DNA of 64,000 nucleotides, taken from Pseudooceanicola marinus. Lineage in GTDB: Bacteria; Pseudomonadota; Alphaproteobacteria; Rhodobacterales; Rhodobacteraceae. Each line of letters opens with the position of its first letter. Position 1 is the first letter of the stretch. Where the stretch lies: contig NZ_PGTC01000029.1 in NCBI RefSeq assembly GCF_002786295.1, positions 188,064-252,063 of the forward strand, given 5' to 3'. The translations under genes and the position numbers were made by a program. Shown here one piece after another: positions 1 through 64,000 of this stretch. The notes beneath the pieces were generated by a model. The model had not been told where the DNA came from, made no database searches, and saw nothing but the letters and a program-made list of their open reading frames with translations.

Positions 1-55
1 CGACGCAGTCGGTGTACTTGCAGGCGATACAGTTTTCGGTGACGACGTAGGTCAT
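1..55 (-). CDS. fdxA: 7Fe ferredoxin FdxA, N-terminus only
   Basis: The first 18 codons read MTYVVTENCIACKYTDCV, the classic N-terminus of bacterial 7Fe (3Fe-4S plus 4Fe-4S) ferredoxins. The cysteine spacing C-x2-C-x4-C is the start of the cluster-binding pattern. Family members are soluble cytoplasmic electron carriers of about 110 residues, so most of the gene lies left of the window. It is co-directional with the S4 protein and helicase upstream, 50 bases away, an arrangement common in Rhodobacterales. The call is secure despite the short fragment because the motif is so characteristic. Confidence 0.88.
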   Translation of the reverse strand, partial: MTYVVTENCIACKYTDCV

Positions 56-105
56 GGCTTACTCTCGAAGTGCGGTCAGAGGTTTAGCTAATCCAGTGTC
101 CGGGA

Positions 106-492
106 TCATTCAAGCGGTCCACGGCGATCAAGATCGAGTTTCCTGCGGTCACGCTTCGTCGGGCGAGAATTGCCTTCGATCCGGGCAATCGGCGGAACGG
201 GTTTCCGCTCCTGCTCATCGGGTGGGGACAGGTCTTCGTAAAGGGCCTGCGCCTCTGGCGCAGGGCCGCGCCGGGTGCCGAGCGCCACGATCTTCACCAC
301 GCGGATCAGACGCCCTTGGGGGAAGGTCAGAACGTCGCCCGGACCCACGGCGGCCGAGGCCTTGGCGGCCCGGTTGCCGTTGACGCGCAGATGCCCCCCG
401 GTGACGCAGCCGGCGGCGAGGCTGCGGCTCTTGAAGAACCGCGCCTGCCACAGCCATTTGTCCACGCGCATGCGGGGGGCAGCAGGTTCCAA
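106..492 (-). CDS. hslR: S4-domain RNA-binding protein, Hsp15 (HslR) type
   Basis: This 128-residue protein has an S4 RNA-binding fold at about residues 8-70, including MRVDKWLWQARFFKSR and a GGHLRVNGN turn, and a basic C-terminus ending KRDRRKLDLDRRGPLE. The Hsp15 family binds stalled 50S subunits carrying peptidyl-tRNA. The chosen start is TTG at 492, with AAGGA seven bases upstream; an ATG at 471 just before the S4 domain is the alternative but lacks a ribosome-binding site. It begins 3 bases after the helicase stop, so the two are cotranscribed and probably translationally coupled. Family assignment is firm; the ribosome-rescue role is inferred. Confidence 0.88.
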   Translation of the reverse strand: MEPAAPRMRVDKWLWQARFFKSRSLAAGCVTGGHLRVNGNRAAKASAAVGPGDVLTFPQGRLIRVVKIVALGTRRGPAPEAQALYEDLSPPDEQERKPVPPIARIEGNSRPTKRDRRKLDLDRRGPLE

Positions 493-495
493 GGA

Positions 496-3399
496 TCAAT
501 CCTTGGTCTTCAGGCCCATGAGCGCCGCAGCGAAGGGGTTGTCCGGATCGATCCGGTCCTTCTTCTTCGGCGGAGCGGATTCGAAGGTCTTGGCCTTCTG
601 ACCGCCCTTGCCCTCGGGCTTGCGTCCCTTGCCGGGCTTGCCGCCCTTGCCACGGTCGCCGCGCGGACCGCCCTTGCCCTGACGATCACCCTGCGGACGG
701 TCGCCACGGGGACGACCACGCTGGCCGTCACGGTTCTGGCGCGCGGCCCGACCGGCCCAGGTGAAGGTGAAGAAGACCTCCGCCTCGGGCGTGCCATCCT
801 CGCCCAGCACCGGCACCATCTCGGCGGCGGGGGCCTCTGCGGGCGCCTCGGCGCTGGTATCGGCCGGTGCATCGGCGGATGCCTCGGTCGGTGCTTCTGC
901 CGGAGCTTCTGCCTCGGGGGTGGGCTCTGCCGGGGTCTCCGTGCTGTCGGCGGCAGGCGTTTCAGCCGGCGTGCCGCCGGCCTCCGCGGCAGTCGCCTCG
1001 GCCGCCGGGGCCTCGGCGGGCTTCATCTTGGTCCGTTCGCCCTTCTCGGCCTTGTAGCCCAGGCCCTGCATCAGGTCGGCGAACTGTTCCAGCGTCATGC
1101 CGGTGATCGACAGCATGTCGGCCTTGGCCTCGAACCCGCCACGGCTGTCTTCGCCACGCAGCATGTCGGCCAGGCGTTCCAGCATGTCGATGCGGATGGC
1201 GCGGTCCCCGGCGGCGCGATAGCCGGCCATGGCGAAATAGCCCTGCGGCAGGCCGTTGTCGGCCGGCACGGTCACCAGGCCCGGCGGCGGCGCCTCGGGA
1301 AACTCCTGCAGGTCCTTGGACAGCGACCACAGCACCAGGCGCAGGCGCGTCGGCGCGGGTTTCAGCAGCGCTGGCATGAAGATGGTGTACTGGCCAAAAC
1401 GGATGCCATGCTTGCGCAGCGCACCGCGAGCCTCCTGGTCCAGCTGCTTCACCTCGTCGGCCACTTCGCCGCGCGGGATGATCCCCAGGTTCTCGACCAT
1501 GCGGAAGCCGAAGCCACGGGCCAGGCCCGTCAGGGTCTCGTCGCGCTGCAGGTTCATCAGCGGCTCGAACAGGGCCGCGACCTTGCGGTCGATGAAATGC
1601 TGCAGACGGCGTTGCACCTTCTGCGCGACGTCCGGGCCGGCTTCCTCGTCGACGAAGGCCACGACCTGCGGCTTCATCGGCTCGGATCCCGCGGCCAGCT
1701 TGCCCACGGCCTGCTCGCCCCACATCAGCCCACCTTGCTCGGTGAAGTCGATCTCGGTGTCCGGCGCGTTGTAGAAACGATCCGCACGCAGGTTGAAATG
1801 GGGGATCAGCGCCTGGAGGCTGGCCTGGCGAATGGTCTTCGCCTCCTGCCCCTCGGCCTCCTTGTCAGCGCGGAAGCGGAAACCTTCCAGCCGTCCCACG
1901 AATTCGCCTTCGACGGTCACTTCGCCGGTATCACTCACTTCGGCCAAGAGGGCCTCCTTCTGCTTGAGCCGGCGCATCAATACGCTGGTGCGCCGGTCCA
2001 CAAATCTCTGGGTCAGGCGCGCGTGGAGCGCGTCCGACAAGCGGTCTTCTACAGCGCGAGTCTCCCCGCGCCAATGACTTTCGTCGTTCACCCAGCCATT
2101 GCGCTGCGCGACGTAGGTCCACGTCCGGATGAAGGACAGCCGTTTGGACAGCGCGTCGATGTCGCCGTCGGTTTTGTCGATGCGGCGGATCTGGCTGGCC
2201 AGCCAATCGTCGGGCACCCGGCCCTTCTCATGCAGGAAGCCGAAGATGCGGGTCAGCAGGCCGGCATGTTCATTGTGGCTGATTCCCCGGAAATCGGGGA
2301 TCCGGCAGACGTCCCACAGCAGACGCACCGAGGCGGTGTCGGAGGCGCGCGCACGGACCTCGGCATCGCTCGACATGCTCTTCAGCGCGATCTGGTCATC
2401 CGCCTCGCGGGCGCGCAGCAGGCGGTCATCCTTGGGCGCGACCTCCAGCGAGGCGATCAGCGGCTCGATCCCGGCGAAGTTCATCTGCGGATTGCGCCAC
2501 TGCAACTTGCGCACCGGAGCAAAGCGGTGCTCCATGATCGCCTCGGCCAGCTCGGGCGGCAGCGGCCCGGCCTCGCCCGTCACCCCGAAGGTGCCATCGG
2601 ACATGCCGCGCCCGGCCCGCCCCGCAATCTGGCCCATCTCGTGCGGGAACAGTTCCCGCATCCGGCGACCGTCGAATTTCATCGTGGCCGAGAAGGCCAC
2701 GTGTTTCACATCGAGGTTCAGGCCCATGCCGATGGCGTCGGTGGCCACAAGGTAATCCACGTCGCCGTTCTGGTAGAGCTCCACCTGGGCATTGCGGGTG
2801 CGCGGGGAGAGCGCCCCCATGACGACCGCCGCGCCGCCCTTCTGGCGGCGGATAAGCTCCGCCATCGCATAGATATTATCGACCGAGAAGCCCACCACGG
2901 CAGACCGCGACGGCAGGCGCGAGATCTTCCGGTCTCCGGCATAGGTCAGCTGCGACATGCGTTCACGCCGGATGAACTGCGCCTCGGGCAGCAGGTCGGC
3001 GATGACGCCACGCATGGAATGGGAGCCGAGGAACATCGTCTCGGTCAGGCCCCGCGCGCGCAGCAGCCGGTCGGTGAAGACATGGCCGCGCTCGGGATCG
3101 GCACAGAGCTGGATCTCGTCCACGGCGAGGAAGTCGCAGCCCATCCCCTCGGGCATCGCCTCGACCGTGCAGACCCAGTATTTCGTGCGCGGCGGCACGA
3201 TGCGTTCCTCGCCGGTGACCAGCGCCACGACCGACGGCCCCCGCGCGGCGACGATCCGGTCGTAGACCTCTCGCGCCAGCAATCGCAGCGGCAGGCCGAT
3301 GATGCCTGTCCGATGCCCCAGCATCCGTTCGATGGCGTAATGGGTCTTGCCGGTATTCGTCGGCCCGAGGACCGCGGTGATCCTGCCCTTTTGGGACAT
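496..3399 (-). CDS. SUV3-type ATP-dependent RNA helicase with a low-complexity tail
   Basis: A 967-residue superfamily 2 helicase. The Walker A motif GPTNTGKTHYA is near residue 12, the Walker B variant VDEIQ near 93, and motif VI QIAGRAGRG near 257. These match the mitochondrial SUV3/alphaproteobacterial helicase family, whose eukaryotic members unwind RNA for the degradosome. After about residue 790 the protein turns into an Ala/Pro/Glu/Thr-rich stretch, then a Gly/Lys/Arg-rich stretch, and ends with a short ordered-looking segment (PDNPFAAALMGLKTKD). The basic part resembles RNA-binding tails of other degradosome helicases. It starts at an ATG with AGGGAATG-type context and heads an operon with the S4 protein and fdxA. 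The cellular role is inferred. Confidence 0.9.
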   Translation of the reverse strand: MSQKGRITAVLGPTNTGKTHYAIERMLGHRTGIIGLPLRLLAREVYDRIVAARGPSVVALVTGEERIVPPRTKYWVCTVEAMPEGMGCDFLAVDEIQLCADPERGHVFTDRLLRARGLTETMFLGSHSMRGVIADLLPEAQFIRRERMSQLTYAGDRKISRLPSRSAVVGFSVDNIYAMAELIRRQKGGAAVVMGALSPRTRNAQVELYQNGDVDYLVATDAIGMGLNLDVKHVAFSATMKFDGRRMRELFPHEMGQIAGRAGRGMSDGTFGVTGEAGPLPPELAEAIMEHRFAPVRKLQWRNPQMNFAGIEPLIASLEVAPKDDRLLRAREADDQIALKSMSSDAEVRARASDTASVRLLWDVCRIPDFRGISHNEHAGLLTRIFGFLHEKGRVPDDWLASQIRRIDKTDGDIDALSKRLSFIRTWTYVAQRNGWVNDESHWRGETRAVEDRLSDALHARLTQRFVDRRTSVLMRRLKQKEALLAEVSDTGEVTVEGEFVGRLEGFRFRADKEAEGQEAKTIRQASLQALIPHFNLRADRFYNAPDTEIDFTEQGGLMWGEQAVGKLAAGSEPMKPQVVAFVDEEAGPDVAQKVQRRLQHFIDRKVAALFEPLMNLQRDETLTGLARGFGFRMVENLGIIPRGEVADEVKQLDQEARGALRKHGIRFGQYTIFMPALLKPAPTRLRLVLWSLSKDLQEFPEAPPPGLVTVPADNGLPQGYFAMAGYRAAGDRAIRIDMLERLADMLRGEDSRGGFEAKADMLSITGMTLEQFADLMQGLGYKAEKGERTKMKPAEAPAAEATAAEAGGTPAETPAADSTETPAEPTPEAEAPAEAPTEASADAPADTSAEAPAEAPAAEMVPVLGEDGTPEAEVFFTFTWAGRAARQNRDGQRGRPRGDRPQGDRQGKGGPRGDRGKGGKPGKGRKPEGKGGQKAKTFESAPPKKKDRIDPDNPFAAALMGLKTKD

Positions 3400-3428
3400 T
3401 CCCTGCCCTCGCTTCCGTTCTTACGGGG

Positions 3429-3992
3429 TCAGGTATCGCTGCCCGATACGAGAGGTGCAAGCCGATCACGTCCGGCCTGGGCCTGTTCATGGGCCGGGTA
3501 GACCGACAGCACGGCGCGGTAGCCGTCGTAGGCCGCGTCGATCCGGCCCGTCTGTTCCATCAGCGCGGCCAGTCCGAAGGCGGCCTGAAAATGCTGCGGG
3601 TTCAGCGCCAGCGCCTGCATCAGGTCCGACTGGGCCTGGCCGAATTCCTCCAGCTGGTAGAAGGCCGATGCCCGGATATGCCACCCTTCGGCGAAATCGG
3701 GCGCATGGTCGATCAGCGCCGACAGGTGGCCGATGGCCGCCTGCGGATCACCGCCCTGCAGCGCGTCGCGCCCCTTGCGCAGCAGCAGATCCATCGAGGA
3801 GGAGCCGGAGCGCGACCAGATCAGCTCCAGCTCGCGCTCGATCTGCTTCGCCTCCGCCGGTTCCGCCTGCCCCAGACCGTCCAGCAGGCGCGTGACCGAA
3901 TCGTCGGCCCGCCCTACAGTCGGGACTGTGAGGAATAACGCTGCGGCACTCGCCGTCAGAACGAATTTGAGATGTCGATTGAAAGCGCGCAT
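3429..3992 (-). CDS. Exported tetratricopeptide-repeat protein
   Basis: A 187-residue protein with an N-terminal signal peptide (hydrophobic FVLTASAAALFLTVPTVG, cleavage after about residue 29). About three TPR units follow at residues 70-175, for example AEGWHIRASAFYQLEEFGQA and AAFGLAALMEQTGRIDAAYD. TPRs form protein-binding superhelices, so a periplasmic scaffold or assembly role is likely, but no specific partner can be read from the sequence. It lies 29 bases upstream of the helicase on the same strand and may share its transcript. The start is the ATG before a basic n-region (MRAFNRHLK). Similar short TPR proteins occur next to this helicase in Rhodobacterales. Confidence 0.82.
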   Translation of the reverse strand: MRAFNRHLKFVLTASAAALFLTVPTVGRADDSVTRLLDGLGQAEPAEAKQIERELELIWSRSGSSSMDLLLRKGRDALQGGDPQAAIGHLSALIDHAPDFAEGWHIRASAFYQLEEFGQAQSDLMQALALNPQHFQAAFGLAALMEQTGRIDAAYDGYRAVLSVYPAHEQAQAGRDRLAPLVSGSDT

Positions 3993-4063
3993 GACGCTTA
4001 TAAGTGTAACGCGAGGAGAGGGCTTTGATAGCCCCGATCATGTAAAATTGAAGGAAGCGCGAC

Positions 4064-4360
4064 ATGAGCGAAGTGATTACCACGGCAGTGGCAGCACTGA
4101 ACGAGAAGCTGGCCGGCGAAACCATTGATTTCACGGCCAAGTTCGTGATCGAGGGCGAGGGTGAGATTTTCGTCGATGACAAGGGCGCCCGCGCCGCCGA
4201 AGAGGGCGACGAAGCCGACGTCACCATGACCGCCGAGGCCGACACCTTCCAGGACATGCTGTCGGGCGATCTCAACCCCACCTCCGCCTTCATGACCGGC
4301 AAACTGAGCGTCGATGGCGACATGGGCACGGCAATGAAGCTGGGCTCGCTGCTGGCCTGA
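4064..4360 (+). CDS. SCP2 sterol-binding-domain protein
   Basis: The whole 98-residue protein is a single SCP2-like lipid-binding domain. It has the typical acidic, charged middle (EGEGEIFVDDKGA) and the ending DLNPTSAFMTGKLSVDGDMG, a signature of this small bacterial family. Such proteins are cytoplasmic and bind lipids or acyl compounds in a hydrophobic tunnel; the natural ligand in bacteria is generally unknown. The start is the ATG after GGAAGCGCGAC. It is divergent from the TPR protein and is followed by a strong hairpin at 4368-4394. It sits just ahead of a hydrolase of lysophospholipase type, which makes a lipid-related role plausible but unproven. Confidence 0.9.
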   Translation: MSEVITTAVAALNEKLAGETIDFTAKFVIEGEGEIFVDDKGARAAEEGDEADVTMTAEADTFQDMLSGDLNPTSAFMTGKLSVDGDMGTAMKLGSLLA

Positions 4361-4367
4361 TCCGCAA

Positions 4368-4394
4368 GGGCGGGCGGACCGCGGTCCGCCGCCC
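4368..4394 (+). terminator. GC-rich hairpin after the SCP2 gene
   Basis: GGCGGACC (4373-4380) and GGTCCGCC (4383-4390) form an 8-bp stem with a 2-base centre, extendable outward with GGGC/GCCC. There is no U tract, so it may act in a factor-assisted way or stabilise the 3' end. It lies 8 bases after the stop codon. Confidence 0.5.
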
Positions 4395-4517
4395 TCACCG
4401 CGCTGCGGCGCGGTACGGCCCAGACTTGCCCGGTCGGGCCGGTTTCCTCAAGACGCCTACATGCCGGCCTGCCGCGCCATCTGCGCGGCGCCCTGCGATA
4501 GAAGACACGGTGACCCC

Positions 4518-5477
4518 ATGACCGACGCCACCACAGCGCCCCTGTTCGACGAGGTGGCCGACGGCCCCGAGGGCGGCATCGCCCGCTGGATCAGCACCTC
4601 CGACGGGGTGCGCCTGCGCGTGGTCCACTGGCCGCTGGAAGGCGCCAAGGGCACCGTGCTGCTGTTCACCGGCCGCACGGAATATGCCGAGAAATATGGC
4701 CGGGCCGCCGCGGACTTCGCCGCCCGCGGCTATGCCACCGTCACGCTGGACTGGCGCGGCCAGGGGCTGGCCGACCGGGTGTCGGGAGATCCCGCCCTGG
4801 GCCATGTGGCGGAATTCTCCGACTACCAGAAGGACGTCGCGGCCCTGATGGAGGCCCTGCCGGGTCTCGGCGTCGAAGGTCCGCTGTTCCTGCTGGCCCA
4901 TTCCATGGGCGGCGCCATCGGTCTGCGCGCCCTGCACGACGGCCTGCCGGTGGCCGCCGCCGCCTTCTCGGCGCCGATGTGGGGCATCGGCATGCCCGGC
5001 CCGCTGCGCCCGATCGCCTGGCTGCTGACCGGCACGTCGCACCTTCTGGGCATGGTGGAGGCGATCACCCCCGGCACCAAGTCGGAAACCTACGTTCTCT
5101 ATGAGCCCTTCGAGCGGAACAAACTGACCCATGACCGCGAGATGTACGATCACATGCGTCGCCAGGCGCAGGCGCATCCCGCGCTGATGATCGGCGGGCC
5201 GACGATGAAATGGCTCAACGAGGCCCTGCGCGAAACCCGCCGGCTGGCCCGCATGCCCTCGCCCGCCGTGCCCTGCCTGACCTTCCTTGGCAGCGACGAG
5301 GCCATCGTCGACACCGCCCGGATCCGCGCCCGCATGGCTGCCTGGCCAAACGGACGGCTGCAGATGATCGAGGGCGGCCACCACGAGGTGATGATGGAGG
5401 GCCCGGCCATACGCGCGCAGGTCTTCGATGCCTGCGCCGCCCATTTCGACGCCCATCTGTCCGCCCCCACGTCCTGA
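4518..5477 (+). CDS. Alpha/beta hydrolase of the lysophospholipase/monoacylglycerol lipase type
   Basis: A 319-residue alpha/beta hydrolase. The nucleophile elbow is HSMGG (G-x-S-x-G-like, within LLAHSMGGAIGLRAL), and the early oxyanion-region block LLFTGRTEYAEKYG is typical of the PldB/monoglyceride lipase branch. The catalytic acid is probably in FLGSDEAIVD and the histidine in IEGGHHEVMMEG. No signal peptide is visible, so it is probably cytoplasmic and acts on lysophospholipids or monoglycerides. The start is the ATG of MTDATTAPLF; an upstream in-frame ATG would add 19 unusual residues and is not preferred. It lies 93 bases before pepF on the same strand. Confidence 0.85.
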   Translation: MTDATTAPLFDEVADGPEGGIARWISTSDGVRLRVVHWPLEGAKGTVLLFTGRTEYAEKYGRAAADFAARGYATVTLDWRGQGLADRVSGDPALGHVAEFSDYQKDVAALMEALPGLGVEGPLFLLAHSMGGAIGLRALHDGLPVAAAAFSAPMWGIGMPGPLRPIAWLLTGTSHLLGMVEAITPGTKSETYVLYEPFERNKLTHDREMYDHMRRQAQAHPALMIGGPTMKWLNEALRETRRLARMPSPAVPCLTFLGSDEAIVDTARIRARMAAWPNGRLQMIEGGHHEVMMEGPAIRAQVFDACAAHFDAHLSAPTS

Positions 5478-5570
5478 GGCGCGCGCGCCCGCGCGCCCCG
5501 CATCCCGGCGGCCTTGTCCTGCTGCCCCCGGCGGCCTATGTCGAGGGTCCGGAACCAAACTGGAGGATCC

Positions 5571-7421
5571 ATGCGCCCGCTCCCCTTTGCCGCCCCGTTT
5601 CACGCCCCCCTGCCCCCGCGCGACGCCAATGCCAGCGCCGGTGACGAGGCGGCCCCCTTCGGCAACCTGCCGGAATGGGACCTGAGCGACCTCTACGCCT
5701 CCCCCGATGCGCCCGAGCTGAAGCGCGACCTGGACTGGCTGGAAGACGCCTGCGCCCGCTTCGCCGAGGATTTCGAGGGCAAGCTGGCCGAGCTGGACGC
5801 CGAAGGGTTCCTCGACTGCGTGCTGCGCAACGAACGCATCCAGGCGGTGTCGGGGCGCATCATGTCCTACGCCGGCCTGCGCTACTATCAGCTGACCACC
5901 GCGGGCGACCGGGTGAAGTTCATGTCCGATATGCAGGACAAGCTGACCAATTTCACCACGCCGCTGGTCTTCTTCACGCTGGAGATCAACCGCCTGCCGG
6001 ACGATCACCTGAACGGTCTGTTCGACGAAAACGCCGAGCTGGCCCGCTACAAGCCGATCTTCGACCGCATCCGCGCGATGAAGCCCTACCAGCTGTCCGA
6101 CGAGCTGGAGAAATTCCTGCACGACCTGGGCGTCGTGGGCGATGCCTGGGAGAAGCTCTTCGATGAGACCATCGCCGGGCTGACCTTCATGATCGACGGC
6201 GAGGAACTGGGCATCGAGGGCACGCTGACCCTGCTGACCGATCACGACCGGTCCAAGCGCGAGGCCGCAGCCCGCGAACTGGCCGCCGTGCTGGGCGAGA
6301 ACATCCGCACCTTTTCGCGCGTGCACAACACGACCGCCAAGGAGAAGGAGGTCATCGACCGCTGGCGCGGCATGCCCAACCCGCAGACCGGCCGCCACCT
6401 GTCGAACCACGTCGAACCCGAGGTGGTCGAGGCGCTGCGCAATGCCGTCGTCGATGCCTACCCGCGCCTGTCGCACCGTTATTACGAGCTGAAGCGAAAG
6501 TGGTTGGGCCTCGACCGCATGCAGGTCTGGGACCGCAACGCGCCCCTGCCCACCGAGGAACCGAAGCTGGTCAACTGGGACGAGGCCCAAAAGACGGTGA
6601 TGGAGGCCTACGCCGGCTTCTCCCCCCGCATGGCCGAGATTGCCGAACCCTTCTTCGACAAGGGCTGGATCGACGCGGGCGTGAAGCCCGGCAAGGCCCC
6701 CGGTGCCTTCGCCCACCCCACCGTGACCGACGTGCACCCCTACGTGATGCTGAACTACCTGGGCAAACCGCGTGACGTGATGACCCTGGCGCATGAGCTG
6801 GGCCATGGCGTCCACCAGGTGCTGGCCGCCGGCCAGGGCGAGATGCTGTCCTCGACGCCCCTGACCCTGGCCGAAACGGCCTCCGTCTTCGGCGAGATGC
6901 TGACCTTCCGCGCCATGCTCTCCAAGGCCGAAACCAAGGAGCAGAAGAAGACCCTTCTGGCCGGCAAGGTCGAGGACATGATCAACACGGTCGTGCGCCA
7001 GATCGCCTTCTACGACTTCGAGTGCAAGCTGCACGAGGCCCGTCGCCACGGCGAGCTGACGCCCGAGGACATCAACGCGCTGTGGATGTCGGTGCAGGCC
7101 GAAAGCCTCGGCCCGGCGTTCGACTTCATGGAAGGCTACGAGACCTATTGGGCCTATGTCCCCCACTTTGTCCACTCGCCCTTCTACGTCTACGCCTATG
7201 CCTTCGGCGACGGGCTGGTGAACGCCCTTTACGCCGTCTACGAAGAGGCGCCCGAGGGCTTCCAGGAGAAATACTTCGAGATGCTGAAGGCCGGCGGGTC
7301 GAAGCACCACAAGGAACTGCTGGCGCCCTTCGGCCTCGATGCCTCGGACCCGGCGTTCTGGGACAAGGGCCTGTCGATGATCGAAGGCTTCATCGACGAG
7401 CTGGAGGCGATGGAGGACTGA
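5571..7421 (+). CDS. pepF: M3-family oligoendopeptidase F
   Basis: A 616-residue zinc metallopeptidase. The HExxH motif appears as AHELGHGVHQ around residue 408, the third ligand glutamate lies in TLAETASVFGEM, and the conserved FYVYAYAFGD segment is near the C-terminus. The length matches PepF/PZ-peptidase family members (about 600 residues), which cut oligopeptides of roughly 6-18 residues in the cytoplasm. The start MRPLPFAAPF follows TGGAGGATCC, a good ribosome-binding site, and is preferred over an ATG 57 bases upstream. Its stop is one base from the next start codon, so the two genes are coupled. Confidence 0.93.
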   Translation: MRPLPFAAPFHAPLPPRDANASAGDEAAPFGNLPEWDLSDLYASPDAPELKRDLDWLEDACARFAEDFEGKLAELDAEGFLDCVLRNERIQAVSGRIMSYAGLRYYQLTTAGDRVKFMSDMQDKLTNFTTPLVFFTLEINRLPDDHLNGLFDENAELARYKPIFDRIRAMKPYQLSDELEKFLHDLGVVGDAWEKLFDETIAGLTFMIDGEELGIEGTLTLLTDHDRSKREAAARELAAVLGENIRTFSRVHNTTAKEKEVIDRWRGMPNPQTGRHLSNHVEPEVVEALRNAVVDAYPRLSHRYYELKRKWLGLDRMQVWDRNAPLPTEEPKLVNWDEAQKTVMEAYAGFSPRMAEIAEPFFDKGWIDAGVKPGKAPGAFAHPTVTDVHPYVMLNYLGKPRDVMTLAHELGHGVHQVLAAGQGEMLSSTPLTLAETASVFGEMLTFRAMLSKAETKEQKKTLLAGKVEDMINTVVRQIAFYDFECKLHEARRHGELTPEDINALWMSVQAESLGPAFDFMEGYETYWAYVPHFVHSPFYVYAYAFGDGLVNALYAVYEEAPEGFQEKYFEMLKAGGSKHHKELLAPFGLDASDPAFWDKGLSMIEGFIDELEAMED

Positions 7422-7422
7422 G

Positions 7423-7653
7423 ATGTCCTCCATGCCCAAAAGGCGTGAGAGATTGAGACGCTGGTCGCGGCGGGCGCTGGTCCGCATCCGCCGCACCCTG
7501 CCCCCCGGCACCCGCCTGCCTGTCGGCCTTTTGCTGATGGTGGGCGGGATCCTGGGCTTCCTGCCCATCGTCGGCTTCTGGATGCTGCCCCTCGGCGTGG
7601 CCGTCGCGGCGCTGGACGCGGGCCCGCTGATCCGCCGCCTGCGCGGGCGCTAG
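7423..7653 (+). CDS. Small conserved membrane protein
   Basis: A 76-residue protein with a very basic N-terminus (KRRERLRRWSRRALVRIRR) followed by one or two closely spaced hydrophobic segments (about residues 32-65, LLLMVGGILGFLPIVGFW then MLPLGVAVAALDAG), and a basic tail. No enzymatic motif is present. It begins one base after the pepF stop, so it is translated in the same operon. By architecture it is an inner-membrane protein with cytosolic basic ends. I cannot assign a function; small proteins of this kind with a Pro-Gly-containing hairpin are common and uncharacterised. Confidence 0.75.
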   Translation: MSSMPKRRERLRRWSRRALVRIRRTLPPGTRLPVGLLLMVGGILGFLPIVGFWMLPLGVAVAALDAGPLIRRLRGR

Positions 7654-7724
7654 GGCCACTTGCCGTCACGTCCTGCTAGGCGCGTCGACCGCCTCCTCCT
7701 AGGCTGCGCGCGAGGGAGGACATC

Positions 7725-8912
7725 ATGAAACTCATCCGCAATACCATCCTGGGCCTCGTGGTCCTGGCCGCCATCGCCCTGGCGGTGATCCTGATCTTCG
7801 TGCCCGGCTACATCGAGCAAAGCCGCAACCCAGTGGCGGAGCACCCCGCCTACCCGGTCTCGGACGCGGCGCTGGCGCTGCACGAGGACCTTCTGATTGG
7901 TGACTGGCACGCCGACAGCCTGCTGTGGAAACGCGACCTGACCGAACGCGGCAGCCGCGGCCAGATCGATTTCCCGCGCATGCGCGAGGGCAATGCCGCG
8001 ATCCAGGTCTTCACCACCGTCACCAAAAGCCCGAAGGGCCAGAACTACGAGGAGAACTCGGCCGATGCGGCGGACAACATCACGCTGCTCTCCATGGTCT
8101 CCCTCTGGCCGCCGCGCACCTGGGACGACCTGACGGAACGCGCCCTCTATCAGGCCGAAAAGCTGGAAGGCTTCATCCGTCACGACGGCGAGGTGACCCT
8201 GATCCGCAGCGTGGCCGACCTGGACGCGGTGCTGGCGGCGCGGGCCGAGGGGCGGCCGCACCTGGGCGCCCTGCTGGGCATCGAAGGGGCCCATGCGCTG
8301 GAGGGGGATCTCGCGAACCTCGACCGGCTGGAGGCCGCGGGCTTCCGCGTCATCGGGTTGCACCATTTCTTCGACAACGCGCTCGGCGGGTCGCTGCATG
8401 GCCATTCGGAGGCCGGGCTGAACGACTTCGGCCGCGCGGTGGTCGACCAGGTGGTGGCACGCGGGATGGTTCTGGACCTCGCCCATTCCTCGCCGCAGGT
8501 CGTCGAGGAGGTGCTGGCGATGACCGACATCCCGCTGGTGGTCAGCCATGGCGGCTTTGCGGGGTATTGCGACGTGAAACGCAACATTCCGGTGGATCTG
8601 ATGCGCCGCGTGGCCGAAAGCGGCGGCGTGGTCGGCATGGGCTACTGGGCCGATGTGACCTGCGGCGACGCCAGCCCTGCCAACGTGGCCGAGATGATCG
8701 CCGCCGCCGTCACTGAGCTGGGCGAGGATGCGGTGTCGCTGGGCTCGGACTTCGACGGGTCGGTCGCCACGGCCTTCGACATATCGGAGCTGCCCGCCCT
8801 GACCCAGGCGTTGATGGATGCGGGCCTGAACGAGGCCCAGATCGCCAAGGTCATGGGAGGCAACATGGAACGCGTGCTGCGCGCCCGCCTGCCCGCCCAG
8901 AGCCAGGACTAG
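7725..8912 (+). CDS. Membrane dipeptidase (peptidase family M19)
   Basis: A 395-residue renal-dipeptidase-like zinc hydrolase. Ligand positions visible in order are H-x-D in IGDWHADSL, E in LLGIEGAHAL, H in LDLAHSSP, H in VVSHGG, and D in GSDFDG. An N-terminal uncleaved transmembrane helix (residues 5-30, NTILGLVVLAAIALAVILIF) anchors it to the inner membrane, presumably facing the periplasm. The family hydrolyses dipeptides, including some with a D-residue at the C-terminus. The start follows GGGAGGACATC. It stands as the last gene of the rightward run and is followed by a clear intrinsic terminator. Confidence 0.92.
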   Translation: MKLIRNTILGLVVLAAIALAVILIFVPGYIEQSRNPVAEHPAYPVSDAALALHEDLLIGDWHADSLLWKRDLTERGSRGQIDFPRMREGNAAIQVFTTVTKSPKGQNYEENSADAADNITLLSMVSLWPPRTWDDLTERALYQAEKLEGFIRHDGEVTLIRSVADLDAVLAARAEGRPHLGALLGIEGAHALEGDLANLDRLEAAGFRVIGLHHFFDNALGGSLHGHSEAGLNDFGRAVVDQVVARGMVLDLAHSSPQVVEEVLAMTDIPLVVSHGGFAGYCDVKRNIPVDLMRRVAESGGVVGMGYWADVTCGDASPANVAEMIAAAVTELGEDAVSLGSDFDGSVATAFDISELPALTQALMDAGLNEAQIAKVMGGNMERVLRARLPAQSQD

Positions 8913-8938
8913 CACCACCGCCAGGTCACAAAGGCAGA

Positions 8939-8964
8939 AGGCCGCCCCGAGGGGCGGCCTTTTC
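8939..8964 (+). terminator. Intrinsic terminator between the M19 dipeptidase and rpoH
   Basis: AGGCCGCCCC, a GA loop and GGGGCGGCCT form a 10-bp stem followed directly by TTTT on the plus strand. It lies between convergent genes and could serve rpoH from the other side, though the minus-strand U run is weaker. Confidence 0.85.
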
Positions 8965-9027
8965 CGTGAGTGGGCGGGTCCGGGGGGATCGGACCCTGGG
9001 GGAACAGGGACGAGGATCCGGCGCGGA

Positions 9028-9924
9028 TCAGGCCTCGGCCATCATTCCCTTCTCTTCAGCCAGCTCGCGCATGCGCGTCTGCAGCTTCTCGAAAGCGCGC
9101 ACCTCGATCTGGCGAATCCGTTCGCGGCTGACGTCATACTTGGCCGACAGGTCTTCCAGCGTCACCGTCTCTTCCGACAGGCGGCGTTGCGTCAGGATGT
9201 CCTTCTCGCGGTCGTTCAGCACATCCATCGCCTCGGCCAGCATGGCCCGACGGGCGGTCAGCTCATCCCGCTCCTCGTAGTCGGTGGCCTGGTCGGCATC
9301 CTCGTCCTCCAGCCAGTCCTGCCACTGCATGGTGCTGTCGGCATCGGCGCCCACGGTCGCGTTCAGCGAGGCGTCCGAGCCCGCCATGCGGCGGTTCATC
9401 GAGGTCACCTCGGCCTCGGTCACGCCCAGATCGGTCGCGATCTGCTTCACGTGTTCGGGCCGCAGGTCACCATCCTCCAGCGCGCCGATACGCGCCTTGG
9501 CCTTGCGCAGGTTGAAGAACAGCTTCTTCTGCGCGCTGGTGGTGCCCAGCTTCACCAGGCTCCAGGACCGCAGGATATATTCCTGGATCGAGGCGCGAAT
9601 CCACCACATGGCATAGGTCGCCAGGCGGAAGCCCTTTTCGGGGTCAAAGCGTTTCACGGCCTGCATCAGGCCCACGTTCGCCTCGGAAATCACCTCGGCC
9701 TGCGGCAGGCCGTAGCCGCGATAGCCCATTGCGATCTTGGCGGCCAGGCGCAGGTGGGACGTGACCATCTTGTGTGCGGCCGCAGTGTCCTCCTGCTCCA
9801 CCCAGCGTTTGGCGAGCATGTATTCTTCCTCAGGCTCCAGCATGGGGAACTTGCGGATTTCCTGCATATAGCGGTTCAGACCGCCTTCCGGCGTCGGTGC
9901 CGGCAGATTGGCATAGTTACTCAA
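9028..9924 (-). CDS. rpoH: RNA polymerase heat-shock sigma factor RpoH (sigma-32)
   Basis: A 298-residue group 3 sigma factor. Region 2 contains RFDPEKGFRLATYAMWWIRA (residues 92-111). The RpoH box, which only sigma-32 proteins carry, is QKKLFFNLR at 132-140. Region 4 ends in the helix-turn-helix SRERIRQIEVRAFEKLQ. It directs transcription of chaperone and protease genes under heat or protein-folding stress. It lies downstream of rluD on the same strand across a 293-base gap that carries a heat-shock-type promoter (separate entry). Many Rhodobacterales carry two rpoH paralogues; one gene alone does not show which of RpoHI or RpoHII this is. Confidence 0.96.
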   Translation of the reverse strand: MSNYANLPAPTPEGGLNRYMQEIRKFPMLEPEEEYMLAKRWVEQEDTAAAHKMVTSHLRLAAKIAMGYRGYGLPQAEVISEANVGLMQAVKRFDPEKGFRLATYAMWWIRASIQEYILRSWSLVKLGTTSAQKKLFFNLRKAKARIGALEDGDLRPEHVKQIATDLGVTEAEVTSMNRRMAGSDASLNATVGADADSTMQWQDWLEDEDADQATDYEERDELTARRAMLAEAMDVLNDREKDILTQRRLSEETVTLEDLSAKYDVSRERIRQIEVRAFEKLQTRMRELAEEKGMMAEA

Positions 9925-9978
9925 GTCTCTGTCCTTCCCAGGTTTCCCGCAAGGCCCATGTAAATGTCGTTAACATCC

Positions 9979-10007
9979 ACATGGGGACATGGGGCCGCGG
10001 GTTCAAG
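9979..10007 (-). promoter_or_regulatory. Candidate sigma-32 promoter upstream of rpoH
   Basis: On the minus strand CTTGAA (10007-10002) is followed after 15 bases by CCCCATGT (9986-9979), close to the sigma-32 pattern CTTGAA-N(13-15)-CCCCATnT. A second identical CCCCATGT directly precedes it (9994-9987), at a spacing of 7. Initiation would fall about 45-50 bases before the rpoH start. Positive autoregulation of rpoH from a sigma-32 promoter is known in Caulobacter. Confidence 0.6.
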
Positions 10008-10217
10008 CATTTGGCATGCAAACCCAAACGGGAGGTAAACGTTCCAAGGCCCCGATCACCTTCCGTTGAGGATGGCAGGGACCCGCTGTTGATGCGAGAT
10101 TACCGCCTGCGCCCGGAGTCGCACAAGTTAAACCGGCCTCCCATGAACGCACAACTTCGTGCGCAAAACCGCATTGCGCGCGCTGAGGCACATGCAACCG
10201 CGCAACCGACCCGGCCT

Positions 10218-11282
10218 TCAATTGGCGGGCAGCACGTCCAGAAGGGCCTGCATGTCGGCCGGCAGCGGCGCCTCGAAGCGCAGCCACTCGCCGGTCACCG
10301 GATGCGCCACCCCCAGCACGGCGGCGTGCAGGGCCTGGCGCGGGAAGCGGGTCACGGCCTGGGCTCCGGCCACGCCCAGAGCCCGCTCCGACACCTTGCG
10401 CTTGCCGCCATAGACCGGATCCCCGACCAGCGCGTGGCCCGCATGGGCCATGTGCACGCGGATCTGGTGGGTACGCCCCGTCTCCAGCCGGCATTCCACC
10501 AAGGCGACGGCGGGCGGATTGCCGTAGGTACGCAGCAGCTTGGCCCGGGTGATCGCATGGCGGCCACGGTCGAAATAGACCGCCTGCTTCTGCCGGTCGC
10601 TGCGGTGGCGATCCAGCTGCGTGGTGATCTTCAGCACCCCGCCGGTCTCGAACGACGCGCCACGCACCCCGCGCAGGCGCGGGTCGGAGGGGTCCGGCAC
10701 CCCGTGACACAGGGCCAGGTAGGCGCGTTCGGCGCTATGGGCCTCGAACTGCGCGGCCAGGGCGTGATGCGCCCGGTCCGACTTGGCCACCACCAGCAGG
10801 CCGGAGGTTTCCTTGTCGATCCGATGCACGATGCCGGGGCGCTTCTCGCCACCGATGCCCGACAGGCTGTCGCCGCAATGGGCCAGCAGCGCGTTGACCA
10901 GCGTCCCGTCAGGCGATCCGGGGGCGGGATGCACCACCATGCCGGCGGGCTTGTTGACGATCACCATCTCCTCGTCCTCGTAGACGATATCAAGGGGGAT
11001 CACCTGCGGCTGCGCCTCGACCTCCACCGCCTGCGGCAGCACGATCTCCAGCACGTCGCCCTCGGCCACCTTGGCCTTGGGATCGGTCAGCGCCACGCCG
11101 TCGCGGCTGACCTGCCCCTCGGCGATCAGCCGCGCCAGACGGGTCCGCGACAGGGCGGCCTCCTCTGGCACATCGCGGGAAAGCGCCTTATCAAGGCGAC
11201 CGGGCGGATTGGCACCGATCTGCACCGACAGACGCGCGCCGGAGGAGATCTCGGAGATGGGCCCGGACAAGGACTCGGACAT
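10218..11282 (-). CDS. rluD: 23S rRNA pseudouridine synthase, RluD family
   Basis: A 354-residue enzyme with an N-terminal S4 RNA-binding domain (about residues 25-85) and the RluA/RluD catalytic domain. The catalytic aspartate is D156 in HRIDKETSG, and the region RTHQIRVHMAHAGHALVGDP is also diagnostic. E. coli RluD modifies U1911, U1915 and U1917 in helix 69 of 23S rRNA. The start chosen is the ATG of MSESLSGPISE at 11282; longer in-frame extensions upstream would overlap the divergent membrane protein and have no recognisable sequence. Its start codon overlaps that of the divergent gene by two bases. Confidence 0.9.
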   Translation of the reverse strand: MSESLSGPISEISSGARLSVQIGANPPGRLDKALSRDVPEEAALSRTRLARLIAEGQVSRDGVALTDPKAKVAEGDVLEIVLPQAVEVEAQPQVIPLDIVYEDEEMVIVNKPAGMVVHPAPGSPDGTLVNALLAHCGDSLSGIGGEKRPGIVHRIDKETSGLLVVAKSDRAHHALAAQFEAHSAERAYLALCHGVPDPSDPRLRGVRGASFETGGVLKITTQLDRHRSDRQKQAVYFDRGRHAITRAKLLRTYGNPPAVALVECRLETGRTHQIRVHMAHAGHALVGDPVYGGKRKVSERALGVAGAQAVTRFPRQALHAAVLGVAHPVTGEWLRFEAPLPADMQALLDVLPAN

Positions 11283-11595
11283 GGAAAAGGACCTTCCTGA
11301 GGCGGCGGACGGCGCGGAACCGGCCAGCCTGCGTCTGTTGCGCCGCCTGGTGACGACGCTTCTGGTGGTGATGATCTTGGGGCTGATAACGCTGGTGGGA
11401 CTGGTTGTCATCCGTTTTGCGCACCCGCCCGCCCCGGCGATGCCCGCAGAGATCACCCTACCCGCAGGCGCCCGCGCCGAGGCCGTCACCCGAGGCCGTG
11501 GCTGGACCGCCGTGGTCACCGCCGATCAGCAGATCCTGATCTTCGACGCCACCGGAAAGCTGCGCCAGACCGTCCCCATCACCCTGGACGACTGA
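11281..11595 (+). CDS. Single-helix membrane protein (DUF6476-like)
   Basis: A 104-residue protein with an acidic N-terminus (MEKDLPEAADGAEP), one strong transmembrane helix (about residues 26-47, LVTTLLVVMILGLITLVGLVVI), and a C-terminal region that looks like a small beta domain (WTAVVTADQQILIFDATGKL). The topology suggests a cytosolic N-terminus and a periplasmic C-terminal domain. I recall proteins of this shape divergent from rluD in Rhodobacterales and classed as DUF6476; the number is from memory. The ATG at 11281 overlaps the rluD start codon on the other strand. An in-frame ATG 24 bases upstream is possible. The function is unknown. Confidence 0.75.
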   Translation: MEKDLPEAADGAEPASLRLLRRLVTTLLVVMILGLITLVGLVVIRFAHPPAPAMPAEITLPAGARAEAVTRGRGWTAVVTADQQILIFDATGKLRQTVPITLDD

Positions 11596-11683
11596 CCCCC
11601 ACCGGGCCCCGGACGTTTGCCAGGGGCGGGTCCGACGCCTGACACGGGCGCCGCAGGTCCCGCCGCGCCCTGCGCCCCTGCTT

Positions 11684-11707
11684 CACCTTGTTCCAAATAC
11701 TCCGGCG
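11684..11707. repeat. Recurrent Rhodobacterales intergenic motif
   Basis: The stretch around CACCTTGTTCCAAATACTCC lies in the 149-base gap between two convergent genes. From memory, this AT-interrupted motif recurs many times between genes in Rhodobacterales genomes, often beside GC-rich blocks. It occurs once in this window, so the repeat nature rests on recollection, not on the sequence here. Confidence 0.4.
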
Positions 11708-11744
11708 CGACGCAGCCCAAGGGCGCGCCGTCCGGCCAACGCGC

Positions 11745-13136
11745 CTACCCCGCCCCCATCCGGTTCCAGGCGTCCAGCCCGGCCACCTTGTAGGCCTCCG
11801 CCAGCGTCGGATAGTTGAAGGTGTTCTCGACGAAGAAATCCACCGTGCCCTGCAGGTTGATGACGGCCTGGCCGATGTGGATCAGCTCAGTCGCCCCCTC
11901 ACCCACGATATGCGCTCCCAGCAGGCGGCGGGTCTTCAGCGAGAAGATCAGCTTCAGGAAGCCGGTGTTCACGCCCATGATATGCCCGCGCGAGGTCTCG
12001 CGAAACCGCGCGATGCCGCATTCATAGGGCTCGCCACTGGCCTTCACCTCTTCCTCGGATTGGCCGACGGTGGAAATCTCGGGCACGGCGTAGATGCCAT
12101 AGGGGAAGGTTTCGGGCGGCGGCGGGGGCGACACGCCGAAGGCATGGCAGGCGGCCACCCGCCCCTGTTCCATCGAGGTGGAGGCCAGCGCCGGAAATCC
12201 GATCACGTCGCCCGCGGCATAGATGTTGGCGGCCTCGGTCTGGAAGGTCAGCGGATCGACCTTCAGTCGCCCGCGGCTGTCGGGCTCCAGCCCCACGGCC
12301 GACAGGTTCAGCCGTTCCACGTTGCCCGCCCGCCCCGCGGCAAACAGCAGCGTGTCGGACCGGATGCGCCGCCCATCCGTCAGTTCGACGTCCACTCCGC
12401 TGGCCCCCGTGGTGACCTGTTTCACCTGCGAGCCGAGGCGGATGGTCATGCCCCGGTCGCGCATCTGGTGGAGGAAGTCGTCGACGATCTCGCGGTCGAC
12501 GAAATTCAGGATCTCGTCACGTGCCTCGATCAGCGTGACCGGCACGTCGAGGGCCGAAAAGATCGTGGCGTACTCCACCCCGATCACCCCGCCGCCGATC
12601 ACCGTCATGCTGCGCGGGATACGCTCCAGCTCCAAGATCTCGTCGCTGTCGAAGACGCGGGTACGGTCGAAGGGGATATGCGGGGGGCGGTAGGGATGGG
12701 TGCCGGTGGCCACCAGGGCCTTGTCGAACTCCACCAGGGTGCAGTCGCCGGTCTCTGTACGCACCTCTGCGGTGTTGGGGTCCAGAAACCGCACCTCGCC
12801 GAAGACAGAGCGGACCATGTTGCGCATGAACTGGTGCTGCAGCACCTCAACCTCGTGATCCAGCGTCTTGTGCAACCGCTGCATCAGGTCGATGGCGCCG
12901 ATGTCCTGCTTCACCCGGTAGCCCTGTCCGTAGAACCCGCGCTCACGCCAGCCCGAGAGGTTCAGCACCGTCTCGCGCAGGGTCTTCGACGGGATGGTGC
13001 CGGTGTGCACCGACACACCGCCCAGCCGGCGCCCCTTGTCCACCACCAGCACGGATTTGCCCAGCTTCGCAGATTGCACCGCCGCCCGCCGCCCGGCGGG
13101 GCCGGAGCCGATCACCAGCATGTCGATCCTGTCCAT
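11745..13136 (-). CDS. sthA: Si-specific (soluble) NAD(P)+ transhydrogenase
   Basis: A 463-residue flavoprotein of the class I pyridine nucleotide-disulfide oxidoreductase fold. The FAD-binding IGSGPAGRRAA is at the N-terminus, GTIPSKTLRE replaces the redox-disulfide region, and the NAD(P)-binding GGGVIGVEYA lies mid-protein. Both redox cysteines are absent (GGVSVHTGTIPSK), as expected for SthA, which passes hydride between NADPH and NAD+ without a disulfide. The start at 13136 (MDRIDMLVIG) follows GGGAGAGG by ten bases and gives the usual length near 465; an ATG at 13187 would add 17 residues outside the fold. The enzyme is cytoplasmic and FAD-dependent. Confidence 0.92.
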   Translation of the reverse strand: MDRIDMLVIGSGPAGRRAAVQSAKLGKSVLVVDKGRRLGGVSVHTGTIPSKTLRETVLNLSGWRERGFYGQGYRVKQDIGAIDLMQRLHKTLDHEVEVLQHQFMRNMVRSVFGEVRFLDPNTAEVRTETGDCTLVEFDKALVATGTHPYRPPHIPFDRTRVFDSDEILELERIPRSMTVIGGGVIGVEYATIFSALDVPVTLIEARDEILNFVDREIVDDFLHQMRDRGMTIRLGSQVKQVTTGASGVDVELTDGRRIRSDTLLFAAGRAGNVERLNLSAVGLEPDSRGRLKVDPLTFQTEAANIYAAGDVIGFPALASTSMEQGRVAACHAFGVSPPPPPETFPYGIYAVPEISTVGQSEEEVKASGEPYECGIARFRETSRGHIMGVNTGFLKLIFSLKTRRLLGAHIVGEGATELIHIGQAVINLQGTVDFFVENTFNYPTLAEAYKVAGLDAWNRMGAG

Positions 13137-13328
13137 GGCCTCGCACCTCTCCCTGTCTCGATCCCCGTCCTGCGCGCCCGGAGGCAAGCGGCTTTGGCGC
13201 TGCCGGGCGCCCGTGCAGCCGGGCCGGACCGGCCCTGCCCTGCCCTCAATGGGACCGGAGGTGTTAGGAACGGGTTACATCCCGCGCAGGGGAACTGGGC
13301 AATTCGACGCGCTGCTCAGGACAGGCCG

Positions 13329-13478
13329 CTACCGTTGCCGCCCGCCCAGCAGGTGGCGCCGCGCCATCCCGGCGGTTTCGGCGATCACCTCGTCCCCGGA
13401 CAGCGGCCCCAGGTACTCATTGCCGGCGTCCTCGCACAGCTGCCGCCAGACCAGGCCATGGACCATGGGCAAGACCAT
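13329..13478 (-). CDS. Possible 49-residue reading frame after the XRE-cupin gene
   Basis: The gap between sthA and the XRE-cupin gene contains MVLPMVHGLVWRQLCEDAGN... ending LLGGRQR, with G/C-rich third positions like the neighbouring genes. It is in the same frame as the XRE-cupin gene, separated from it by the TAG at 13503-13505 and eight codons. I see no ribosome-binding site and do not recognise the family. It may be a real small protein, the remnant of a longer gene, or chance. The rest of 13137-13502 holds nothing else recognisable. Confidence 0.3.
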   Translation of the reverse strand: MVLPMVHGLVWRQLCEDAGNEYLGPLSGDEVIAETAGMARRHLLGGRQR

Positions 13479-13502
13479 CTCATGCCACGCCGGACACGGC
13501 CC

Positions 13503-14039
13503 CTAGGGCAGGGTTGGATAGTGCATGACGTTCAGGAACTGCGCCGGCTCCGCCGTGTCGTTGCGGTAGCCATGCAGCTGATCCGCGGCAAAACGCAGGC
13601 CCTTGGCGGGCGGGCAGACCGCCCAGGCATCCCCCTGACGCACCTCGATCTGGCCAGCTGTCACCACCACGTCCTCGACCACCCCCGGCGCATGGGGCTG
13701 CGAGACATGCGCCTGTCCCGGCTCCAGCGTGATCAGGAAGGTCTCCGACCCGTAGAGCGGATCGAAGGGAAAGACGGTCTGCACGGTGATCTCGCCGGGG
13801 AAGCTGACCGGCACGGGCGGCTGGCCGTCCTGCGGCGCGAGATGCAGGAAGGCGCTCAACGGCTGGCGAAAGCCCTTGGACAGCTTCCACAGGGTCGCGA
13901 TGGTCGGGCTGGATTCCCCGCGTTCGATCTGGCCCAGCATGGCCTTGCTGACGCCCGTGCGTTCGGCCGCCTGCGCCAGGCTGAGGCCCGCCTGGACGCG
14001 CACCGCCTTGAGGCGGATCTGTAGGGTCGTGTCGCTCAT
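13503..14039 (-). CDS. XRE-family regulator with C-terminal cupin domain
   Basis: A 178-residue protein. Residues 8-62 form an XRE helix-turn-helix (LSLAQAAERTGVSKAMLGQIERGESSP is the core). Residues 105-175 form a cupin_2 sensor with H-x-H-type and G-x4-P turns. Such regulators usually repress a neighbouring transporter or catabolic gene and respond to a small ligand bound by the cupin. It is divergent from the BenE-type transporter, and three evenly spaced palindromes lie between them, close to its own start. Autoregulation plus control of benE is the natural inference. Confidence 0.9.
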   Translation of the reverse strand: MSDTTLQIRLKAVRVQAGLSLAQAAERTGVSKAMLGQIERGESSPTIATLWKLSKGFRQPLSAFLHLAPQDGQPPVPVSFPGEITVQTVFPFDPLYGSETFLITLEPGQAHVSQPHAPGVVEDVVVTAGQIEVRQGDAWAVCPPAKGLRFAADQLHGYRNDTAEPAQFLNVMHYPTLP

Positions 14040-14073
14040 CCGGTCTTTCCGATTGCAGGGCGGCAGGCTCGTG

Positions 14074-14121
14074 CGTTATGACGTCCGTGCGCTATAGCGT
14101 CCGACCGTTATAACGCCCGGG
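14074..14121. promoter_or_regulatory. Three tandem palindromic operators at 16-bp spacing
   Basis: CGTTATGACG (14074-14083), CGCTATAGCG (14090-14099) and CGTTATAACG (14106-14115) start exactly 16 bp apart. The second and third are perfect 10-bp palindromes and the first is near-perfect. Each is followed by a related TCCG/CCCG tail. They fill the short region between the divergent XRE-cupin and benE genes and are the obvious binding sites for that regulator. Confidence 0.7.
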
Positions 14122-14177
14122 GTGCAGCATGTCATCGCCCTACCCTATCCCCTGCCGACCCGAAAGGCACCTGACGC

Positions 14178-15353
14178 ATGACCGGCCTGAAACTCTCGCA
14201 CCTGGTGACCGCGCTGATCGCGGTCCTGCTGGGCTATACCAGCAGCGCCGCCATCATCTTCCAGGCCATCGACGCGGTCGGCGCCAGCCCGGCGGAGGCA
14301 ACGTCGTGGATGCTGGCGCTTGGCCTCGGCACCGGGCTGAGCTGCCTGATCCTGTCGCTGCGCTACCGGATGCCGATCCTGACGGCCTGGTCGACGCCGG
14401 GCGCGGCGCTGCTGGCCGTGGGCCTGCAGGGGATGTCACTGCCCGAGGCCACCGGCGCCTTCCTCTTCTGCGCGGCGCTGCTGACCCTGACGGGGATCAC
14501 CGGCTGGTTCGAACGCGTGTCGCACCTCATCCCCGAGGCCCTGGGCAGCGCCCTTTTGGCCGGGATCCTCTTCCGCTTCGGGCTGGAGATCTTCGCCTCG
14601 ATGGAGGAGGATCTGCCGATGGTGGCGGTGATGTGCGTGACCTACCTCGTCGCGCGCCGCGCCCTGCCCCGCTACGCGATCCCGCTGGTGCTGGTGGCGG
14701 GCTGCGCCATGGCCTGGGGCACCGGCGCCTTCGAGCTGTCCGGCACGGGCGGGATCGACTGGACCATGGCGCGGCCGGTCTTCACCTGGCCCGAGTTCAC
14801 CCTGACCGGCCTGATCGGCGTGGGCCTGCCCCTCTATATCGTCACCATGTCGTCGCAGAACGTGCCGGGCGTCGTCACCCTGCGTGCCGCCGGATACCGG
14901 GTGCCGGTTTCGGCCAGCATCTCCGTCACCGGCCTGATCTCGCTGCTGATGGCCCCCTTCGGCGGCTTCGCCTTCAACCTGGCGGCCATCACCGCCGCGA
15001 TCTGCGCCGGTCCGGAAGCGGATGAAGACCCGACGGGCCGCTACAAGGCGGCGGCGCTGGCGGGCGTCTTCTATTCCGTCGTGGGCCTGATGGGGGGCGC
15101 CATCATCGGCCTCTTCCTGGTGGCCCCCCAGGCGCTGATCGCCACGATCGCCGGGCTGGCCCTGCTGAACACCATCGGCAGCAGCCTGACGGCGGCCATG
15201 GACCGGCCCGATCAGCGCGAGGCGGCGCTGGTCACCTTCATGGCCACCGTCTCGGGCGTCGGTTTCCTGGGGATCGGCGCGCCGCTCTGGGCGCTGGTCT
15301 TCGGCGGCGCCACGCTGCTGGTGCTGCGCTGGCGCCGGCCGGCGGCGATCTGA
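14178..15353 (+). CDS. benE: BenE-family benzoate/H+ symporter-like transporter
   Basis: A 391-residue inner-membrane protein with about 11-12 hydrophobic helices. The BenE family signature is clear in the N-terminal half (GYTSSAAIIFQAIDAVGASP, PILTAWSTPGAALL) and in PLYIVTMSSQNVPGVVTLRAAG. Family members are proton-coupled carriers first described for benzoate in Acinetobacter. No benzoate catabolic gene lies nearby, so the true substrate here may be another small aromatic or heterocyclic acid. It is divergent from the XRE-cupin regulator, which probably controls it. Confidence 0.9.
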   Translation: MTGLKLSHLVTALIAVLLGYTSSAAIIFQAIDAVGASPAEATSWMLALGLGTGLSCLILSLRYRMPILTAWSTPGAALLAVGLQGMSLPEATGAFLFCAALLTLTGITGWFERVSHLIPEALGSALLAGILFRFGLEIFASMEEDLPMVAVMCVTYLVARRALPRYAIPLVLVAGCAMAWGTGAFELSGTGGIDWTMARPVFTWPEFTLTGLIGVGLPLYIVTMSSQNVPGVVTLRAAGYRVPVSASISVTGLISLLMAPFGGFAFNLAAITAAICAGPEADEDPTGRYKAAALAGVFYSVVGLMGGAIIGLFLVAPQALIATIAGLALLNTIGSSLTAAMDRPDQREAALVTFMATVSGVGFLGIGAPLWALVFGGATLLVLRWRRPAAI

Positions 15354-15358
15354 AAGGC

Positions 15359-15383
15359 CCCTCGCCGTGCAACACGGCAAGGG
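15359..15383. terminator. Hairpin between convergent benE and the PrpB-like gene
   Basis: GCCGTG, CAA and CACGGC form a tight 6-bp stem-loop, extended by four more pairs beyond one mismatch. There is no U run on either side. It sits between two convergent genes separated by only 37 bases, so a termination role is likely. Confidence 0.5.
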
Positions 15384-15390
15384 ATCCGGG

Positions 15391-16263
15391 TCAGTAGGCG
15401 TACCGCTTGTCCAGCTCGTCGAACAGGTCCTTGCGCACCACGCGCTGCCGTTCAAGGAAGCCGGCCAGCGGGCCATCCTCGTCCATCTGGCCCTGCTCCT
15501 TCAGCTGGGACAGCGCGGTCTGCATGCCGTAAAGCGCCGATTGCAGCGCCACGTTGGCGTAAAGCACCAGCGAGAAGCCCATCTCGGTGAATTCGTCCAC
15601 CGACAGGATCGGGGTCTTGCCCCCCACAACCAGGTTCACCAGCTGCGGCGTGCCCTGCAGCGCGGCGGGGATCGAGCGCAGGTCGTCCTCCGTCTGCGGT
15701 GCCTCGACGAAGGTGATGTCGGCGCCGTCCTCGATGAAGGCCGCGGCACGATCCAGTGCCTCAGACATGCCATCGGTCGCCGCCGCATCGGTGCGGGCCA
15801 CGATCATCGTGTTCTCGTCCTGGCGGGCATCCACCGCCGCCTTGATGCGCGAACGGGCCTCGGCCAGGGGCACGACCTCCTTGCCGGAGAAGTGTCCGCA
15901 GCGTTTCGGCGTCTTCTGGTCTTCCAGCTGGATCGCCGAGGCGCCGGCGCGTTCCAGCGTGCGGATGGTGTGGCGCACGTTCAGGCCATTGCCGAAACCG
16001 TTGTCGGCATCGACGACGATGGGCAGATCGGTGGCGTCACGAATGGTGGCGGTATGCTGGGCGATCTCCGGCAGGGAGATGAAGGCCAGGTCGGGCATGC
16101 CGAGGTAGGTGTTGGTCAGGCCCGCGCCCGAGAGGTAGACCGCCTCATAGCCCAGGTCCTCGATGACCCGCGCCGCCAGGGCATTGGCCGCACCGGGCAG
16201 CAGCATGGCCCCGCCCCCGGCGATCCGCGCCTTGAACCGCTTGTTCACTTCATGATTCAGCAT
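15391..16263 (-). CDS. PEP-mutase/isocitrate-lyase superfamily lyase (PrpB/dimethylmalate-lyase-like)
   Basis: A 290-residue TIM-barrel lyase. Diagnostic features are VVDADNGFGN (metal-binding aspartates), EDQKTPKRCGH with the K-R-C-G-H loop carrying the catalytic cysteine, and IVARTDA. This set occurs in methylisocitrate lyase and 2,3-dimethylmalate lyase, which cleave a C-C bond to give pyruvate or succinate plus a short acid. No prpC or prpD is nearby, so methylcitrate-cycle function is not supported. It lies 22 bases downstream of a PrpF-type isomerase. That pairing matches the Mii plus Dml enzymes of anaerobic nicotinate breakdown, a hypothesis rather than an assignment. Confidence 0.85.
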   Translation of the reverse strand: MLNHEVNKRFKARIAGGGAMLLPGAANALAARVIEDLGYEAVYLSGAGLTNTYLGMPDLAFISLPEIAQHTATIRDATDLPIVVDADNGFGNGLNVRHTIRTLERAGASAIQLEDQKTPKRCGHFSGKEVVPLAEARSRIKAAVDARQDENTMIVARTDAAATDGMSEALDRAAAFIEDGADITFVEAPQTEDDLRSIPAALQGTPQLVNLVVGGKTPILSVDEFTEMGFSLVLYANVALQSALYGMQTALSQLKEQGQMDEDGPLAGFLERQRVVRKDLFDELDKRYAY

Positions 16264-16285
16264 GGGATGCCTCGTTTCTTTCGTG

Positions 16286-17443
16286 TCATGTCTGGGAAAG
16301 TTTGCCGCGCGGCACGTAGACCTTGCCGTCCATCAGGCGGCGTTGCGTGCGCAGGATCTTGGCGGCGGTGATGTCGCCGGTGTCGAGGTCCAGCCGCGCG
16401 CCGACGGTGACGATTCCGGAGGGCGTGCCGATCCGCAGGGTCTGTGGATCACTGCCGGACGCGATCTGGCGCTGCACGACGGAGCCGTCGATGGCCGCGG
16501 CGCAGGCCAGGGCCAGGGCGCCGGTGACAGGAACCGCGCGGTGTGCCTGGCCGGCGGAAATCATGCGGATCTGCAGGTCCTGACCGTCAGCCGGATGCAC
16601 CACCCCCGCCAGGTCCTCGTAATCCGACGGTGCACCGACCATCGCGACCTTGGGCGTGGCGATGCGGGCGCGGGCGGCGGCAAGATCGGGCGTCAGCTGC
16701 ATCGCGACCGAGGCCTGGCAGCGGATCTCTTCCAGCCGGTCCATCAGGGCCCGGTCGACGTCGATCTTGGCCGGGTGGGTCCGGCTGTCGCCCGCCACCT
16801 GCCCCGCCTCGACGAAGACGGAAGGTACGGCGCCGTCGATCATCGTCACCTCGACCTCGCGCCCGTCCGACAGGGTCAGCCGGTCGACGCGGTTGCCGGT
16901 CGGCAGGGCGCCGTGACCGGCGGTGTCGGTGGGGTCGAGAAATTCCAGCGCGACCGCCGCCCCGGTGCCTTCGACGCCCGGGATGGACAGATCCCCTTCC
17001 ACCTCCGCCAAACCGTCGCGGACGGGGAAGCGGGCGGCGATCACCTTGCCGGAGTTGGTGTTGTGGATGCGCACCAGGGCCTCGCCGTCGCGCGGGCCCT
17101 CCACCAGCCCCTCGTCATAGGCATAGGGACCCATGGCGGAGCTCATGTTGCCGCAATTGCCGGAGAAATCGACGCTGTCGTCGATCACGCCGACCTGGGC
17201 GAAGGTATAGTCGATGTCGGCATCAGGGCGCGTCGACGGGCCGATCACGCAGATCTTCGACAGCGAGGAAATCCCCCCGCCCATGCCGTCGAGCTGGCGC
17301 AGGTTCGGATCGGGCGAGCCCAGCATGGCGGCGAAGAGCGCGGGCCAGGTGGCCTCGTCCTGCGGCAGATCGCGGCGCTGCAAGACCAGCGCCTTGGAGG
17401 TGCCTCCCCGGATGAAGGCGGCGGGAACGGCAATCTGGCTCAT
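16286..17443 (-). CDS. PrpF-family isomerase (methylaconitate/methylitaconate/oxalomesaconate type)
   Basis: A 385-residue protein of the PrpF fold, a duplicated diaminopimelate-epimerase-like domain. Characteristic blocks are AAFIRGGTSKALVL at the N-terminus, DGMGGGISSLSKI, VDFSGNCGNMSSAMGPYA with the active-site cysteine, and MIDGAVPSVFV. Known members move double bonds or isomerise unsaturated tricarboxylates (PrpF, 4-oxalomesaconate tautomerase GalD, 3-methylitaconate isomerase). The start ATG overlaps the stop of the GntR regulator upstream as ATGA, so the regulator, isomerase and lyase form one operon. The substrate is not readable from sequence; an unsaturated di- or tricarboxylate is expected. 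Confidence 0.88.
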   Translation of the reverse strand: MSQIAVPAAFIRGGTSKALVLQRRDLPQDEATWPALFAAMLGSPDPNLRQLDGMGGGISSLSKICVIGPSTRPDADIDYTFAQVGVIDDSVDFSGNCGNMSSAMGPYAYDEGLVEGPRDGEALVRIHNTNSGKVIAARFPVRDGLAEVEGDLSIPGVEGTGAAVALEFLDPTDTAGHGALPTGNRVDRLTLSDGREVEVTMIDGAVPSVFVEAGQVAGDSRTHPAKIDVDRALMDRLEEIRCQASVAMQLTPDLAAARARIATPKVAMVGAPSDYEDLAGVVHPADGQDLQIRMISAGQAHRAVPVTGALALACAAAIDGSVVQRQIASGSDPQTLRIGTPSGIVTVGARLDLDTGDITAAKILRTQRRLMDGKVYVPRGKLSQT

Positions 17444-18129
17444 GCCTCGGACTCCTCGGACGGGGCCGCCAGCTGCGCCTCCAGCGCCTCCCAGCTGGCC
17501 CGGATATGACGGCGCATCAGCAGCGCGGCGACCTCGCCGTCGCCGCAGGCGATGGCCTCGGCGATGCGGCGGTGTTCCAGCAGCGCAGCCTGGCCGCGCC
17601 CGGTGACATTGCGGTGCTTCACCCGCAGCAGCGACAGCTGCGGGTAGAGCTCGCGCGTGAGATAGCGCAGGATCAGCGGGTTCCCCGAGAGGCGGGCGAT
17701 CACGATATGAAAGTCCCGGTCGCCCGGCCCCTGCAGGTAGGCGCCCTGCGGATGGGAGGACACCTCCTGCGCGTGCTGGCCCAGAAGCTGCGTCAGCGTC
17801 TCACCGCTGCGCGCATCGGCCTGGCCGGCGGCCAGCCGGGCGGCCTCCGCCTCCAGCGCGGCGCGCACCTCGTAAAGCGCGCGGGCGTCCTCGCGCCCCA
17901 TCTCGCGCACGCGGGCGCCACTGTTGGGCACGATGGTGACGATGCCGGCATCGGCAAGCTGGTTCAGCGCCGAACGCACCGGGCCACGGCTGACCTCGAA
18001 CCGTTCCGCCAGGGCAACTTCGCCCAGGCGCGAGCCCGGCGCCAGGCGCCCGGCCAGGATCTCTTCCTGCAGTGCCAGGGCGACTCGCTCCGCCGCGACG
18101 CCCCGGCTCTCCTCCGATTTTGTTAACAA
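17440..18129 (-). CDS. GntR-family regulator, FadR/FCD subfamily
   Basis: A 229-residue regulator with a winged HTH (LAERFEVSRGPVRSALNQLADAGIV) and an all-helical FCD ligand domain with likely metal-binding aspartate and histidines. I prefer a TTG start at 18129, which has GGGAGG eight bases upstream; the ATG at 18189 has no ribosome-binding site and would add 20 atypical residues. The TTG forms half of the palindrome TTGTTAACAA, so binding there would block initiation at its own gene. It is divergent from tctC and cotranscribed with the PrpF- and PrpB-type genes. FCD domains commonly sense carboxylates, which fits the transporter opposite. Confidence 0.88.
   Translation of the reverse strand: MLTKSEESRGVAAERVALALQEEILAGRLAPGSRLGEVALAERFEVSRGPVRSALNQLADAGIVTIVPNSGARVREMGREDARALYEVRAALEAEAARLAAGQADARSGETLTQLLGQHAQEVSSHPQGAYLQGPGDRDFHIVIARLSGNPLILRYLTRELYPQLSLLRVKHRNVTGRGQAALLEHRRIAEAIACGDGEVAALLMRRHIRASWEALEAQLAAPSEESEA
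18120..18129. promoter_or_regulatory. Candidate FCD-GntR operator on the regulator start codon
   Basis: TTGTTAACAA is a perfect 10-bp palindrome of the TTGT-N2-ACAA shape bound by several FCD regulators. It overlaps the proposed TTG start codon. Confidence 0.5.
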
Positions 18130-18282
18130 TATATCGGCCTCCCTATGGCCCGCAGCCGCCAACAGAACGGCGCAAAACTTGGAATTCATACATGTAAATC
18201 GCTATATATATGAGAAATGTCAACGGAACTTGATGACTTGACAGCAATCACACCACGGGCCTACATCTTGGCAATCGACCTT

Positions 18283-18295
18283 ATTGTTCTACAAT
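18283..18295. promoter_or_regulatory. Candidate FCD-GntR operator upstream of tctC
   Basis: ATTGT-TCT-ACAAT is a perfect 5-bp-arm inverted repeat, 42 bases before the tctC start, sharing the TTGT/ACAA half-sites of the palindrome at 18120. A possible -35 TTGACA lies at 18238-18243, with only a weak -10 (CTACAT) 17 bases later. A site just downstream of such a promoter would repress. Confidence 0.5.
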
Positions 18296-18337
18296 ACAGC
18301 ACGAGTCGATCAAATTGAGACATGAGGGGAGGACTCT

Positions 18338-19330
18338 ATGAATCTCACCAAACGCGCTTTCACCGCGGTCACCCTGGGCACTGCCCTGGCCGCTGCCGTA
18401 TCCCCGCTGGCCGTCTCGGCCGCGGAGAACTGGCCGCCGCGCCAGATCACCTTCGTCGTAGCCCTCGGCCCGGGCGGCTCCGCTGACCGTACCGCGCGCG
18501 CTCTGGCGCAGCGCCTGCAGGAAGAGCTGGACACCCCGATCAGCGTGATCAACCAGCAGGGCGGCGGCGGCCACGTCGGCCACACCTACTTCATGAACAT
18601 GCCCGACGACGGCAGCTACTTCCTGGCGACGTCGATCCACCCCTATATCTCCAACGCGATCCTGAACTACGACGCGGATTACACGTTGGAGGACTTCGCC
18701 TTCATCAACGGGCAGTGGAACGACTTCGACATCTTCGCCGCCAACGCCGAGACGCCCTATGAATCGCTGGCCGATTTCATGGCCGCGGCCAAGGAGAACC
18801 CCGGCGAGCTGAGCGTGTCGGTCGTCCCGAATTCCTCCGGCGCGATCAACCTCAGCCTGGCGCTGGAGGCCTTCGGCCTGACCGAGGATGACGTGAACGT
18901 CGTGACCTACGAATCCGGTGGCGCGGCACGGACCGCCGTGGCCGGGGGCCAGGTCGACATGACCGTGCTGGCCGCCGACGGCACCCTGTCGATCGCCGAA
19001 TACGTCCGTCCGCTGGCCTATGCCGCCGACGAACGCTCGGACGACTGGGATGCACCGACCCTGGACGAGGCGCTGGAAGCCTCCGGCCATGAGCCGGTGA
19101 CCACCCTCGCGGGTTCCATGCGCGGCCTTGCGGCCCATGCCACCTTCAAGGAAAAGCACCCCGAGGCCTTCCAGGAACTGGTGGACGCCTACCATAACGT
19201 CATGATGGACGAGGAATTCGTCGCCTCCCTCGAAGCCCAGGACATGGGTGCCGAATGGCTCGGGCCGGAGCGCACGACCGAGATCATCATGTCGAACTAC
19301 GAGATCCTGACCCGCTTCGCCGGGGAGTGA
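18338..19330 (+). CDS. tctC: Tripartite tricarboxylate transporter substrate-binding protein (TctC/Bug)
   Basis: A 330-residue periplasmic binding protein with a signal peptide (TLGTALAAAVSPLAVSAAE, cleavage near residue 27). Bug-family marks are WPPRQITFVVALGPGGSADRTAR near the mature N-terminus and INQQGGGGHVGH in the first loop, which bind the substrate carboxylate through main-chain and water contacts. Length and order (SBP, small then large membrane subunit) are standard for TTT systems. It starts after GGGGAGGA. A strong 12-bp hairpin follows the stop and may stabilise this message relative to tctBA. The ligand is probably a di- or tricarboxylate. Confidence 0.92.
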   Translation: MNLTKRAFTAVTLGTALAAAVSPLAVSAAENWPPRQITFVVALGPGGSADRTARALAQRLQEELDTPISVINQQGGGGHVGHTYFMNMPDDGSYFLATSIHPYISNAILNYDADYTLEDFAFINGQWNDFDIFAANAETPYESLADFMAAAKENPGELSVSVVPNSSGAINLSLALEAFGLTEDDVNVVTYESGGAARTAVAGGQVDMTVLAADGTLSIAEYVRPLAYAADERSDDWDAPTLDEALEASGHEPVTTLAGSMRGLAAHATFKEKHPEAFQELVDAYHNVMMDEEFVASLEAQDMGAEWLGPERTTEIIMSNYEILTRFAGE

Positions 19331-19344
19331 TCGCCGACAGGTTC

Positions 19345-19425
19345 CCGGGGCGGGGGCATCTTTCCCCCGCCCCGGATCCGGGCCGCCCCTGCCCCGCCCC
19401 ATAGCGGGGCTGCGGAGAGGCGGCC
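19345..19425 (+). promoter_or_regulatory. Two tandem hairpins between tctC and tctB
   Basis: The first has a perfect 12-bp stem (19345-19356 with 19364-19375) and a 7-base loop. The second is nested: GGCCGCC/GGCGGCC outside (19381-19387, 19419-19425) and GCCCCGC/GCGGGGC inside (19391-19397, 19404-19410). Such structures usually protect the upstream binding-protein message and lower expression of the membrane genes. Confidence 0.65.
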
Positions 19426-19462
19426 GGTTTCATTTCCGAAGACATCTGCGGGAGGTCACCAG

Positions 19463-19927
19463 GTGACAGGCAAGTTCTACGCCACCCACGCCGCGCTGAT
19501 CGGCATCATCCTGGCCATATCCGGCTTCATCACCTGGAGCGCGGTGGACGCGCGCGCCAGTCTCGACAACCTGGTCGTGGTCGCCCCGGTCGCGAGTGTC
19601 ATCGCCCTGCTGGCCGTGATCCTGGTGGCGGTGACCCTGCTGAAACCCGCCCCTACCCCCGCCGAGGGTGAGGCGGGCGAGGCCCAGGCGAAGGATCCGG
19701 GCATCTGGGGCGACATGCTGATGCTCGCAGGATTCGGCGTCTTCTGCTACGCGCTGACCAAGGTGGGCTTCGACCTGGCCACCTTCCTCTTCGTCTGGGC
19801 CGGTGTCGTCATGAGTGGTGGCAAGGGCTGGTGGCAGCCGCCCCTCTATGCCGCGATCTTCACCGCGGCGCTGGTCTACGGCTTCGGCTCGCTCTTCCCC
19901 TATCCCATGCTTACGCTGGTGCTGTGA
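19463..19927 (+). CDS. tctB: Tripartite tricarboxylate transporter small membrane subunit TctB
   Basis: A 154-residue inner-membrane protein with four predicted helices (about residues 8-26, 38-58, 85-105 and 120-145), the expected size and topology for TctB. The linker after helix 2 is Pro/Ala/Glu-rich. The start is GTG at 19463, preceded by GGGAGGTCACCAG. It ends one base before the tctA start, so translation is coupled. TctB pairs with TctA in the sodium- or proton-driven translocation unit. Confidence 0.87.
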   Translation: MTGKFYATHAALIGIILAISGFITWSAVDARASLDNLVVVAPVASVIALLAVILVAVTLLKPAPTPAEGEAGEAQAKDPGIWGDMLMLAGFGVFCYALTKVGFDLATFLFVWAGVVMSGGKGWWQPPLYAAIFTAALVYGFGSLFPYPMLTLVL

Positions 19928-19928
19928 C

Positions 19929-21443
19929 ATGATCGACCAATTTGCCCTGTCGCAGGCGCTGGACCTGCTGTTCTCCAGTTTCACCCCCTGGCTCTGGGTC
20001 ATTCCCGGCCTGCTGATCGGCCTGGTCTTCGGCTCGATCCCCGGGTTGCAGATCTCCATGGCGATGGCCGTCTTCCTGCCGGTCACCTTCTCCATGGACT
20101 TCCTGCAGGCCATGCTGTTTCTCACCTCGATCTTCACCGGCGGCGCCTATGGCGGTGGGGTGACGGCGATCCTGATGAACATTCCCGGCTCGTCCAGCTC
20201 CATCGCCACGGCCTTCGACGGCTACCCGATGGCCCGCCAGGGCAAGCACAACGAGGCCCTGGGCCTGGGTCTTGCCGCCTCGGTCGTCGGCGCCTTCGTG
20301 GGCTACATCCTGCTGATGCTGCTGATCCAGCCGCTGGCCGCCTTCGTGTTGAAGATCGGCCCGCTGGAGATGGTCGTCGTGGTCCTCTGGGGGCTGACCC
20401 TGATCGCCACGCTGAACGACAGCTCGATGGCCAAGGGCCTGCTGGCCGGGTTCTTCGGCCTGATGCTCAGCCAGATCGGCATGTCCACGACGGGCGTCAT
20501 GCGCACCTCCGTCGGCATGCCCTACCTGATCGACGGCCTACCCGTGGTGCCCGCGATGATCGGCATTTTCGCCGCCGCGGAACTGCTGCGCCTGCGCGGG
20601 GAAACCTACCTGGTGCAGAACGAGGCACAGCGCGACATTTCCTTCGGGCGCATCCTGAAGGGCGCGGGCGAGACGTTCAAATACCCGGGCGTGCTGATCC
20701 GCGGCAGCCTTCTGGGCGCGGTCATCGGGGCCATCCCCGGCGTCGGCTCCTCGGTGGCCAACCTGGTGTCCTACGGCGAGGCGAAACGCACCTCGAAGAC
20801 ACCCGAACGCTTCGGCAAGGGCGCCCCCGAAGGCGTGGTGGCAGCCGAAAGTGCCAACTCCTCCTCCGAGGGCGGATCGATGACGGCGCTTCTGGCGCTC
20901 GGCATTCCGGGCGGGGCGGCCACGGCCGTGCTGCTGGCCGCGTTTTCCTTCCACAACATCATCGGCGGCCCCAGCTTCATCCGCAACCAGACCGACGTGG
21001 TCTATTCGATCATCCTCGGCAACCTGGGCCAGGTTCTGCTGCTGGCGGTTCTGGGTCTTCTCAGCCTGCGTCTGCTGGGCCTCGTGGTGCGGGTGCCGCT
21101 GTCCTACCTGGTGCCCTCGGTCCTGGCGATGTGCGCCTGGGGCGGCTACGGCATCACCGGCACCATCGCCGGACCGCTGACCGTGGCGGGCTTTGCCGCC
21201 CTCGGCTGGCTGATGCGGCGCAACAACTACCCCGTCGCCGCCACCGTGATCGGCCTCCTGCTGGGCCGGATGATGGAAGGCGAGCTGGTGCGCACCATGC
21301 AGATCTCTGGCGGCAACCCGCTGCGCTACATGCTGGAGCGGCCCATTGCGCTGGTGCTGTTCATCATCATGCTGCTGGTCCTGGTGGGCGCGCCCGCGCT
21401 TAAGGCGCTGAAGCGCCGGCGCCAGGCGCGGGCAGAGGTCTGA
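19929..21443 (+). CDS. tctA: Tripartite tricarboxylate transporter large membrane subunit TctA
   Basis: A 504-residue protein with about 12 helices. The family signature GLVFGSIPGLQISMAMAVFLP is near the N-terminus and is repeated as GAVIGAIPGVGSSVANLVSY mid-protein, the duplicated loops that form the transport path. SIFTGGAYGGGVTAILMNIPG and ALGIPGGAATAVLL are also typical. The start is the ATG one base after the tctB stop; a longer in-frame extension upstream lies inside tctB. It forms the translocation pore with TctB and receives substrate from TctC. Confidence 0.94.
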   Translation: MIDQFALSQALDLLFSSFTPWLWVIPGLLIGLVFGSIPGLQISMAMAVFLPVTFSMDFLQAMLFLTSIFTGGAYGGGVTAILMNIPGSSSSIATAFDGYPMARQGKHNEALGLGLAASVVGAFVGYILLMLLIQPLAAFVLKIGPLEMVVVVLWGLTLIATLNDSSMAKGLLAGFFGLMLSQIGMSTTGVMRTSVGMPYLIDGLPVVPAMIGIFAAAELLRLRGETYLVQNEAQRDISFGRILKGAGETFKYPGVLIRGSLLGAVIGAIPGVGSSVANLVSYGEAKRTSKTPERFGKGAPEGVVAAESANSSSEGGSMTALLALGIPGGAATAVLLAAFSFHNIIGGPSFIRNQTDVVYSIILGNLGQVLLLAVLGLLSLRLLGLVVRVPLSYLVPSVLAMCAWGGYGITGTIAGPLTVAGFAALGWLMRRNNYPVAATVIGLLLGRMMEGELVRTMQISGGNPLRYMLERPIALVLFIIMLLVLVGAPALKALKRRRQARAEV

Positions 21444-21448
21444 GCCAA

Positions 21449-22519
21449 ATGACCCTGACGACCAACCCGGCGCTGCGCGGCCTGATGACCCTGGCCATCG
21501 GCGCCGGGGGCGGGCTGCTGTTCTTCTGGCTCAACCTGCCCCTGCCCTGGGTGCTGGGATCGATGTTCGCCAATGCGCTGCTGGCGCAGGCGACGCCCTT
21601 TCAGCCCAAACTGCCCCCCGCCTGGCGCGGCTATGCGATGATCGCCATCGGCACCATGCTGGGCACCGGCTTCACCCATGACGTAATCGTACGCGCCCAC
21701 AGCTGGATCCCCAGCCTGATCGCCATGTGCCTGTTGTCGCTGATCTTCTGCCTGGGCGCCTACTGGGTCTTCAAACGCTGGGGCCAGATGGACCGCTCCA
21801 CCGCGCTCTTCGCCGCCATGCCAGGCGGGCTGTCGGTGGTCACCATGCTGGCCGAGGAACACAAGACCGAGGTTAACCGCGTGGTCCTGTGCCACACCGC
21901 CCGCATCGTGGTGCTGCTGGTGACGGCGCCGATCCTGATCCAGATGATTTCCGGCATCGACCTGACGGAGGCGAACCGCGCCAGCTTTGCCGAGGCCGAG
22001 CCGCTGGATCCGCTGCGCCACGGCGCCATGGCCGCCGTCGCCGTGGCCTGCTGGTGGCTGGGGCAACGCTTCCGCTTCCCCTCCGCGCAGCTGCTGATCC
22101 CGCTCTTTGCCTCCGCCGCGCTGCACATGACCGGCGTGCTGACGGTCCATGTGCCCCCGCTGCTGTCGGCCGCGGCGCAAATCGTCATCGGCGGTTCGGT
22201 GGGGGCGCGGTTCGCCAGCTACACCCTGCGCCAGATCACCCGCGACGGCGGCCTGGCCGCCGGGGTGGGCGTGGTGCTGGCGCTCGGCTCGCTGGCCGGG
22301 GCCTATGCGGTCGCGCCGCTGATCGACGCCCCGGCCGCGCCCCTGTTCCTGGCCTACCTGCCCGGTGGCGCGCCGGAACTGGGCGTCGTCGCCCTGGCCC
22401 TGGCCATTGATCCGGCGATGGTCGCGGCGCATCACGTGCTGCGGGTCTTCCTGATCGTTGCCGCCCTGCCCTTCGCCGCCTCCTGGATCAAGCCAAAAGA
22501 GCAAGCGGAGGAGGGCTGA
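21449..22519 (+). CDS. AbrB-family membrane protein
   Basis: A 356-residue inner-membrane protein with about 10 helices and two copies of the AbrB duplication (GGGLLFFWLNLPLPWVLGSM and, later, AYLPGGAPELGVVALAL). The motif AMPGGLSVVTMLAEEH matches the first repeat. The family is sometimes labelled a regulator or ammonia monooxygenase, but the sequence is that of a transporter-like integral membrane protein; it is unrelated to the Bacillus DNA-binding AbrB. It starts 5 bases after tctA and is cotranscribed with it, suggesting an accessory or export role in the same carboxylate pathway. Confidence 0.83.
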   Translation: MTLTTNPALRGLMTLAIGAGGGLLFFWLNLPLPWVLGSMFANALLAQATPFQPKLPPAWRGYAMIAIGTMLGTGFTHDVIVRAHSWIPSLIAMCLLSLIFCLGAYWVFKRWGQMDRSTALFAAMPGGLSVVTMLAEEHKTEVNRVVLCHTARIVVLLVTAPILIQMISGIDLTEANRASFAEAEPLDPLRHGAMAAVAVACWWLGQRFRFPSAQLLIPLFASAALHMTGVLTVHVPPLLSAAAQIVIGGSVGARFASYTLRQITRDGGLAAGVGVVLALGSLAGAYAVAPLIDAPAAPLFLAYLPGGAPELGVVALALAIDPAMVAAHHVLRVFLIVAALPFAASWIKPKEQAEEG

Positions 22520-22540
22520 TCCCTTCCCCGCGCCTGCGCG

Positions 22541-23440
22541 TCAATCCAGCGAGGCCATTCCGCGCTTGACGTTTGCCACCACTGCCTCGGGCCGGGGCGT
22601 GCTGGCGACATGGGGGGTCAGCACCAGCTTCGGATGCGTCCAAAGCGGGCTGCCTGCCGGCAGCGGCTCGGTCTCGAAGACATCCAGAGAGGCGCCCGAC
22701 AACTGGCCGCTGTCCAGCGCCGCCAGCAGGTCCGCCTCCACCAGATGCGCGCCGCGCCCCAGCTGGATCAGCGCCGCGCCCTCGGGCAGCGCGGTAAAGG
22801 TGCCGGCGTTGAGGATGCCTTGCGTCGCGGGCGTCAGGGGCAGCACGTTGATCAGGATATCCGTCTCCGCCAGGAAGGCCTCCAGCCGGTCGTCGGTCAT
22901 GTGCCGCGCGCCCTGCAGCGGGTCGCGCGGGGTCGTGCGCGACAGCACCGTCACCGGATAGCCCAGGGCCACCAGCCCCGCCGCGATCGCCCGGCCCATC
23001 AGGCCGAAACCCATGACGCCGATGCGGCGCAGGGTCGGGCTCTGGTCGCCCACCCGACGCTCCCAGGCGCCCCGGGCCTGGGCGGCCAGGAACTCTCCCA
23101 TCCGCCGGTGATGCCACAGGACGTGGAAGGCGGCGAAGCCCGCCATCTGCTGTGCCTGGTCCGGATCCTCGACCCGGAAGACCGGCACGTCCGGGCGCGA
23201 CTGGCAGGCGTCGATGCCATCCGTACCCGCGCCGACCGAGAAGATCGCCCGGAGGTTGGGATAGAGCGCGAAGGCCCCCTCCCCTGGAACGAAGGTCAGG
23301 GCGAAATCCACCGCCGCCGGATCCTCGACCTCTTCGGGCAGCAGCAGGCGCACCTCCGGGGCGAAAGCCCGGTAAGGCCCGCCCTGGAACCGCGTCATAT
23401 CAAGCATCGTGCAGGTGGCAACGCCGGTCCAGCGGCTCAT
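22541..23440 (-). CDS. ghrA: Glyoxylate/hydroxypyruvate reductase A-type dehydrogenase
   Basis: A 299-residue D-2-hydroxyacid dehydrogenase of the short GhrA branch. The nucleotide-binding glycine motif is GVMGFGLMGRAIAAGL. The substrate arginine is expected in LIQLGRGAHLVE, the catalytic glutamate in DVFETEPLP, and the histidine in LTPHVAS. GhrA reduces glyoxylate and hydroxypyruvate with NADPH. Its start overlaps the ABC ATPase stop as ATGA, so it is the last gene of the ABC operon. With a class II aldolase heading the same operon, it may reduce a 2-oxoacid or hydroxypyruvate-like product made from the imported compound. Confidence 0.87.
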   Translation of the reverse strand: MSRWTGVATCTMLDMTRFQGGPYRAFAPEVRLLLPEEVEDPAAVDFALTFVPGEGAFALYPNLRAIFSVGAGTDGIDACQSRPDVPVFRVEDPDQAQQMAGFAAFHVLWHHRRMGEFLAAQARGAWERRVGDQSPTLRRIGVMGFGLMGRAIAAGLVALGYPVTVLSRTTPRDPLQGARHMTDDRLEAFLAETDILINVLPLTPATQGILNAGTFTALPEGAALIQLGRGAHLVEADLLAALDSGQLSGASLDVFETEPLPAGSPLWTHPKLVLTPHVASTPRPEAVVANVKRGMASLD

Positions 23441-25044
23441 TCCGCCGCCTGCCCCCAGCCCCCGCCGGGCACGGCGTCGAGCAGGGTCCGCGTGTAGTCG
23501 TGCTGCGGGTTCAGGAAGACCTCGGACACCGGGCCGATCTCCACCAGCTTGCCCCTCTGCATCACCGCGATGCGGTCACACAGCTGGGCCGCGACCCGCA
23601 GGTCATGGGTGATGAAGAGGATCGACAGATCGAAGCGTTGCCGCAGGTCGCGCAGCAGGTCCAGCACCTGGGCCTGGATCGACACGTCGAGCGCCGAGAC
23701 GGCCTCGTCCGCGATAATCAGCTCGGGGTCCATGGCCAGGGCGCGGGCAATACCGATCCGCTGGCGCTGCCCGCCGGAAAACTCATGCGGGAATCGGTCG
23801 ACCGCATCGGCACCCAGCCCCACGGTTTCCATCAGCTCCCGCGCGCGGTCGCGGGCCTGCGCCTTGGGCACGCCCTTGGCAATCGGCCCGTCGGTCAGCG
23901 CGCGCATCACGCGATGGCGCGGGTTGAGCGAGGCATAGGGATCCTGGAAGACCATCTGCACCTTGTGCCGCGCCGCGCGCAGCTCGCGGTCATTCAGCGC
24001 CGCCATGTCGGTGCCGCCCACCATGACCGACCCGGAATCCGGCGTCACCAACCGCACCACGGCGCGTCCCAGGGTGGATTTGCCCGACCCGGATTCCCCC
24101 ACCAGGCCCAGCACCTCGCCGCGCGAGATGGTCAGCGACACGTCGTCGATGGCGCGCACCGCGCGGGCCTCGCGGAAGAGGCCGCCGCCGGTGTTGTAGG
24201 TCTTCTTCAGGTGCCGGATCTCCAGCGCGGGGGCCTTGGCGACCTCGACCGACTGCGGGACCATCCCCGTGGGGATCGCGTCCAGCAGGCGGCGGGTATA
24301 ATCGTGCTGCGGGTTCTCCAGCACCTCCGTCGCCGTGCCGCGTTCAACGATCTCGCCGTAGCGCATGACGATGACCCGATCCGCAATCTCGGCCACGACG
24401 CCGAAATCATGGGTGATGAACATCACCGCCATGCCGTGCTTTTCGCGCAGATCGAGGATCAGCTTCAGGATCTGCGCCTGGGTGGTCACGTCGAGCGCGG
24501 TGGTCGGCTCATCCGCGATCAGCAGCTCGGGCTCCAGTGCCAGGGCCATGGCGATCATCGCCCGCTGCCGCTGGCCCCCGGACAGCTGGAAGGGATAGGC
24601 GCGGATGATCTTTTCGGGATCGGGCAGTTGCACCTCGCGGATCAGCTCCAGTGCCTTCTCGCGCCGCTCCGCCGGGCGGTGGCGGCCGTGGGCCTCATAG
24701 ACCTCGGCGATCTGGTCGCCGATCCGCATCAGCGGGTTCAGCGCCGTCATCGGTTCCTGGAAGATCATCGCGATGCGGTCGCCGCGCAGGGCGCGCTGTT
24801 CGGCCTCGCTGACGCGCAGGATGTCCTTGCCGCCGAACTCGGCCGTGCCGTGATCGACGCGCACCCCTTCCGGCAGCAGGCCCATCAGGGCATTGGCTGT
24901 CATCGATTTGCCCGAGCCGCTTTCGCCCACGACGCAGAGGATCTCCCCTGCACCGATCTCGTAGGAACATTGGCTCACCGCATGGTCCCGGTCGGCGCCC
25001 TTCGGCAGGGCGATGGACAGGTCGGAAATCTTCAGGACGCTCAT
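23437..25044 (-). CDS. Fused double ATPase of a peptide-type ABC transporter (DppD-DppF)
   Basis: A 535-residue protein with two complete ABC domains. Each half has Walker A ([28 protein letters not shown]), an [16 protein letters not shown] signature, and Walker B ([28 protein letters not shown]). Each half also has the C-terminal DYTRRLLDA-type oligopeptide_HPY segment. The second Walker B reads ADEAVSALD, the usual DppF form. The start is the ATG at 25044, overlapping the upstream permease stop as ATGA. It powers import through the DppB/DppC-type pair encoded just upstream. Both domains look catalytically intact. Confidence 0.93.
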
Positions 25045-25880
25045 GACCGGCCCTTTCGCGACAGGTGGGGGTTCAGGGCATCGTTGAGCCCCTCGCCGAT
25101 CAGGTTCAGCGCCAGCACCGTCAGCACGATCGCCACCCCCGGGAAGAAGGACAGCCACCAGGCCGAGCGGATCACCGTGCGCGCCGCCCCGATCTGGAAC
25201 CCCCAGGACATGATGTTGGGATCGCCCAGGCCGAGGAAGGACAGCGAGCTTTCCAAAAGGATCGCCGTGGCCACCATCAACGAGGCCATGACGATGATCG
25301 GCGAGACGGTGTTGGGCAGGACCTGACGCACCAGGATCGACAGGTTCGACAGCCCGGCCAGGCGGGCGGCGTCGACATATTCGCGTTTCGTCACCGACAT
25401 CACCTCGGCCCGCACCAGGCGCGCCACCGGCGGCCAGGACACGATGGCGATGGCGATGGTGATCGAGGTCAGCGTGGGTTCCAGGATCGCCACCAGAACG
25501 ATGGCCAGGGCGAAGTTGGGGATCGTCTGAAAGAACTCGGTGAAGCGCATCGCGCCTTCATCGACCCATTTGCCGTAAAAGCCCGCCAGCGCGCCAAGAG
25601 GCACGCCGATCAGCAGCGCCATCAGGGTGGAGACCAGCCCGACCAGCAGCGACACCCGGGCGCCGTAGACCAGCCCGGCCAGCACGTCGCGGCCCAGGGT
25701 ATCGGTGCCAAGCGGCAGCCCGTCGGTGCTGAAGGGCACCAGGAAGGGCCGCTGCACCATGGCCCAGGGCCCGCGCGGATAAAGGACGGGCGCCAGCAGC
25801 GCCACGGCGATCACCGCGATCAGGATCGCCAGCCCCAGAAGGGCGCCGCGGTTCGTGAGGAAGCGTTTCCAGAGTGTCAT
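25041..25880 (-). CDS. ABC transporter permease, DppC type
   Basis: A 279-residue inner-membrane permease with about six helices. The N-terminal helix (GALLGLAILIAVIAVALLAPVLY) is followed by LPLGTDTLGRDVLAGLVYGARVSLLVG, the standard DppC entry sequence. The EAA loop is AEVMSVTKREYVDAARLAGLSN. It starts 2 bases after the DppB-type stop and overlaps the ATPase start. It forms the channel with the DppB-type partner. Confidence 0.92.
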   Translation of the reverse strand: MTLWKRFLTNRGALLGLAILIAVIAVALLAPVLYPRGPWAMVQRPFLVPFSTDGLPLGTDTLGRDVLAGLVYGARVSLLVGLVSTLMALLIGVPLGALAGFYGKWVDEGAMRFTEFFQTIPNFALAIVLVAILEPTLTSITIAIAIVSWPPVARLVRAEVMSVTKREYVDAARLAGLSNLSILVRQVLPNTVSPIIVMASLMVATAILLESSLSFLGLGDPNIMSWGFQIGAARTVIRSAWWLSFFPGVAIVLTVLALNLIGEGLNDALNPHLSRKGRS

Positions 25881-25882
25881 GA

Positions 25883-26860
25883 TTATGCCTTGTGTCCGAT
25901 CCGCGGGTCGATCAGCCGGTAGACCAGGTCCGTCAGGATGTTGAAGACGATGACCATGGCGGCCGAGACGAGGAAGACCCCGAGGATGGTGTTGTAGTCA
26001 CGCGCCGCGAGGCTTTCGAACATCAGCCGGCCGATGCCCGGCCAGGCGAAGACCGTCTCGGTCAGCACCGCGCCCCCGACCAGCTGCCCGGCCTGCAGGC
26101 CGGCCAGGGTGACGACGGGCAGCAACGCGTTGCGCAGGATGTGGCGGCGCCGGATGGTGGCCGGGTTCAGGCCCTTGGCGCGGGCGGTCTTCACGAAGTC
26201 CTGCTGCGCCACCTCCAGCATCGAGGCCCGGGTCATGCGCATGTAGACCGCCATGAAAAACAGCCCCAGCGTCAGCGCCGGCAGGATCAGGTGCTTCAGG
26301 ATGTCCAGCGCCCGCGCCAGCCCGCCGAAACCGCTGCCGACGGTTTCGTAGCCAAAGCCGGGCAGCCAGCCGAGCTGCACCGAGAAGACCAGCACCGCCA
26401 TCAGCGCGGCCCAGTACAAGGGCGTGGCGTAGAACAGCAGCGCCGTGCCGGTGATCAGGGTGTCGGTGAATTTCCCCACCCGTGCCGAGGCCGCGACGCC
26501 AAGCGCCACGCCCGCCACGAGGGAGATCCAGAAGGCCGTCAGCGTCAGGATCAGCGTCGCCGGCAGCCGTTCCAGGATCAGCTCCAGCACCGGCTGGCCC
26601 TGGCGGAAGGAATAGCCCAGGTCGAGGGTGACGATATTGCCGACATAGCGCGCCAGCTGGACGTAGAAGGGCTGATCCAGCCCGAACTGTGCCCGAAGAT
26701 CCGCGATCATCTGTTCGTCCGCCGCGCCCGCTTCGCCCGCCAGCACCGCCGCCGGGTCACCGGGGGCCGCATGGACCAGGAAGAAGTTCAGGATCGCAAT
26801 GGCAAGTAGTGTGATCGCCGCCTTCAGCAGACGCGACAAGATCGCTCCGGCAATGGCCAT
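25883..26860 (-). CDS. ABC transporter permease, DppB type
   Basis: A 325-residue permease with about six helices. The N-terminal LLKAAITLLAIAILNFFLVHAAPGDPA and the EAA loop MLEVAQQDFVKTARAKGLNP are diagnostic of DppB/OppB. It lies between the binding-protein gene and the DppC-type gene in the same operon. The gap to the binding-protein gene (64 bases) contains an imperfect GC-rich hairpin near 26883-26913, a likely stabiliser of the binding-protein message. Confidence 0.92.
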   Translation of the reverse strand: MAIAGAILSRLLKAAITLLAIAILNFFLVHAAPGDPAAVLAGEAGAADEQMIADLRAQFGLDQPFYVQLARYVGNIVTLDLGYSFRQGQPVLELILERLPATLILTLTAFWISLVAGVALGVAASARVGKFTDTLITGTALLFYATPLYWAALMAVLVFSVQLGWLPGFGYETVGSGFGGLARALDILKHLILPALTLGLFFMAVYMRMTRASMLEVAQQDFVKTARAKGLNPATIRRRHILRNALLPVVTLAGLQAGQLVGGAVLTETVFAWPGIGRLMFESLAARDYNTILGVFLVSAAMVIVFNILTDLVYRLIDPRIGHKA

Positions 26861-26924
26861 GGCCAGCCTCCCGTTTGGTCTTGGGGAGAGGCGACGGCAA
26901 CGCCGCCCCTCCCGATATCAGGAT

Positions 26925-28469
26925 TTACTCTTCGATCCAGGCGTCGCGCAGGCCGTCGTTCAGACCGATCCCCGTGGTGATCAGGTTCTTGACGTTGCAG
27001 CGATAGATCGTCGGGAACTCGATTTCGAGCAGCCAGGCGACGGGCACGTCTTCCACGATCTGCTGCTGGATCTCGGTGTAGAGCTCCTGGCGCTTCTCGT
27101 TGTCGGGCTCGACGGCGGCCTGTTCCCAAAGCTTGTCCATTTCGGGGTTCACGTAGCCCTCGACGTTGTTCCAGGGGCTGCCCTTCTGGATCTGGCTCTC
27201 GACGTAGTTGCGCGCCACGCCCAGGGCCGGATCGCCGTACTGGTAGAGATAGGTGAAGGCCATGTCGTAGTCCCAGTTGGCCGTCTTCTCGTTCCAGCCC
27301 GCGACATCGGCGCTGTCGATCTCGACCTCGATGCCGACCTCGCCCAGGTTCTGCTTCACCGCTTCGGCCCAGCGTTGCCAGGTCTCGCCATAGGGCAGCG
27401 GCAGCAGGCGGACGGGGGTGCCGTCATAGCCCATCTCGTCCAGCAGTTCCTTCGCCTTCTCGGGGTCGTAGGGGTACTGCGGCACGTCGTCGGTGTAGAA
27501 GTTGGTCTTCGACGACACGGGGCCCGTGGGCACGGTGCCGAAGCCGTTCCAGACCACGTCCTTCACGAACTCGCGGTCCATGGCGAACATGACGGCCTGG
27601 CGGAACCGCTTGTCGGCGGTCGGCCCTTCGCGGTTGTTCAGCCACATCCAGGCGTGGGGCGCGAAGAATTCCCAGCCCTTGGAGCTGGAGCAGACGTTGT
27701 CCATCTCGGTCAGCCGCGCCACATCCCAGTTTTCCACGGCACCGCCGGGCAGCACGTCGACCTCGCCGGTTTCGAAGGCCACGGCACGCGAAGCCGCATC
27801 GGGCACCACGCGGTAGTAGAGGTCATCGATATGCGGCAGCCCGTCGATGTAGTAGTCCTCGTTTTTCGTCAGGTGGATGTAGCTGCCCTTTTCCCACTCC
27901 ACAAACTCATAGGGACCGGTGCCGATCGGCGTGGCATTCATCTCGTTCGTGGCATAGTCGGTGCCTTCGTAGATGTGCTTGGGCACGATGGGCATGGAGC
28001 CCGCCTCGAAGGCGTTGATGAAGGGGCCGTAGGGTTCCTTCATGTGGATGACGATGGTGTTGGCATCCGGCGCCTCGACGCTTTCCACATGGGAGAAGGC
28101 GCCGCGGAAGCGGGCGTGGTTGTCCTGCAGGAACTTGGTGGAGAAGATCACGTCCTCCGACGAGAAGGGCTCTCCGTCATGCCAGGATACGCCTTCGTTG
28201 AGGATGAAGGTATAGGTCATCCCGTCTTCCGAGATGCTCCATTCCTTCGCCAGCGAGGGCTGCGGCTCCAGGTCGGTGTTGTAGCGCAGCAGGCCTTCGT
28301 AGATCTGGCCGGCCACCATCTGGGTCGGCGCGTTCTGCACCAGGCCCAGCATCAGGCTGGGGGGCTCCGGCTGTACGATCAGGTCAAGCCGTCCGCCGTC
28401 CTGTTGCGCCACAGCGCCGGTCGCCATGGTGGCGGCGACGAGGAAAGTCGTTGCCTTCAGAAGTTTCAT
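26925..28469 (-). CDS. Extracellular solute-binding protein, family 5 (peptide/nickel/opine type)
   Basis: A 514-residue exported binding protein. The signal peptide is MKLLKATTFLVAATMATGAVAQ. Family 5 landmarks are LIVQPEPPSLMLGL, NTDLEPQPSLAKEWSISEDGMTYTF, GVSWHDGEPFSSEDV and PIGTGPYEFVEWEKGSYIHL. Dpp/Opp-family binding proteins also carry opines, glycosides and other solutes, so peptide specificity is not assured; the aldolase and reductase in the operon suggest a sugar-like or hydroxyacid-containing ligand. The start at 28469 follows CAGGGAAAACCAAG. Confidence 0.9.
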   Translation of the reverse strand: MKLLKATTFLVAATMATGAVAQQDGGRLDLIVQPEPPSLMLGLVQNAPTQMVAGQIYEGLLRYNTDLEPQPSLAKEWSISEDGMTYTFILNEGVSWHDGEPFSSEDVIFSTKFLQDNHARFRGAFSHVESVEAPDANTIVIHMKEPYGPFINAFEAGSMPIVPKHIYEGTDYATNEMNATPIGTGPYEFVEWEKGSYIHLTKNEDYYIDGLPHIDDLYYRVVPDAASRAVAFETGEVDVLPGGAVENWDVARLTEMDNVCSSSKGWEFFAPHAWMWLNNREGPTADKRFRQAVMFAMDREFVKDVVWNGFGTVPTGPVSSKTNFYTDDVPQYPYDPEKAKELLDEMGYDGTPVRLLPLPYGETWQRWAEAVKQNLGEVGIEVEIDSADVAGWNEKTANWDYDMAFTYLYQYGDPALGVARNYVESQIQKGSPWNNVEGYVNPEMDKLWEQAAVEPDNEKRQELYTEIQQQIVEDVPVAWLLEIEFPTIYRCNVKNLITTGIGLNDGLRDAWIEE

Positions 28470-28530
28470 CTTGGTTTTCCCTGTTGGTTTGGGGTTAGTC
28501 GGACCCGGTTTGCCGGGCCTCGGTTTGAAT

Positions 28531-29355
28531 TCAGGCGATGTAACCGGGGGCCTCCCGGTCCAGAAGCCGCAGGATCGACGCCCATTCGGGGTCCTGCCCC
28601 GAGGCCTCGATCTTGTCGTAGGCGCGGGCGTATTGCCCGGCCGTGTGGGCCGCGACCTCATCGGACAGCGGATCGGGCGTCAGCCCCATCGAAAGCGCCG
28701 CCACCTGGGCCTTGCACGACCGTTCCAGGTTCAGCGCCAGCTTCACCGCTTCGGCCACGGACCGGCCACAGACCAGCGTGCCGTGGTTGCGCAGCATCAG
28801 AACGTTGAGGCGGCCCAGGTCAGCTATGATGCGCTGCCGTTCTTCCAGGTTCAGCGCGATCCCCTCGTAATCGTGGTAGGCGATGGCGTCGTGGAACTGT
28901 GCCGACCACTGGTTCAGCGACATCAGCCCCTCGCGGACCGAACTGACGGCGACGCCTGCCACCGTGTGGGTATGCAGCACGCAGGCCGCATCGTGGCGTG
29001 CCATGTGGACGGCGGAATGGATGGTGAAGCCGGCGGCATTCACCCCGTGGCCATAGGGATCGTCGAGGATCGCGCCCTCTTCGTCCACCGTCACCAGGTT
29101 GCTGGCCGTCACCTCGTCGAACATCAGGCCGAAGGGGTTCAGCAGGAACCGTTTCTGTCCCTCGGGCCCGTCGGGCAGGCGGGCGGAAATATGGGTGTAG
29201 ATCCCGTCGTCCATCCCCTTCAGCGCGATCACCCGATAGGCGGCGGCCAGATCGCGACGGATCTCGGCCTCGGTCTTCGGGCTCTGCGCGGCGGAGGGCT
29301 CCCCTCCCCCGAGCGACATGGATTCTTCGGGCATCGGCCTGGAAGGCGTGGTCAT
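28531..29355 (-). CDS. Class II aldolase/adducin-domain protein
   Basis: A 274-residue protein with a class II aldolase (AraD/FucA) fold. Zinc ligands are visible in VLHTHTVAGVAV (H-x-H) and in LMLRNHGTLVCG. SARLPDG and LNPFGLMFDEVTASNL fit the substrate pocket strands. The first 30 residues are Pro/Ser/Gly-rich and probably disordered; an internal ATG (MSLGGGEPS) is a possible shorter start. The family cleaves or epimerises phosphorylated sugars, or decarboxylates sugar acids. It heads the ABC operon on the minus strand, opposite a GntR regulator, with a likely operator between them. Confidence 0.87.
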   Translation of the reverse strand: MTTPSRPMPEESMSLGGGEPSAAQSPKTEAEIRRDLAAAYRVIALKGMDDGIYTHISARLPDGPEGQKRFLLNPFGLMFDEVTASNLVTVDEEGAILDDPYGHGVNAAGFTIHSAVHMARHDAACVLHTHTVAGVAVSSVREGLMSLNQWSAQFHDAIAYHDYEGIALNLEERQRIIADLGRLNVLMLRNHGTLVCGRSVAEAVKLALNLERSCKAQVAALSMGLTPDPLSDEVAAHTAGQYARAYDKIEASGQDPEWASILRLLDREAPGYIA

Positions 29356-29436
29356 GGGCGGCTCTGCCTTTCGGATCAGCTTCGGATCGTCCGTTCTCGT
29401 AAAAGAGATTGCCTGACGGCGCTTGAGTCAAGAAGA

Positions 29437-29453
29437 TTGTCGACAGCCGACAA
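29437..29453. promoter_or_regulatory. Inverted repeat between the aldolase operon and its GntR regulator
   Basis: TTGTCG-ACAGC-CGACAA is a perfect 6-bp-arm inverted repeat in the 144-base divergent region, containing the palindrome TGTCGACA. Its placement and TTGT/ACAA ends suit an FCD-type GntR operator controlling both directions. Confidence 0.55.
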
Positions 29454-29499
29454 AACGACAGATAGTCAGGTCCTGAGATGATTGAGATTTGGACGCCGC

Positions 29500-30216
29500 A
29501 TGACCCGGGACACCAGCGCCGTGACTGAGGCCTACCCGTTCCTGCCCCTCAGCCGGGATGGCTTGGTCGACCGGGTCGCCCATTCGCTGGTCAATGCCAT
29601 CCTGTCGGGCGCGATCCGCCCGGGCGAACGGCTGGCCGAATCCCAGATCGCCCGCCAGATGGACCTGTCGCGCGCCCCCGTTCGCGAGGCGCTGCGCCTG
29701 CTGGAAAGCTCGGGTCTGGTGGAATACCGCGCCAACCGCGGCTTCTTCGTCCACGTGATTTCAGCCACCTCGATCCGAGAGCTTTACGAGCTGCGCATCG
29801 TGATCGAGACGGCCGCCGTACGCGCCCTGACGGAGACGAACCCGGGCGCCCTGCCCGGCCTGCGCGCCCAGATGGCCGAACTGCACCGGCTGGCCGACGA
29901 AGGCGCCGAGATGATGGCCCATGTCTCGGCCGACATGCAGTTCCACCGGCTGATCTGCGAAGGCTCCGGCAACCGGCGCTTCCTGCAGGTCTTCGACCAG
30001 ATTTCCAATGAGACGAAGCTGGGCCTGCTGGTGATCGGGCGTCTTTACGACGACGCGCACCGCATGGCCGAAACGCATGAGCCAATCATCGCGGCCATTG
30101 CCGCGGGCGATGCGGAGGCCGCCGCCGCCGCCATCGCCTATCACATCGGCGTCGCCAAGGATCTGGTGACGGCCCATATCGAAGCCCAGCAAAATCAGGA
30201 GGCCGGCAGGACATGA
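29500..30216 (+). CDS. GntR-family regulator, FCD subfamily
   Basis: A 238-residue regulator. The winged HTH is LAESQIARQMDLSRAPVREALRLLESSGLV. The FCD domain has the conserved IRELYELRIVIETAAVRAL start and probable metal ligands in DMQFHRLI and in ETHEPIIAAI. The ATG at 29500 is chosen; a TTG 18 bases upstream is possible. Its stop overlaps the start of the deacetylase-like gene as ATGA, tying regulation to that enzyme. It likely represses the divergent aldolase-ABC operon and itself in the absence of ligand. Confidence 0.88.
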   Translation: MTRDTSAVTEAYPFLPLSRDGLVDRVAHSLVNAILSGAIRPGERLAESQIARQMDLSRAPVREALRLLESSGLVEYRANRGFFVHVISATSIRELYELRIVIETAAVRALTETNPGALPGLRAQMAELHRLADEGAEMMAHVSADMQFHRLICEGSGNRRFLQVFDQISNETKLGLLVIGRLYDDAHRMAETHEPIIAAIAAGDAEAAAAAIAYHIGVAKDLVTAHIEAQQNQEAGRT

Positions 30217-31247
30217 AATGCTATTACGCCAAGGCGACCGAGGCCCATGACCCGGTCTTCCGCATCTCCCTGGGCCGCATCGCCCGCAACGCCGAACAGG
30301 CCGAACGCGCGCGCCTTCTGCTGGCCGGGCTGGATCAGCTGGACCTGCCGGTGACCGAACCGGACCCCGCCCCGCGCGAGATCCTGGAGACAGTGCACAC
30401 CAGGGAGCTCCTGAGCTTCCTCGAAACCGGCTGGGCCGAGTGGCAAACCCTGCCCGACGCCGGGCCGGAGGTGGTGCCCAATGTGCATGCGCTGAACAAG
30501 GAACGCACCTACCCCAAGCACATCATCGGCCGCGCCGGCTGGCACATGGGCGACACCTCCGCCCCGCTGGCCGAGCACAGCTGGGAGGCCACCCTGGGGG
30601 CCGTGGCCGCCGCCCATGCGGCCGCACGCGCCGTGCTGGAGGGCGACCGCAGCGCCTATGCGCTCTGCCGTCCGCCGGGGCACCACAGCTCCGCCGAGGT
30701 GGTGGCGGGGCACTGCATGCTGAACTGCGCCGCGGTGGCCGCCGAAACGCTGAAGACGCGGCACGAACGCGTCGCAGTGCTGGACATCGACGTGCACCAC
30801 GGCAACGGCACCCAGGACATCTTCTATGAACGTGACGACGTGCTCTTCGTCTCCGTCCACGCCACACCGGAAACCTACTACCCCTTCTTCGTGGGGTACG
30901 CCCATGAAACCGGCGCGGGTGCGGGCGACGGGTTCAACCTGAACATCCCGCTGGCGCAAAGCACCGGCGACGACGGCTGGTGCGCGGCGCTGGAAACGGC
31001 GCTGGCGCGGGTGGCGGAGTTCGCGCCCGATGCGCTGGTCCTCAGCCTCGGCCTAGATGCCCATGAAAACGACCCGCTGAAGGGGCTTAAAGTGACCTTC
31101 GACGGCTTCACCCGCGCGGGCCGGATGATCGCCGATGCTGGGCTACCGACGGTTCTGGTGCAAGAAGGCGGCTACCTGTCGCCCGACCTGACCACCTCCC
31201 TCGTGGCCTTCATGAGCGGCTACATGGGACGCGACGCTGCGGCCTGA
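30213..31247 (+). CDS. Histone-deacetylase-family enzyme, acetylpolyamine amidohydrolase-like
   Basis: A 344-residue zinc amidohydrolase of the HDAC/arginase superfamily. Catalytic histidines are H157-H158 in PGHHSS. Zinc ligands are D193 and H195 in DIDVHHGNGT and D282 in LGLDAHENDP. QEGGY follows near the C-terminus. Length and ligand spacing match the Mycoplana acetylpolyamine amidohydrolase closely, which deacetylates N-acetylputrescine and relatives. No signal peptide is seen, so it is cytoplasmic. It is translationally coupled to the GntR gene and sits opposite the ABC operon, suggesting it deacetylates the imported compound. Confidence 0.88.
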   Translation: MKCYYAKATEAHDPVFRISLGRIARNAEQAERARLLLAGLDQLDLPVTEPDPAPREILETVHTRELLSFLETGWAEWQTLPDAGPEVVPNVHALNKERTYPKHIIGRAGWHMGDTSAPLAEHSWEATLGAVAAAHAAARAVLEGDRSAYALCRPPGHHSSAEVVAGHCMLNCAAVAAETLKTRHERVAVLDIDVHHGNGTQDIFYERDDVLFVSVHATPETYYPFFVGYAHETGAGAGDGFNLNIPLAQSTGDDGWCAALETALARVAEFAPDALVLSLGLDAHENDPLKGLKVTFDGFTRAGRMIADAGLPTVLVQEGGYLSPDLTTSLVAFMSGYMGRDAAA

Positions 31248-31268
31248 GCCAGCCCCCATCCACGCAAG

Positions 31269-31303
31269 AGGCGCCGCCGACAGCCCGTCGACGGCGCCTT
31301 TTT
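31269..31303 (+). terminator. Intrinsic terminator after the deacetylase-like gene
   Basis: AGGCGCCG (31269-31276) pairs with CGGCGCCT (31292-31299), followed by a run of five T. It lies 22 bases after the stop and separates two convergent genes. Confidence 0.85.
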
Positions 31304-31322
31304 CATACGCAAGGTCAGTTGC

Positions 31323-31823
31323 TCAGCCCGCCAGCTGCATGGCCACGGCACAGGCGGCCAGGGCCGGCAAACGCAGCGTGTCGTGGATCTGCGCCACGCG
31401 CTCGGCCGTGTAGTAGCCTTCCTCGTGCAGGATGTTCATCGTGGCGATGACCTTGCCGCCCATGATGATCGGCAGGTTCACAACCGACCCGCAGCCCAGC
31501 TTGCCGATCAGCTCGGCATCCGGAAAGACCGTGTCGATGTCGGCCAGGGTGTTGGACACGAAGGCCTCCTGCCGGGTCAGCACCTGGTCGAACCAGCGGT
31601 TCATCTCGATCGGTTTCTCACCCGAGGTCGGGTAGTTCTCGGCGTCATCAGTATAGGCGCGCCGCGCCACCATCGCCTCGGTATCCGAGGTCATCACGGT
31701 GAACAGCTTCGCCCCCACCGTGGCCTTGGTCAGACGGCACAGCGCATCGAAGGCCGCCTCTTCGGTGGCGGCGCCGGTCAGTTCGGCGGTGAAGGCGTCA
31801 AGCGCCCGGGTCGTGTCAGTCAT
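31323..31823 (-). CDS. GAF-domain protein
   Basis: The 166-residue protein is essentially one GAF domain: an N-terminal helix (ALDAFTAELTGAATEEAAFDALC), strands around AKLFTVMTSDTE and GSVVNLPIIMGGKVIATMNIL, and a C-terminal helix. No output domain is attached, so it may be a free-standing ligand-binding or enzyme subunit. It starts 8 bases after the ABC ATPase stop and is the last gene of the second peptide-type ABC operon. Its role there is unknown. Confidence 0.83.
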   Translation of the reverse strand: MTDTTRALDAFTAELTGAATEEAAFDALCRLTKATVGAKLFTVMTSDTEAMVARRAYTDDAENYPTSGEKPIEMNRWFDQVLTRQEAFVSNTLADIDTVFPDAELIGKLGCGSVVNLPIIMGGKVIATMNILHEEGYYTAERVAQIHDTLRLPALAACAVAMQLAG

Positions 31824-31831
31824 GGAAGTCC

Positions 31832-32608
31832 TCAGGTGTCGGATGCGGCCAGCGGCGCGGGCGCATCAGGGTTGCCGCCAGATGCGGCATACAGGTCGCG
31901 CGTGTAGGGGTCGGCGAAGCTGCCGTCGTACAGCGCGGTCTTGGGGGCGATCTCGACGATGCGGCCCTTGTTCATCACCGCCATGCGATCGCACATGAAG
32001 CTGACCACGGGCAGGTTGTGGGTGACCATCAGGTAGGTCAGCCCCTGCTCGCGGCGCAGGCGTTTCAGCAGGTTCAGGATCTCCGCCTGCACCGACACGT
32101 CCAGCGCCGAGGTCGGCTCATCCAGCAGCATTACTTTCGGCTCCAGCATAAGGGCGCGGGCGATGGCCACGCGCTGACGCTGCCCGCCCGAAAGCTGGTG
32201 CGGAAAGCGGAAACGGAAGCGCCGGTCGAGGCCCACGGCCGCCAGCATCTCGATCACCTTCGCGCTGCGGTTGCCGATGCCGTGGATGGCCAGCGGTTCG
32301 GACAGCACGGTGTCGATCGTCTTGCGCGGGTGGAGCGAGGCATAGGGATCCTGGAAGACCATCTGGCAGGTCTCGGAAAAGGCCCGGTCGGGGCCGTGTC
32401 CGCGCGGCTTGCCCAGGACCGAGATCGCCCCGGTCCACTGCGGCGCCAGTCCCGCGATGGCCTTCAGCACCGTCGACTTGCCCGACCCGCTTTCGCCCAC
32501 CAGGGCAAAGCTTTCGCCCTCGGCCACGTCGAAGGTCACGTCACGGACGACCTTGGTGTCGCCGTAGGAAATATCCACGTCCTTGAGGGAAATCGCCGGC
32601 GCGGTCAT
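31832..32608 (-). CDS. ABC transporter ATPase, DppF/OppF type
   Basis: A 258-residue ATPase with Walker [17 protein letters not shown], signature [16 protein letters not shown] and Walker B VMLLDEPTSALDV. The short C-terminal extension (GSFADPYTRDLYAAS) is typical of this group. It overlaps the stop of the preceding DppD-type ATPase by 4 bases. It forms the nucleotide-binding heterodimer with that protein. Confidence 0.92.
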   Translation of the reverse strand: MTAPAISLKDVDISYGDTKVVRDVTFDVAEGESFALVGESGSGKSTVLKAIAGLAPQWTGAISVLGKPRGHGPDRAFSETCQMVFQDPYASLHPRKTIDTVLSEPLAIHGIGNRSAKVIEMLAAVGLDRRFRFRFPHQLSGGQRQRVAIARALMLEPKVMLLDEPTSALDVSVQAEILNLLKRLRREQGLTYLMVTHNLPVVSFMCDRMAVMNKGRIVEIAPKTALYDGSFADPYTRDLYAASGGNPDAPAPLAASDT

Positions 32609-33453
32609 GTGCTTTCTCCTGCGGTACGGTCGAGGACGGGCAACTCGTCCCGGGTTTCCTGCATCCGGGGCTGCGCCGCCAGCAGACCCTGGGTGTAGGG
32701 GTGCTGCGCCTTGTGCAGATCGGCGGCGGCGCAGCTTTCGACGACGCGGCCGGCGTTCATCACCAGGATGCGGTCGCAGTAGCGCGCCACCAGGTTCAGG
32801 TCGTGGGAGATCAGGATCAGCCCCATGCCGTTGCCGGTGACCAGTTCCTCGATCAGGTCCAGCACCTGGGCCTGGACCGAGACATCCAGCGCCGAGGTCG
32901 GCTCATCCGCGATCAAGAGCTGCGGGCGGGGGATCAGCATCATGGCGATCATCACCCGCTGGCCCATGCCGCCCGACACCTCATGCGGGTACATCTGCGC
33001 CACCCGTTCGGGATCGTTGATGCGCACCGAGGTCAGCATCTCGATCACCCGGGCCTGCAGGTCGCGGCGCGGCAGGCGTTCATGCACCTTCAGCGCCTCG
33101 GCGATCTGTTCGCCGATGGTCATCACCGGGTTCAGGGAGAACTTCGGATCCTGCATGATCATCGAGATCCGCGCGCCCCGGATGCCGCGCATCTGCCGCG
33201 CGCTCTGGGCCGCCAGCTCCAGCCCGTCGAAGCGCAGAACATCCGCCGTCTGGCGGCCCGGGGTGCGGATCAGGCGCAGGATGGCGCGGCCGGTCATCGA
33301 CTTGCCCGAGCCGCTTTCGCCGACGATGCCCAGACGTTCCTCGCGACCCAGGGTGAAGGAGAGGCCTTTCACCACCTCTACCGGCCCCGTCGGCGTGGCG
33401 AAGCTGACGCGGAGGTTCTCGACCTCCAGCAATGGTGCCTGTTGATCGCTCAT
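32605..33453 (-). CDS. ABC transporter ATPase, DppD/OppD type
   Basis: A 282-residue ATPase: Walker [16 protein letters not shown], signature EVSGGMGQRVMIAMML (a glycine-methionine variant of SGGQRQR), Walker [14 protein letters not shown], and a C-terminal HPYTQGLLAAQP segment. The start at 33453 overlaps the permease stop as ATGA, so longer in-frame starts inside the permease gene are not used. The LSGGQ-loop variant is unusual but the core glycine pair is kept. Confidence 0.92.
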   Translation of the reverse strand: MSDQQAPLLEVENLRVSFATPTGPVEVVKGLSFTLGREERLGIVGESGSGKSMTGRAILRLIRTPGRQTADVLRFDGLELAAQSARQMRGIRGARISMIMQDPKFSLNPVMTIGEQIAEALKVHERLPRRDLQARVIEMLTSVRINDPERVAQMYPHEVSGGMGQRVMIAMMLIPRPQLLIADEPTSALDVSVQAQVLDLIEELVTGNGMGLILISHDLNLVARYCDRILVMNAGRVVESCAAADLHKAQHPYTQGLLAAQPRMQETRDELPVLDRTAGEST

Positions 33454-34352
33454 TTCGCGCCCCCCTGTTTCGGATCCAACACGTCGCGCAGCCCGTCGCC
33501 CAGGAAGCAGAAGCCCAGAGAGACGAGGATGATGGCAAAGCCCGGCATGGTGGCAACCCACCACTGGTCCAGGATGAAGGTCCGCCCGCGCGAGATCATC
33601 GCGCCCCATTCCGGCAAGGGCGGCTGCGCGCCGAGGCCGAGGAAGCCGAGGCCGGCGGCGGTCAGGATGATGCCCGCCATGTCCAGCGTGACCCGCACGA
33701 TCATCGACGAGGTGCAGAGCGGCAGCACGTGGCGGAAGATGATCCGCCCGTGCGAACCGCCGACCAGACGCACCGCCTGGATGTACTCGGCATTGCGGAA
33801 GGTCAGGGTTTCGGCCCGCGCGATCCGCGCATAGGCGGGCCAGGCTGTGATCGCGATGGCAATGATCGCGTTCTCGATCCCCGGCCCCAGGGCGGCCACG
33901 AAGGCCAGCGCCAGGATCAGCTTCGGCAGCGACAGGAAGACATCGGTCAGCCCCATCAGGATGCGGTCGACCCAGCCACCGAAATAGCCCGCCACGGCGC
34001 CGATGATCAGGCCGAGGGGCGCCGAGATCACCGCCACCAGCGCCACGATCATCAGCGTGATGCGCGAGCCGTAGACGACCCGGCTGAAGATGTCGCGGCC
34101 CAGCTCATCAGTGCCCATCCAGTGATCGGCCGAAGGCGGCAGCAGGCGCGCCTGCAGGTTCTGACCCACGGGGCTTTCCGGCGCGATCCAGGGGGCGAAC
34201 AGGGCCGTCGCCAGCAGCAGGAGGATGATGACCATCCCCGCCACCGCCAGCGGATTGCGCATCAGCGCGGTGAACATGCGCCAGGCGCGGCCCAGGTTGG
34301 CCTGGGTCAGCGTGGCGGGACTGTCGTCCAGAAGCCAGTCACGGGTGCTCAT
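33450..34352 (-). CDS. ABC transporter permease, DppC type (second system)
   Basis: A 300-residue permease with six helices. MRNPLAVAGMVIILLLLATALFAPWIAP and HWMGTDELGRDIFSRVVYGSRITL are the standard DppC N-terminal features, and the EAA loop is RAETLTFRNAEYIQAVRLVGGSH. The start overlaps the DppB-type stop by one base (TGATG), and it overlaps the next ATPase by 4 bases, so the operon is tightly packed. Confidence 0.92.
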   Translation of the reverse strand: MSTRDWLLDDSPATLTQANLGRAWRMFTALMRNPLAVAGMVIILLLLATALFAPWIAPESPVGQNLQARLLPPSADHWMGTDELGRDIFSRVVYGSRITLMIVALVAVISAPLGLIIGAVAGYFGGWVDRILMGLTDVFLSLPKLILALAFVAALGPGIENAIIAIAITAWPAYARIARAETLTFRNAEYIQAVRLVGGSHGRIIFRHVLPLCTSSMIVRVTLDMAGIILTAAGLGFLGLGAQPPLPEWGAMISRGRTFILDQWWVATMPGFAIILVSLGFCFLGDGLRDVLDPKQGGAK

Positions 34353-35416
34353 CAGCGGCTCCTCGGGTCGAGGACGCGGTAGAGCACGTCCGACACTTTG
34401 TTGATCAGGATGAAGACCGAGCCGATGACCAGCGTGGCCCCGAGCACGGCATTCATGTCGGCGTTCAGCAGGGCCACCGTCAGGTAGTTGCCGATGCCGG
34501 GCCAGCTGAAGACGGTCTCGATCATCACCGAACCTTCCAGCAGGGCCGCGTAGCTGAGGCCGATGACGGTGATCAGCGGCACGCGGATCGGCTTGAACCC
34601 ATGCGACCAGATCACCCGCCATTCCGGCACGCCCTTCACGCGGGCGGTGGTGATGAACTCCTGCCCCAGCTGGTCGAGCATGAAGCTCCGGGTCATCCGC
34701 GCGATGAAGGCGAGGGAGAAGAACCCGAGGATGGAGGCGGGCAGCAGCAGGTGCGACAGGGCGTTCCAGAAGACCGTCCAGTCACCCGCGATGGCCGCGT
34801 CGATCAGCATCACGTTGGTCACCGGCGGCACCAGCCCTTCGTAGAAGATGTCCAGACGCCCCGGCCCCGCGACCCAGCCCAGCCCGGCGTAGAAGACCGC
34901 CAGCCCGACGAGGCCCAGCCAGAAGGCCGGCACCGAATAGCCCAGCAGGGCGAAGACGCGCATCACCTGGTCGACCCATTCGCCGCGCCGCGTGGCGGCC
35001 CAGACGCCCGCGGGCACGCCCAGCACGACACCGATGATGATGCCCAGCGTCGCCATTTCCAGCGTCGCCGGGAAGACCCGCGCCAGGTCTTCGGCCACGG
35101 GCCGGTTGGTCGAGATGGAGCGTCCGAGGTCGCCCTGCGCCACCGACCAGACGTAATCGAGGAACTGCACGATCATTGGCCGGTCCAGCCCCATGGCGAT
35201 CCGCGCCGCGTCGTATTGCTCCTGCGTGGCGCGGTCGCCGACCACCGACAAGACGGGGTCGATGGGCACCACGCGCCCGATGAAGAAGGTGATCGCCAGC
35301 AGCCCGAGGAAGGTCAGCATGGTGACGACGACAAAGCCGCCAACCCCCCGCGCCCGCCGCCCGGCGCGCACCGCCAATGTTGTGTCTGTAGCCAAGGTCC
35401 GCGCCTCCTCCGGCAT
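34352..35416 (-). CDS. ABC transporter permease, DppB type (second system)
   Basis: A 354-residue permease, slightly longer than the usual 310-340 because of a basic, Ala/Arg-rich N-terminus (LAVRAGRRARGVGG). The EAA loop is SFMLDQLGQEFITTARVKGVPE and the C-terminal helix FILINKVSDVLYRVLDPR is typical. The start at 35416 (MPEEARTLAT) is the first plausible ATG, with only a weak ribosome-binding site. It is the first gene of the leftward operon and faces the XRE-cupin regulator across an A/T-rich operator-like region. Confidence 0.88.
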   Translation of the reverse strand: MPEEARTLATDTTLAVRAGRRARGVGGFVVVTMLTFLGLLAITFFIGRVVPIDPVLSVVGDRATQEQYDAARIAMGLDRPMIVQFLDYVWSVAQGDLGRSISTNRPVAEDLARVFPATLEMATLGIIIGVVLGVPAGVWAATRRGEWVDQVMRVFALLGYSVPAFWLGLVGLAVFYAGLGWVAGPGRLDIFYEGLVPPVTNVMLIDAAIAGDWTVFWNALSHLLLPASILGFFSLAFIARMTRSFMLDQLGQEFITTARVKGVPEWRVIWSHGFKPIRVPLITVIGLSYAALLEGSVMIETVFSWPGIGNYLTVALLNADMNAVLGATLVIGSVFILINKVSDVLYRVLDPRSR

Positions 35417-35445
35417 CGTCCAGGTGAAAAACTCTCCGCCCAGAT

Positions 35446-35481
35446 TACAAAATTTTTTGCTATAGTAAAAATTTTTTTGTA
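35446..35481. promoter_or_regulatory. A/T-rich inverted repeat in the divergent promoter region
   Basis: TACAAAA (35446-35452) and TTTTGTA (35475-35481) are perfect inverted arms around A/T runs with TATAG between them, in a region otherwise over 65% G+C by eye. It lies 32 bases before the XRE-cupin start and 30 before the permease start, so it can serve both promoters. Confidence 0.55.
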
Positions 35482-35512
35482 GCCTGTGGGAAACGACCCG
35501 GAGGAAACGCCC

Positions 35513-36124
35513 ATGGCGAGGGAGAAGCACAAGGCGGACCCGCAGATCGGCCCGCTGATCCGCAGACGGCGCAAGCAGCTTGGCCTGACGCTTCAGGCGC
35601 TGTGCGACCGCGCGGGGGTTTCCGTCGGCTACCTCAGCCAGGTGGAACGCGACAACGCCACGCCCTCGCTGGGCACCCTGGCGCAGATCGCCGACGGGCT
35701 GGAGGTCGGGCTGGAGTTCTTCATCGCCGCCCCCGGCCCCGGTGATTCCCTGACGCGCGCCGAAACCCGCCCCCAATTCTCGCTCAACGGGTCCTCGATC
35801 GGCTACGAAAATCTGGCCACCGACTTCCCCGGCGCCGAATTGTCCAGCTACATCCTGCACGTGCCGCCCGGCTATGCCTCCGAAGAGGTCAGCCATGAGG
35901 GCGAGGAGATCATCTATATCCTCGACGGCGAGATCACGCAGACGCTGGACGGCCAGGTGATCCGCATGACCGCCGGCGACAGCCTGCACTACAGTGGGTT
36001 GCGGCCACATTCCTGGACCAACCCCAGCGACCGCCCCGCCCGGCTGCTGTGGACCGGCACGCTGGCCGTGCTGAACCGCAAGGGCGCAATGAAATTGCCC
36101 GAGATGGCCCCGCTCGACGCCTGA
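35513..36124 (+). CDS. XRE-family regulator with cupin domain
   Basis: A 203-residue regulator. The XRE HTH covers about residues 14-68 (LGLTLQALCDRAGVSVGYLSQVERDNATPS) and a cupin_2 domain covers 105-175 (VSHEGEEIIYILDGEITQTLDG). The start follows GGAGGAAACGCCC, better than a GTG 27 bases upstream. It is followed 44 bases later by the binding-protein gene on the same strand and is divergent from the permease-ATPase operon. It therefore probably controls both halves of the transport system. Confidence 0.9.
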   Translation: MAREKHKADPQIGPLIRRRRKQLGLTLQALCDRAGVSVGYLSQVERDNATPSLGTLAQIADGLEVGLEFFIAAPGPGDSLTRAETRPQFSLNGSSIGYENLATDFPGAELSSYILHVPPGYASEEVSHEGEEIIYILDGEITQTLDGQVIRMTAGDSLHYSGLRPHSWTNPSDRPARLLWTGTLAVLNRKGAMKLPEMAPLDA

Positions 36125-36168
36125 GCGACCATCCCGGATCAACAAGAAGACCCAACAAGGAGAGAGTG

Positions 36169-37755
36169 ATGAAACTGCTGAAACCCGCGCTTCTGGCCTC
36201 GGCCATGGCGCTTCCGCTGACGGGCGTCGCCCTGGCGGAGACCCCCGATTCCATGCTGGTCGTGGCCCAGAACATCGACGACATCGTCGCCATCGACCCC
36301 GCCCAGGCCTATGAATTCACCTCCGGCGAACTGGTCACCAACCTCTACGACCGGCTGGTGCAATACGACGCCGAGGATACCACCGTGCTGGCCCCGGGCC
36401 TGGCGTCGGAATGGACCGCGGATGCGGAGGCCAAGACCATCACCTTCACCCTGCGGGACGGTGCCACCTTTGCCTCCGGCAACCCGGTGACGGCCGAGGA
36501 CGTGACCTATTCGCTGGGCCGCGTGATCAAGCTGAACCTGACGCCGGCCTTCATCCTGGCGCAACTGGGCTGGACCGCCGAGAACGTCGACGACATGGTC
36601 ACCGCCGACGGCGACACCGTGACCGTGCGTTACGAGGGCGACTTCTCCCCCGCCTTCGTGCTGAACGTCCTGGCCTCGCGCCCCGCGTCGATCGTCGACA
36701 GCGTGCTGGTGATGGAGCACGAAGAAGACGGCGACATGGGCAACGCCTGGCTGAACGCCAATTCCGCCGGCTCCGGTCCCTTCTCGCTGGACAGCTACAC
36801 GCCCGGCCAGATGGTCCGCCTGGCCGCCAACGAAGACTACTTCAATGGCGCCCCGGAGATGCAGCAGGTCATCATCCGCCACGTGGCAGAGGCCGCGACC
36901 CAGCAGTTGCTGCTGGAACAGGGCGACATCGACATGGCGCGCAATCTGACGCCGGACCAGATCGCCTCGCTGTCCTCAGACGAGATCAAAGTGGAGACCT
37001 TCCCCCAGGCCGCCGTCCACTTCCTGTCGTTCAACCAGAAGACCGAGAGCCTGACCGATCCCGCCGTCTGGGAGGCCGCGCGCTACCTGGTCGACTACAC
37101 CGGCATGACCGACACGATCATCAACGGCCAGATGGAGGTCCATCAGGCCTTCTGGCCGAAGGGTTTCCCCGGCTCCTACGACGAGACGCCTTTCACCTAT
37201 GATCCCGAGAAGGCCAAGCAGATCCTGGAAGACGCGGGCATCGAGACCCCGATCCAGGTCACCCTGGACGTGATCAACGCCGCCCCCTTCACCGACATGG
37301 CGCAATCGCTGCAGGCCAGCTTTGCCGATGCGGGCATCGATTTCGAGATCCTGCCCGGCACCGGCGCCCAGGTGATCACCAAGTACCGCGAGCGGACCCA
37401 CCAGGCGATGCTGCTGTACTGGGGCCCCGACTTCATGGACCCGCATTCCAACGCCAAGGCCTTCGCCTACAACTCCGACAACTCGGACGAGAACTACCAG
37501 GCGACCACCACCTGGCGGAATGCCTGGGCCGTGCCGGACGAGATCAACGAAGAGACCATGGCCGCCCTGTCGGAATCCGACCCGGAGACCCGACTGGAGA
37601 TGTACCGCGACCTGCAGCAGAAGGTGCAGGAAAACTCGCCCATCGTCATCATGTTCCAGGCCTCCTACCAGGTCGCCATGGACGCGGACGTGACGGGCTA
37701 CGTCAACGGTGCCACCTCGGACTTCGTCTACTACCGGCTGGTCGACAAGGAGTGA
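36169..37755 (+). CDS. Extracellular solute-binding protein, family 5 (second system)
   Basis: A 528-residue exported binding protein with signal peptide MKLLKPALLASAMALPLTGV and cleavage near ALA-ET. The mature start ETPDSMLVVAQNIDDIVAIDPAQ, the AEDVTYSLGRVI segment and GSGPFSLDSYTPGQMVRL match family 5. It is separated from its permeases by the regulator, on the opposite strand, but together they form one complete Dpp/Opp-type importer. An M24 peptidase follows 71 bases downstream, so proline-containing dipeptides or related N-substituted amino acids are candidate ligands. Confidence 0.9.
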   Translation: MKLLKPALLASAMALPLTGVALAETPDSMLVVAQNIDDIVAIDPAQAYEFTSGELVTNLYDRLVQYDAEDTTVLAPGLASEWTADAEAKTITFTLRDGATFASGNPVTAEDVTYSLGRVIKLNLTPAFILAQLGWTAENVDDMVTADGDTVTVRYEGDFSPAFVLNVLASRPASIVDSVLVMEHEEDGDMGNAWLNANSAGSGPFSLDSYTPGQMVRLAANEDYFNGAPEMQQVIIRHVAEAATQQLLLEQGDIDMARNLTPDQIASLSSDEIKVETFPQAAVHFLSFNQKTESLTDPAVWEAARYLVDYTGMTDTIINGQMEVHQAFWPKGFPGSYDETPFTYDPEKAKQILEDAGIETPIQVTLDVINAAPFTDMAQSLQASFADAGIDFEILPGTGAQVITKYRERTHQAMLLYWGPDFMDPHSNAKAFAYNSDNSDENYQATTTWRNAWAVPDEINEETMAALSESDPETRLEMYRDLQQKVQENSPIVIMFQASYQVAMDADVTGYVNGATSDFVYYRLVDKE

Positions 37756-37785
37756 TCCGCGACCACGCCTAACCACCCCCAGGGT

Positions 37786-37801
37786 CGCCGGACATCCGGC
37801 G
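37786..37801 (+). promoter_or_regulatory. Small hairpin between the binding protein and M24 peptidase genes
   Basis: CGCCGG-ACAT-CCGGCG forms a 6-bp stem, followed by the T-richer GCCCGTTTCGTTT. It lies 25 bases before the M24 start and may be a partial terminator that lowers peptidase expression relative to the binding protein. Confidence 0.4.
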
Positions 37802-37826
37802 GCCCGTTTCGTTTCAGGAGTTTTCC

Positions 37827-38921
37827 ATGTCCTACATGAAGCAGGCCGACGCGCGCCTGGCCCGCCTGCGCGCCCGCATGGCCGAAACCGGCACCGACCT
37901 GGTGGTGCTGGGCCCGTCCAGCCACATGATTTGGCTGACCGGCGTCAGCCCGCATGGCGACGAGCGGCCGGTGATGCTGCTGGTCACCGCCAGCTTCGCG
38001 GGCTTCCTCATGCCGCTGCTGAACGCCGACGCCGCACGCAAGGACACCCCGCTGCCCCTTTACACATGGGCCGACGACGATGGCCCCGAGGCAGCGCTGG
38101 ACCGGCTGCTGACCGACTGCGACGCCAAGCGGCCCGAGCTGTCGGTGGTGCTGGACGAGACCATGCGCGCCGACTTCGCCCTGCGCCTGCTGGACGCGCT
38201 GGACAGCCCCCGCCGCCGCTTCACCACCGACACGGTGGGCCTTCTGCGCACCCACAAGGATGCCGAGGAAGACGCCCGCATCAAGGCCGCGCACCTGCTG
38301 AACGACCAGGCGGTCGAGGCGACCTTTGCCGCGCTCAAGCCCGGCATGACCGAGGCGCAGGTGGTCGACATGCTGGCCGATTACTACAAGGACCACGGCG
38401 CGAAGATGGCGTTCTCGCTGATCTGCTTCGGCGAAAACGGCGCCTATCCGCACCACCATTCCGGCGACACCCAGCTGAAGGACGGCATGGCGGTGATGTT
38501 CGACACCGGCTGCTACCTTGATGGCTACCCCTCCGACATGACCCGCTGCCGCTGGTTCGGCGCGACGCCCGATCCGGAGTACCTGAAGGTCCGTGACATC
38601 GTGGAAGAGGCCGTGCAGGCCGCCGTCGCCGCCGCCAAGCCCGGCGCGCGCGCCTGCGACGTGGACGCCGCCGCCCGCAACGTCATCACCGAGGCGGGCT
38701 ATGGCCCCTACTTTCTGCACCGCACCGGCCACGGCCTGGGCATCGACGTGCACGAGGAACCCTATATCACCGGCACCTCCGAACGGGTGCTGGAAGTGGG
38801 CAACGTCTTCTCGATCGAGCCGGGCATCTACCTGGAAGGCAAGTTCGGCGTCCGCCTGGAAGAGATCGTGATCCTGCGCGAGGATGGCGCCGAGATCTTC
38901 TCGGAGATGCCCCGCGTCTGA
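37827..38921 (+). CDS. M24-family Xaa-Pro-type metallopeptidase
   Basis: A 364-residue pita-bread-fold enzyme. An N-terminal creatinase-like domain covers about residues 1-130, followed by the catalytic M24 domain. Metal ligands are visible as D in MFDTGCY, D in GYPSDMTR, H in HRTGHGLG, E in SIEPGIY and E in GVRLEEIV. Substrates in the family include Xaa-Pro dipeptides and, in some members, creatine or related compounds. The operon context with a peptide-type importer supports cleavage of an imported dipeptide in the cytoplasm. A 13-bp terminator stem follows. Confidence 0.9.
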   Translation: MSYMKQADARLARLRARMAETGTDLVVLGPSSHMIWLTGVSPHGDERPVMLLVTASFAGFLMPLLNADAARKDTPLPLYTWADDDGPEAALDRLLTDCDAKRPELSVVLDETMRADFALRLLDALDSPRRRFTTDTVGLLRTHKDAEEDARIKAAHLLNDQAVEATFAALKPGMTEAQVVDMLADYYKDHGAKMAFSLICFGENGAYPHHHSGDTQLKDGMAVMFDTGCYLDGYPSDMTRCRWFGATPDPEYLKVRDIVEEAVQAAVAAAKPGARACDVDAAARNVITEAGYGPYFLHRTGHGLGIDVHEEPYITGTSERVLEVGNVFSIEPGIYLEGKFGVRLEEIVILREDGAEIFSEMPRV

Positions 38922-38950
38922 GGCCCCGCCTGAGACGACACGCCCGAGAC

Positions 38951-38983
38951 GACCCGCGCGCCGCTCTGGCCGGCGCGCGGGTC
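38951..38983 (+). terminator. Strong hairpin after the M24 peptidase
   Basis: GACCCGCGCGCCG (38951-38963) and CGGCGCGCGGGTC (38971-38983) form a perfect 13-bp stem with a 7-base loop. A TTTTT run follows about 14 bases later rather than immediately. Confidence 0.65.
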
Positions 38984-39096
38984 CCCCCGGCTCCCGTTTT
39001 TCGCAACAATCTTGATCTTGGCATGCATATTTGGAACGATGGCGCTCCGGGGCGCGGTCGAACCGCGCCATCGACGCACCTTTGGGAGGAGGGGCC

Positions 39097-40035
39097 GTGA
39101 TCGAGAAATTCACCTCGTCGTCCATACCGACGGGCCGCAGGCTCGATTTCTGGAACGAGCTTTGCGAACAGAGCCTGCGAGGCACCACCGTCGACAGTGA
39201 AAGCCGCGCGTTCCGGGCCGAGATGTGGCGGCTGTCTCTTGGGGACACCACGCTGCTGCGACCGCGGTCCGATGCCTCGACCGTGCGCCGTCCGGCGGAT
39301 CCGTCCGGCTGCGAGGGGCGATCCGTGGTGTTGCACATGCAGGTCGGGGGCCGCTCTCGGATGCAGCTGCGCGACCGCACCATCGAGCTGGCGCCCGGGG
39401 ATTTCGTCCTGACCGATGCGGGCCACGGCTATGTGTTCGACTTGTCGCAGGGCCATGACCTGATCGTCGTCGAAATGCCGATGGAGGTCCTGCAAAGCCG
39501 CATCGACGGGCTGGCCGGCCACCTCGACCGGGCGCAGACCATCTTCACCCCCGGCGGGCGACTCTTTCGTGAATTCCTCTTCTCGCTCTGGCGGCAGGAT
39601 TACATCGGCGCAGGCGATCCGGTCTTCGGACAGGGCGCCTCGCAGGTGCTGGCCGATCTCTGGGTCATGGCCCTGCGCCAGGGGCAGGAGGAACCCCAGG
39701 CGCTGAAGGGACGCAAGGAGGCGCTGCGCCAGCGCATCCTGGCCTTCATGGATGCGGAACTCTTCGACCCGGAGTTGACCATCGCCCAGATCGCCAGCGA
39801 GTTCGGCCTGTCACCGCGCAGCCTGCAGGCGCTGTTTTCCGAGATGGGCACGACGCCCACCCGCTACATCCTGTCAAAACGCCTGGACCGCGCCGCCGAT
39901 TGCCTGCTGGCCGAACCCGGGCGCTCGGTGACCGAGATCGCCTTCGAACAGGGCTTCAACGACAGCGCCTATTTCGCCCGCCGCTTCCGCGCCAAGTTCG
40001 GCGTGACCCCGACCCAATGGCGCCAGCGCACCTGA
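39097..40035 (+). CDS. AraC-family transcriptional regulator
   Basis: A 312-residue regulator. The N-terminal half is the AraC_binding_2-type ligand domain (SSIPTGRRLDFWNELCEQ, LAPGDFVLTDAGHGYVF). The C-terminal 100 residues are the double HTH (IAQIASEFGLSPRSLQALFSEMG and VTEIAFEQGFNDSAYFARRFRAKFG). The start is GTG at 39097 with GGGAGGAGGGG immediately upstream; an ATG 66 bases earlier has none. It precedes the cupin-MFS-SDR-ADH genes on the same strand and is their likely activator. The direct repeat GTCCCGTCT at 40051 and 40089 is a candidate binding site. Confidence 0.9.
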   Translation: MIEKFTSSSIPTGRRLDFWNELCEQSLRGTTVDSESRAFRAEMWRLSLGDTTLLRPRSDASTVRRPADPSGCEGRSVVLHMQVGGRSRMQLRDRTIELAPGDFVLTDAGHGYVFDLSQGHDLIVVEMPMEVLQSRIDGLAGHLDRAQTIFTPGGRLFREFLFSLWRQDYIGAGDPVFGQGASQVLADLWVMALRQGQEEPQALKGRKEALRQRILAFMDAELFDPELTIAQIASEFGLSPRSLQALFSEMGTTPTRYILSKRLDRAADCLLAEPGRSVTEIAFEQGFNDSAYFARRFRAKFGVTPTQWRQRT

Positions 40036-40050
40036 ACCGCTCGCGCATTT

Positions 40051-40097
40051 GTCCCGTCTTACCTGCGTCTAAATCCAAGTCGCCTCCCGTCCCGTCT
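40051..40097. promoter_or_regulatory. Direct repeat upstream of the cupin operon
   Basis: GTCCCGTCT occurs at 40051-40059 and 40089-40097, 38 bp apart, between the AraC gene and the structured leader. Direct repeats are the usual AraC-family site layout, although spacing near 21 bp is more common. Confidence 0.35.
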
Positions 40098-40116
40098 GCC
40101 ACTCTCATCGGACCAA

Positions 40117-40271
40117 CGCGCGAACGGGAGGAGGCCGCGGAGGGTGGGCAGCGATGCCCCCGCCACGGTTGCGCCAAGGAGGAGGTATCTCGACGCCGGG
40201 CCCCTGCCCGGTTCAGGTCGGGCGCTGCCTTGCGCTCTCCCGTTCCGCAGGAACGGCAAAGGAGAGCCAGC
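40117..40271 (+). promoter_or_regulatory. Structured leader with mutually exclusive helices, riboswitch-like
   Basis: A 9-bp helix joins GAACGGGAG (40122-40130) to CTCCCGTTC (40237-40245) and encloses at least two hairpins, GGGC-AGCGAT-GCCC (40146-40159) and CCGGGC-CCCT-GCCCGG (40196-40211). The 3' strand of that helix can instead form a second structure: GCTCTCC (40234-40240) with GGAGAGC (40261-40267), plus CGTTCC (40241-40246) with GGAACG (40250-40255). This second fold buries the Shine-Dalgarno sequence GGAGAG just before the ATG at 40272. The two folds exclude each other, the layout of a translational riboswitch. I could not match it to a known class by eye. Confidence 0.55.
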
Positions 40272-40820
40272 ATGAAAGACGACGCAAGCGCAGTGATGAC
40301 CACCCCGCCCTCGGACGCCTTCCGCATCGTGGATGTCCCCGACCCCTTCAAGGAGCTTGCAGCGCGCCGGGGCGCGGAAGGAACTTTCGTCGGGACGGAC
40401 GAAGCCGAAAGTCCCTGGATTCCCTTCGGCGACAACGCCGCGATCCGCCACCTGGCCTTCGATGTGCGCAACAACATCTTTTCCAACGTTCTCTGGATCA
40501 AGAAGCCAGGCGTCATCGGCACCCATTATCATCGCGGCCAGATCGTGATGATCTGCCTCGAAGGCAGCGCCCGCTACCTGGAATACGACTGGGTCGCCAC
40601 TCCCGGGGCGTTCATCCAGGAAGCGCCGGGCGAGGCGCACACCCTGGTCACCGATCATCCCCAGGGCACCAAGCTCTTCGGCTGGATGCAGGGCGCGATC
40701 GACTTCTACGATGAAGACGCAAACTTCTCGTTCACCGCGGATGTCTGGTGGTTCATGAACCACTACGAGACCTACTGCAAAGAGAACGGTCTGGAGATCA
40801 ACGAGCAGCTCTACATCTAA
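40272..40820 (+). CDS. Cupin protein of the 2,4'-dihydroxyacetophenone dioxygenase family
   Basis: A 182-residue single-cupin protein. Metal ligands are expected from GTHYHRGQ (H-x-H, with glutamine in the usual glutamate position) and from APGEAHTLV. WIPFGDNAAIRHLAFDVRNN and the C-terminal FSFTADVWWFMNHYE are characteristic of this family, whose founder cleaves a C-C bond of a hydroxyaryl ketone with one iron. The start follows GGAGAGCCAGC, the site that the leader can occlude. It opens an operon with an MFS transporter, SDR and zinc alcohol dehydrogenase, so oxidation of an alcohol or ketone substrate is plausible. Confidence 0.85.
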   Translation: MKDDASAVMTTPPSDAFRIVDVPDPFKELAARRGAEGTFVGTDEAESPWIPFGDNAAIRHLAFDVRNNIFSNVLWIKKPGVIGTHYHRGQIVMICLEGSARYLEYDWVATPGAFIQEAPGEAHTLVTDHPQGTKLFGWMQGAIDFYDEDANFSFTADVWWFMNHYETYCKENGLEINEQLYI

Positions 40821-40916
40821 GGGCGCCATCCACCAGGAGACAGCGCCGGGCGGGGAGGAGACCGCGCCCGGTGCAGCCATCCAGGCTTCGGCCACAGTAC
40901 ATTCAGGGAGGACGAC

Positions 40917-42170
40917 ATGGCCACCATGTCACAGGCGGGCGCAGGCAAGCAGCGGTCCGCACGGTATCAGTTCATCATGGTCGCGCTTCTCAGCCTGACC
41001 TTCGGCGTGGTCTTCTTCGACCGCAACGCCCTGGGCTTTCTCATGCCCTTCATCAAGCCCGAACTGGGGCTGAACAATTCGCAGATCGGCATGCTGGCCT
41101 CTGCCCTGTCGCTGACTTGGGCCGTGTCGGCCTTCCTCATCGGGCGGTTGTCCGACAGCCTGGGCAAGCGCAAGACGCTGCTGATCGCCTCGACCGTGGC
41201 ATTCTCGCTCTGCTCGGTGCTCTCGGGCCTTGCGGGCAGCTTTGCCCTCCTGCTGGGCGCGCGCCTCCTGATGGGCGCCGCCGAGGGTGGCTTCATGCCC
41301 ATCGCCCACACCATGGTCGCCGCCGAGGTCTCGCCCAAGCGGCGCGGGCTGGCGCAGGGGATCACCCAGAACTTCGGCTCGAACCTGCTGGGCTCCTTCG
41401 TGGCGCCCGTCCTGCTGGTCGGTTTCGCCACCATGTTCGGCTGGCGCGAGGCCTTCTACCTGGCCGGTGTGCCCGGGCTGCTGTGCGCCCTGATGATGTG
41501 GTTCTACCTGGATGAGCCCGCCGCGCCGCCCAAACACGACGGCCCCAAGGCCTCGGCAATGGAAGTGCTGCGGAACCGCAATGTGCTGATCTGCGTCTTG
41601 CTGTCGATCCTGCTGGTGTCCTACCTGGTGATCTGCTGGGCCTTCATGCCCCTGTTCCTGACACAGCAACGGGGCATCGCGCCGGAAAGCATGGGCTGGC
41701 TGATGGGCTCGCTTGGCATCTCCGCCACCATCGGCAGCTTCCTGGTTGCTGGCCTGTCGGACAAGTACGGGCGCAAGCCGGTCATGACGCTGATGCCCCT
41801 GCTCGGCCTCCTGTTGCCCTTCGGCGCGCTCTACTTCGACGGGTCGCTCTGGGTGCTGGCGATCTTCTTCTTCATCGGCTGGGGCGTAAACGGGATCTTC
41901 CCGCTGTTCATGGCCACCGTGCCCTCAGAAAGCGTCGATCCGCGGTACGTGGCCACCGCGCTTGGCCTGTCGATGGGCCTGGGCGAGGCGCTTGGCGGGG
42001 TTCTTGCGCCCTCGCTGGCCGGGGTCGCCGCCGATGCAGTGGGCCTGCAGGCGCCGATCTGGATCATGGCGGGGCTGTCGCTGGCCTCCTTCGTGATCGC
42101 GATGTTCCTGAAGGAAACCGCGCCCAGCCAGATCGGCAAGGCCGCGCCGGTCGCCACCGCCGCCGAATAA
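40917..42170 (+). CDS. MFS transporter, anion:cation symporter-like
   Basis: A 417-residue, 12-helix major facilitator. Motif A is GRLSDSLGKRKTLL between helices 2 and 3, repeated as GLSDKYGRKPVMTL in the second half. VVFFDRNALGFLMPFIKPELGL is the typical N-terminal helix of the organic-acid (ACS) branch. The start follows GGGAGGACGAC. It lies between the cupin and SDR genes and probably imports the substrate of that pathway. An 11-bp hairpin follows its stop. Confidence 0.88.
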   Translation: MATMSQAGAGKQRSARYQFIMVALLSLTFGVVFFDRNALGFLMPFIKPELGLNNSQIGMLASALSLTWAVSAFLIGRLSDSLGKRKTLLIASTVAFSLCSVLSGLAGSFALLLGARLLMGAAEGGFMPIAHTMVAAEVSPKRRGLAQGITQNFGSNLLGSFVAPVLLVGFATMFGWREAFYLAGVPGLLCALMMWFYLDEPAAPPKHDGPKASAMEVLRNRNVLICVLLSILLVSYLVICWAFMPLFLTQQRGIAPESMGWLMGSLGISATIGSFLVAGLSDKYGRKPVMTLMPLLGLLLPFGALYFDGSLWVLAIFFFIGWGVNGIFPLFMATVPSESVDPRYVATALGLSMGLGEALGGVLAPSLAGVAADAVGLQAPIWIMAGLSLASFVIAMFLKETAPSQIGKAAPVATAAE

Positions 42171-42190
42171 GACGTCACCTGACGATCCTG

Positions 42191-42223
42191 GGGACCCGCC
42201 GCGCCATGCGCCCGGCGGGTCCC
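42191..42223 (+). terminator. Hairpin between the MFS and SDR genes
   Basis: GGGACCCGCCG (42191-42201) pairs with CGGCGGGTCCC (42213-42223), an 11-bp perfect stem. No U run follows, so partial termination or message protection within the operon is more likely than full termination. Confidence 0.5.
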
Positions 42224-42257
42224 GCCCTTCCAGAAAGATCCCCGAGGAAAGCTCCCC

Positions 42258-43082
42258 ATGACCACACTTGAGAAATTCGACCTGACCGGCCGCTCCGCCT
42301 TCGTGACCGGCGCCGCCTCGGGCCTGGGCCTGGCCTATGCCGAGGCGATGGCCGAGGCCGGCGCCAAGGTGACCCTGGCCGATCGCGATGCAGACGCCCT
42401 GGCCCGCGAGGTGAAGCGCCTCGACGAAGAGGGCTTCAGCGTGCGCGCGGCCTCCCTCGACATCACCGATCGCCCTGCCCTGACGGCTGCCGTCGACGCC
42501 CATGTCGCGGCCTTCGGCGGCTTCGACATTCTCTTTGCCAATGCCGGGGGCGACAGCAGTCCCGGGTTCTGGAACCCCGAGGGCCACCGCAATCCCGACG
42601 GCCAGGTCGACACCCTGGACCCGGAGGCCTGGGACCGCTCCATCGCGATCAACCTCACCGGCACCTTCAACTCGATCCGCGAAGCGGTGCGCGCGATGAA
42701 GGCCGCGGGCCGCGGCGGGTCGATCATCTGCACCTCCTCCAACGCGGCGGTGGTCAACGAACCCATTGTCGGGCTGCCCTACATGCCCGCCAAGGCCGGG
42801 GTGAAGCACATGGTCGAGCACCTGGCGCTGGAGCTGGCCGAATTCCGCATCCGCGTGAACGCCATCGCCCCCGGCCCCTTCGTGACCAACATCGGCGGCG
42901 GCTGGCTGAAGAAGGACCCTACGGTGCGCGCCAAGTGGGACAGCCTGGTGCCCCTGGGCCGCGTGGCGGAAACCGACCAGATGAAGCCGCTGGCGCTCTA
43001 CCTTGCCTCGGACGCATCGGATTACATGACCGGGGCGCATCTGATGATCGATGGCGGCATGGCATTGGGAAGCTTCAAATGA
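42258..43082 (+). CDS. Short-chain dehydrogenase/reductase
   Basis: A 274-residue classical SDR. The cofactor motif TGAASGLG is at residues 18-25, NAGG in ILFANAGGD, serine in CTSSNAA, and the Y-x3-K pair in PYMPAKAG. The C-terminus ends ASDYMTGAHLMIDGGMALG, the usual SDR close. The acid after the second strand (LADRDADAL) suggests NAD(H) preference. Its stop overlaps the next start as ATGA. With the zinc dehydrogenase it would give two consecutive oxidations or an oxidation-reduction pair on the imported substrate. Confidence 0.91.
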   Translation: MTTLEKFDLTGRSAFVTGAASGLGLAYAEAMAEAGAKVTLADRDADALAREVKRLDEEGFSVRAASLDITDRPALTAAVDAHVAAFGGFDILFANAGGDSSPGFWNPEGHRNPDGQVDTLDPEAWDRSIAINLTGTFNSIREAVRAMKAAGRGGSIICTSSNAAVVNEPIVGLPYMPAKAGVKHMVEHLALELAEFRIRVNAIAPGPFVTNIGGGWLKKDPTVRAKWDSLVPLGRVAETDQMKPLALYLASDASDYMTGAHLMIDGGMALGSFK

Positions 43083-44083
43083 ACAAGGCAGCGATTTTCC
43101 AGGGCTTCGACGCCCCCCTTGCGGTGCAGGACCTGGCGATGCCAGAGCCTGCCCCCGACGGGGTGGTCCTGCGCGTCTCCCATTGCGGCATCTGCGGGTC
43201 CGACCTGCACATGGCCCACGATCCCGCCTTCGGCGCGCAGCCGGGCGATGTCTTCGGCCATGAATTCGCCGGCGAGGTTGTGGCCCTTGGCCGCGACTGC
43301 ACGCAGTTGCAGGTCGGGGACCAGGTGTCGGTGATCCCGCTGGGCGGCTGCGGCCAGTGCCAGACCTGCCGCGTGGGCGAGCCCGCCTGGTGCAGCCAGA
43401 TGACCCTCCAGGGCGGTGGCTACGGCCAGTTCACCACCACCACCGAGCGCCAGTGTCGCAAACTGCCCGCAGGCGTCACCGCCGAAGAGGGCGCATTGGC
43501 CGAACCTCTGGCGGTGGCCCTACACGGCGTGGCCCTGTCGGGGCTGACGGCGGGCGACCGGGTGCTGATCCTCGGCGCCGGGCCGATCGGACTGGCGACC
43601 GCCTTCTGGGCGCGCCGCCTGGGCGCCACCGCCGTCGTCGTGCAGGACATCCACCCGGAGGCGCGCGACCTGGCGCTGGCCATGGGCGCCACCGATTTCC
43701 TCTGCACCCCCGACGCCCCGGTCGAGGCCAGCGACGCGGCGCTCGGGCGCAAGGCCGACATCGTCTTTGACTGCGCGGGCGCCCCGCCCCTGCTGGCGCA
43801 GGCCATCGACCAGGTTCGGGTCAAGGGGCGGATCGTGATCCTCGCGCTCAGCACCCGGGAGACCAGTTTCATCCCATTCGCCGCGGTGTCGAAGGAGGTC
43901 GCGGTGCTGACCTCCGCCTTTTTCACCCTGCGCGAATACGAGGCGGCGCTGGACGCGCTGGCCAGCGGTGCCCCCGTGGCCGAGGCGCTGGTGACCCGGA
44001 CCATTTCGCTGGACGACCTGCCGGAGGTCTTCGAGGGCATGAAGACGGGCCGCTCGCACGGAAAGGTCATCGTCTGCCCCTGA
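43079..44083 (+). CDS. Zinc-dependent medium-chain alcohol dehydrogenase
   Basis: A 334-residue MDR enzyme. Catalytic zinc ligands are C36 in CGICGSDLH and H61-E62 in GHEFAGEV. The structural-zinc lobe is intact as C-x2-C-x2-C-x7-C (GGCGQCQTCRVGEPAWC). The nucleotide fold has LILGAGPIGLATAFWARRLG. The overall pattern is of the sorbitol/threonine-dehydrogenase-like branch acting on polyols or secondary alcohols. The ATG overlaps the SDR stop by 4 bases, so a longer frame starting inside the SDR gene is not used. It is the last gene before a bidirectional terminator. Confidence 0.91.
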   Translation: MNKAAIFQGFDAPLAVQDLAMPEPAPDGVVLRVSHCGICGSDLHMAHDPAFGAQPGDVFGHEFAGEVVALGRDCTQLQVGDQVSVIPLGGCGQCQTCRVGEPAWCSQMTLQGGGYGQFTTTTERQCRKLPAGVTAEEGALAEPLAVALHGVALSGLTAGDRVLILGAGPIGLATAFWARRLGATAVVVQDIHPEARDLALAMGATDFLCTPDAPVEASDAALGRKADIVFDCAGAPPLLAQAIDQVRVKGRIVILALSTRETSFIPFAAVSKEVAVLTSAFFTLREYEAALDALASGAPVAEALVTRTISLDDLPEVFEGMKTGRSHGKVIVCP

Positions 44084-44114
44084 GGGGCGCGGGAAAGACT
44101 GGGACAGAAACGTC

Positions 44115-44148
44115 AAAGGCGCGACCGGGACCGCCGGCCACGCCTTTT
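44115..44148. terminator. Bidirectional terminator between the alcohol dehydrogenase and LysE-family gene
   Basis: AAAGGCG (44115-44121) and CGCCTTT (44141-44147) form the stem, with an inner CCGG/CCGG pairing. T runs follow on the plus strand, and the A run gives T on the minus strand. Confidence 0.7.
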
Positions 44149-44164
44149 CGCCCGCTGGGGACGC

Positions 44165-44782
44165 TCAGACCTTCTCGGTGGCCAGCTTCAGCCCGAGGGC
44201 GGCGAAGGACCCGGCGAAGACCCGGCGCAGCCAGGTCATCGCCCGCTCGCTCTGCAGCAGCCGGTCGCGCCCCGTGGCGGCCACCGCGGCGTAGCCCACG
44301 AAGACGACGAAGGTCATCGCGGTGAACCCCAGCCCCAGTTCCGCCAGCAGCCCGACCGAGCTGCCGGCCGGCACAAATTGCGGGATGAAGGCCACGAAGA
44401 ACAGCGGGATCTTCGGGTTGAGGATGTTCAGCAAGATGCCGCGCCAGATCAGTTTGCCGGCCGGCGCCGCCTCGGTGGCCTGAACCGACAGGCCGCCCCG
44501 GTCCTTCAGGATGCCCCAGGCCATCCACAGGAGGTAGGCAACCCCCGCGAACTTGATCGCCTGGAAGAGCAGCGCGCTGGTGTGCAGCACCGCGGCCAGA
44601 CCCGCCATCGCAACGATCAGGTGCAGGACGGTGGCGATGGTGCAGCCGGTCGCGGCCCAGATCCCCGCGCGCATCCCGCCGCCCAGGGTCGAGGAAAGCG
44701 TGTAGATGACGCCGATGCCGGGCGAGAGGCAGATGATGAAAGCGGTCAGAAGATATTCGAGGCTCACGGGAAATAACTCCAT
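44165..44782 (-). CDS. LysE/RhtB-family exporter
   Basis: A 205-residue inner-membrane protein with six predicted helices. Family marks are AFIICLSPGIGVIYTLSSTLGGG (the LSPGP-type motif near the N-terminus), FAGVAYLLWMAWGIL and LLNILNPKIPLFFVAFIPQF. Members export amino acids such as lysine, homoserine or threonine, using the proton gradient. The substrate cannot be told from sequence. It stands alone, convergent with the catabolic operon and divergent from the copper cluster. The 224-base gap to the next gene shows nothing beyond a weak TTGACC near 44957. Confidence 0.88.
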   Translation of the reverse strand: MELFPVSLEYLLTAFIICLSPGIGVIYTLSSTLGGGMRAGIWAATGCTIATVLHLIVAMAGLAAVLHTSALLFQAIKFAGVAYLLWMAWGILKDRGGLSVQATEAAPAGKLIWRGILLNILNPKIPLFFVAFIPQFVPAGSSVGLLAELGLGFTAMTFVVFVGYAAVAATGRDRLLQSERAMTWLRRVFAGSFAALGLKLATEKV

Positions 44783-45006
44783 TCAAATCGGGATCCAGAG
44801 CACGCTAGCGCCGCCATGTCGCTGCGTAAACTCTTCCCTGTCCCGCATCACCCAAAGGCCGACCGGCGCCGGTACCACGCCCAGGCCATTGTCCTGCCGC
44901 AGCTCCCGCGACCCCGTTGCGGCCCTGTGTCCCGCACCTCATCCGGCCATAACCGGTTGACCCGCCCGGGCCAAAGCGCGAAGGATCGGGGACGGAGGGT
45001 CGCCCG

Positions 45007-45339
45007 TTGCGCTTGATCTGGTTCATCACTGTCCTTGCCTGGCTCGTCGCGGGCCTGGCACCGCTGCATGCGGCGGGCATGGGGATGACCGATGGCGCCC
45101 ATGCGACCGCCTGTTGCCCCGAGACCGGGGCGACGAGCGACCACGACCAGGGACATGACAGCGCCGGACAGGCGCAGCTGCCCTGCAAGCACGCAGCGGT
45201 CTGTGCCGCGCTGATGATCCCACCACAGCTTCTCGGCCCCGCCAGCGATCTGGTGCCGGCCCGGTTGCACTGGCACGACAGCGCGCGCACCGCGCGCTCC
45301 GTTCCCCAGGTTGCGGACCCGCCACCGCCACGCCTCTGA
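45007..45339 (+). CDS. Small exported Cys/His-rich protein, probably copper-related
   Basis: A 110-residue protein with a signal peptide (LIWFITVLAWLVAGLAPLHA, cleavage near residue 22) and a short mature part rich in metal-binding residues: ATACCPETGATSDHDQGHD, then PCKHAAVCAAL. The start is TTG at 45007 with GGAGGG about eight bases upstream. It resembles small proteins found with copper-resistance genes (DUF2946-like), but the match is by context and composition, not by a firm motif. It is the first gene of the run leading to cytochrome c, multicopper oxidase and a copper ATPase. Confidence 0.7.
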   Translation: MRLIWFITVLAWLVAGLAPLHAAGMGMTDGAHATACCPETGATSDHDQGHDSAGQAQLPCKHAAVCAALMIPPQLLGPASDLVPARLHWHDSARTARSVPQVADPPPPRL

Positions 45340-45415
45340 CGTTCCCGATCCGGGCCTGCGGGCCCCTTCGGCCGCGCATCCCGCGCGGCGCCAACCGGAA
45401 CATCAGGACCATCCC

Positions 45416-45844
45416 ATGAAACGCCCCCTTCCCTATGCCCTGGGCCTCGTCGCCCTGGGCGGCCTCGCCTATCTCGCCCTGCCGGCCCAGACCGACACCG
45501 CCAGCGCGGCCCCGGCCGAAGGTGATCCCATCGTCGAGATCACCTTGCCCGACACCCTCTCGCCGACCGCGCAGTTGGGCCAGCGCGCCTTCAATGCCGT
45601 CTGTGCCGATTGCCACGGTGAAAACGCCACCGGCAAGCTGGGCTTCGGCCCGCCCCTGATCCACAAGATCTACGAACCCTCGCACCACGGCGACATGGCC
45701 TTCGTCATCGCCGCCGCGCGCGGGGTGCGGGCGCATCACTGGCGCTTTGGCGACATGCCCGCGCAGCCCGGCGTCACCCCCGGAGAGGTCAAGACGATCA
45801 TCGCCTTCGTGCGGGAGGTGCAACGTGCCAACGGCATCGACTGA
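45416..45844 (+). CDS. Monohaem c-type cytochrome
   Basis: A 142-residue exported cytochrome. The signal/anchor is LGLVALGGLAYLALPAQ near the N-terminus. The haem c attachment site is C63-A-D-C66-H67, and the axial methionine is probably the one in FGDMPAQPG. The domain is small and of class I type. The next gene's GTG start lies inside its last codons, so the pair is tightly coupled. As a partner of the multicopper oxidase it may pass electrons to or from it; this is inferred from gene order. Cytochrome plus multicopper oxidase pairs recur in copper islands. Confidence 0.88.
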   Translation: MKRPLPYALGLVALGGLAYLALPAQTDTASAAPAEGDPIVEITLPDTLSPTAQLGQRAFNAVCADCHGENATGKLGFGPPLIHKIYEPSHHGDMAFVIAAARGVRAHHWRFGDMPAQPGVTPGEVKTIIAFVREVQRANGID

Positions 45845-47228
45845 TCTGCGCCTGAGCCGCCGCGCGGTCTGCGCCGGCCTCGCCGCCCTGCCCGCGCTGC
45901 GCCCCGCCCTGGCCGCCACGCCGCCGCCCCTGCTGACCGCGCGGGAGGCCAGGGTGCAACTGGCCCCGCCGGCCTACGGCGCCACCCCGGTCTGGAGCTA
46001 TGACGGCACCCTGCCCGGCCCGATGCTCCGCGCGCGTCAGGGCAGCCGGCTGGAACGGCGGCTGGTCAACGACCTGCCGGTGCCGACCTCGGTGCACTGG
46101 CACGGCATCCGCATCGACAACGCCATGGATGGCGTCGCCGGGCTGACCCAGGACCCGGTCGCCCCGGGCGGCCAGTTCGACTATGCCTTCGACCTGCCCG
46201 ACGCGGGCACCTACTGGTATCATGCGCACACCAACTCAATGGAACAGGTGGCACGCGGGCTGGCGGGCGCCCTGATCGTGGACGAACCCACGCCGCCCGA
46301 CGTCGACGCCGATCACATGCTGCTGCTGGACGACTGGCTGCTGAACCCCGACAACGGACATTTCGTCGACGGGTTCGACCACCCGATGACGCGGAGCCAC
46401 GCGGGCCGCATGGGAAACCTGATGGGGGTCAACGGGCGGCATGACTTCGCGCTGCAGGCCCGGCAGAACGACCGTCTGCGCCTGCGGCTGATCAATGGCG
46501 CCAACGCCCGCATCTTCGTGCTGACACTGGAGGGGCTGACCGGCTGGCGCGTGGCGCTGGACGGGATGCCGCTGGAGACGCCCGAGATGGTGGACGGCCA
46601 GCTGATCCTCGCCCCGGCGCAGCGCATCGATCTGATCGTCGATGTCACCGCCGAGGCGGGCACCACGGCAGGACTGCTGTCGGGTACCGAGGCCGACGGC
46701 TGGCGTCTGCTGGCCGAGGTCGCAGTGACGGGCCGCGCCGCGCGGACGCCGCGCGAGGCGCCCGTGCCCCTGCCGCCCAATCCCCGCATGGTGGTGCCCG
46801 GCGCAGCCGATGCGCCGCTGCTGGAGATGCCCCTTCAGGGCGGCGCCATGCGGGGCATGACCTCCGGCCGTTACCAGGGGCAGGAGATGGGCTTTCGCGC
46901 CCTGATGCAGCGCGGCCAGTACTGGGCCCTGGCCGGTCAGGTCGGCCTGGGGCCGGAGCCCTTTGCCCGCCTGTCGCGCGGCGAGACGGCGCGGATCGCG
47001 ATGACCAACGACACGATCTTCCCCCATGCCATGCACCTGCACGGCATGCATTTCCGACAGACCGGGCCGGACGGGCGGCACGGGCCCTTGCGCGACACGG
47101 CCCTGCTGATGCCCGACGACCGGGTCGAGATCGCCTTCGTCGCCGACAACCCGGGCAAATGGCTGCTGCACTGCCACATGTTGGGCCACGCGGCCTCCGG
47201 CATGACCCACTGGATCGAGGTGGCCTGA
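45825..47228 (+). CDS. Multicopper oxidase, Tat-exported (CopA/CueO-like)
   Basis: A 467-residue three-cupredoxin oxidase. The N-terminus has a twin-arginine signal, [15 protein letters not shown]. Copper-binding motifs are HWHG ([11 protein letters not shown], near 92), HAH (YWYHAHTNS, near 133), [10 protein letters not shown] (near 402) and [12 protein letters not shown] (near 449), so both the T1 and trinuclear sites are intact. The start is GTG at 45825 with GGGAGGTGCAAC upstream, overlapping the cytochrome stop by 20 bases. Such periplasmic enzymes oxidise Cu(I) to the less permeable Cu(II). A Met-rich loop ([19 protein letters not shown]) may bind substrate copper. Confidence 0.92.
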
Positions 47229-47253
47229 GGCCACCCACCGGGGCGGCCTCAGG
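47224..47253 (+). terminator. Hairpin at the multicopper oxidase stop
   Basis: CCTGAGGCC (47224-47232) pairs with GGCCTCAGG (47245-47253), a perfect 9-bp stem that includes the stop codon. No U run follows. Confidence 0.45.
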
Positions 47254-47296
47254 CGCCGCCCCTGCCCCGACACACGCGAAACGCCCCGGACGAAGC

Positions 47297-47316
47297 CGGA
47301 ACCTCTGCCGGTTCCG
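47297..47316. promoter_or_regulatory. Dyad upstream of the copper ATPase
   Basis: CGGAACC-TCTGCC-GGTTCCG is a perfect 7-bp-arm dyad 30 bases before the copA start. Arm length and spacing fit a MerR/CueR-type operator, but could also be a leader hairpin. No CueR gene is in the window. Confidence 0.35.
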
Positions 47317-47346
47317 CTCCGTTTGTCCCCAAGGCAGGAGATCTTC

Positions 47347-49818
47347 ATGACCCATGCGCACACCCACCCCGACAGCCACCAACCCGCCGACGGCGACGAG
47401 GCGATCACCCGCGACCCGGTCTGCGGGATGCTGGTCGACCCGGACGCGGACAAGCCGACCGCCGAACATGACGGGCACCTCTACCACTTCTGCTCCTCCG
47501 GATGCCGGGACACGTTCCGCGCCGCGCCGCAGGACTATCTGACTGCCACCGATCCTGTTTGCGGCATGGAGGTCGACCGCTCCACCGCCGCGCATATGCT
47601 GAAACACGAGGGCCAGAAGGTCTATTTCTGCTCCGCCCACTGCCAGGAGAAATTCGAGGCCGATCCGCAAGCCTACGCAGACGGCGTGCCCGCCCCCGAA
47701 CCGATGCCCGAGGGAACGCAGTACACCTGCCCCATGCACCCCGAGATCATCCGCGACGCCCCGGGCGATTGCCCGAAATGCGGCATGGCACTGGAGCCGA
47801 TGACGCCCTCCGCCGACAGTGGCCCCAACCCCGAATACGTTGATTTCAAGCGCCGCCTGGCGATCACGGCCCCGCTGGCCGCCCTGGTCTTCGTGCTGGA
47901 GATGGGCAGCCACATCGGCATCCCCTTCGCCGACTGGATCGGGCACACCGCCTTCGGTTGGCTCCAATTCGCCCTGGCCACGCCGGTGGTGCTGATCTGC
48001 TGGCCCTTCTTCAAACGGGGCTGGGCCTCTGTCACCAACCGCTCGCCCAACATGTGGACGCTGATCGCGCTCGGCACCGGGGCAGCCTATGTCTTTTCCG
48101 TCGTGTCGCTGCTGGCGCCCGGCCTCTTCCCCGCCGCCATGCGCGACGACATGGGTATGACGCCGGTCTACTTCGAGGCCGCCGCCGTGATCCTGGTGCT
48201 GGTGCTGATCGGACAGGTCATGGAACTGGCCGCGCGGGAGAAGACGGGGGACGCGATCCGCGCCCTGATGGACCTCGCGCCGAAGACCGCGCGCCGGGTC
48301 AGCGACGGTGACGAGGAAGATGTGCCGCTGGACCAGCTGGCGCAGGGCGACATCCTGCGCGTGCGCCCGGGCGAAAGCGTGCCGGTGGACGGCGTGGTGA
48401 CCGAGGGCCGCTCCTCCGTCGATGAAAGCATGATCACCGGCGAACCCGTCCCGGTGGAGAAGACCGAAGGCGAGCCGGTCACCGGGGGCACGCTGAACAA
48501 GTCCGGCAGCTTCCTGATGCGGGCCGAGACGGTGGGTGCCGATACGACGCTGTCGCGCATCGTGGACATGGTATCGAAGGCGCAACGCTCGCGCGCGCCG
48601 ATCCAGGGCACGGCGGACCGGGTCGCCGCCTACTTCGTCCCCGCCGTGGTGGGCGTCGCGCTCCTGGCCTTTGTCGCCTGGGCGGCCTTCGGCCCCTCGC
48701 CCGCCCTGTCCTACGCCTTCGTCGCCGCCGTTTCGGTGCTGATCATCGCCTGTCCCTGTGCCCTGGGCCTGGCGACACCCATGTCGATCATGGTCGCCAC
48801 CGGACGCGGCGCCTCCGCCGGGGTGCTGATCCGCGACGCCGAGGCGCTGGAGCGCTTCGCCTCCGTCGAGGTGTTGGTGGTCGACAAGACCGGCACCCTG
48901 ACCGAGGGCAAGCCCGCGCTGACGGATGTGGAGCCTGAGGGGATCGACAAGACGGCGTTCCTCACCCTGGTCGCCGCCCTTGAACGCGGGTCGGAGCACC
49001 CGCTGGCCGAAGCCATCGTCACCGGCGCCCGCGAGGCCGGGGCCGAGGACAGGGACGCGCAGGACTTCGACGCCGTGACCGGCCAGGGCGTCACCGGCAC
49101 CGTGGACGGCCAGCGCGTGGCCCTGGGCAATGCCGCGCTGATGAAGGGCGAAGGCGTCGACATCAACGCTCTGACCGATCGGGCCGAGGCCCTGCAGGCC
49201 GAGGGCAAGACCGCGATGTATGTCGCCATCGACGGACAGGCCGTCGGTCTGATTGCCGTGGCCGACCGCATCAAGGAGACCACGCCGGAGGCCATCCGCG
49301 CCCTGCACGACGCGGGCCTGCGCATCGTCATGGCCACCGGCGATGCCGAGGCCACGGCGCGGGCTGTGGCGGGGGAGCTGGGCATCGACGAGGTCCACGC
49401 CGGTGTCAGCCCCGAAGACAAGCACGCCCTGATCGAGAAACTGCGCGGTGAGGGCCTGTCGGTCGCCATGGCCGGCGATGGGGTCAACGACGCCCCGGCC
49501 CTGGCCGCCGCAGACGTGGGCATCGCCATGGGCACCGGCGCCGACGTGGCGGTGGAAAGCGCGGGCGTCACGCTGGTGAAGGGGGAGCTGACGGGTATCG
49601 TCCGGGCTCGCCACCTGGCGGAGGCGACCATGCGCAACATCCGGCAGAACCTGTTCTTCGCCTTCGTCTACAACTCGGCCGGCGTACCCCTGGCAGCCGG
49701 CATCCTCTACCCGTTCTTCGGCGTGCTGCTGTCGCCGATCGTGGCGGCGGCGGCGATGAGCCTGTCGTCGGTCTCGGTGATCGGCAACGCCCTGCGGCTG
49801 CGTGCGAAGAAGCTCTGA
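47347..49818 (+). CDS. copA: Copper-translocating P1B-type ATPase with two YHS domains and a metal-binding hairpin
   Basis: An 823-residue P-type ATPase. The N-terminus replaces the usual HMA domains with a His-rich tip ([11 protein letters not shown]), two YHS domains ([15 protein letters not shown] and [14 protein letters not shown], each ending in a FCSxxC-type turn), and a heavy-metal-binding hairpin ([20 protein letters not shown]). The membrane part has CPC in [13 protein letters not shown] (near 468), the phosphorylation site DKTGTLT (near 513) and [10 protein letters not shown] (near 712). [11 protein letters not shown] and [14 protein letters not shown] match Cu(I) specificity. The start follows AGGAGATCTTC. 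It exports copper from the cytoplasm. Confidence 0.94.
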
Positions 49819-50260
49819 CCGGGTCTGAGGACAGCGCGCAAACTGCCCTCGCGTCCATCGCGGGGGCACCATGCCGCAATGAAGCGGCCAACCGAAAAGG
49901 CCTCGGTGGCCTGCGCACCGCAAGGACGGCTGAGCTATCGTAGTGGGGGGAGGTGGTACCGCCTCCCCGGTTTGAACGGGGGACCTCTGGATCCACAATC
50001 GATAATCTCTCCCAAAAATAAAATAAAAACATCAGCTTACATAGGGGAGTTGTGTCTCATGGCAAACAAGAGCGGATTCAAACATTTTTGCCCCCATGTA
50101 TCGTGAAAGTCCTACTGACAACTGTCCCTTCGAAGACTTCTGTCCTCGCCCACCAAGACACAGGGCGCCTTGAGGTCCGCCACCCGCGTCATTCAGGATC
50201 TAAAACAGAGCAATGAACCACACTGCGTGACAAAGCTAAGCGCCCCTAGACTAACGATTA
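49819..50260. other. Gap after copA: island boundary
   Basis: Apart from the tRNA-His fragment at 49954-49998, I see no gene. An imperfect hairpin (GGCC-ACCGA/TCGGT-GGCC, near 49888-49913) may end the copA message. From about 50000 rightward the sequence becomes clearly richer in A and T. Confidence 0.6.
49954..49998 (-). other. 3' fragment of tRNA-His(GUG), candidate attachment site
   Basis: Read on the minus strand this stretch is the 3' part of a tRNA: anticodon loop TTGTGGA (anticodon GTG), 3' anticodon stem TCCAG, variable loop AGGTC, T arm CCCCG-TTCAAAC-CGGGG, acceptor strand AGGCGGT, discriminator A and CCA. An A at position 73 is the alphaproteobacterial tRNA-His state. Upstream of the anticodon loop the expected sequence is lost: the 5' anticodon strand reads ATCGA instead of CTGGA, and there is no D arm or 5' acceptor strand. 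Such 3' copies arise when a tyrosine recombinase integrates in a tRNA gene. The intact tRNA and the integrase would lie to the right, outside the window. Confidence 0.72.
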
Positions 50261-50641
50261 TTAATAGAGAATAGAATAGCGTCGAAGCTTCATTTCGATC
50301 TCCGAGAAAGAAACGGGCTTTTTCAGGCAATCTTTTGCGCCCGCCTCAAGAGCCCTGCGCAAGAGGTCATCGTCGGCATTGCTACTGACCATCAAGATCG
50401 GGGTCTTCCGATGGGTTGTCGTCTGATGGACAAGTCTGCAAAACTCCAGCCCGTCAATTTCAGGCATCATAAAGTCGGTGAGGATTATATCAACCTCGAC
50501 TTCTCCCTTTAATAGATCCTCCAAAGCCGTCCTGGGATCACTGTAAGACGCGACACAGCTAAAACCAAGTTCGCTGAGGCATATTCGTGTGAACTCGCGA
50601 GCGACATCAGAATCATCAACGATGGCCACTTTATTTTTCAT
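50261..50641 (-). CDS. Single-domain response regulator (CheY-like)
   Basis: A 126-residue receiver domain with no output domain. Acidic pocket residues are D9-D10, the phosphorylated aspartate is D56 in ILTDFMMP, threonine/serine in LMVSSNAD, and lysine in DCLKKPVSF. The start at 50641 has AGGA nine bases upstream. It is likely a phosphotransfer or motility/signalling intermediate. The PAS histidine kinase 12 kb away in the same low-G+C region is one possible partner, but nothing in the sequence links them directly. Confidence 0.9.
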   Translation of the reverse strand: MKNKVAIVDDSDVAREFTRICLSELGFSCVASYSDPRTALEDLLKGEVEVDIILTDFMMPEIDGLEFCRLVHQTTTHRKTPILMVSSNADDDLLRRALEAGAKDCLKKPVSFSEIEMKLRRYSILY

Positions 50642-50795
50642 CCCAGTCGATCCTAAAGTATATTTCTAGTGACATCCCCAAAAGAAGCACACCATGAATT
50701 CCGAAATGTGCGCGCGCCAAGCTCTTCAAGGGAACCTATCTTCAAGAAGCCACCACCAGTTATGCAGCCCTTACCTCAGGCTCACACCCCACAAC

Positions 50796-50978
50796 CTAAA
50801 TCCTTTTTCCGACGAAAGTTTTGGAGAAAACTCGCACGCATGCGATATCGCCGTGCTCCCAGACCAACTCGCCTTGTGCCGTGCTATACTCACCAAGACG
50901 CACACACGCGATGGCCTGCGGGTTAACACGGGAAGCGCCTTCAGCGGCTTGGCGGGTATTTCGAAACTGAACGATCAT
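50796..50978 (-). CDS. 60-residue conserved-looking small protein
   Basis: The frame MIVQFRNTRQAAEGASRVNP... starts at 50978 with AGGAGG eight bases upstream, an unusually good ribosome-binding site. The sequence NPQAIACVRLGEYSTAQGEL followed by GDIACVRVFSKTF has the strand-turn-strand look of short FlbD/SwrD-like proteins (a residue-placement resemblance, not a proven match). It stands alone between the response regulator and the lysozyme-like gene. A plus-strand frame over the same region has no such start signal and is rejected. Confidence 0.5.
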   Translation of the reverse strand: MIVQFRNTRQAAEGASRVNPQAIACVRLGEYSTAQGELVWEHGDIACVRVFSKTFVGKRI

Positions 50979-51098
50979 TAGCTTGTCCTCCTGTGATCAT
51001 GACTTGATCTTCACACATTGTCGCACTGAATGCGCGTCAGCTGAGGCATAGGCGCTCTACTCTTCCGTATACCCATACCAGCACGCGCATAAGACAAA

Positions 51099-51116
51099 TG
51101 GCAGCCGAGGCTGCCA
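51099..51116 (-). terminator. Terminator of the lysozyme-like gene
   Basis: TGGCAGCC and GGCTGCCA form an 8-bp stem around two bases, followed on the minus strand by ATTTGTCTT. It lies 9 bases after the stop codon at 51126. Confidence 0.7.
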
Positions 51117-51125
51117 CTCAACCTG

Positions 51126-51854
51126 TTAAAATTCGAGGAGTAGCCCTCGTTCCCCCGAAAATATCGTTCGCATGTGAGAATCGAATTCGCTCCAACTGAT
51201 CACAGCACGGTTCCCGGCAATGCCGTGGTAATGGGAGCGTCCGTTGGACGTGGGAAAGGCCGCCCAAATCCGGGCCAGGTTCTCCATGAAGCGATGACGG
51301 CTGATTTCCCCATCCAGGAATGCAGGCAATCCGGCATCCACCAGAAGGATATCGGCCAACCGGTCCTGAACCTCGGGGGAAAACCGCGTGTCTTGATCGA
51401 CCCCCGCCTGCCGAACGACACTGTGCAGCGTCGTCGGAATGAATTGGTATCGCCCGATGGCATGGTGCTGGCCAGGGGTGCGATCAATCCAGTGGAATAT
51501 CTCACCAATCGTCATTTCAGTCGGCCGCTTGCCGGGTCTGATACGTGCGCCATACTGTACGGCGTCGTAGTCCTTGGGACCGGCATCTACCCAGCCGATC
51601 AACTGCCTGAGCCTGCCGACTTGAGAGCCAGAGGCGACAAAAGCCCGCCTGTTTTGCTGAAGAGCCGTATCTCGGGAAGGAGCCTTGAGATAGATACGAT
51701 CTTCCGGCCCGGGCGGGAACAGGGTGAAACCGAAATCCTTTCCAGAGAAGGCCTGATAATTTGCGAGCGAAAAAGGCTCGGCGGCAAGTTCTTTGCCTAG
51801 AGAAATCGTTGTCAGCGCGATGGCAAGGACGGCAGCATATCCTTTCCGTTTCAT
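51126..51854 (-). CDS. Exported lambda-lysozyme-like (GH104-type) protein
   Basis: A 242-residue protein with a signal peptide (MKRKGYAAVLAIALTTISLG). The C-terminal half contains QHHAIGRYQFIPTTLHSVVRQAGVD, close to the phage lambda R muramidase motif with GRYQF, and FSPEVQDRLADILLVDAG. The catalytic glutamate is expected in EIFHWIDRTPG. The N-terminal 90 residues are not recognised. Such enzymes cut peptidoglycan by transglycosylation, here in the periplasm. The start follows GGAGTGAGAC. It lies between the FlbD-like gene and the DUF11 operon, so local wall opening for assembling a surface structure is a possible role. Confidence 0.72.
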   Translation of the reverse strand: MKRKGYAAVLAIALTTISLGKELAAEPFSLANYQAFSGKDFGFTLFPPGPEDRIYLKAPSRDTALQQNRRAFVASGSQVGRLRQLIGWVDAGPKDYDAVQYGARIRPGKRPTEMTIGEIFHWIDRTPGQHHAIGRYQFIPTTLHSVVRQAGVDQDTRFSPEVQDRLADILLVDAGLPAFLDGEISRHRFMENLARIWAAFPTSNGRSHYHGIAGNRAVISWSEFDSHMRTIFSGERGLLLEF

Positions 51855-52012
51855 GTCTCACTCCATGTGTTGATCTAGCATGGAGCAATTGTGCCAACCC
51901 GCCTTCCCACTCTCACGGGTGCAGAGAGACAGTCGGAACCTCGAAAGTATATTCGGTGTCGCAACCCGGATATGACACTGCGCCTGAGTGCGCTCGACTT
52001 GCCTTTCGCTTC

Positions 52013-52054
52013 AAGAAAAGGGACCACGCCACTGATGCGCATGTGGCGTGGTCC
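52013..52054 (-). terminator. Terminator of the DUF11 surface operon
   Basis: GGACCACGCCAC (52021-52032) and GTGGCGTGGTCC (52043-52054) form a perfect 12-bp stem. On the minus strand it is followed by CTTTTCTT. It is the downstream end of the three-gene operon. Confidence 0.8.
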
Positions 52055-52073
52055 GCCCCGGGAAACTTTGAAA

Positions 52074-55000
52074 TCAGTTGCCCAGGAAGCCGTCGAGCTG
52101 GTCCCAAAGAGAGGTGTCGAGCAAGAGATTGAAGCGGAGATAGAAGCCTTCCTGATAAAGATCGCCGGCCCCGGGCATGCTCCGGTTCGACTTGTTGTAG
52201 CCCACGGCCAGGAGTGTGCCCTTACGGGGAGAGAAGCCGAACTCTGCGCCCAATCCACTTGCGGAACTGTCGCGGTCATCCCAGAGATGGGTTGCGTTCA
52301 ACCCGATCTGGAAGCGATCATCCCCGAACTCGTAATTCACTCCTGCCTGCAACAGCTGTGTGGTGGAGGCTGCGGAGACATCCGAACCGGTCGCGACACT
52401 CTGATGCTGACCTGCATATTTGCCATTCAGGCGCAGATCCTGATCAATCTCATAGGACGCGTCCACGGACCACAGATGGGTTTCCGAGCGGCCATAGCGC
52501 TCCTCGAGGCGGTGCTCGTACCAGGCCAGCACCTCGAGCCGCGGGTCGGCAACCGGTCGATAGGCAAGCCCGGCTCTTGTGCGCATACGAATGTGGTCCT
52601 CGCCGTTGCGCTGGTCGACTGCAAGTCGTGTCCGGCCCAGCACCGTCAGGTCCGGAGTGACCTCGCCTGCGAGGCCAAGGCTGGCATAATAGGTCTGGCC
52701 ACTCGGCTCGAACGTCGTTTCGAGATCGGCATCACCAACCCAGGCGCCATCGCCCGACTCCCATTTCGCACCAAACGCGACCGAGGTCAGTTCGTGCTCA
52801 TTGGTTTCCATCTGCCGCGAATGCTCCACGCCCAGAGTGAAGCTGGTCAGATCATTCGGCTTCCAGGTCGCCATGAGTGACTGGTTCAGGGTCGTCTCGA
52901 TCTCGTTCGCACCTCGGGAAAGCTCAGTCGACCCCTCCAGCCATTCATTCAGCTCATAGGAAAACCCCAGGACTGATCGGGTGATCACAGCCTCATCGCC
53001 AAAGGTCAGTTCAACTTCATTGTATGCACGCCAGCCTGGCTTCGGCTCCTTGTACATCCCCAGCGTCAATTCGGGATCGTGACCCTGTCCGGAGAGAGGA
53101 TAGCGCAGCCGCGCTTCAATGGTGGTGCCAGGCCGGGTCTTTGGCATCCAGTGGGCACCCAGAATGAGCGAGGTCGTGTCCTCGCGGGCGGTTCCCCGAC
53201 GGTCACGCTGATACTCGATCCCCAGATCACCGCGAAACTGCGGGCTGAAACGACGCGAGTAAAGCGCGTCGAGTGTCAGTCGATCAAATGAGTTGATCCT
53301 GTCACGGGTCCATTCGGCCCCGATCACCAGGTCACTCTTACGATCCAGCTCAAGACCATAGCTCAACCGGACCTGGCTTGTGCCTGGTCGTGCAAGCCCA
53401 CCATTTGCGGAAAAGTTATGTCCGGTATGGATTGCCTCGAACGTCAGCCGCTCGGTTTCGGAGATGAACTCATAGGACAGACGCGCAGCAGTGTCACGGA
53501 TCCCGTTTTCATCCTCGCTGTGCGCAACTTCTGCCTCCCACACACCACCATTACCACGATCATGGCGCAGATAGGCGGATTGCAGACGCTCCCGCGCCGG
53601 GTTCCCTTCCGGTGCGTCCGCGTGAACAGCGCGCGCACCAATCGTGGTCCGCTCGGTCACGGCATAGTTGACTTCTCCTCCATAAAGCCAATACCGCTCG
53701 CTCCCGGTTTCCTCGACCTCATAGGTCACGCGGATCGAGACAGGGTTGCCGTCCGCATCGAACTGTCGCACGGGAGCATCAAAAGTGATCGTGTCACGGA
53801 AGAAGTCGAGGAGGTAATCCGTGCCACGCCGCATCACGGTACTCGAGAGGATATCCCCGCCCTCTTCGTCCCGCACAACAATTTCCACGCGCTCAGAGCC
53901 GTCGACGTAGCCCTGCAGGTTCAGGTCATAGGGCCCCGAGACACCCCGTCCCGGAATTTCCACGACCATCTGTTCCTGTCCCGTACGAGCCGCAAAGACT
54001 GTCACGGAAACACGATCGTTCTCCCAGTGCGCCTTGGCACCGGTCGTGACCCTCCGCAGCCCTCCGAGCTTGAAGGCACTGGCTTCCGGCTCGATGGCGA
54101 TGTCGCCGTACAGCACGTAGGACCGCCCCTTCTCGACTTTGACGAATAGATTGCCAGAGGATTGCGCATCGGCCCCGCGCTCGGAGTTGTCGCCATAGAC
54201 GGGGTAATATTCATCTCCCCGAATGTCGCGAAACAGGCGGTCTTCAGTATCCCTGTCGGAGCTGTAGCGCAGGGTCAGTAGCGCATCGCCGCGGATTACG
54301 CCCTTGAGATAGATCTCTCCACGTAGGCCGGTGGCGGTGTCCTCGAATTCGCTGAACCCGTCTGGCGAAAGAATACCGCCTCCCGAACTCCCCAGTGAGA
54401 CCGCGCCCTCGATCACACCGACCAGAACGCGCTGATCGAGATCCGGAGTAAAAGTGATCCTCGCCTCAGCTTCGCCGAAGGTCCCTTTTACGCTTAGAAG
54501 ATCGGGACCCGCAGCTTGGGGCGGCGTCAGGTTGAATGTCGCCTCACCATTGTCGATATATGCCTGAACGCCCGGGGTGCCAGGTCGAATGTCCGTCACG
54601 TCCCACAGCGCATTGCGTGCGGTCAGCGTCACCGTGCCCGAGGCTGGAACCGGCAGCCCTCGGGCGTCGAGCACACGCACGACTACGGGCACGGCCGAGG
54701 CCGGGTTCGCCGGCGCGGTTTCAGGCAGGATGATCTCGAAGCGTGCCGGATCGCCCGGGGCCATCATCCGGATTTCCTCGCGCACGCGCTCGATGCCAAA
54801 GCCATCGCGCCCCACCAGCGTCAACCGGTTTTCGCCTGCGTCGAGCTTGACCGCCACATAGTCGAGCGCCTGCACGTTCCCCTTCTCCCAGGAACTGCGC
54901 TCGCCCACGCGGTCTGTCCCAAGCTCCCGACCGTTCAGCAGAAGAGACAGGTTCAGGTCGGCCTTCCCTTTGATCCGGATGCTGACCGTCCGACGGCTCA

Positions 55001-57800
55001 GCACCGCGCCTTCTGCCAGGTCAATGAACCCTGGTGCATTGTCAAGAGACCGGATCAGGCTGTCGAGGGGTTGGAGACGTGCGGCCATCGCCGCCTTTTG
55101 CGGTAGCGTCTCGGGCAACTCTGCCGCATCGGCCCCGACAAGCATATCCGGGGTGAGCTGCGTCGTGGTTGCGATACCCGCTTCGCTGCGTGACGCCCGC
55201 ACCGGGGCGCGGCTGGCCTCAATCGGCAAATCGCCGACAATGCCGGAGCGAAGCGATCCGGCTTGTTCGAAACGATCACGACGCAAGTCGATCTCCGCAA
55301 GCGCCTCAGGCGTACAAGCTTCGACAGCGAAATGTTCGGCGCGCAGTTCTCCCTTGCGCAGCGGCACGATGCGCGATCCGCCCCGGCGCAGATCATTGGT
55401 ACGCGTCACGTAGACTGCGGTCCCCACTGGCAATGTCTGTTCCTGCACCACGAATGCATGGGTCACGGGACGCAACCCATAGAGCGAGTATTTTCCGTTG
55501 ATATCGGTAACGACCGAGAGGCCCTCCTGCGTTACGATGCGCACACCGGGAATGCCGGGCTCGTCAATGCCGCCGCGAATGCCGTTGCGATCGCAATCCA
55601 TAAAGACAGAGCCCACCACGGTCCCCTCGCGGGCAAAGACGCCGCCGGAATTGTCCAGGCGCACGACTGCGCGCGCCAGAGGCGATTGCCGCAAAGTTCC
55701 CGTTCCTGCCTGGCGACCACTGAGGATTGCCGTATTTTCGTTGCGGCCCTCGCGGGCGGCAGCCGTGAACAGCATCACGTAGCTGAGCTCGTGGCGGGCC
55801 AGGGGTTCGATGGTGCCCAAATCATGCAACAGATCGCCTGCGGCATCGCGGCGCGGATCCGCATGCCGGACACCATCCAGCGTTACGGAACCCTCTACCA
55901 GCTGTGCACCATATGGGGGGCGGTCCATCAGCTCGGCACCGATCAGCGCCTGGTCCATATTGTTGGACAGGGTCAACGTGTAGGTTACGAATTCCCCCTG
56001 CGAAATGCGATCCCGGTCAGAGGCCTTCGTCAAAGCGAGAGGCACTCCGTAGTGGGGATCGACAGGAACGTCGGAGACAAACAGTGCCCCGCCTGAATGC
56101 TGGAAGGCAGCTCCATACCCGGCATCGGCCACATTCCGTCCGAACCCGGCAAAATCCACCCGCACCGAAGGGTATTCCCAAGCGGGCGTCTCGACCAGAA
56201 CGTAGCGATAGTCTCCTGCAGAGACTTCACCGAAGGCAAAGAAGCCGCGCGGATCGGTCTCGGTTCTCGCAATTTCGCGTCCGGTGATCGCGTCGACCAG
56301 TGCAATCGTGCCGCCCTCGACGGACGCATTGGTCAGCGAATTGAACAGGAAGTTCCCCGGCGAAACCAGCAGCACATCCTCAAGCATGCCCTCGCCACAG
56401 CTCGCCGTCGCGATAATCTGGTCGCCATTATCGGTGGCCATGACCTGATCGCCTGGGAGAACACGATTCATCCGGGCAAGCGGGATCGCCGTGGTCAGGA
56501 ACACCCCGGTGTTCGCAGCCGTCTCGGTCGCAATGACGGTTTCGACGTCGCCGGTCGTGGCGCTGCGCAGCGTAATCGAAACCGTCTCGATGGCATTCGC
56601 CTGATTGCACGCTCCCGCAGTCAGACGCAGACGGCTATCTTCACCCGGCTGACCGATGTCCTCATCTTCCCCGGTTGTGGGGTCTACAAAAGACAGCAGC
56701 CCCCCATGTGTTCCGTCTTGCGAAAAAATCGTTGTGTTGGACCTTTGAACAGCTTCGGCGCCCAGATAGGTTTCCGCCGTGTTCCGAACCGTGACGTTCC
56801 CCAGAATCTGCGGCACGCGCACGGCGAAGACCGGATCACTAGAGCGACCGACCGGAAAATCCCCTTCGTGGAAAAACGCAACCGCGTCGATTTCGTCAGC
56901 TGCGGGAGCCACCCGTTGGAAGTCGTTCGGGCCGTCACCGCGCTGATGGTAGAGCGGCGTCATGCCGCCTTCGGAAACCACCGAATGGAAGATGCTGTTC
57001 AGGGGAATGCGGTCTCTGACCAGAACACCCCGCGCAGCCTGTCCGTCGATGCGCAGCAGGCCGCCATCGATCTCGGCATACCCAGGGATGGTCTGTTCGG
57101 AGTTATTGCGCAAACGCAGGGTGTATTCGAGAAGAACATCTTCATCGGCCTGACGGATTGTCTGGAGCTTTTCCAGCTCTAGGCCGGCGCTCACAATTTC
57201 GGTCCGGCCGGAAGCTTCGCCAGTCAAGACGGCGTCCGCCGCGCCGTCCGGGGTGGCGTTCACAAGCAGAACCGACCCTAGCGTTTGACCCGTAACAGCC
57301 GCAGTCGAGACCGCAAACTCGTAGATCAACGGGATCATATCACCGGGTGTCAGTGCAATCTGCGTGGTCGCAGTCAGTTCCTGATCACCTGAATCAATAA
57401 CACCGTTGCCATTGATGTCCCGCACCAGTCTTCCATCCAGCGTGAGCATCGGCAGGTTCCGGCCCTCAACGCGCAGGGTCGCGGCAAGGCCCGTATTCCC
57501 GGTGTTCGCGACCTCGAAATAGTACTGGCCGATCGCGCCGCGTGACAGGTCCAGTTCGGTGAAGCCTTGAACCGAGATATCCGGAACGGCAGTGACCAGG
57601 GCTTCGACGGCGTTGGAGCGGACGGTCTCGACAATGCCCAGTCGAGGATTGAAATATGTGGTCTCTGCAATGTTGCGGATGATGGTCCCTGCAGGTGCGG
57701 GCGCTGCCGCTGCGGTGCCGGGGACGAGAACAGAGATAAGTGCGGCAGTCCGGATCGTTTTGCCTGCGCACAGGGAGACCGTTTGAAGAAAACCGCGCAT
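52074..57800 (-). CDS. Giant outer-membrane protein: DUF11-like repeats, SdrD-B-like domain, C-terminal beta barrel
   Basis: A 1908-residue exported protein (signal peptide within residues 1-33, ALISVLVPGTAAAA). The N-terminal two-fifths carries beta-sandwich repeats of the DUF11 type (e.g. ISQGEFVTYTLTLSNNMDQA near 595). Near 727-770 lies an SdrD-B-like unit with DCDRNGIRGGIDEPGIPGV and TDINGKYSLYGL. A middle region contains YYPVYGDNSERG. From about 1370 to the end, alternating amphipathic strands with Arg/Glu/Tyr pairs indicate an outer-membrane barrel. The start has GGAGCGAGCTG upstream. The layout suggests surface presentation through or on the outer membrane; no catalytic motif is seen. 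Confidence 0.75.
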   Translation of the reverse strand: MRGFLQTVSLCAGKTIRTAALISVLVPGTAAAAPAPAGTIIRNIAETTYFNPRLGIVETVRSNAVEALVTAVPDISVQGFTELDLSRGAIGQYYFEVANTGNTGLAATLRVEGRNLPMLTLDGRLVRDINGNGVIDSGDQELTATTQIALTPGDMIPLIYEFAVSTAAVTGQTLGSVLLVNATPDGAADAVLTGEASGRTEIVSAGLELEKLQTIRQADEDVLLEYTLRLRNNSEQTIPGYAEIDGGLLRIDGQAARGVLVRDRIPLNSIFHSVVSEGGMTPLYHQRGDGPNDFQRVAPAADEIDAVAFFHEGDFPVGRSSDPVFAVRVPQILGNVTVRNTAETYLGAEAVQRSNTTIFSQDGTHGGLLSFVDPTTGEDEDIGQPGEDSRLRLTAGACNQANAIETVSITLRSATTGDVETVIATETAANTGVFLTTAIPLARMNRVLPGDQVMATDNGDQIIATASCGEGMLEDVLLVSPGNFLFNSLTNASVEGGTIALVDAITGREIARTETDPRGFFAFGEVSAGDYRYVLVETPAWEYPSVRVDFAGFGRNVADAGYGAAFQHSGGALFVSDVPVDPHYGVPLALTKASDRDRISQGEFVTYTLTLSNNMDQALIGAELMDRPPYGAQLVEGSVTLDGVRHADPRRDAAGDLLHDLGTIEPLARHELSYVMLFTAAAREGRNENTAILSGRQAGTGTLRQSPLARAVVRLDNSGGVFAREGTVVGSVFMDCDRNGIRGGIDEPGIPGVRIVTQEGLSVVTDINGKYSLYGLRPVTHAFVVQEQTLPVGTAVYVTRTNDLRRGGSRIVPLRKGELRAEHFAVEACTPEALAEIDLRRDRFEQAGSLRSGIVGDLPIEASRAPVRASRSEAGIATTTQLTPDMLVGADAAELPETLPQKAAMAARLQPLDSLIRSLDNAPGFIDLAEGAVLSRRTVSIRIKGKADLNLSLLLNGRELGTDRVGERSSWEKGNVQALDYVAVKLDAGENRLTLVGRDGFGIERVREEIRMMAPGDPARFEIILPETAPANPASAVPVVVRVLDARGLPVPASGTVTLTARNALWDVTDIRPGTPGVQAYIDNGEATFNLTPPQAAGPDLLSVKGTFGEAEARITFTPDLDQRVLVGVIEGAVSLGSSGGGILSPDGFSEFEDTATGLRGEIYLKGVIRGDALLTLRYSSDRDTEDRLFRDIRGDEYYPVYGDNSERGADAQSSGNLFVKVEKGRSYVLYGDIAIEPEASAFKLGGLRRVTTGAKAHWENDRVSVTVFAARTGQEQMVVEIPGRGVSGPYDLNLQGYVDGSERVEIVVRDEEGGDILSSTVMRRGTDYLLDFFRDTITFDAPVRQFDADGNPVSIRVTYEVEETGSERYWLYGGEVNYAVTERTTIGARAVHADAPEGNPARERLQSAYLRHDRGNGGVWEAEVAHSEDENGIRDTAARLSYEFISETERLTFEAIHTGHNFSANGGLARPGTSQVRLSYGLELDRKSDLVIGAEWTRDRINSFDRLTLDALYSRRFSPQFRGDLGIEYQRDRRGTAREDTTSLILGAHWMPKTRPGTTIEARLRYPLSGQGHDPELTLGMYKEPKPGWRAYNEVELTFGDEAVITRSVLGFSYELNEWLEGSTELSRGANEIETTLNQSLMATWKPNDLTSFTLGVEHSRQMETNEHELTSVAFGAKWESGDGAWVGDADLETTFEPSGQTYYASLGLAGEVTPDLTVLGRTRLAVDQRNGEDHIRMRTRAGLAYRPVADPRLEVLAWYEHRLEERYGRSETHLWSVDASYEIDQDLRLNGKYAGQHQSVATGSDVSAASTTQLLQAGVNYEFGDDRFQIGLNATHLWDDRDSSASGLGAEFGFSPRKGTLLAVGYNKSNRSMPGAGDLYQEGFYLRFNLLLDTSLWDQLDGFLGN

Positions 57801-57839
57801 CAGCTCGCTCCATGAAACAGATGAAAATTTGGGAAAGGT

Positions 57840-57881
57840 GGCACCCTCGGGGTCGGGAGGGAGACGGACCCCGAGGGTGCC
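57840..57881 (-). terminator. 15-bp hairpin between the 879- and 1908-residue genes
   Basis: GGCACCCTCGGGGTC (57840-57854) and GACCCCGAGGGTGCC (57867-57881) form a perfect 15-bp stem with a 12-base loop, 10 bases after the stop of the upstream gene. A moderate T-rich run follows on the minus strand. It is likely an internal attenuator. Confidence 0.75.
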
Positions 57882-57890
57882 TTGGCTCGC

Positions 57891-60530
57891 TTAGTCGTTC
57901 ACGCGGACCGTGAACTCGAGCCGGGCGAACCCACCGGGGAGAACCGTGCCATGCTCGCTCGACACGTTGCTGGGCGTCACCACCGAAGTGCTGCCGGCCG
58001 GGAAGAGGCTTTCGGAGCAGGCACCACCGCAATCGGTGATCGTGGTATACGCCGGCGCCGCATCCGAGATGGTCACCTCAGTTGCTTGAGACGCACCGGT
58101 GTTCTCGGCTTCGACCATGTAGCGAATGCACTGACCGGGTTCGACGTCCTGACGGTTCTTGGTGAACATCCCCACCGAGCCGTCGCAATTGGCGTCGATG
58201 TATTGGTATTTGGTCAGCGTCATGTCGCCCGAGATGATCACGATCCGATCCTCGACCGCGTTGTCAGCGGTGTCGGCATCGGTCGCGGTCCCGGCATTGA
58301 GCGACGAGCCTAGGGTAAGGGTGCCGATCTCAGTCAGACCCGTGGTCGAAGTGGACGGGGTCTGCACGCGGTAGATCACCGAGATGCTTTCACCCGGGGC
58401 CAGCCCGTTGACGCCGGCAGAGATACCGTCGGTCAGATCGTTGAAGTTGTCGATCACCGGTTCAGATGCATCGACGACCCCGTTGCCGTTCTGGTCCCAG
58501 AAGATCGCGCCCGAGAAGTTCGACAGGCCGCTTTCGGTGATAGAACCCTCGGTGATGGCGACGTTGCCGTCGTTGGTGATGGTGTGCAGAAGCTCCACGA
58601 TACCGCCGGGCGCCGCCTGCGCGCTCTGGTCATCGATGATCTGAACATCATAGATCTCGTTCACGGACACCTGGTTGACGATCCTGTCACCCTGCCCCGA
58701 AACCGAGGACACCAGCGCGATGTCCACCAGCGTATCGCCCGGTGCAGCATCGTCAGTCGGGGTCACGATGACCTGGAAGCTCTGGCTGCCGCCGGCGGGG
58801 ATGGTGCCGGTGTTGGTGACCACGCTGCCGTCGGCGAGGCGGAATTCGACGGTCCAGCCGTCAGGCAGCGGCTGCGCAAGCGACAGGTTGTAGCTGTCGG
58901 ACACCGGCCCCTCGTTCTGCACAACCATGTCGAAGACGACGGGCTGGCCGGGATCGGTCGCGGTGCTCACCCAGGGCGACCCGCCACTGGTCGGAGAAGC
59001 GCCATCGCCTTCGGAGCCCGCGACGCTGTTCTCGAGGTCTACCGAGGCGGCAAGCACTGCACCGGAAAACTCTGCCGTCGAGATATCGGTAACGCCAGAG
59101 CCGTCCGACGTGGTGGTGATCGTCGCCGTGTAGTTGGTGGTCGGAGTCGGCGCCAGGTCAGTGGGCAGCGTCGCGATCAGGGTGACCTTGGCGCTTTCAC
59201 CGATGCCAAGCGGCCCGATCGAGCCGATGACCGGCGTAACCCCGTCGGAGCCGACGAAGCGGAAGGTCGTTCCCGCCGGGAAATCGACATTCGACACGTC
59301 GAGCGAAAGGCTGTCGGCCTCGTTCGACAGGTTGGTCAGCACGAATTCCTGACGGATCACACCACCCTGGTAGACATCACCGCTTTCGGTGACGATATCG
59401 TTGTTGGCCGCGTCGTCATCGGTGGCCGATGCAATGGCCGGATTGGCAGAACCGTCCGCGTTGATCGCGGTATCGGCGACGGCGACGGCATATTGGTTGT
59501 CGACCGTGATCGACGCCGTGTTCGACGGCGGGAACGCCGCGCCATCGACTTCCTGCGTCGCCGTGTTCGTGATGACGCCGGCATTCGCAGTGCTGGCCAC
59601 GACAGCCTGGAAGGTCACGCTGCCCGACCGGCCCGAACCGACCGAGGACAGGGTAAAGTTGACGGTCTGGGAGTCGTCGTAGTCCCAGGCGATGGTCTCG
59701 CCGCCGCCGTTGGTGGCGTCGACCGCTGTCGACGCGTTGTCGTCGTCCAGCGCGCCTGCGGCATCCGACCAGGTCGCGGACCCTGGCACGTAAACGAGGT
59801 TACCGTCTAGGATGTCCTGAACCACGTAGTTGTTCGCGGCTTGCAGGCCCGTGCTGGAGTAGGTCAGCGTGATGGTGACCGTGTCGCCCGCATCGACGAT
59901 GCCCGGGTTTCCGCCGGAGGCCGCGTCAGCCACCATCGACTTGACCAGTTCCACGATCGCGCCGTTCGAGATGGTCAGCGTGTCGGTGTTGGTGGCCGAA
60001 ACCGCCCCGTCCAGAGCCGAGACCGAAGTGATGGTGATCGTGTCGGACCCGGTCGCGGTCGAAGGCACAGACGCCTCGATCACAACGCCGAACTGTTCGC
60101 CGGGTGCCAGGGCCGGGGTGCTGGTGATCGGGGTCGCGCTGTCGGCGATACCGTCCATGTTGGCGTCCGGGTAGAACACCAGCGCCGAGGTGTCGAGGGT
60201 GCCGGTGTCGGTTTCGACGGCAGTCAGCGCAAAGCTGTCCGGGCCGTTGCCTTCGTTGGTGACGATATGCGGCAGGAACGCCTTGCCGCCCGGGGCGATG
60301 GTCTCGTTGTTGTCCGAGGTGAGGGTCACGCCCGCCACCTGTTGAACGATCGTTTCGACAGTGTTCGAAGTCACGGTGATCGTGTCACCAGCCGAATTGG
60401 TATAGGTCGCCACGGCCTGGTTGCCGATGACCGAACCGGCCTCCGGCGCCGCAGCATAAGCGGCCGCGCCCAGAACGGCACTCACAGCCACCGCGCTTGC
60501 CGAACGCATGAAAAGAGATTGATAAGACAC
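57891..60530 (-). CDS. Exported DUF11-repeat surface protein
   Basis: An 879-residue protein with signal peptide (ASAVAVSAVLGAAAYA, cleavage near residue 28). It is made of beta-sandwich repeats of the DUF11/conserved-repeat type. Each has a P-G-x-T/S-hydrophobic stretch and T-N-x-G-N turns (IVTNEGNGPDSFAL, IVDAGDTVTITLTYSSTG, FDMVVQNEGPVSDSYNL, LLHTITNDGNVAI). It is Asp/Ala/Gly/Ser/Thr-rich, acidic and nearly cysteine-free. There is no membrane anchor or LPXTG motif. The start is GTG at 60530 with GAGGAG eight bases upstream. It probably forms the fibre or layer part of the structure whose barrel protein is encoded next. Confidence 0.8.
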   Translation of the reverse strand: MSYQSLFMRSASAVAVSAVLGAAAYAAAPEAGSVIGNQAVATYTNSAGDTITVTSNTVETIVQQVAGVTLTSDNNETIAPGGKAFLPHIVTNEGNGPDSFALTAVETDTGTLDTSALVFYPDANMDGIADSATPITSTPALAPGEQFGVVIEASVPSTATGSDTITITSVSALDGAVSATNTDTLTISNGAIVELVKSMVADAASGGNPGIVDAGDTVTITLTYSSTGLQAANNYVVQDILDGNLVYVPGSATWSDAAGALDDDNASTAVDATNGGGETIAWDYDDSQTVNFTLSSVGSGRSGSVTFQAVVASTANAGVITNTATQEVDGAAFPPSNTASITVDNQYAVAVADTAINADGSANPAIASATDDDAANNDIVTESGDVYQGGVIRQEFVLTNLSNEADSLSLDVSNVDFPAGTTFRFVGSDGVTPVIGSIGPLGIGESAKVTLIATLPTDLAPTPTTNYTATITTTSDGSGVTDISTAEFSGAVLAASVDLENSVAGSEGDGASPTSGGSPWVSTATDPGQPVVFDMVVQNEGPVSDSYNLSLAQPLPDGWTVEFRLADGSVVTNTGTIPAGGSQSFQVIVTPTDDAAPGDTLVDIALVSSVSGQGDRIVNQVSVNEIYDVQIIDDQSAQAAPGGIVELLHTITNDGNVAITEGSITESGLSNFSGAIFWDQNGNGVVDASEPVIDNFNDLTDGISAGVNGLAPGESISVIYRVQTPSTSTTGLTEIGTLTLGSSLNAGTATDADTADNAVEDRIVIISGDMTLTKYQYIDANCDGSVGMFTKNRQDVEPGQCIRYMVEAENTGASQATEVTISDAAPAYTTITDCGGACSESLFPAGSTSVVTPSNVSSEHGTVLPGGFARLEFTVRVND

Positions 60531-60580
60531 TGTATTAGCTCCTCAGTTCCAGATTTCGAGATATGTTGGGGCGGGCGCGA

Positions 60581-61093
60581 TCAGTTCACGCGGACGCGGT
60601 AGGTGTTCAGGGCGACGTCATCGGCCTCGAGCGGCTCGGACAGGGTCCAGCGCACGGCCGTAATATCGGCCTCGGGCAGCGGCTCCTCACGCAGCACGCC
60701 ATCCTCAGCCAGGACCTTGCGCACAGCGGGAAGTGTCGACCATTCGAGGCCCTCCTGCTTGGGATCGAGCTCGGCCTGCACCTCGAAGACGGCGGGGATC
60801 GAACTGCTCTGGCCGTCGAGGGTCAGGGAGACCCCTGCGGGAACAGGCGCCTGGACGACGAGCCCCGAGAGATCTTCGTCAGTCCCGTTCTCGTGCCGGA
60901 TCTGATATTGAATCACTTCCCCAGGGCGAACGCTGTCCCGCTCGACGAGATCTTCGGCACCGTCTTGGGTCACCTCGACCACACGGAATGAAAAGTCGCT
61001 GACCAGGGACTCGGCGTGGGCCGTACCACCGATCAGGACGAGAGCAATCCCGGCAGCCGCGGCTCGGGAAAGCTTGGAGGTTTGGATAAACAT
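60581..61093 (-). CDS. Small exported DUF11-like protein
   Basis: A 170-residue protein with a signal peptide (AAAAGIALVLIGGTAHAES, cleavage near residue 28). The mature part is one DUF11-like domain (DSVRPGEVIQYQIRHENGTD, VQAPVPAGVSLTLDG) plus a C-terminal extension. It is the first gene of the operon with the 879- and 1908-residue proteins. The start at 61093 follows AAGGGAAGACATCC and avoids a longer frame with no ribosome-binding site. Size and position suggest an accessory or minor subunit of the surface structure. Confidence 0.78.
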   Translation of the reverse strand: MFIQTSKLSRAAAAGIALVLIGGTAHAESLVSDFSFRVVEVTQDGAEDLVERDSVRPGEVIQYQIRHENGTDEDLSGLVVQAPVPAGVSLTLDGQSSSIPAVFEVQAELDPKQEGLEWSTLPAVRKVLAEDGVLREEPLPEADITAVRWTLSEPLEADDVALNTYRVRVN

Positions 61094-61533
61094 GGATGTC
61101 TTCCCTTGAATGCCGGGACAAAGGCCGGCGGTTGCGATGGCGACGCTCTCGATCGGGAGGCGCCGTAACCGCATGATTTCCGGGAAGACCGAGTTTTGCA
61201 GTTGCGCGAAGGGCTAACGTACCGATCGTGCAGGGAGGACAATATGCTTTGGGATAGACGCGCCTACCGGGGTGGGACCGGTTTTACAACTTCCGCAGAC
61301 AGAATGATTGGCAACGACCGTAAAAGACCGAGCTGCGTGATGTCGCGGCCGTCGACAAAATCAATGGGATTCGGATGAAAAACTCACGTTGCGGGACTCT
61401 GAAAGCCTATCCCGGTAAGACAACGCGTTCTCGGGCGAACAGACTCAGCACCAAAAAACAAAAAAATGCGCCCGATCAAACCGAGCGCATTCCCTGAACG
61501 ACGAAATTTTGATCGCAGTCAAACCAAGGGAAT
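61094..61533. other. Gap between the NarL-type regulator and the DUF11 operon
   Basis: This 440-base gap must contain the DUF11 operon promoter, but I see no convincing -35/-10 pair. The 9-mer AAGACCGAG occurs twice (61185 and 61324). A plus-strand frame of 44 residues at 61244-61378 has GGGAGG before its ATG but an Arg/Ser-rich sequence I do not recognise. The regulator's terminator is at 61453-61491. Confidence 0.5.
61453..61491 (-). terminator. Intrinsic terminator of the NarL-type regulator gene
   Basis: On the minus strand AATGCGC and GCGCATT (61491-61485 and 61471-61465) form the stem, followed by a long T-rich run (TTTTTTGTTTTTT). It lies 43 bases after the stop codon. Confidence 0.88.
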
Positions 61534-62154
61534 TCACATAAATCCGGCATCCCGTGCAATCATGGCGGCATCGGTCCGGTTTTTTGCATCGAGCTTTCTG
61601 CACAGGGTCTTGACGTGAAGTTTGATCGTGACCTCCTGCAATTCCAGGTCGCGCGCGATCTCCTTGTTGGACTTCGCCTCCATCAAACCTCTCAGCACCT
61701 GCTTTTCCCTGTCCGAGAGATCCTTTTCGAAATCTGTCTCTTCTGGGTCATCCTTGCCTGACATGAAGCTCAGCGGAGCGTAGGTTTCTCCAGCGGCCAT
61801 GAATCGCACGGCATTGACCAGAGATTTTACCGGAAGCGTCTTTGGCAAAAATCCGATCGCCCCCATCTCCAAAGCTTGCTCTGCAATCAGTCTCGTCGCG
61901 GTACCAGAAATCAGGCCAACCGGTTTGCCGCCATTTGCGGAAATCGCCGCCTTCAACCCTTCAAGTCCCTTCATACCTGGCATCGTATAGTCCAGCAGAA
62001 CCAAGTCGAATGGACCATCCTTGTCGATCAGCTCCAGCGCCTCCTTCAGTTGACCTGCCGCAACCGTGTTCGTCGTCCCGTCGGTGTCGAGGAACATGGC
62101 GATGCTCTCGCGCACCATGTCGTGATCGTCCGCAATCAAGATGTTCAAGGTCAA
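61534..62154 (-). CDS. NarL/FixJ-family response regulator (receiver plus LuxR HTH)
   Basis: A 206-residue regulator. The receiver has D9-D10 and the phospho-aspartate D55 in LLDYTMPG, and the LuxR-type HTH covers about residues 140-200 (LSDREKQVLRGLMEAKSNKEIARDL, VTIKLHVKTLCRKL). The chosen start is TTG at 62154 with GGAGG eight bases upstream, giving MTLNILIADDHD. A TTG at 62184 would add ten residues. It is divergent from the molybdopterin-fold protein and histidine kinase and sits directly upstream of the DUF11 operon, so it is the likely phosphorelay output and a candidate DUF11-operon regulator. Confidence 0.9.
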   Translation of the reverse strand: MTLNILIADDHDMVRESIAMFLDTDGTTNTVAAGQLKEALELIDKDGPFDLVLLDYTMPGMKGLEGLKAAISANGGKPVGLISGTATRLIAEQALEMGAIGFLPKTLPVKSLVNAVRFMAAGETYAPLSFMSGKDDPEETDFEKDLSDREKQVLRGLMEAKSNKEIARDLELQEVTIKLHVKTLCRKLDAKNRTDAAMIARDAGFM

Positions 62155-62188
62155 GATGTTGTCCTCCCTCGCCCCCGCCTGCAATTCT

Positions 62189-62281
62189 CTATCGGTATAG
62201 CATTTCCTCTGAATAGTATACTCAAAGGAGAACCATCACCGCGCGCCTATGCGCCTGCTTCACCTCTATACGATGGTATAG
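62189..62281. promoter_or_regulatory. Two related inverted repeats in the divergent promoter region
   Basis: CTATAC-GATG-GTATAG (62266-62281) has perfect 6-bp arms. CTAT-CGGT-ATAG (62189-62200) repeats the outer half-sites 77 bp away. They lie between the regulator and the histidine-kinase operon and are candidate regulator sites. Confidence 0.45.
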
Positions 62282-62359
62282 CGCCTCTGTACTTCTGCTT
62301 TGTCCCTTCGAAGATCAGTGTGGCGTAGACATCTGCCATCATCCTTGATGGAGGTGGAA

Positions 62360-62842
62360 ATGATGCGACCCACAAAAATTCTTCAGATCGCCACAGTCTT
62401 GGCGAGTACCCTTCTCTGGTCGGCCAGCGCACAAGCCGCAGACGATACCGTCTTGTCCGTCACGACCAGCGACACGAAAGTCGCCTACACCTTGGAGGAC
62501 TTGCGCGTCCTGCCCGTCACCGTGATCGAGACGAGCACGATCTGGACTGAAGGCCCGCAGCGATTTACCGGTGTCTCACTGCACGATTTCATGACGGAGC
62601 AGGGCATTGCGGAGGGCACCATTCGGGCCACCGCAATCAACGATTACAGCGTTGAAATCCCGATGTCGGACGCCACCCAAGGCGGTCCGATCATCGCCTA
62701 TGAGCGTAATGGCGAAGAGATGTCGCGCCGTGGCAAAGGACCGCTCTGGATCGTCTACCCCTATGACAGTGATCCGAAGTTCCAGACGGAAACATATTTC
62801 AGTCGCTCGATCTGGCAGCTTGATCGGCTTACTGTCGAATAG
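62360..62842 (+). CDS. Small exported protein of the molybdopterin-oxidoreductase (SUOX/YedY-like) fold
   Basis: A 160-residue protein with a signal peptide (ILQIATVLASTLLWSASAQA). The mature part matches the oxidoreductase molybdopterin-binding fold as shortened non-catalytic versions: YTLEDLRVLPVTVIETSTIW, RFTGVSLHDFMTEQGI, TAINDYSVEIPMSD and PLWIVYPYDSDP. The cysteine that binds molybdenum in active enzymes is absent, so a cofactor-free binding role is likely. It starts after GGAGGTGGAA and is followed 22 bases later by the kinase gene. The pairing suggests a periplasmic sensor that signals to the kinase. Confidence 0.75.
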   Translation: MMRPTKILQIATVLASTLLWSASAQAADDTVLSVTTSDTKVAYTLEDLRVLPVTVIETSTIWTEGPQRFTGVSLHDFMTEQGIAEGTIRATAINDYSVEIPMSDATQGGPIIAYERNGEEMSRRGKGPLWIVYPYDSDPKFQTETYFSRSIWQLDRLTVE

Positions 62843-62864
62843 AGCGACGCCGGAAGGACAGACA

Positions 62865-64000
62865 ATGCCGCAGAGCCAAGGAGACGCGCCGAACTGGACC
62901 AGGTCAGTCCTGGTCCTGCCTTTCGTTGTGGCGTTGGGGCTTGCTGGCTTTCTCGCATTCAGTGTGTGGAGCAGTATCAAGTCGCTCGACACCGCCCGCA
63001 GTGACAATACCCAGTGGGTTTATTCCCAACTCGAAGTCGAATACCTGAAACTTGAACGCGCCCTGGATCGCGTTCAGTCCGGCGACACGGGGGCGCTTGG
63101 CGAACTACGAAAACGCTTCGATGTCTTATACAGCCGTCTCGAGATCGCCGAACGCATGAAATCAAGCGTGGCCGCCGCTTCAGAGTTAGGTCGAATTCGC
63201 TCCGAATTGGACCAGCTCATCCCTATCGTCGACGGAGACGACAGTGCTCTCCTGACCAACCTGGAGACATTCAGACGCGGCTTGCATCAGATCGCCGGGC
63301 TTCCGCGAGACGTTGCTCTTACCTCGATCGCAGCAGCAGCAAATGCCGCCGAGGGGGAAAGACAACGCATAGTCCGGCTCATTGAAATTCTGGCTGCCGT
63401 CGTCTTTCTCGTCACGCTAACACTGATTTTTGCCGTCTTTCGTCTCGGGCGACAGGCAAAGAACCTGCGCACCGCGACGCATGAAGCCGAAGAGAACCAG
63501 CTCCGCCTCGCAACGACTCTCCGTGCATCTCTCGACGCTGTGGTGGTGATTGACGAAAATGGCTTGATCCGTGACTACAATGGTTCGGCCGAGGAAATCT
63601 TCGGGTTTTCACGCGATGAGGTTCTGGGGCGTGGCTTCACCGAGCTGATCGTCCCGGAGCACCTACGAGACCAGCAGCGTCAGAACCTCGAACATTTCAG
63701 ACAAACCGGAGAGACCTTCTTCGCGGAATCAGGCCGCCGCGAATATGAAATGATGACCCGCGACGGCCGGGTTTTCCCGGTAGAGCTGTCCGTGTCGCTC
63801 GCCCGCTCTGACACCGGACCGCTTTTCGTCTCCTATATCAGGGACATCACCGAAAAAAAGCATAAAGAGCAGGAGATCCTTCAGGCCCGCGATGCAGCGC
63901 TCGAAGCCTACCGCGAGAAATCCCGCTTTTTCGCCATGATGAGCCACGAAATGCGAACGCCTCTGAACGGTGTCCTCTCCGCATTGCAATTGCTGGAGGG
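62865..64000 (+). CDS. PAS-domain sensor histidine kinase, cut by the window end
   Basis: The first 378 residues of a membrane kinase. TM1 is about 15-37 and TM2 about 172-195, with a periplasmic helical sensor of roughly 130 residues between them. A PAS domain follows (about 215-335, AVVVIDENGLIRDYNGSAEEIFGFSRDEVLG, and SYIRDITEKK). The HisKA dimerisation helix then begins with the phosphorylatable histidine H361 in MMSHEMRTPLNGVL. The ATPase domain and any receiver lie beyond the window. The start follows GGAAGGACAGACA. It is divergent from the NarL-type regulator, its probable partner. Confidence 0.92.
   Translation, partial: MPQSQGDAPNWTRSVLVLPFVVALGLAGFLAFSVWSSIKSLDTARSDNTQWVYSQLEVEYLKLERALDRVQSGDTGALGELRKRFDVLYSRLEIAERMKSSVAAASELGRIRSELDQLIPIVDGDDSALLTNLETFRRGLHQIAGLPRDVALTSIAAAANAAEGERQRIVRLIEILAAVVFLVTLTLIFAVFRLGRQAKNLRTATHEAEENQLRLATTLRASLDAVVVIDENGLIRDYNGSAEEIFGFSRDEVLGRGFTELIVPEHLRDQQRQNLEHFRQTGETFFAESGRREYEMMTRDGRVFPVELSVSLARSDTGPLFVSYIRDITEKKHKEQEILQARDAALEAYREKSRFFAMMSHEMRTPLNGVLSALQLLE

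Follow-up and report, generated by a model that had tools for sequence, protein, structure and literature searches.

The leader that precedes the first gene of a cupin-MFS-SDR-alcohol dehydrogenase operon in Pseudooceanicola marinus can be drawn by base pairing in two mutually exclusive folds, one of which frees the Shine-Dalgarno (SD) sequence of the cupin gene while the other buries it. Computation shows that these pairings exist, that they exclude each other, that they exceed what chance would give and that the leader is strongly conserved between two genomes. This is the basis for what we consider the most likely reading, at a probability of about 0.42, namely that this RNA would be a translation-control leader answering to triggers, known or not, other than a small-molecule ligand. 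All coordinates refer to the window, the whole 64,000-nucleotide stretch of contig NZ_PGTC01000029.1 that was analysed, unless a genome (G000, the genome of the window itself; G018, a sister genome of the same genus) or an extracted locus (L) is named.

The operon and its leader

The operon runs in the order cupin, MFS transporter, SDR dehydrogenase and zinc-type alcohol dehydrogenase, with an AraC-family gene upstream (Table 1). The cupin scored 25.1 bits against PF12973 (Cupin_7), which is under the family cut-off of 27, and some of its plasmid relatives, at 55.6% identity, are annotated as belonging to the 2,4'-dihydroxyacetophenone dioxygenase family. Further downstream, the stop codon of the SDR gene and the start codon of the alcohol dehydrogenase gene overlap as ATGA (43079-43082), probably as ordinary coupling within the operon. 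Upstream of the leader no match to a sigma-70 consensus promoter was found; transcription probably starts near 40112-40118, since a block upstream of that point aligns with related loci and the edge of conservation falls there. A Novosphingobium gene cluster whose most induced gene is of the 2,4'-dihydroxyacetophenone-dioxygenase kind is a relative under transcriptional control, with a common promoter and a phenylpropanone effector, and the terms riboswitch and untranslated region are absent from the main text of the article describing it (PMC10866074).

Table 1. Positions in the window of the leader, its predicted structural elements and the surrounding genes.
Feature	Position	Strand	Remarks
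AraC-family regulator gene	39031..40035	+	PF12833 HTH_18 and PF14525 AraC_binding_2; adjoins the operon
Block aligning in Pseudooceanicola, Mangrovicoccus and Martelella loci (by eye); possible AraC operator/promoter	40049..40085	+	
Conserved non-coding leader	40112..40271	+	1 change in 160 nt against G018
P1, 5' strand	40122..40130	+	9 Watson-Crick pairs with 40237-40245
GGGAGGAGG, exact complement of the CcsR loop motif CCUCCUCCC	40126..40134	+	Overlaps the P1 5' strand
Hairpin P2, within P1	40133..40170	+	Minimum-energy fold
Possible upstream ORF, GTG start, 43 aa	40144..40275	+	TGA overlaps the cupin ATG as ATGA
Hairpin P3, within P1	40171..40235	+	Minimum-energy fold
Second GGAGGAGG, possible second sRNA site	40178..40185	+	
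5' arm of the SD-burying hairpin	40234..40246	+	7 + 6 pairs
P1, 3' strand	40237..40245	+	Common to the SD hairpin
3' arm of the SD-burying hairpin	40250..40267	+	SD inside
SD sequence of the cupin gene	40260..40265	+	AAGGAG
Cupin, 2,4'-dihydroxyacetophenone dioxygenase-like	40272..40820	+	PF12973
MFS transporter	40917..42170	+	PF07690
SDR dehydrogenase	42258..43082	+	PF13561
Zinc-type alcohol dehydrogenase	43079..44083	+	PF08240/PF00107

Pairing, chance and conservation

An earlier note on this DNA, made from its letters without database searches, had described a 9-bp closing helix (P1) around two hairpins and an alternative in which the same 3' strand pairs with the SD region (40234-40240 with 40261-40267, and 40241-40246 with 40250-40255). 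Every one of these pairs is Watson-Crick (9/9 in P1, 7/7 in the SD helix and 6/6 in the inner helix), and P1 does enclose the two hairpins P2 and P3 in the minimum-energy fold. P1 and the SD hairpin compete for one strand, 40237-40245, and because this strand is common to both they are mutually exclusive. The SD hairpin, which consists of the inner CCGUUCC-GCA-GGAACGG and the SD helix GCUCUCC/GGAGAGC, has an energy of -17.5 kcal/mol, and none of 300 shuffles was as good, with the hairpin ends chosen post hoc.

Dinucleotide shuffling of the leader produced an SD helix of at least 7 pairs in 11 of 1000 sequences; when the SD hairpin was preserved, P1 reached 9 pairs or more in 16 of 1000. The two together did not arise in any of 1000. 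The two pairings would not be fully independent if the purine strands had arisen by duplication, and by eye both of these strands start with GAACGG. Of the 140 gene starts surveyed in the window and on the G018 contig, four show 7 or more perfect pairs in the SD helix, and two of these are the leader's two copies (here and in the other gene-start surveys the gene lists come from a crude script and the genes of the window and the G018 contig overlap, so that the totals are not independent). This perfect-pair survey supersedes a looser one for SD hairpins, which singled nothing out (127 of 260 starts at -15 kcal/mol or below) and in which the gene caller missed the cupin start. The claim that the leader has two exclusive folds, one opening and one burying the SD, is supported by these computations, and the observation of the folds is confirmed and is unlikely to be due to chance.

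The total folding energy is unremarkable (z of -0.93 for 40110-40290, -1.03 for 40122-40271 and -0.78 for 40091-40271), with z at -2.46 for 40122-40245, and G+C reaches 75% over 40118-40248. The energies over the longer spans favour a reading without any switch, under which this would be a GC-rich structured leader whose conservation reflects control at the DNA level (a promoter or operator) or a recent gene-conversion tract; the joint pairing, which no shuffle reproduced, speaks against that reading.

The conservation itself was measured against G018, the closest relative at this locus among the genomes compared. Between 40112 and 40289 a single position has changed, 40249, which lies inside the 3-nt loop of the SD hairpin, and the unchanged stretch ends after the sixth codon of the cupin gene. 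The leader (40112-40271) has the fewest changes among 1394 non-coding windows of 160 nt, these being all the fully aligned ones in seven intergenic regions of the alignable part of the window, and it is the sole window among them with at most one change. Elsewhere in the alignment, 379 of 4223 non-coding positions are changed or gapped (9.0%, a rate raised by some intergenic stretches that align poorly), as against 2020 of 45353 coding positions (4.5%; the gene list behind both rates was made by script and partly set by hand). Within the cupin coding sequence, 65 of the 500 positions in 40301-40800 differ, or about 13%; most neighbouring genes differ by 3-6%, and the MFS gene by 7.6%. The low change count of the leader and the end of the unchanged stretch after the sixth codon both count against a leader without a switch. 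Counted over coding and non-coding sequence alike, 178-nt windows with no more than one change make up 2.9%, so the leader's conservation is not extreme by that measure alone, and this figure is on the side of the reading without a switch. The two leader sequences, which differ at one loop position only, are the whole basis for covariation, and with two sequences to compare, gene conversion may lie behind their near-identity.

At the far end of the same comparison, the alignment to the syntenic G018 contig stops exactly at window position 50000. G018 continues past that point with what resembles, on inspection by eye, a tRNA gene end; a search of window positions 49000-64000 gave no tRNA, and the part from 50000 to 64000 is possibly an inserted island beginning at 50000.

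Distribution of the leader and the question of a ligand

Rfam 15 gave no match at gathering scores anywhere in the window, and a search of 40000-40400 at E values up to 10 retrieved only mir-4449, iscRS and Acido-Lenti-1, all far below gathering, with no riboswitch among them. The earlier note had been unable to fit the leader to a known riboswitch class by eye, in line with these results, and its view that a resemblance to glycine aptamers was insufficient is borne out: the likeness is limited to the GGGAG/CTCCC ends of the closing helix, and the glycine riboswitch is not among the matches to 40000-40400 at E values up to 10. An ordinary transcriptional attenuator, which had been named as an outcome that would count against a ligand-sensing RNA, is not indicated either, there being no intrinsic terminator (a GC hairpin followed by a U-run) in 39900-40400.

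Translational riboswitches that sequester the SD have exclusive folds, with an anti-SD strand common to the closing helix and the SD hairpin. The leader is like them in both respects, its predicted pairing and folding yielding exclusive folds that expose or bury the SD, and unlike them in having no known aptamer or ligand and no phylogenetic spread in the searches described below.

Within the genus the leader is present in 2 of 22 genomes, G000 and G018. A further genome, G004, matches one hairpin over 28 nt (E 7.9e-5); the matching stretch is a CCGGGC/GCCCGG hairpin on the other strand near a possible gene start, and we judged it to be chance. A covariance-model search of 394 family genomes, run with stricter filters, matched the genome of the window alone, and a DNA search of 385 genomes of the class retrieved that genome and two short matches, which look like coding sequence by eye and were likewise set down to chance (both of these searches sample evenly from larger groups). 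We read one of the two as a cyclophilin-like gene on the reverse strand and the other as hisZ-like. The covariance model R1, built from the two leader sequences, matched only those two over 36 sources (part of the loci), and when run unfiltered on seven relatives it gave 55 weak matches at E values up to 10, the best at E 0.29, none of them at the leader position of L029 (4855-4964) or L030 (4815-4970). No copy of the leader was found in a DNA search of plasmids.

The nearest orthologous AraC-cupin loci are those of Mangrovicoccus (cupin 88% identical) and Martelella (83%), which align with the window over 40049-40085 and not over the leader; their own leaders differ. A search for further orthologues near Martelella returned one locus alone (in 1 of 346 genomes, and 1 of 13). 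An SD helix of at least 7 pairs occurs at 2 of 88 loci with a usable start, the window included, and both are the leader's copies (of 90 loci, 2 had no start with an SD and were left out, and one locus was counted twice, as L029 and L108). The absence of the leader from the orthologous loci counts against its being a sensor for the operon's own substrate, which would be expected to travel with the operon; as far as these loci show, the leader does not.

The suggestion that this is an undescribed ligand-sensing RNA is accordingly the part of the earlier note that is not supported, and the homologous leaders that it proposed to collect in Rhodobacterales amount, in the genomes searched, to those of G000 and G018. 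Under that suggestion a small molecule would stabilise an aptamer closed by P1 and so open translation. Exclusive folds beyond chance, strong conservation of the leader and a closing helix around two hairpins are what a riboswitch of this sort could look like; against it stand the lack of an Rfam class, the occurrence in two genomes only, the orthologous loci without the leader and the AraC-family regulator gene that already adjoins the operon, and we consider it very improbable. The restriction to two genomes, and orthologues that do without the leader, are also points for the reading without a switch, which, weighed together with the pairing and conservation evidence above, we regard as a serious possibility though a doubtful one.

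A cupin paralogue in G000, G018 and G017 has a short leader of its own, ordered anti-SD strand, hairpin, SD and predicted at -21 to -26 kcal/mol (L027:1418-1482, L026:1418-1482, and on the reverse strand before the cupin start in L024).

Transcript ends, ribosomes and a candidate trigger

We propose that the structured 5' leader of this catabolic operon would control translation of the first gene through its two exclusive folds. In the nascent RNA, P1 could form first and leave the SD free (ON); if the 5' strand of P1 were then occupied, its partner strand would be released and would bury the SD (OFF). The folds presumably form in cells and presumably change translation there.

Which fold wins in calculation is set by both transcript ends. 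Transcripts from 40105, 40112 or 40117 to ends between 40268 and 40290 have P1 at a probability of at least 0.99 and the SD about 0.8 unpaired in both genomes, those ending at 40300 give a mixed outcome, and those reaching 40310 or beyond have the SD hairpin at 0.98 or higher at equilibrium, again in both genomes and with no trigger. The fold with the SD closed is thus reached without a trigger once the transcript carries about 40 nt or more of coding sequence, and in transcripts that reach 40310 or further the coding sequence pairs back into the leader. Transcripts beginning at 40091 have the SD largely paired whichever fold they adopt (0.08-0.19 unpaired). Since longer transcripts are closed at equilibrium and the start at 40091 leaves the SD paired, a free SD would need co-transcriptional folding or early ribosome loading, together with the right transcription start.

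A rival reading has ribosomes open the SD by way of an upstream ORF. In leader-ORF translational coupling by ATGA overlap, an upstream ORF overlaps the start codon of a gene whose SD lies in a hairpin. Similarly, the leader has an ORF running over the cupin start codon and the SD in a hairpin; this ORF differs from such cases in that it has no gene-like codon signature. If coupling through the ORF from GTG 40144 to TGA 40275 were at work, the SD hairpin would block independent initiation and ribosomes finishing the ORF would open it. The ORF is preceded by an SD of 6 nt at a spacing of 9, which together with the ATGA overlap is in favour of coupling, and so are the identical peptides in the two genomes, the G018 change being silent in the ORF frame. 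Overlapping upstream ORFs with an SD of at least 5 nt occur at 11 of 261 gene starts, and an SD of at least 6 accompanies them only in the leader's two copies. A Martelella ORF also has an SD of 6, with its stop beginning 4 nt past the first base of the cupin start; by eye its peptide is unrelated to that of the leader ORF. On the other side, an ORF of this sort with an SD of 5 is present at 9 of the 259 remaining starts, Mangrovicoccus (L108) has no overlapping upstream ORF, and among 14 relatives (L028-L041) ORFs of this kind occur in L034 and L035 with an SD of 5 and in L036 with an SD of 4. This check covered those 14 of 80 relatives and L108, from which the Mangrovicoccus result is taken, L029 having been examined at a wrong start. 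The ORF has a codon score of -0.297, where true genes average 0.80 and 1% of true stretches are as low. The score is also higher than in 99% of stretches read in a wrong frame and, with similar scores in the remaining frames here, the stretch looks non-coding. We rejected the ORF as an ordinary gene by this score, and the coupling explanation as a whole appears unlikely to us.

For the proposed translation-control leader, the best single candidate for a trigger would be an anti-SD sRNA of the CcsR/alpha-r14 type pairing with GGGAGGAGG and switching the operon off, a candidate we nonetheless hold to be improbable on its own. Such an sRNA would pair with the distant strand and break the closing helix, whereupon the mRNA's own anti-SD strand would bury the SD. 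G000 carries a 560-nt cluster of twelve CCUCCUCCC loops (G000:C18:490849-491408), which lies downstream of a DUF1127 gene and folds into hairpin pairs with that motif as the loop. Rfam returned one match above gathering on this cluster, ar14 (61.4 bits against 58.8), and six matches to CcsR1 (35 to 54 bits), none of which attained the gathering score of 65.3. The CcsR RNAs of Rhodobacter sphaeroides are described as co-transcribed with a DUF1127 protein, with a role in stress defence and with flhR mRNA as a target, and CcsR1-4 form four units (PMC10253847, PMC8307010). The cluster in G000 (L139:450-1009, the same 560 nt) reads as a six-unit CcsR/cuckoo-type sRNA cluster with twelve CUCUCCUCCUCCCUG loops.

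When 40126-40134 was blocked in silico in the 40112-40290 transcript, P1 fell from 0.996 to 0 and the openness of the SD from 0.83 to 0.085, and in the 40112-40320 transcript the SD was closed (0.086 unpaired) with or without the block. A 30S subunit on the same purines would act alike in the calculation, so the result of blocking is not specific to an sRNA. As a target of the CcsR loop, the cupin leader ranks 4th of 261 gene starts by hybrid energy and 9th net of the opening cost. The generality of the motif also counts against an sRNA trigger. Over both strands of the genome the GGGAGGAGG/CCUCCUCCC motif occurs 69 times, 12 of these within the sRNA cluster, and the reversed control has more, 104; the motif is anti-SD-like, suits many leaders and resembles ordinary SDs, and CcsR loops could pair with any strong SD.

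Like targets of CcsR1 (RF02791) and alpha-r14 (RF02344), the leader carries an exact 9-nt complement of the loop motif. The strongest complementary site is found not at the translation initiation region but 138-146 nt ahead of the start codon, and the SD region offers the loop six nucleotides, GGAGAG. In Sinorhizobium, the alpha-r14 sRNA NfeR1 silences ntrB with its motif pairing at the translation initiation region (PMC10746234), whereas the best site in the leader is upstream and would act indirectly. Elsewhere in the operon, the purine stretch GGGCGGGGAGGAGA upstream of the MFS gene (40846-40862) ranks 2nd of the 261 starts as a CcsR-loop hybrid; it is costly to open, with a net energy of -2.5 kcal/mol, and is closed in a fold. 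At least as likely as an sRNA trigger is a leader without any dedicated one, governed solely by ribosomes and the order of transcription.

Should the switch fail, the leader would show how far very G+C-rich RNA can mislead with two exclusive folds that are plain to see. If it works, it would be a compact bistable mRNA leader in a Pseudooceanicola-like catabolic operon for which the flipping sequence has been predicted. If, further, an sRNA is the trigger, anti-SD sRNAs would act from a distance as well as by pairing at the start of translation, and the leader would be built like a riboswitch with an sRNA as its ligand, linking aromatic-ketone-type catabolism to stress signalling.
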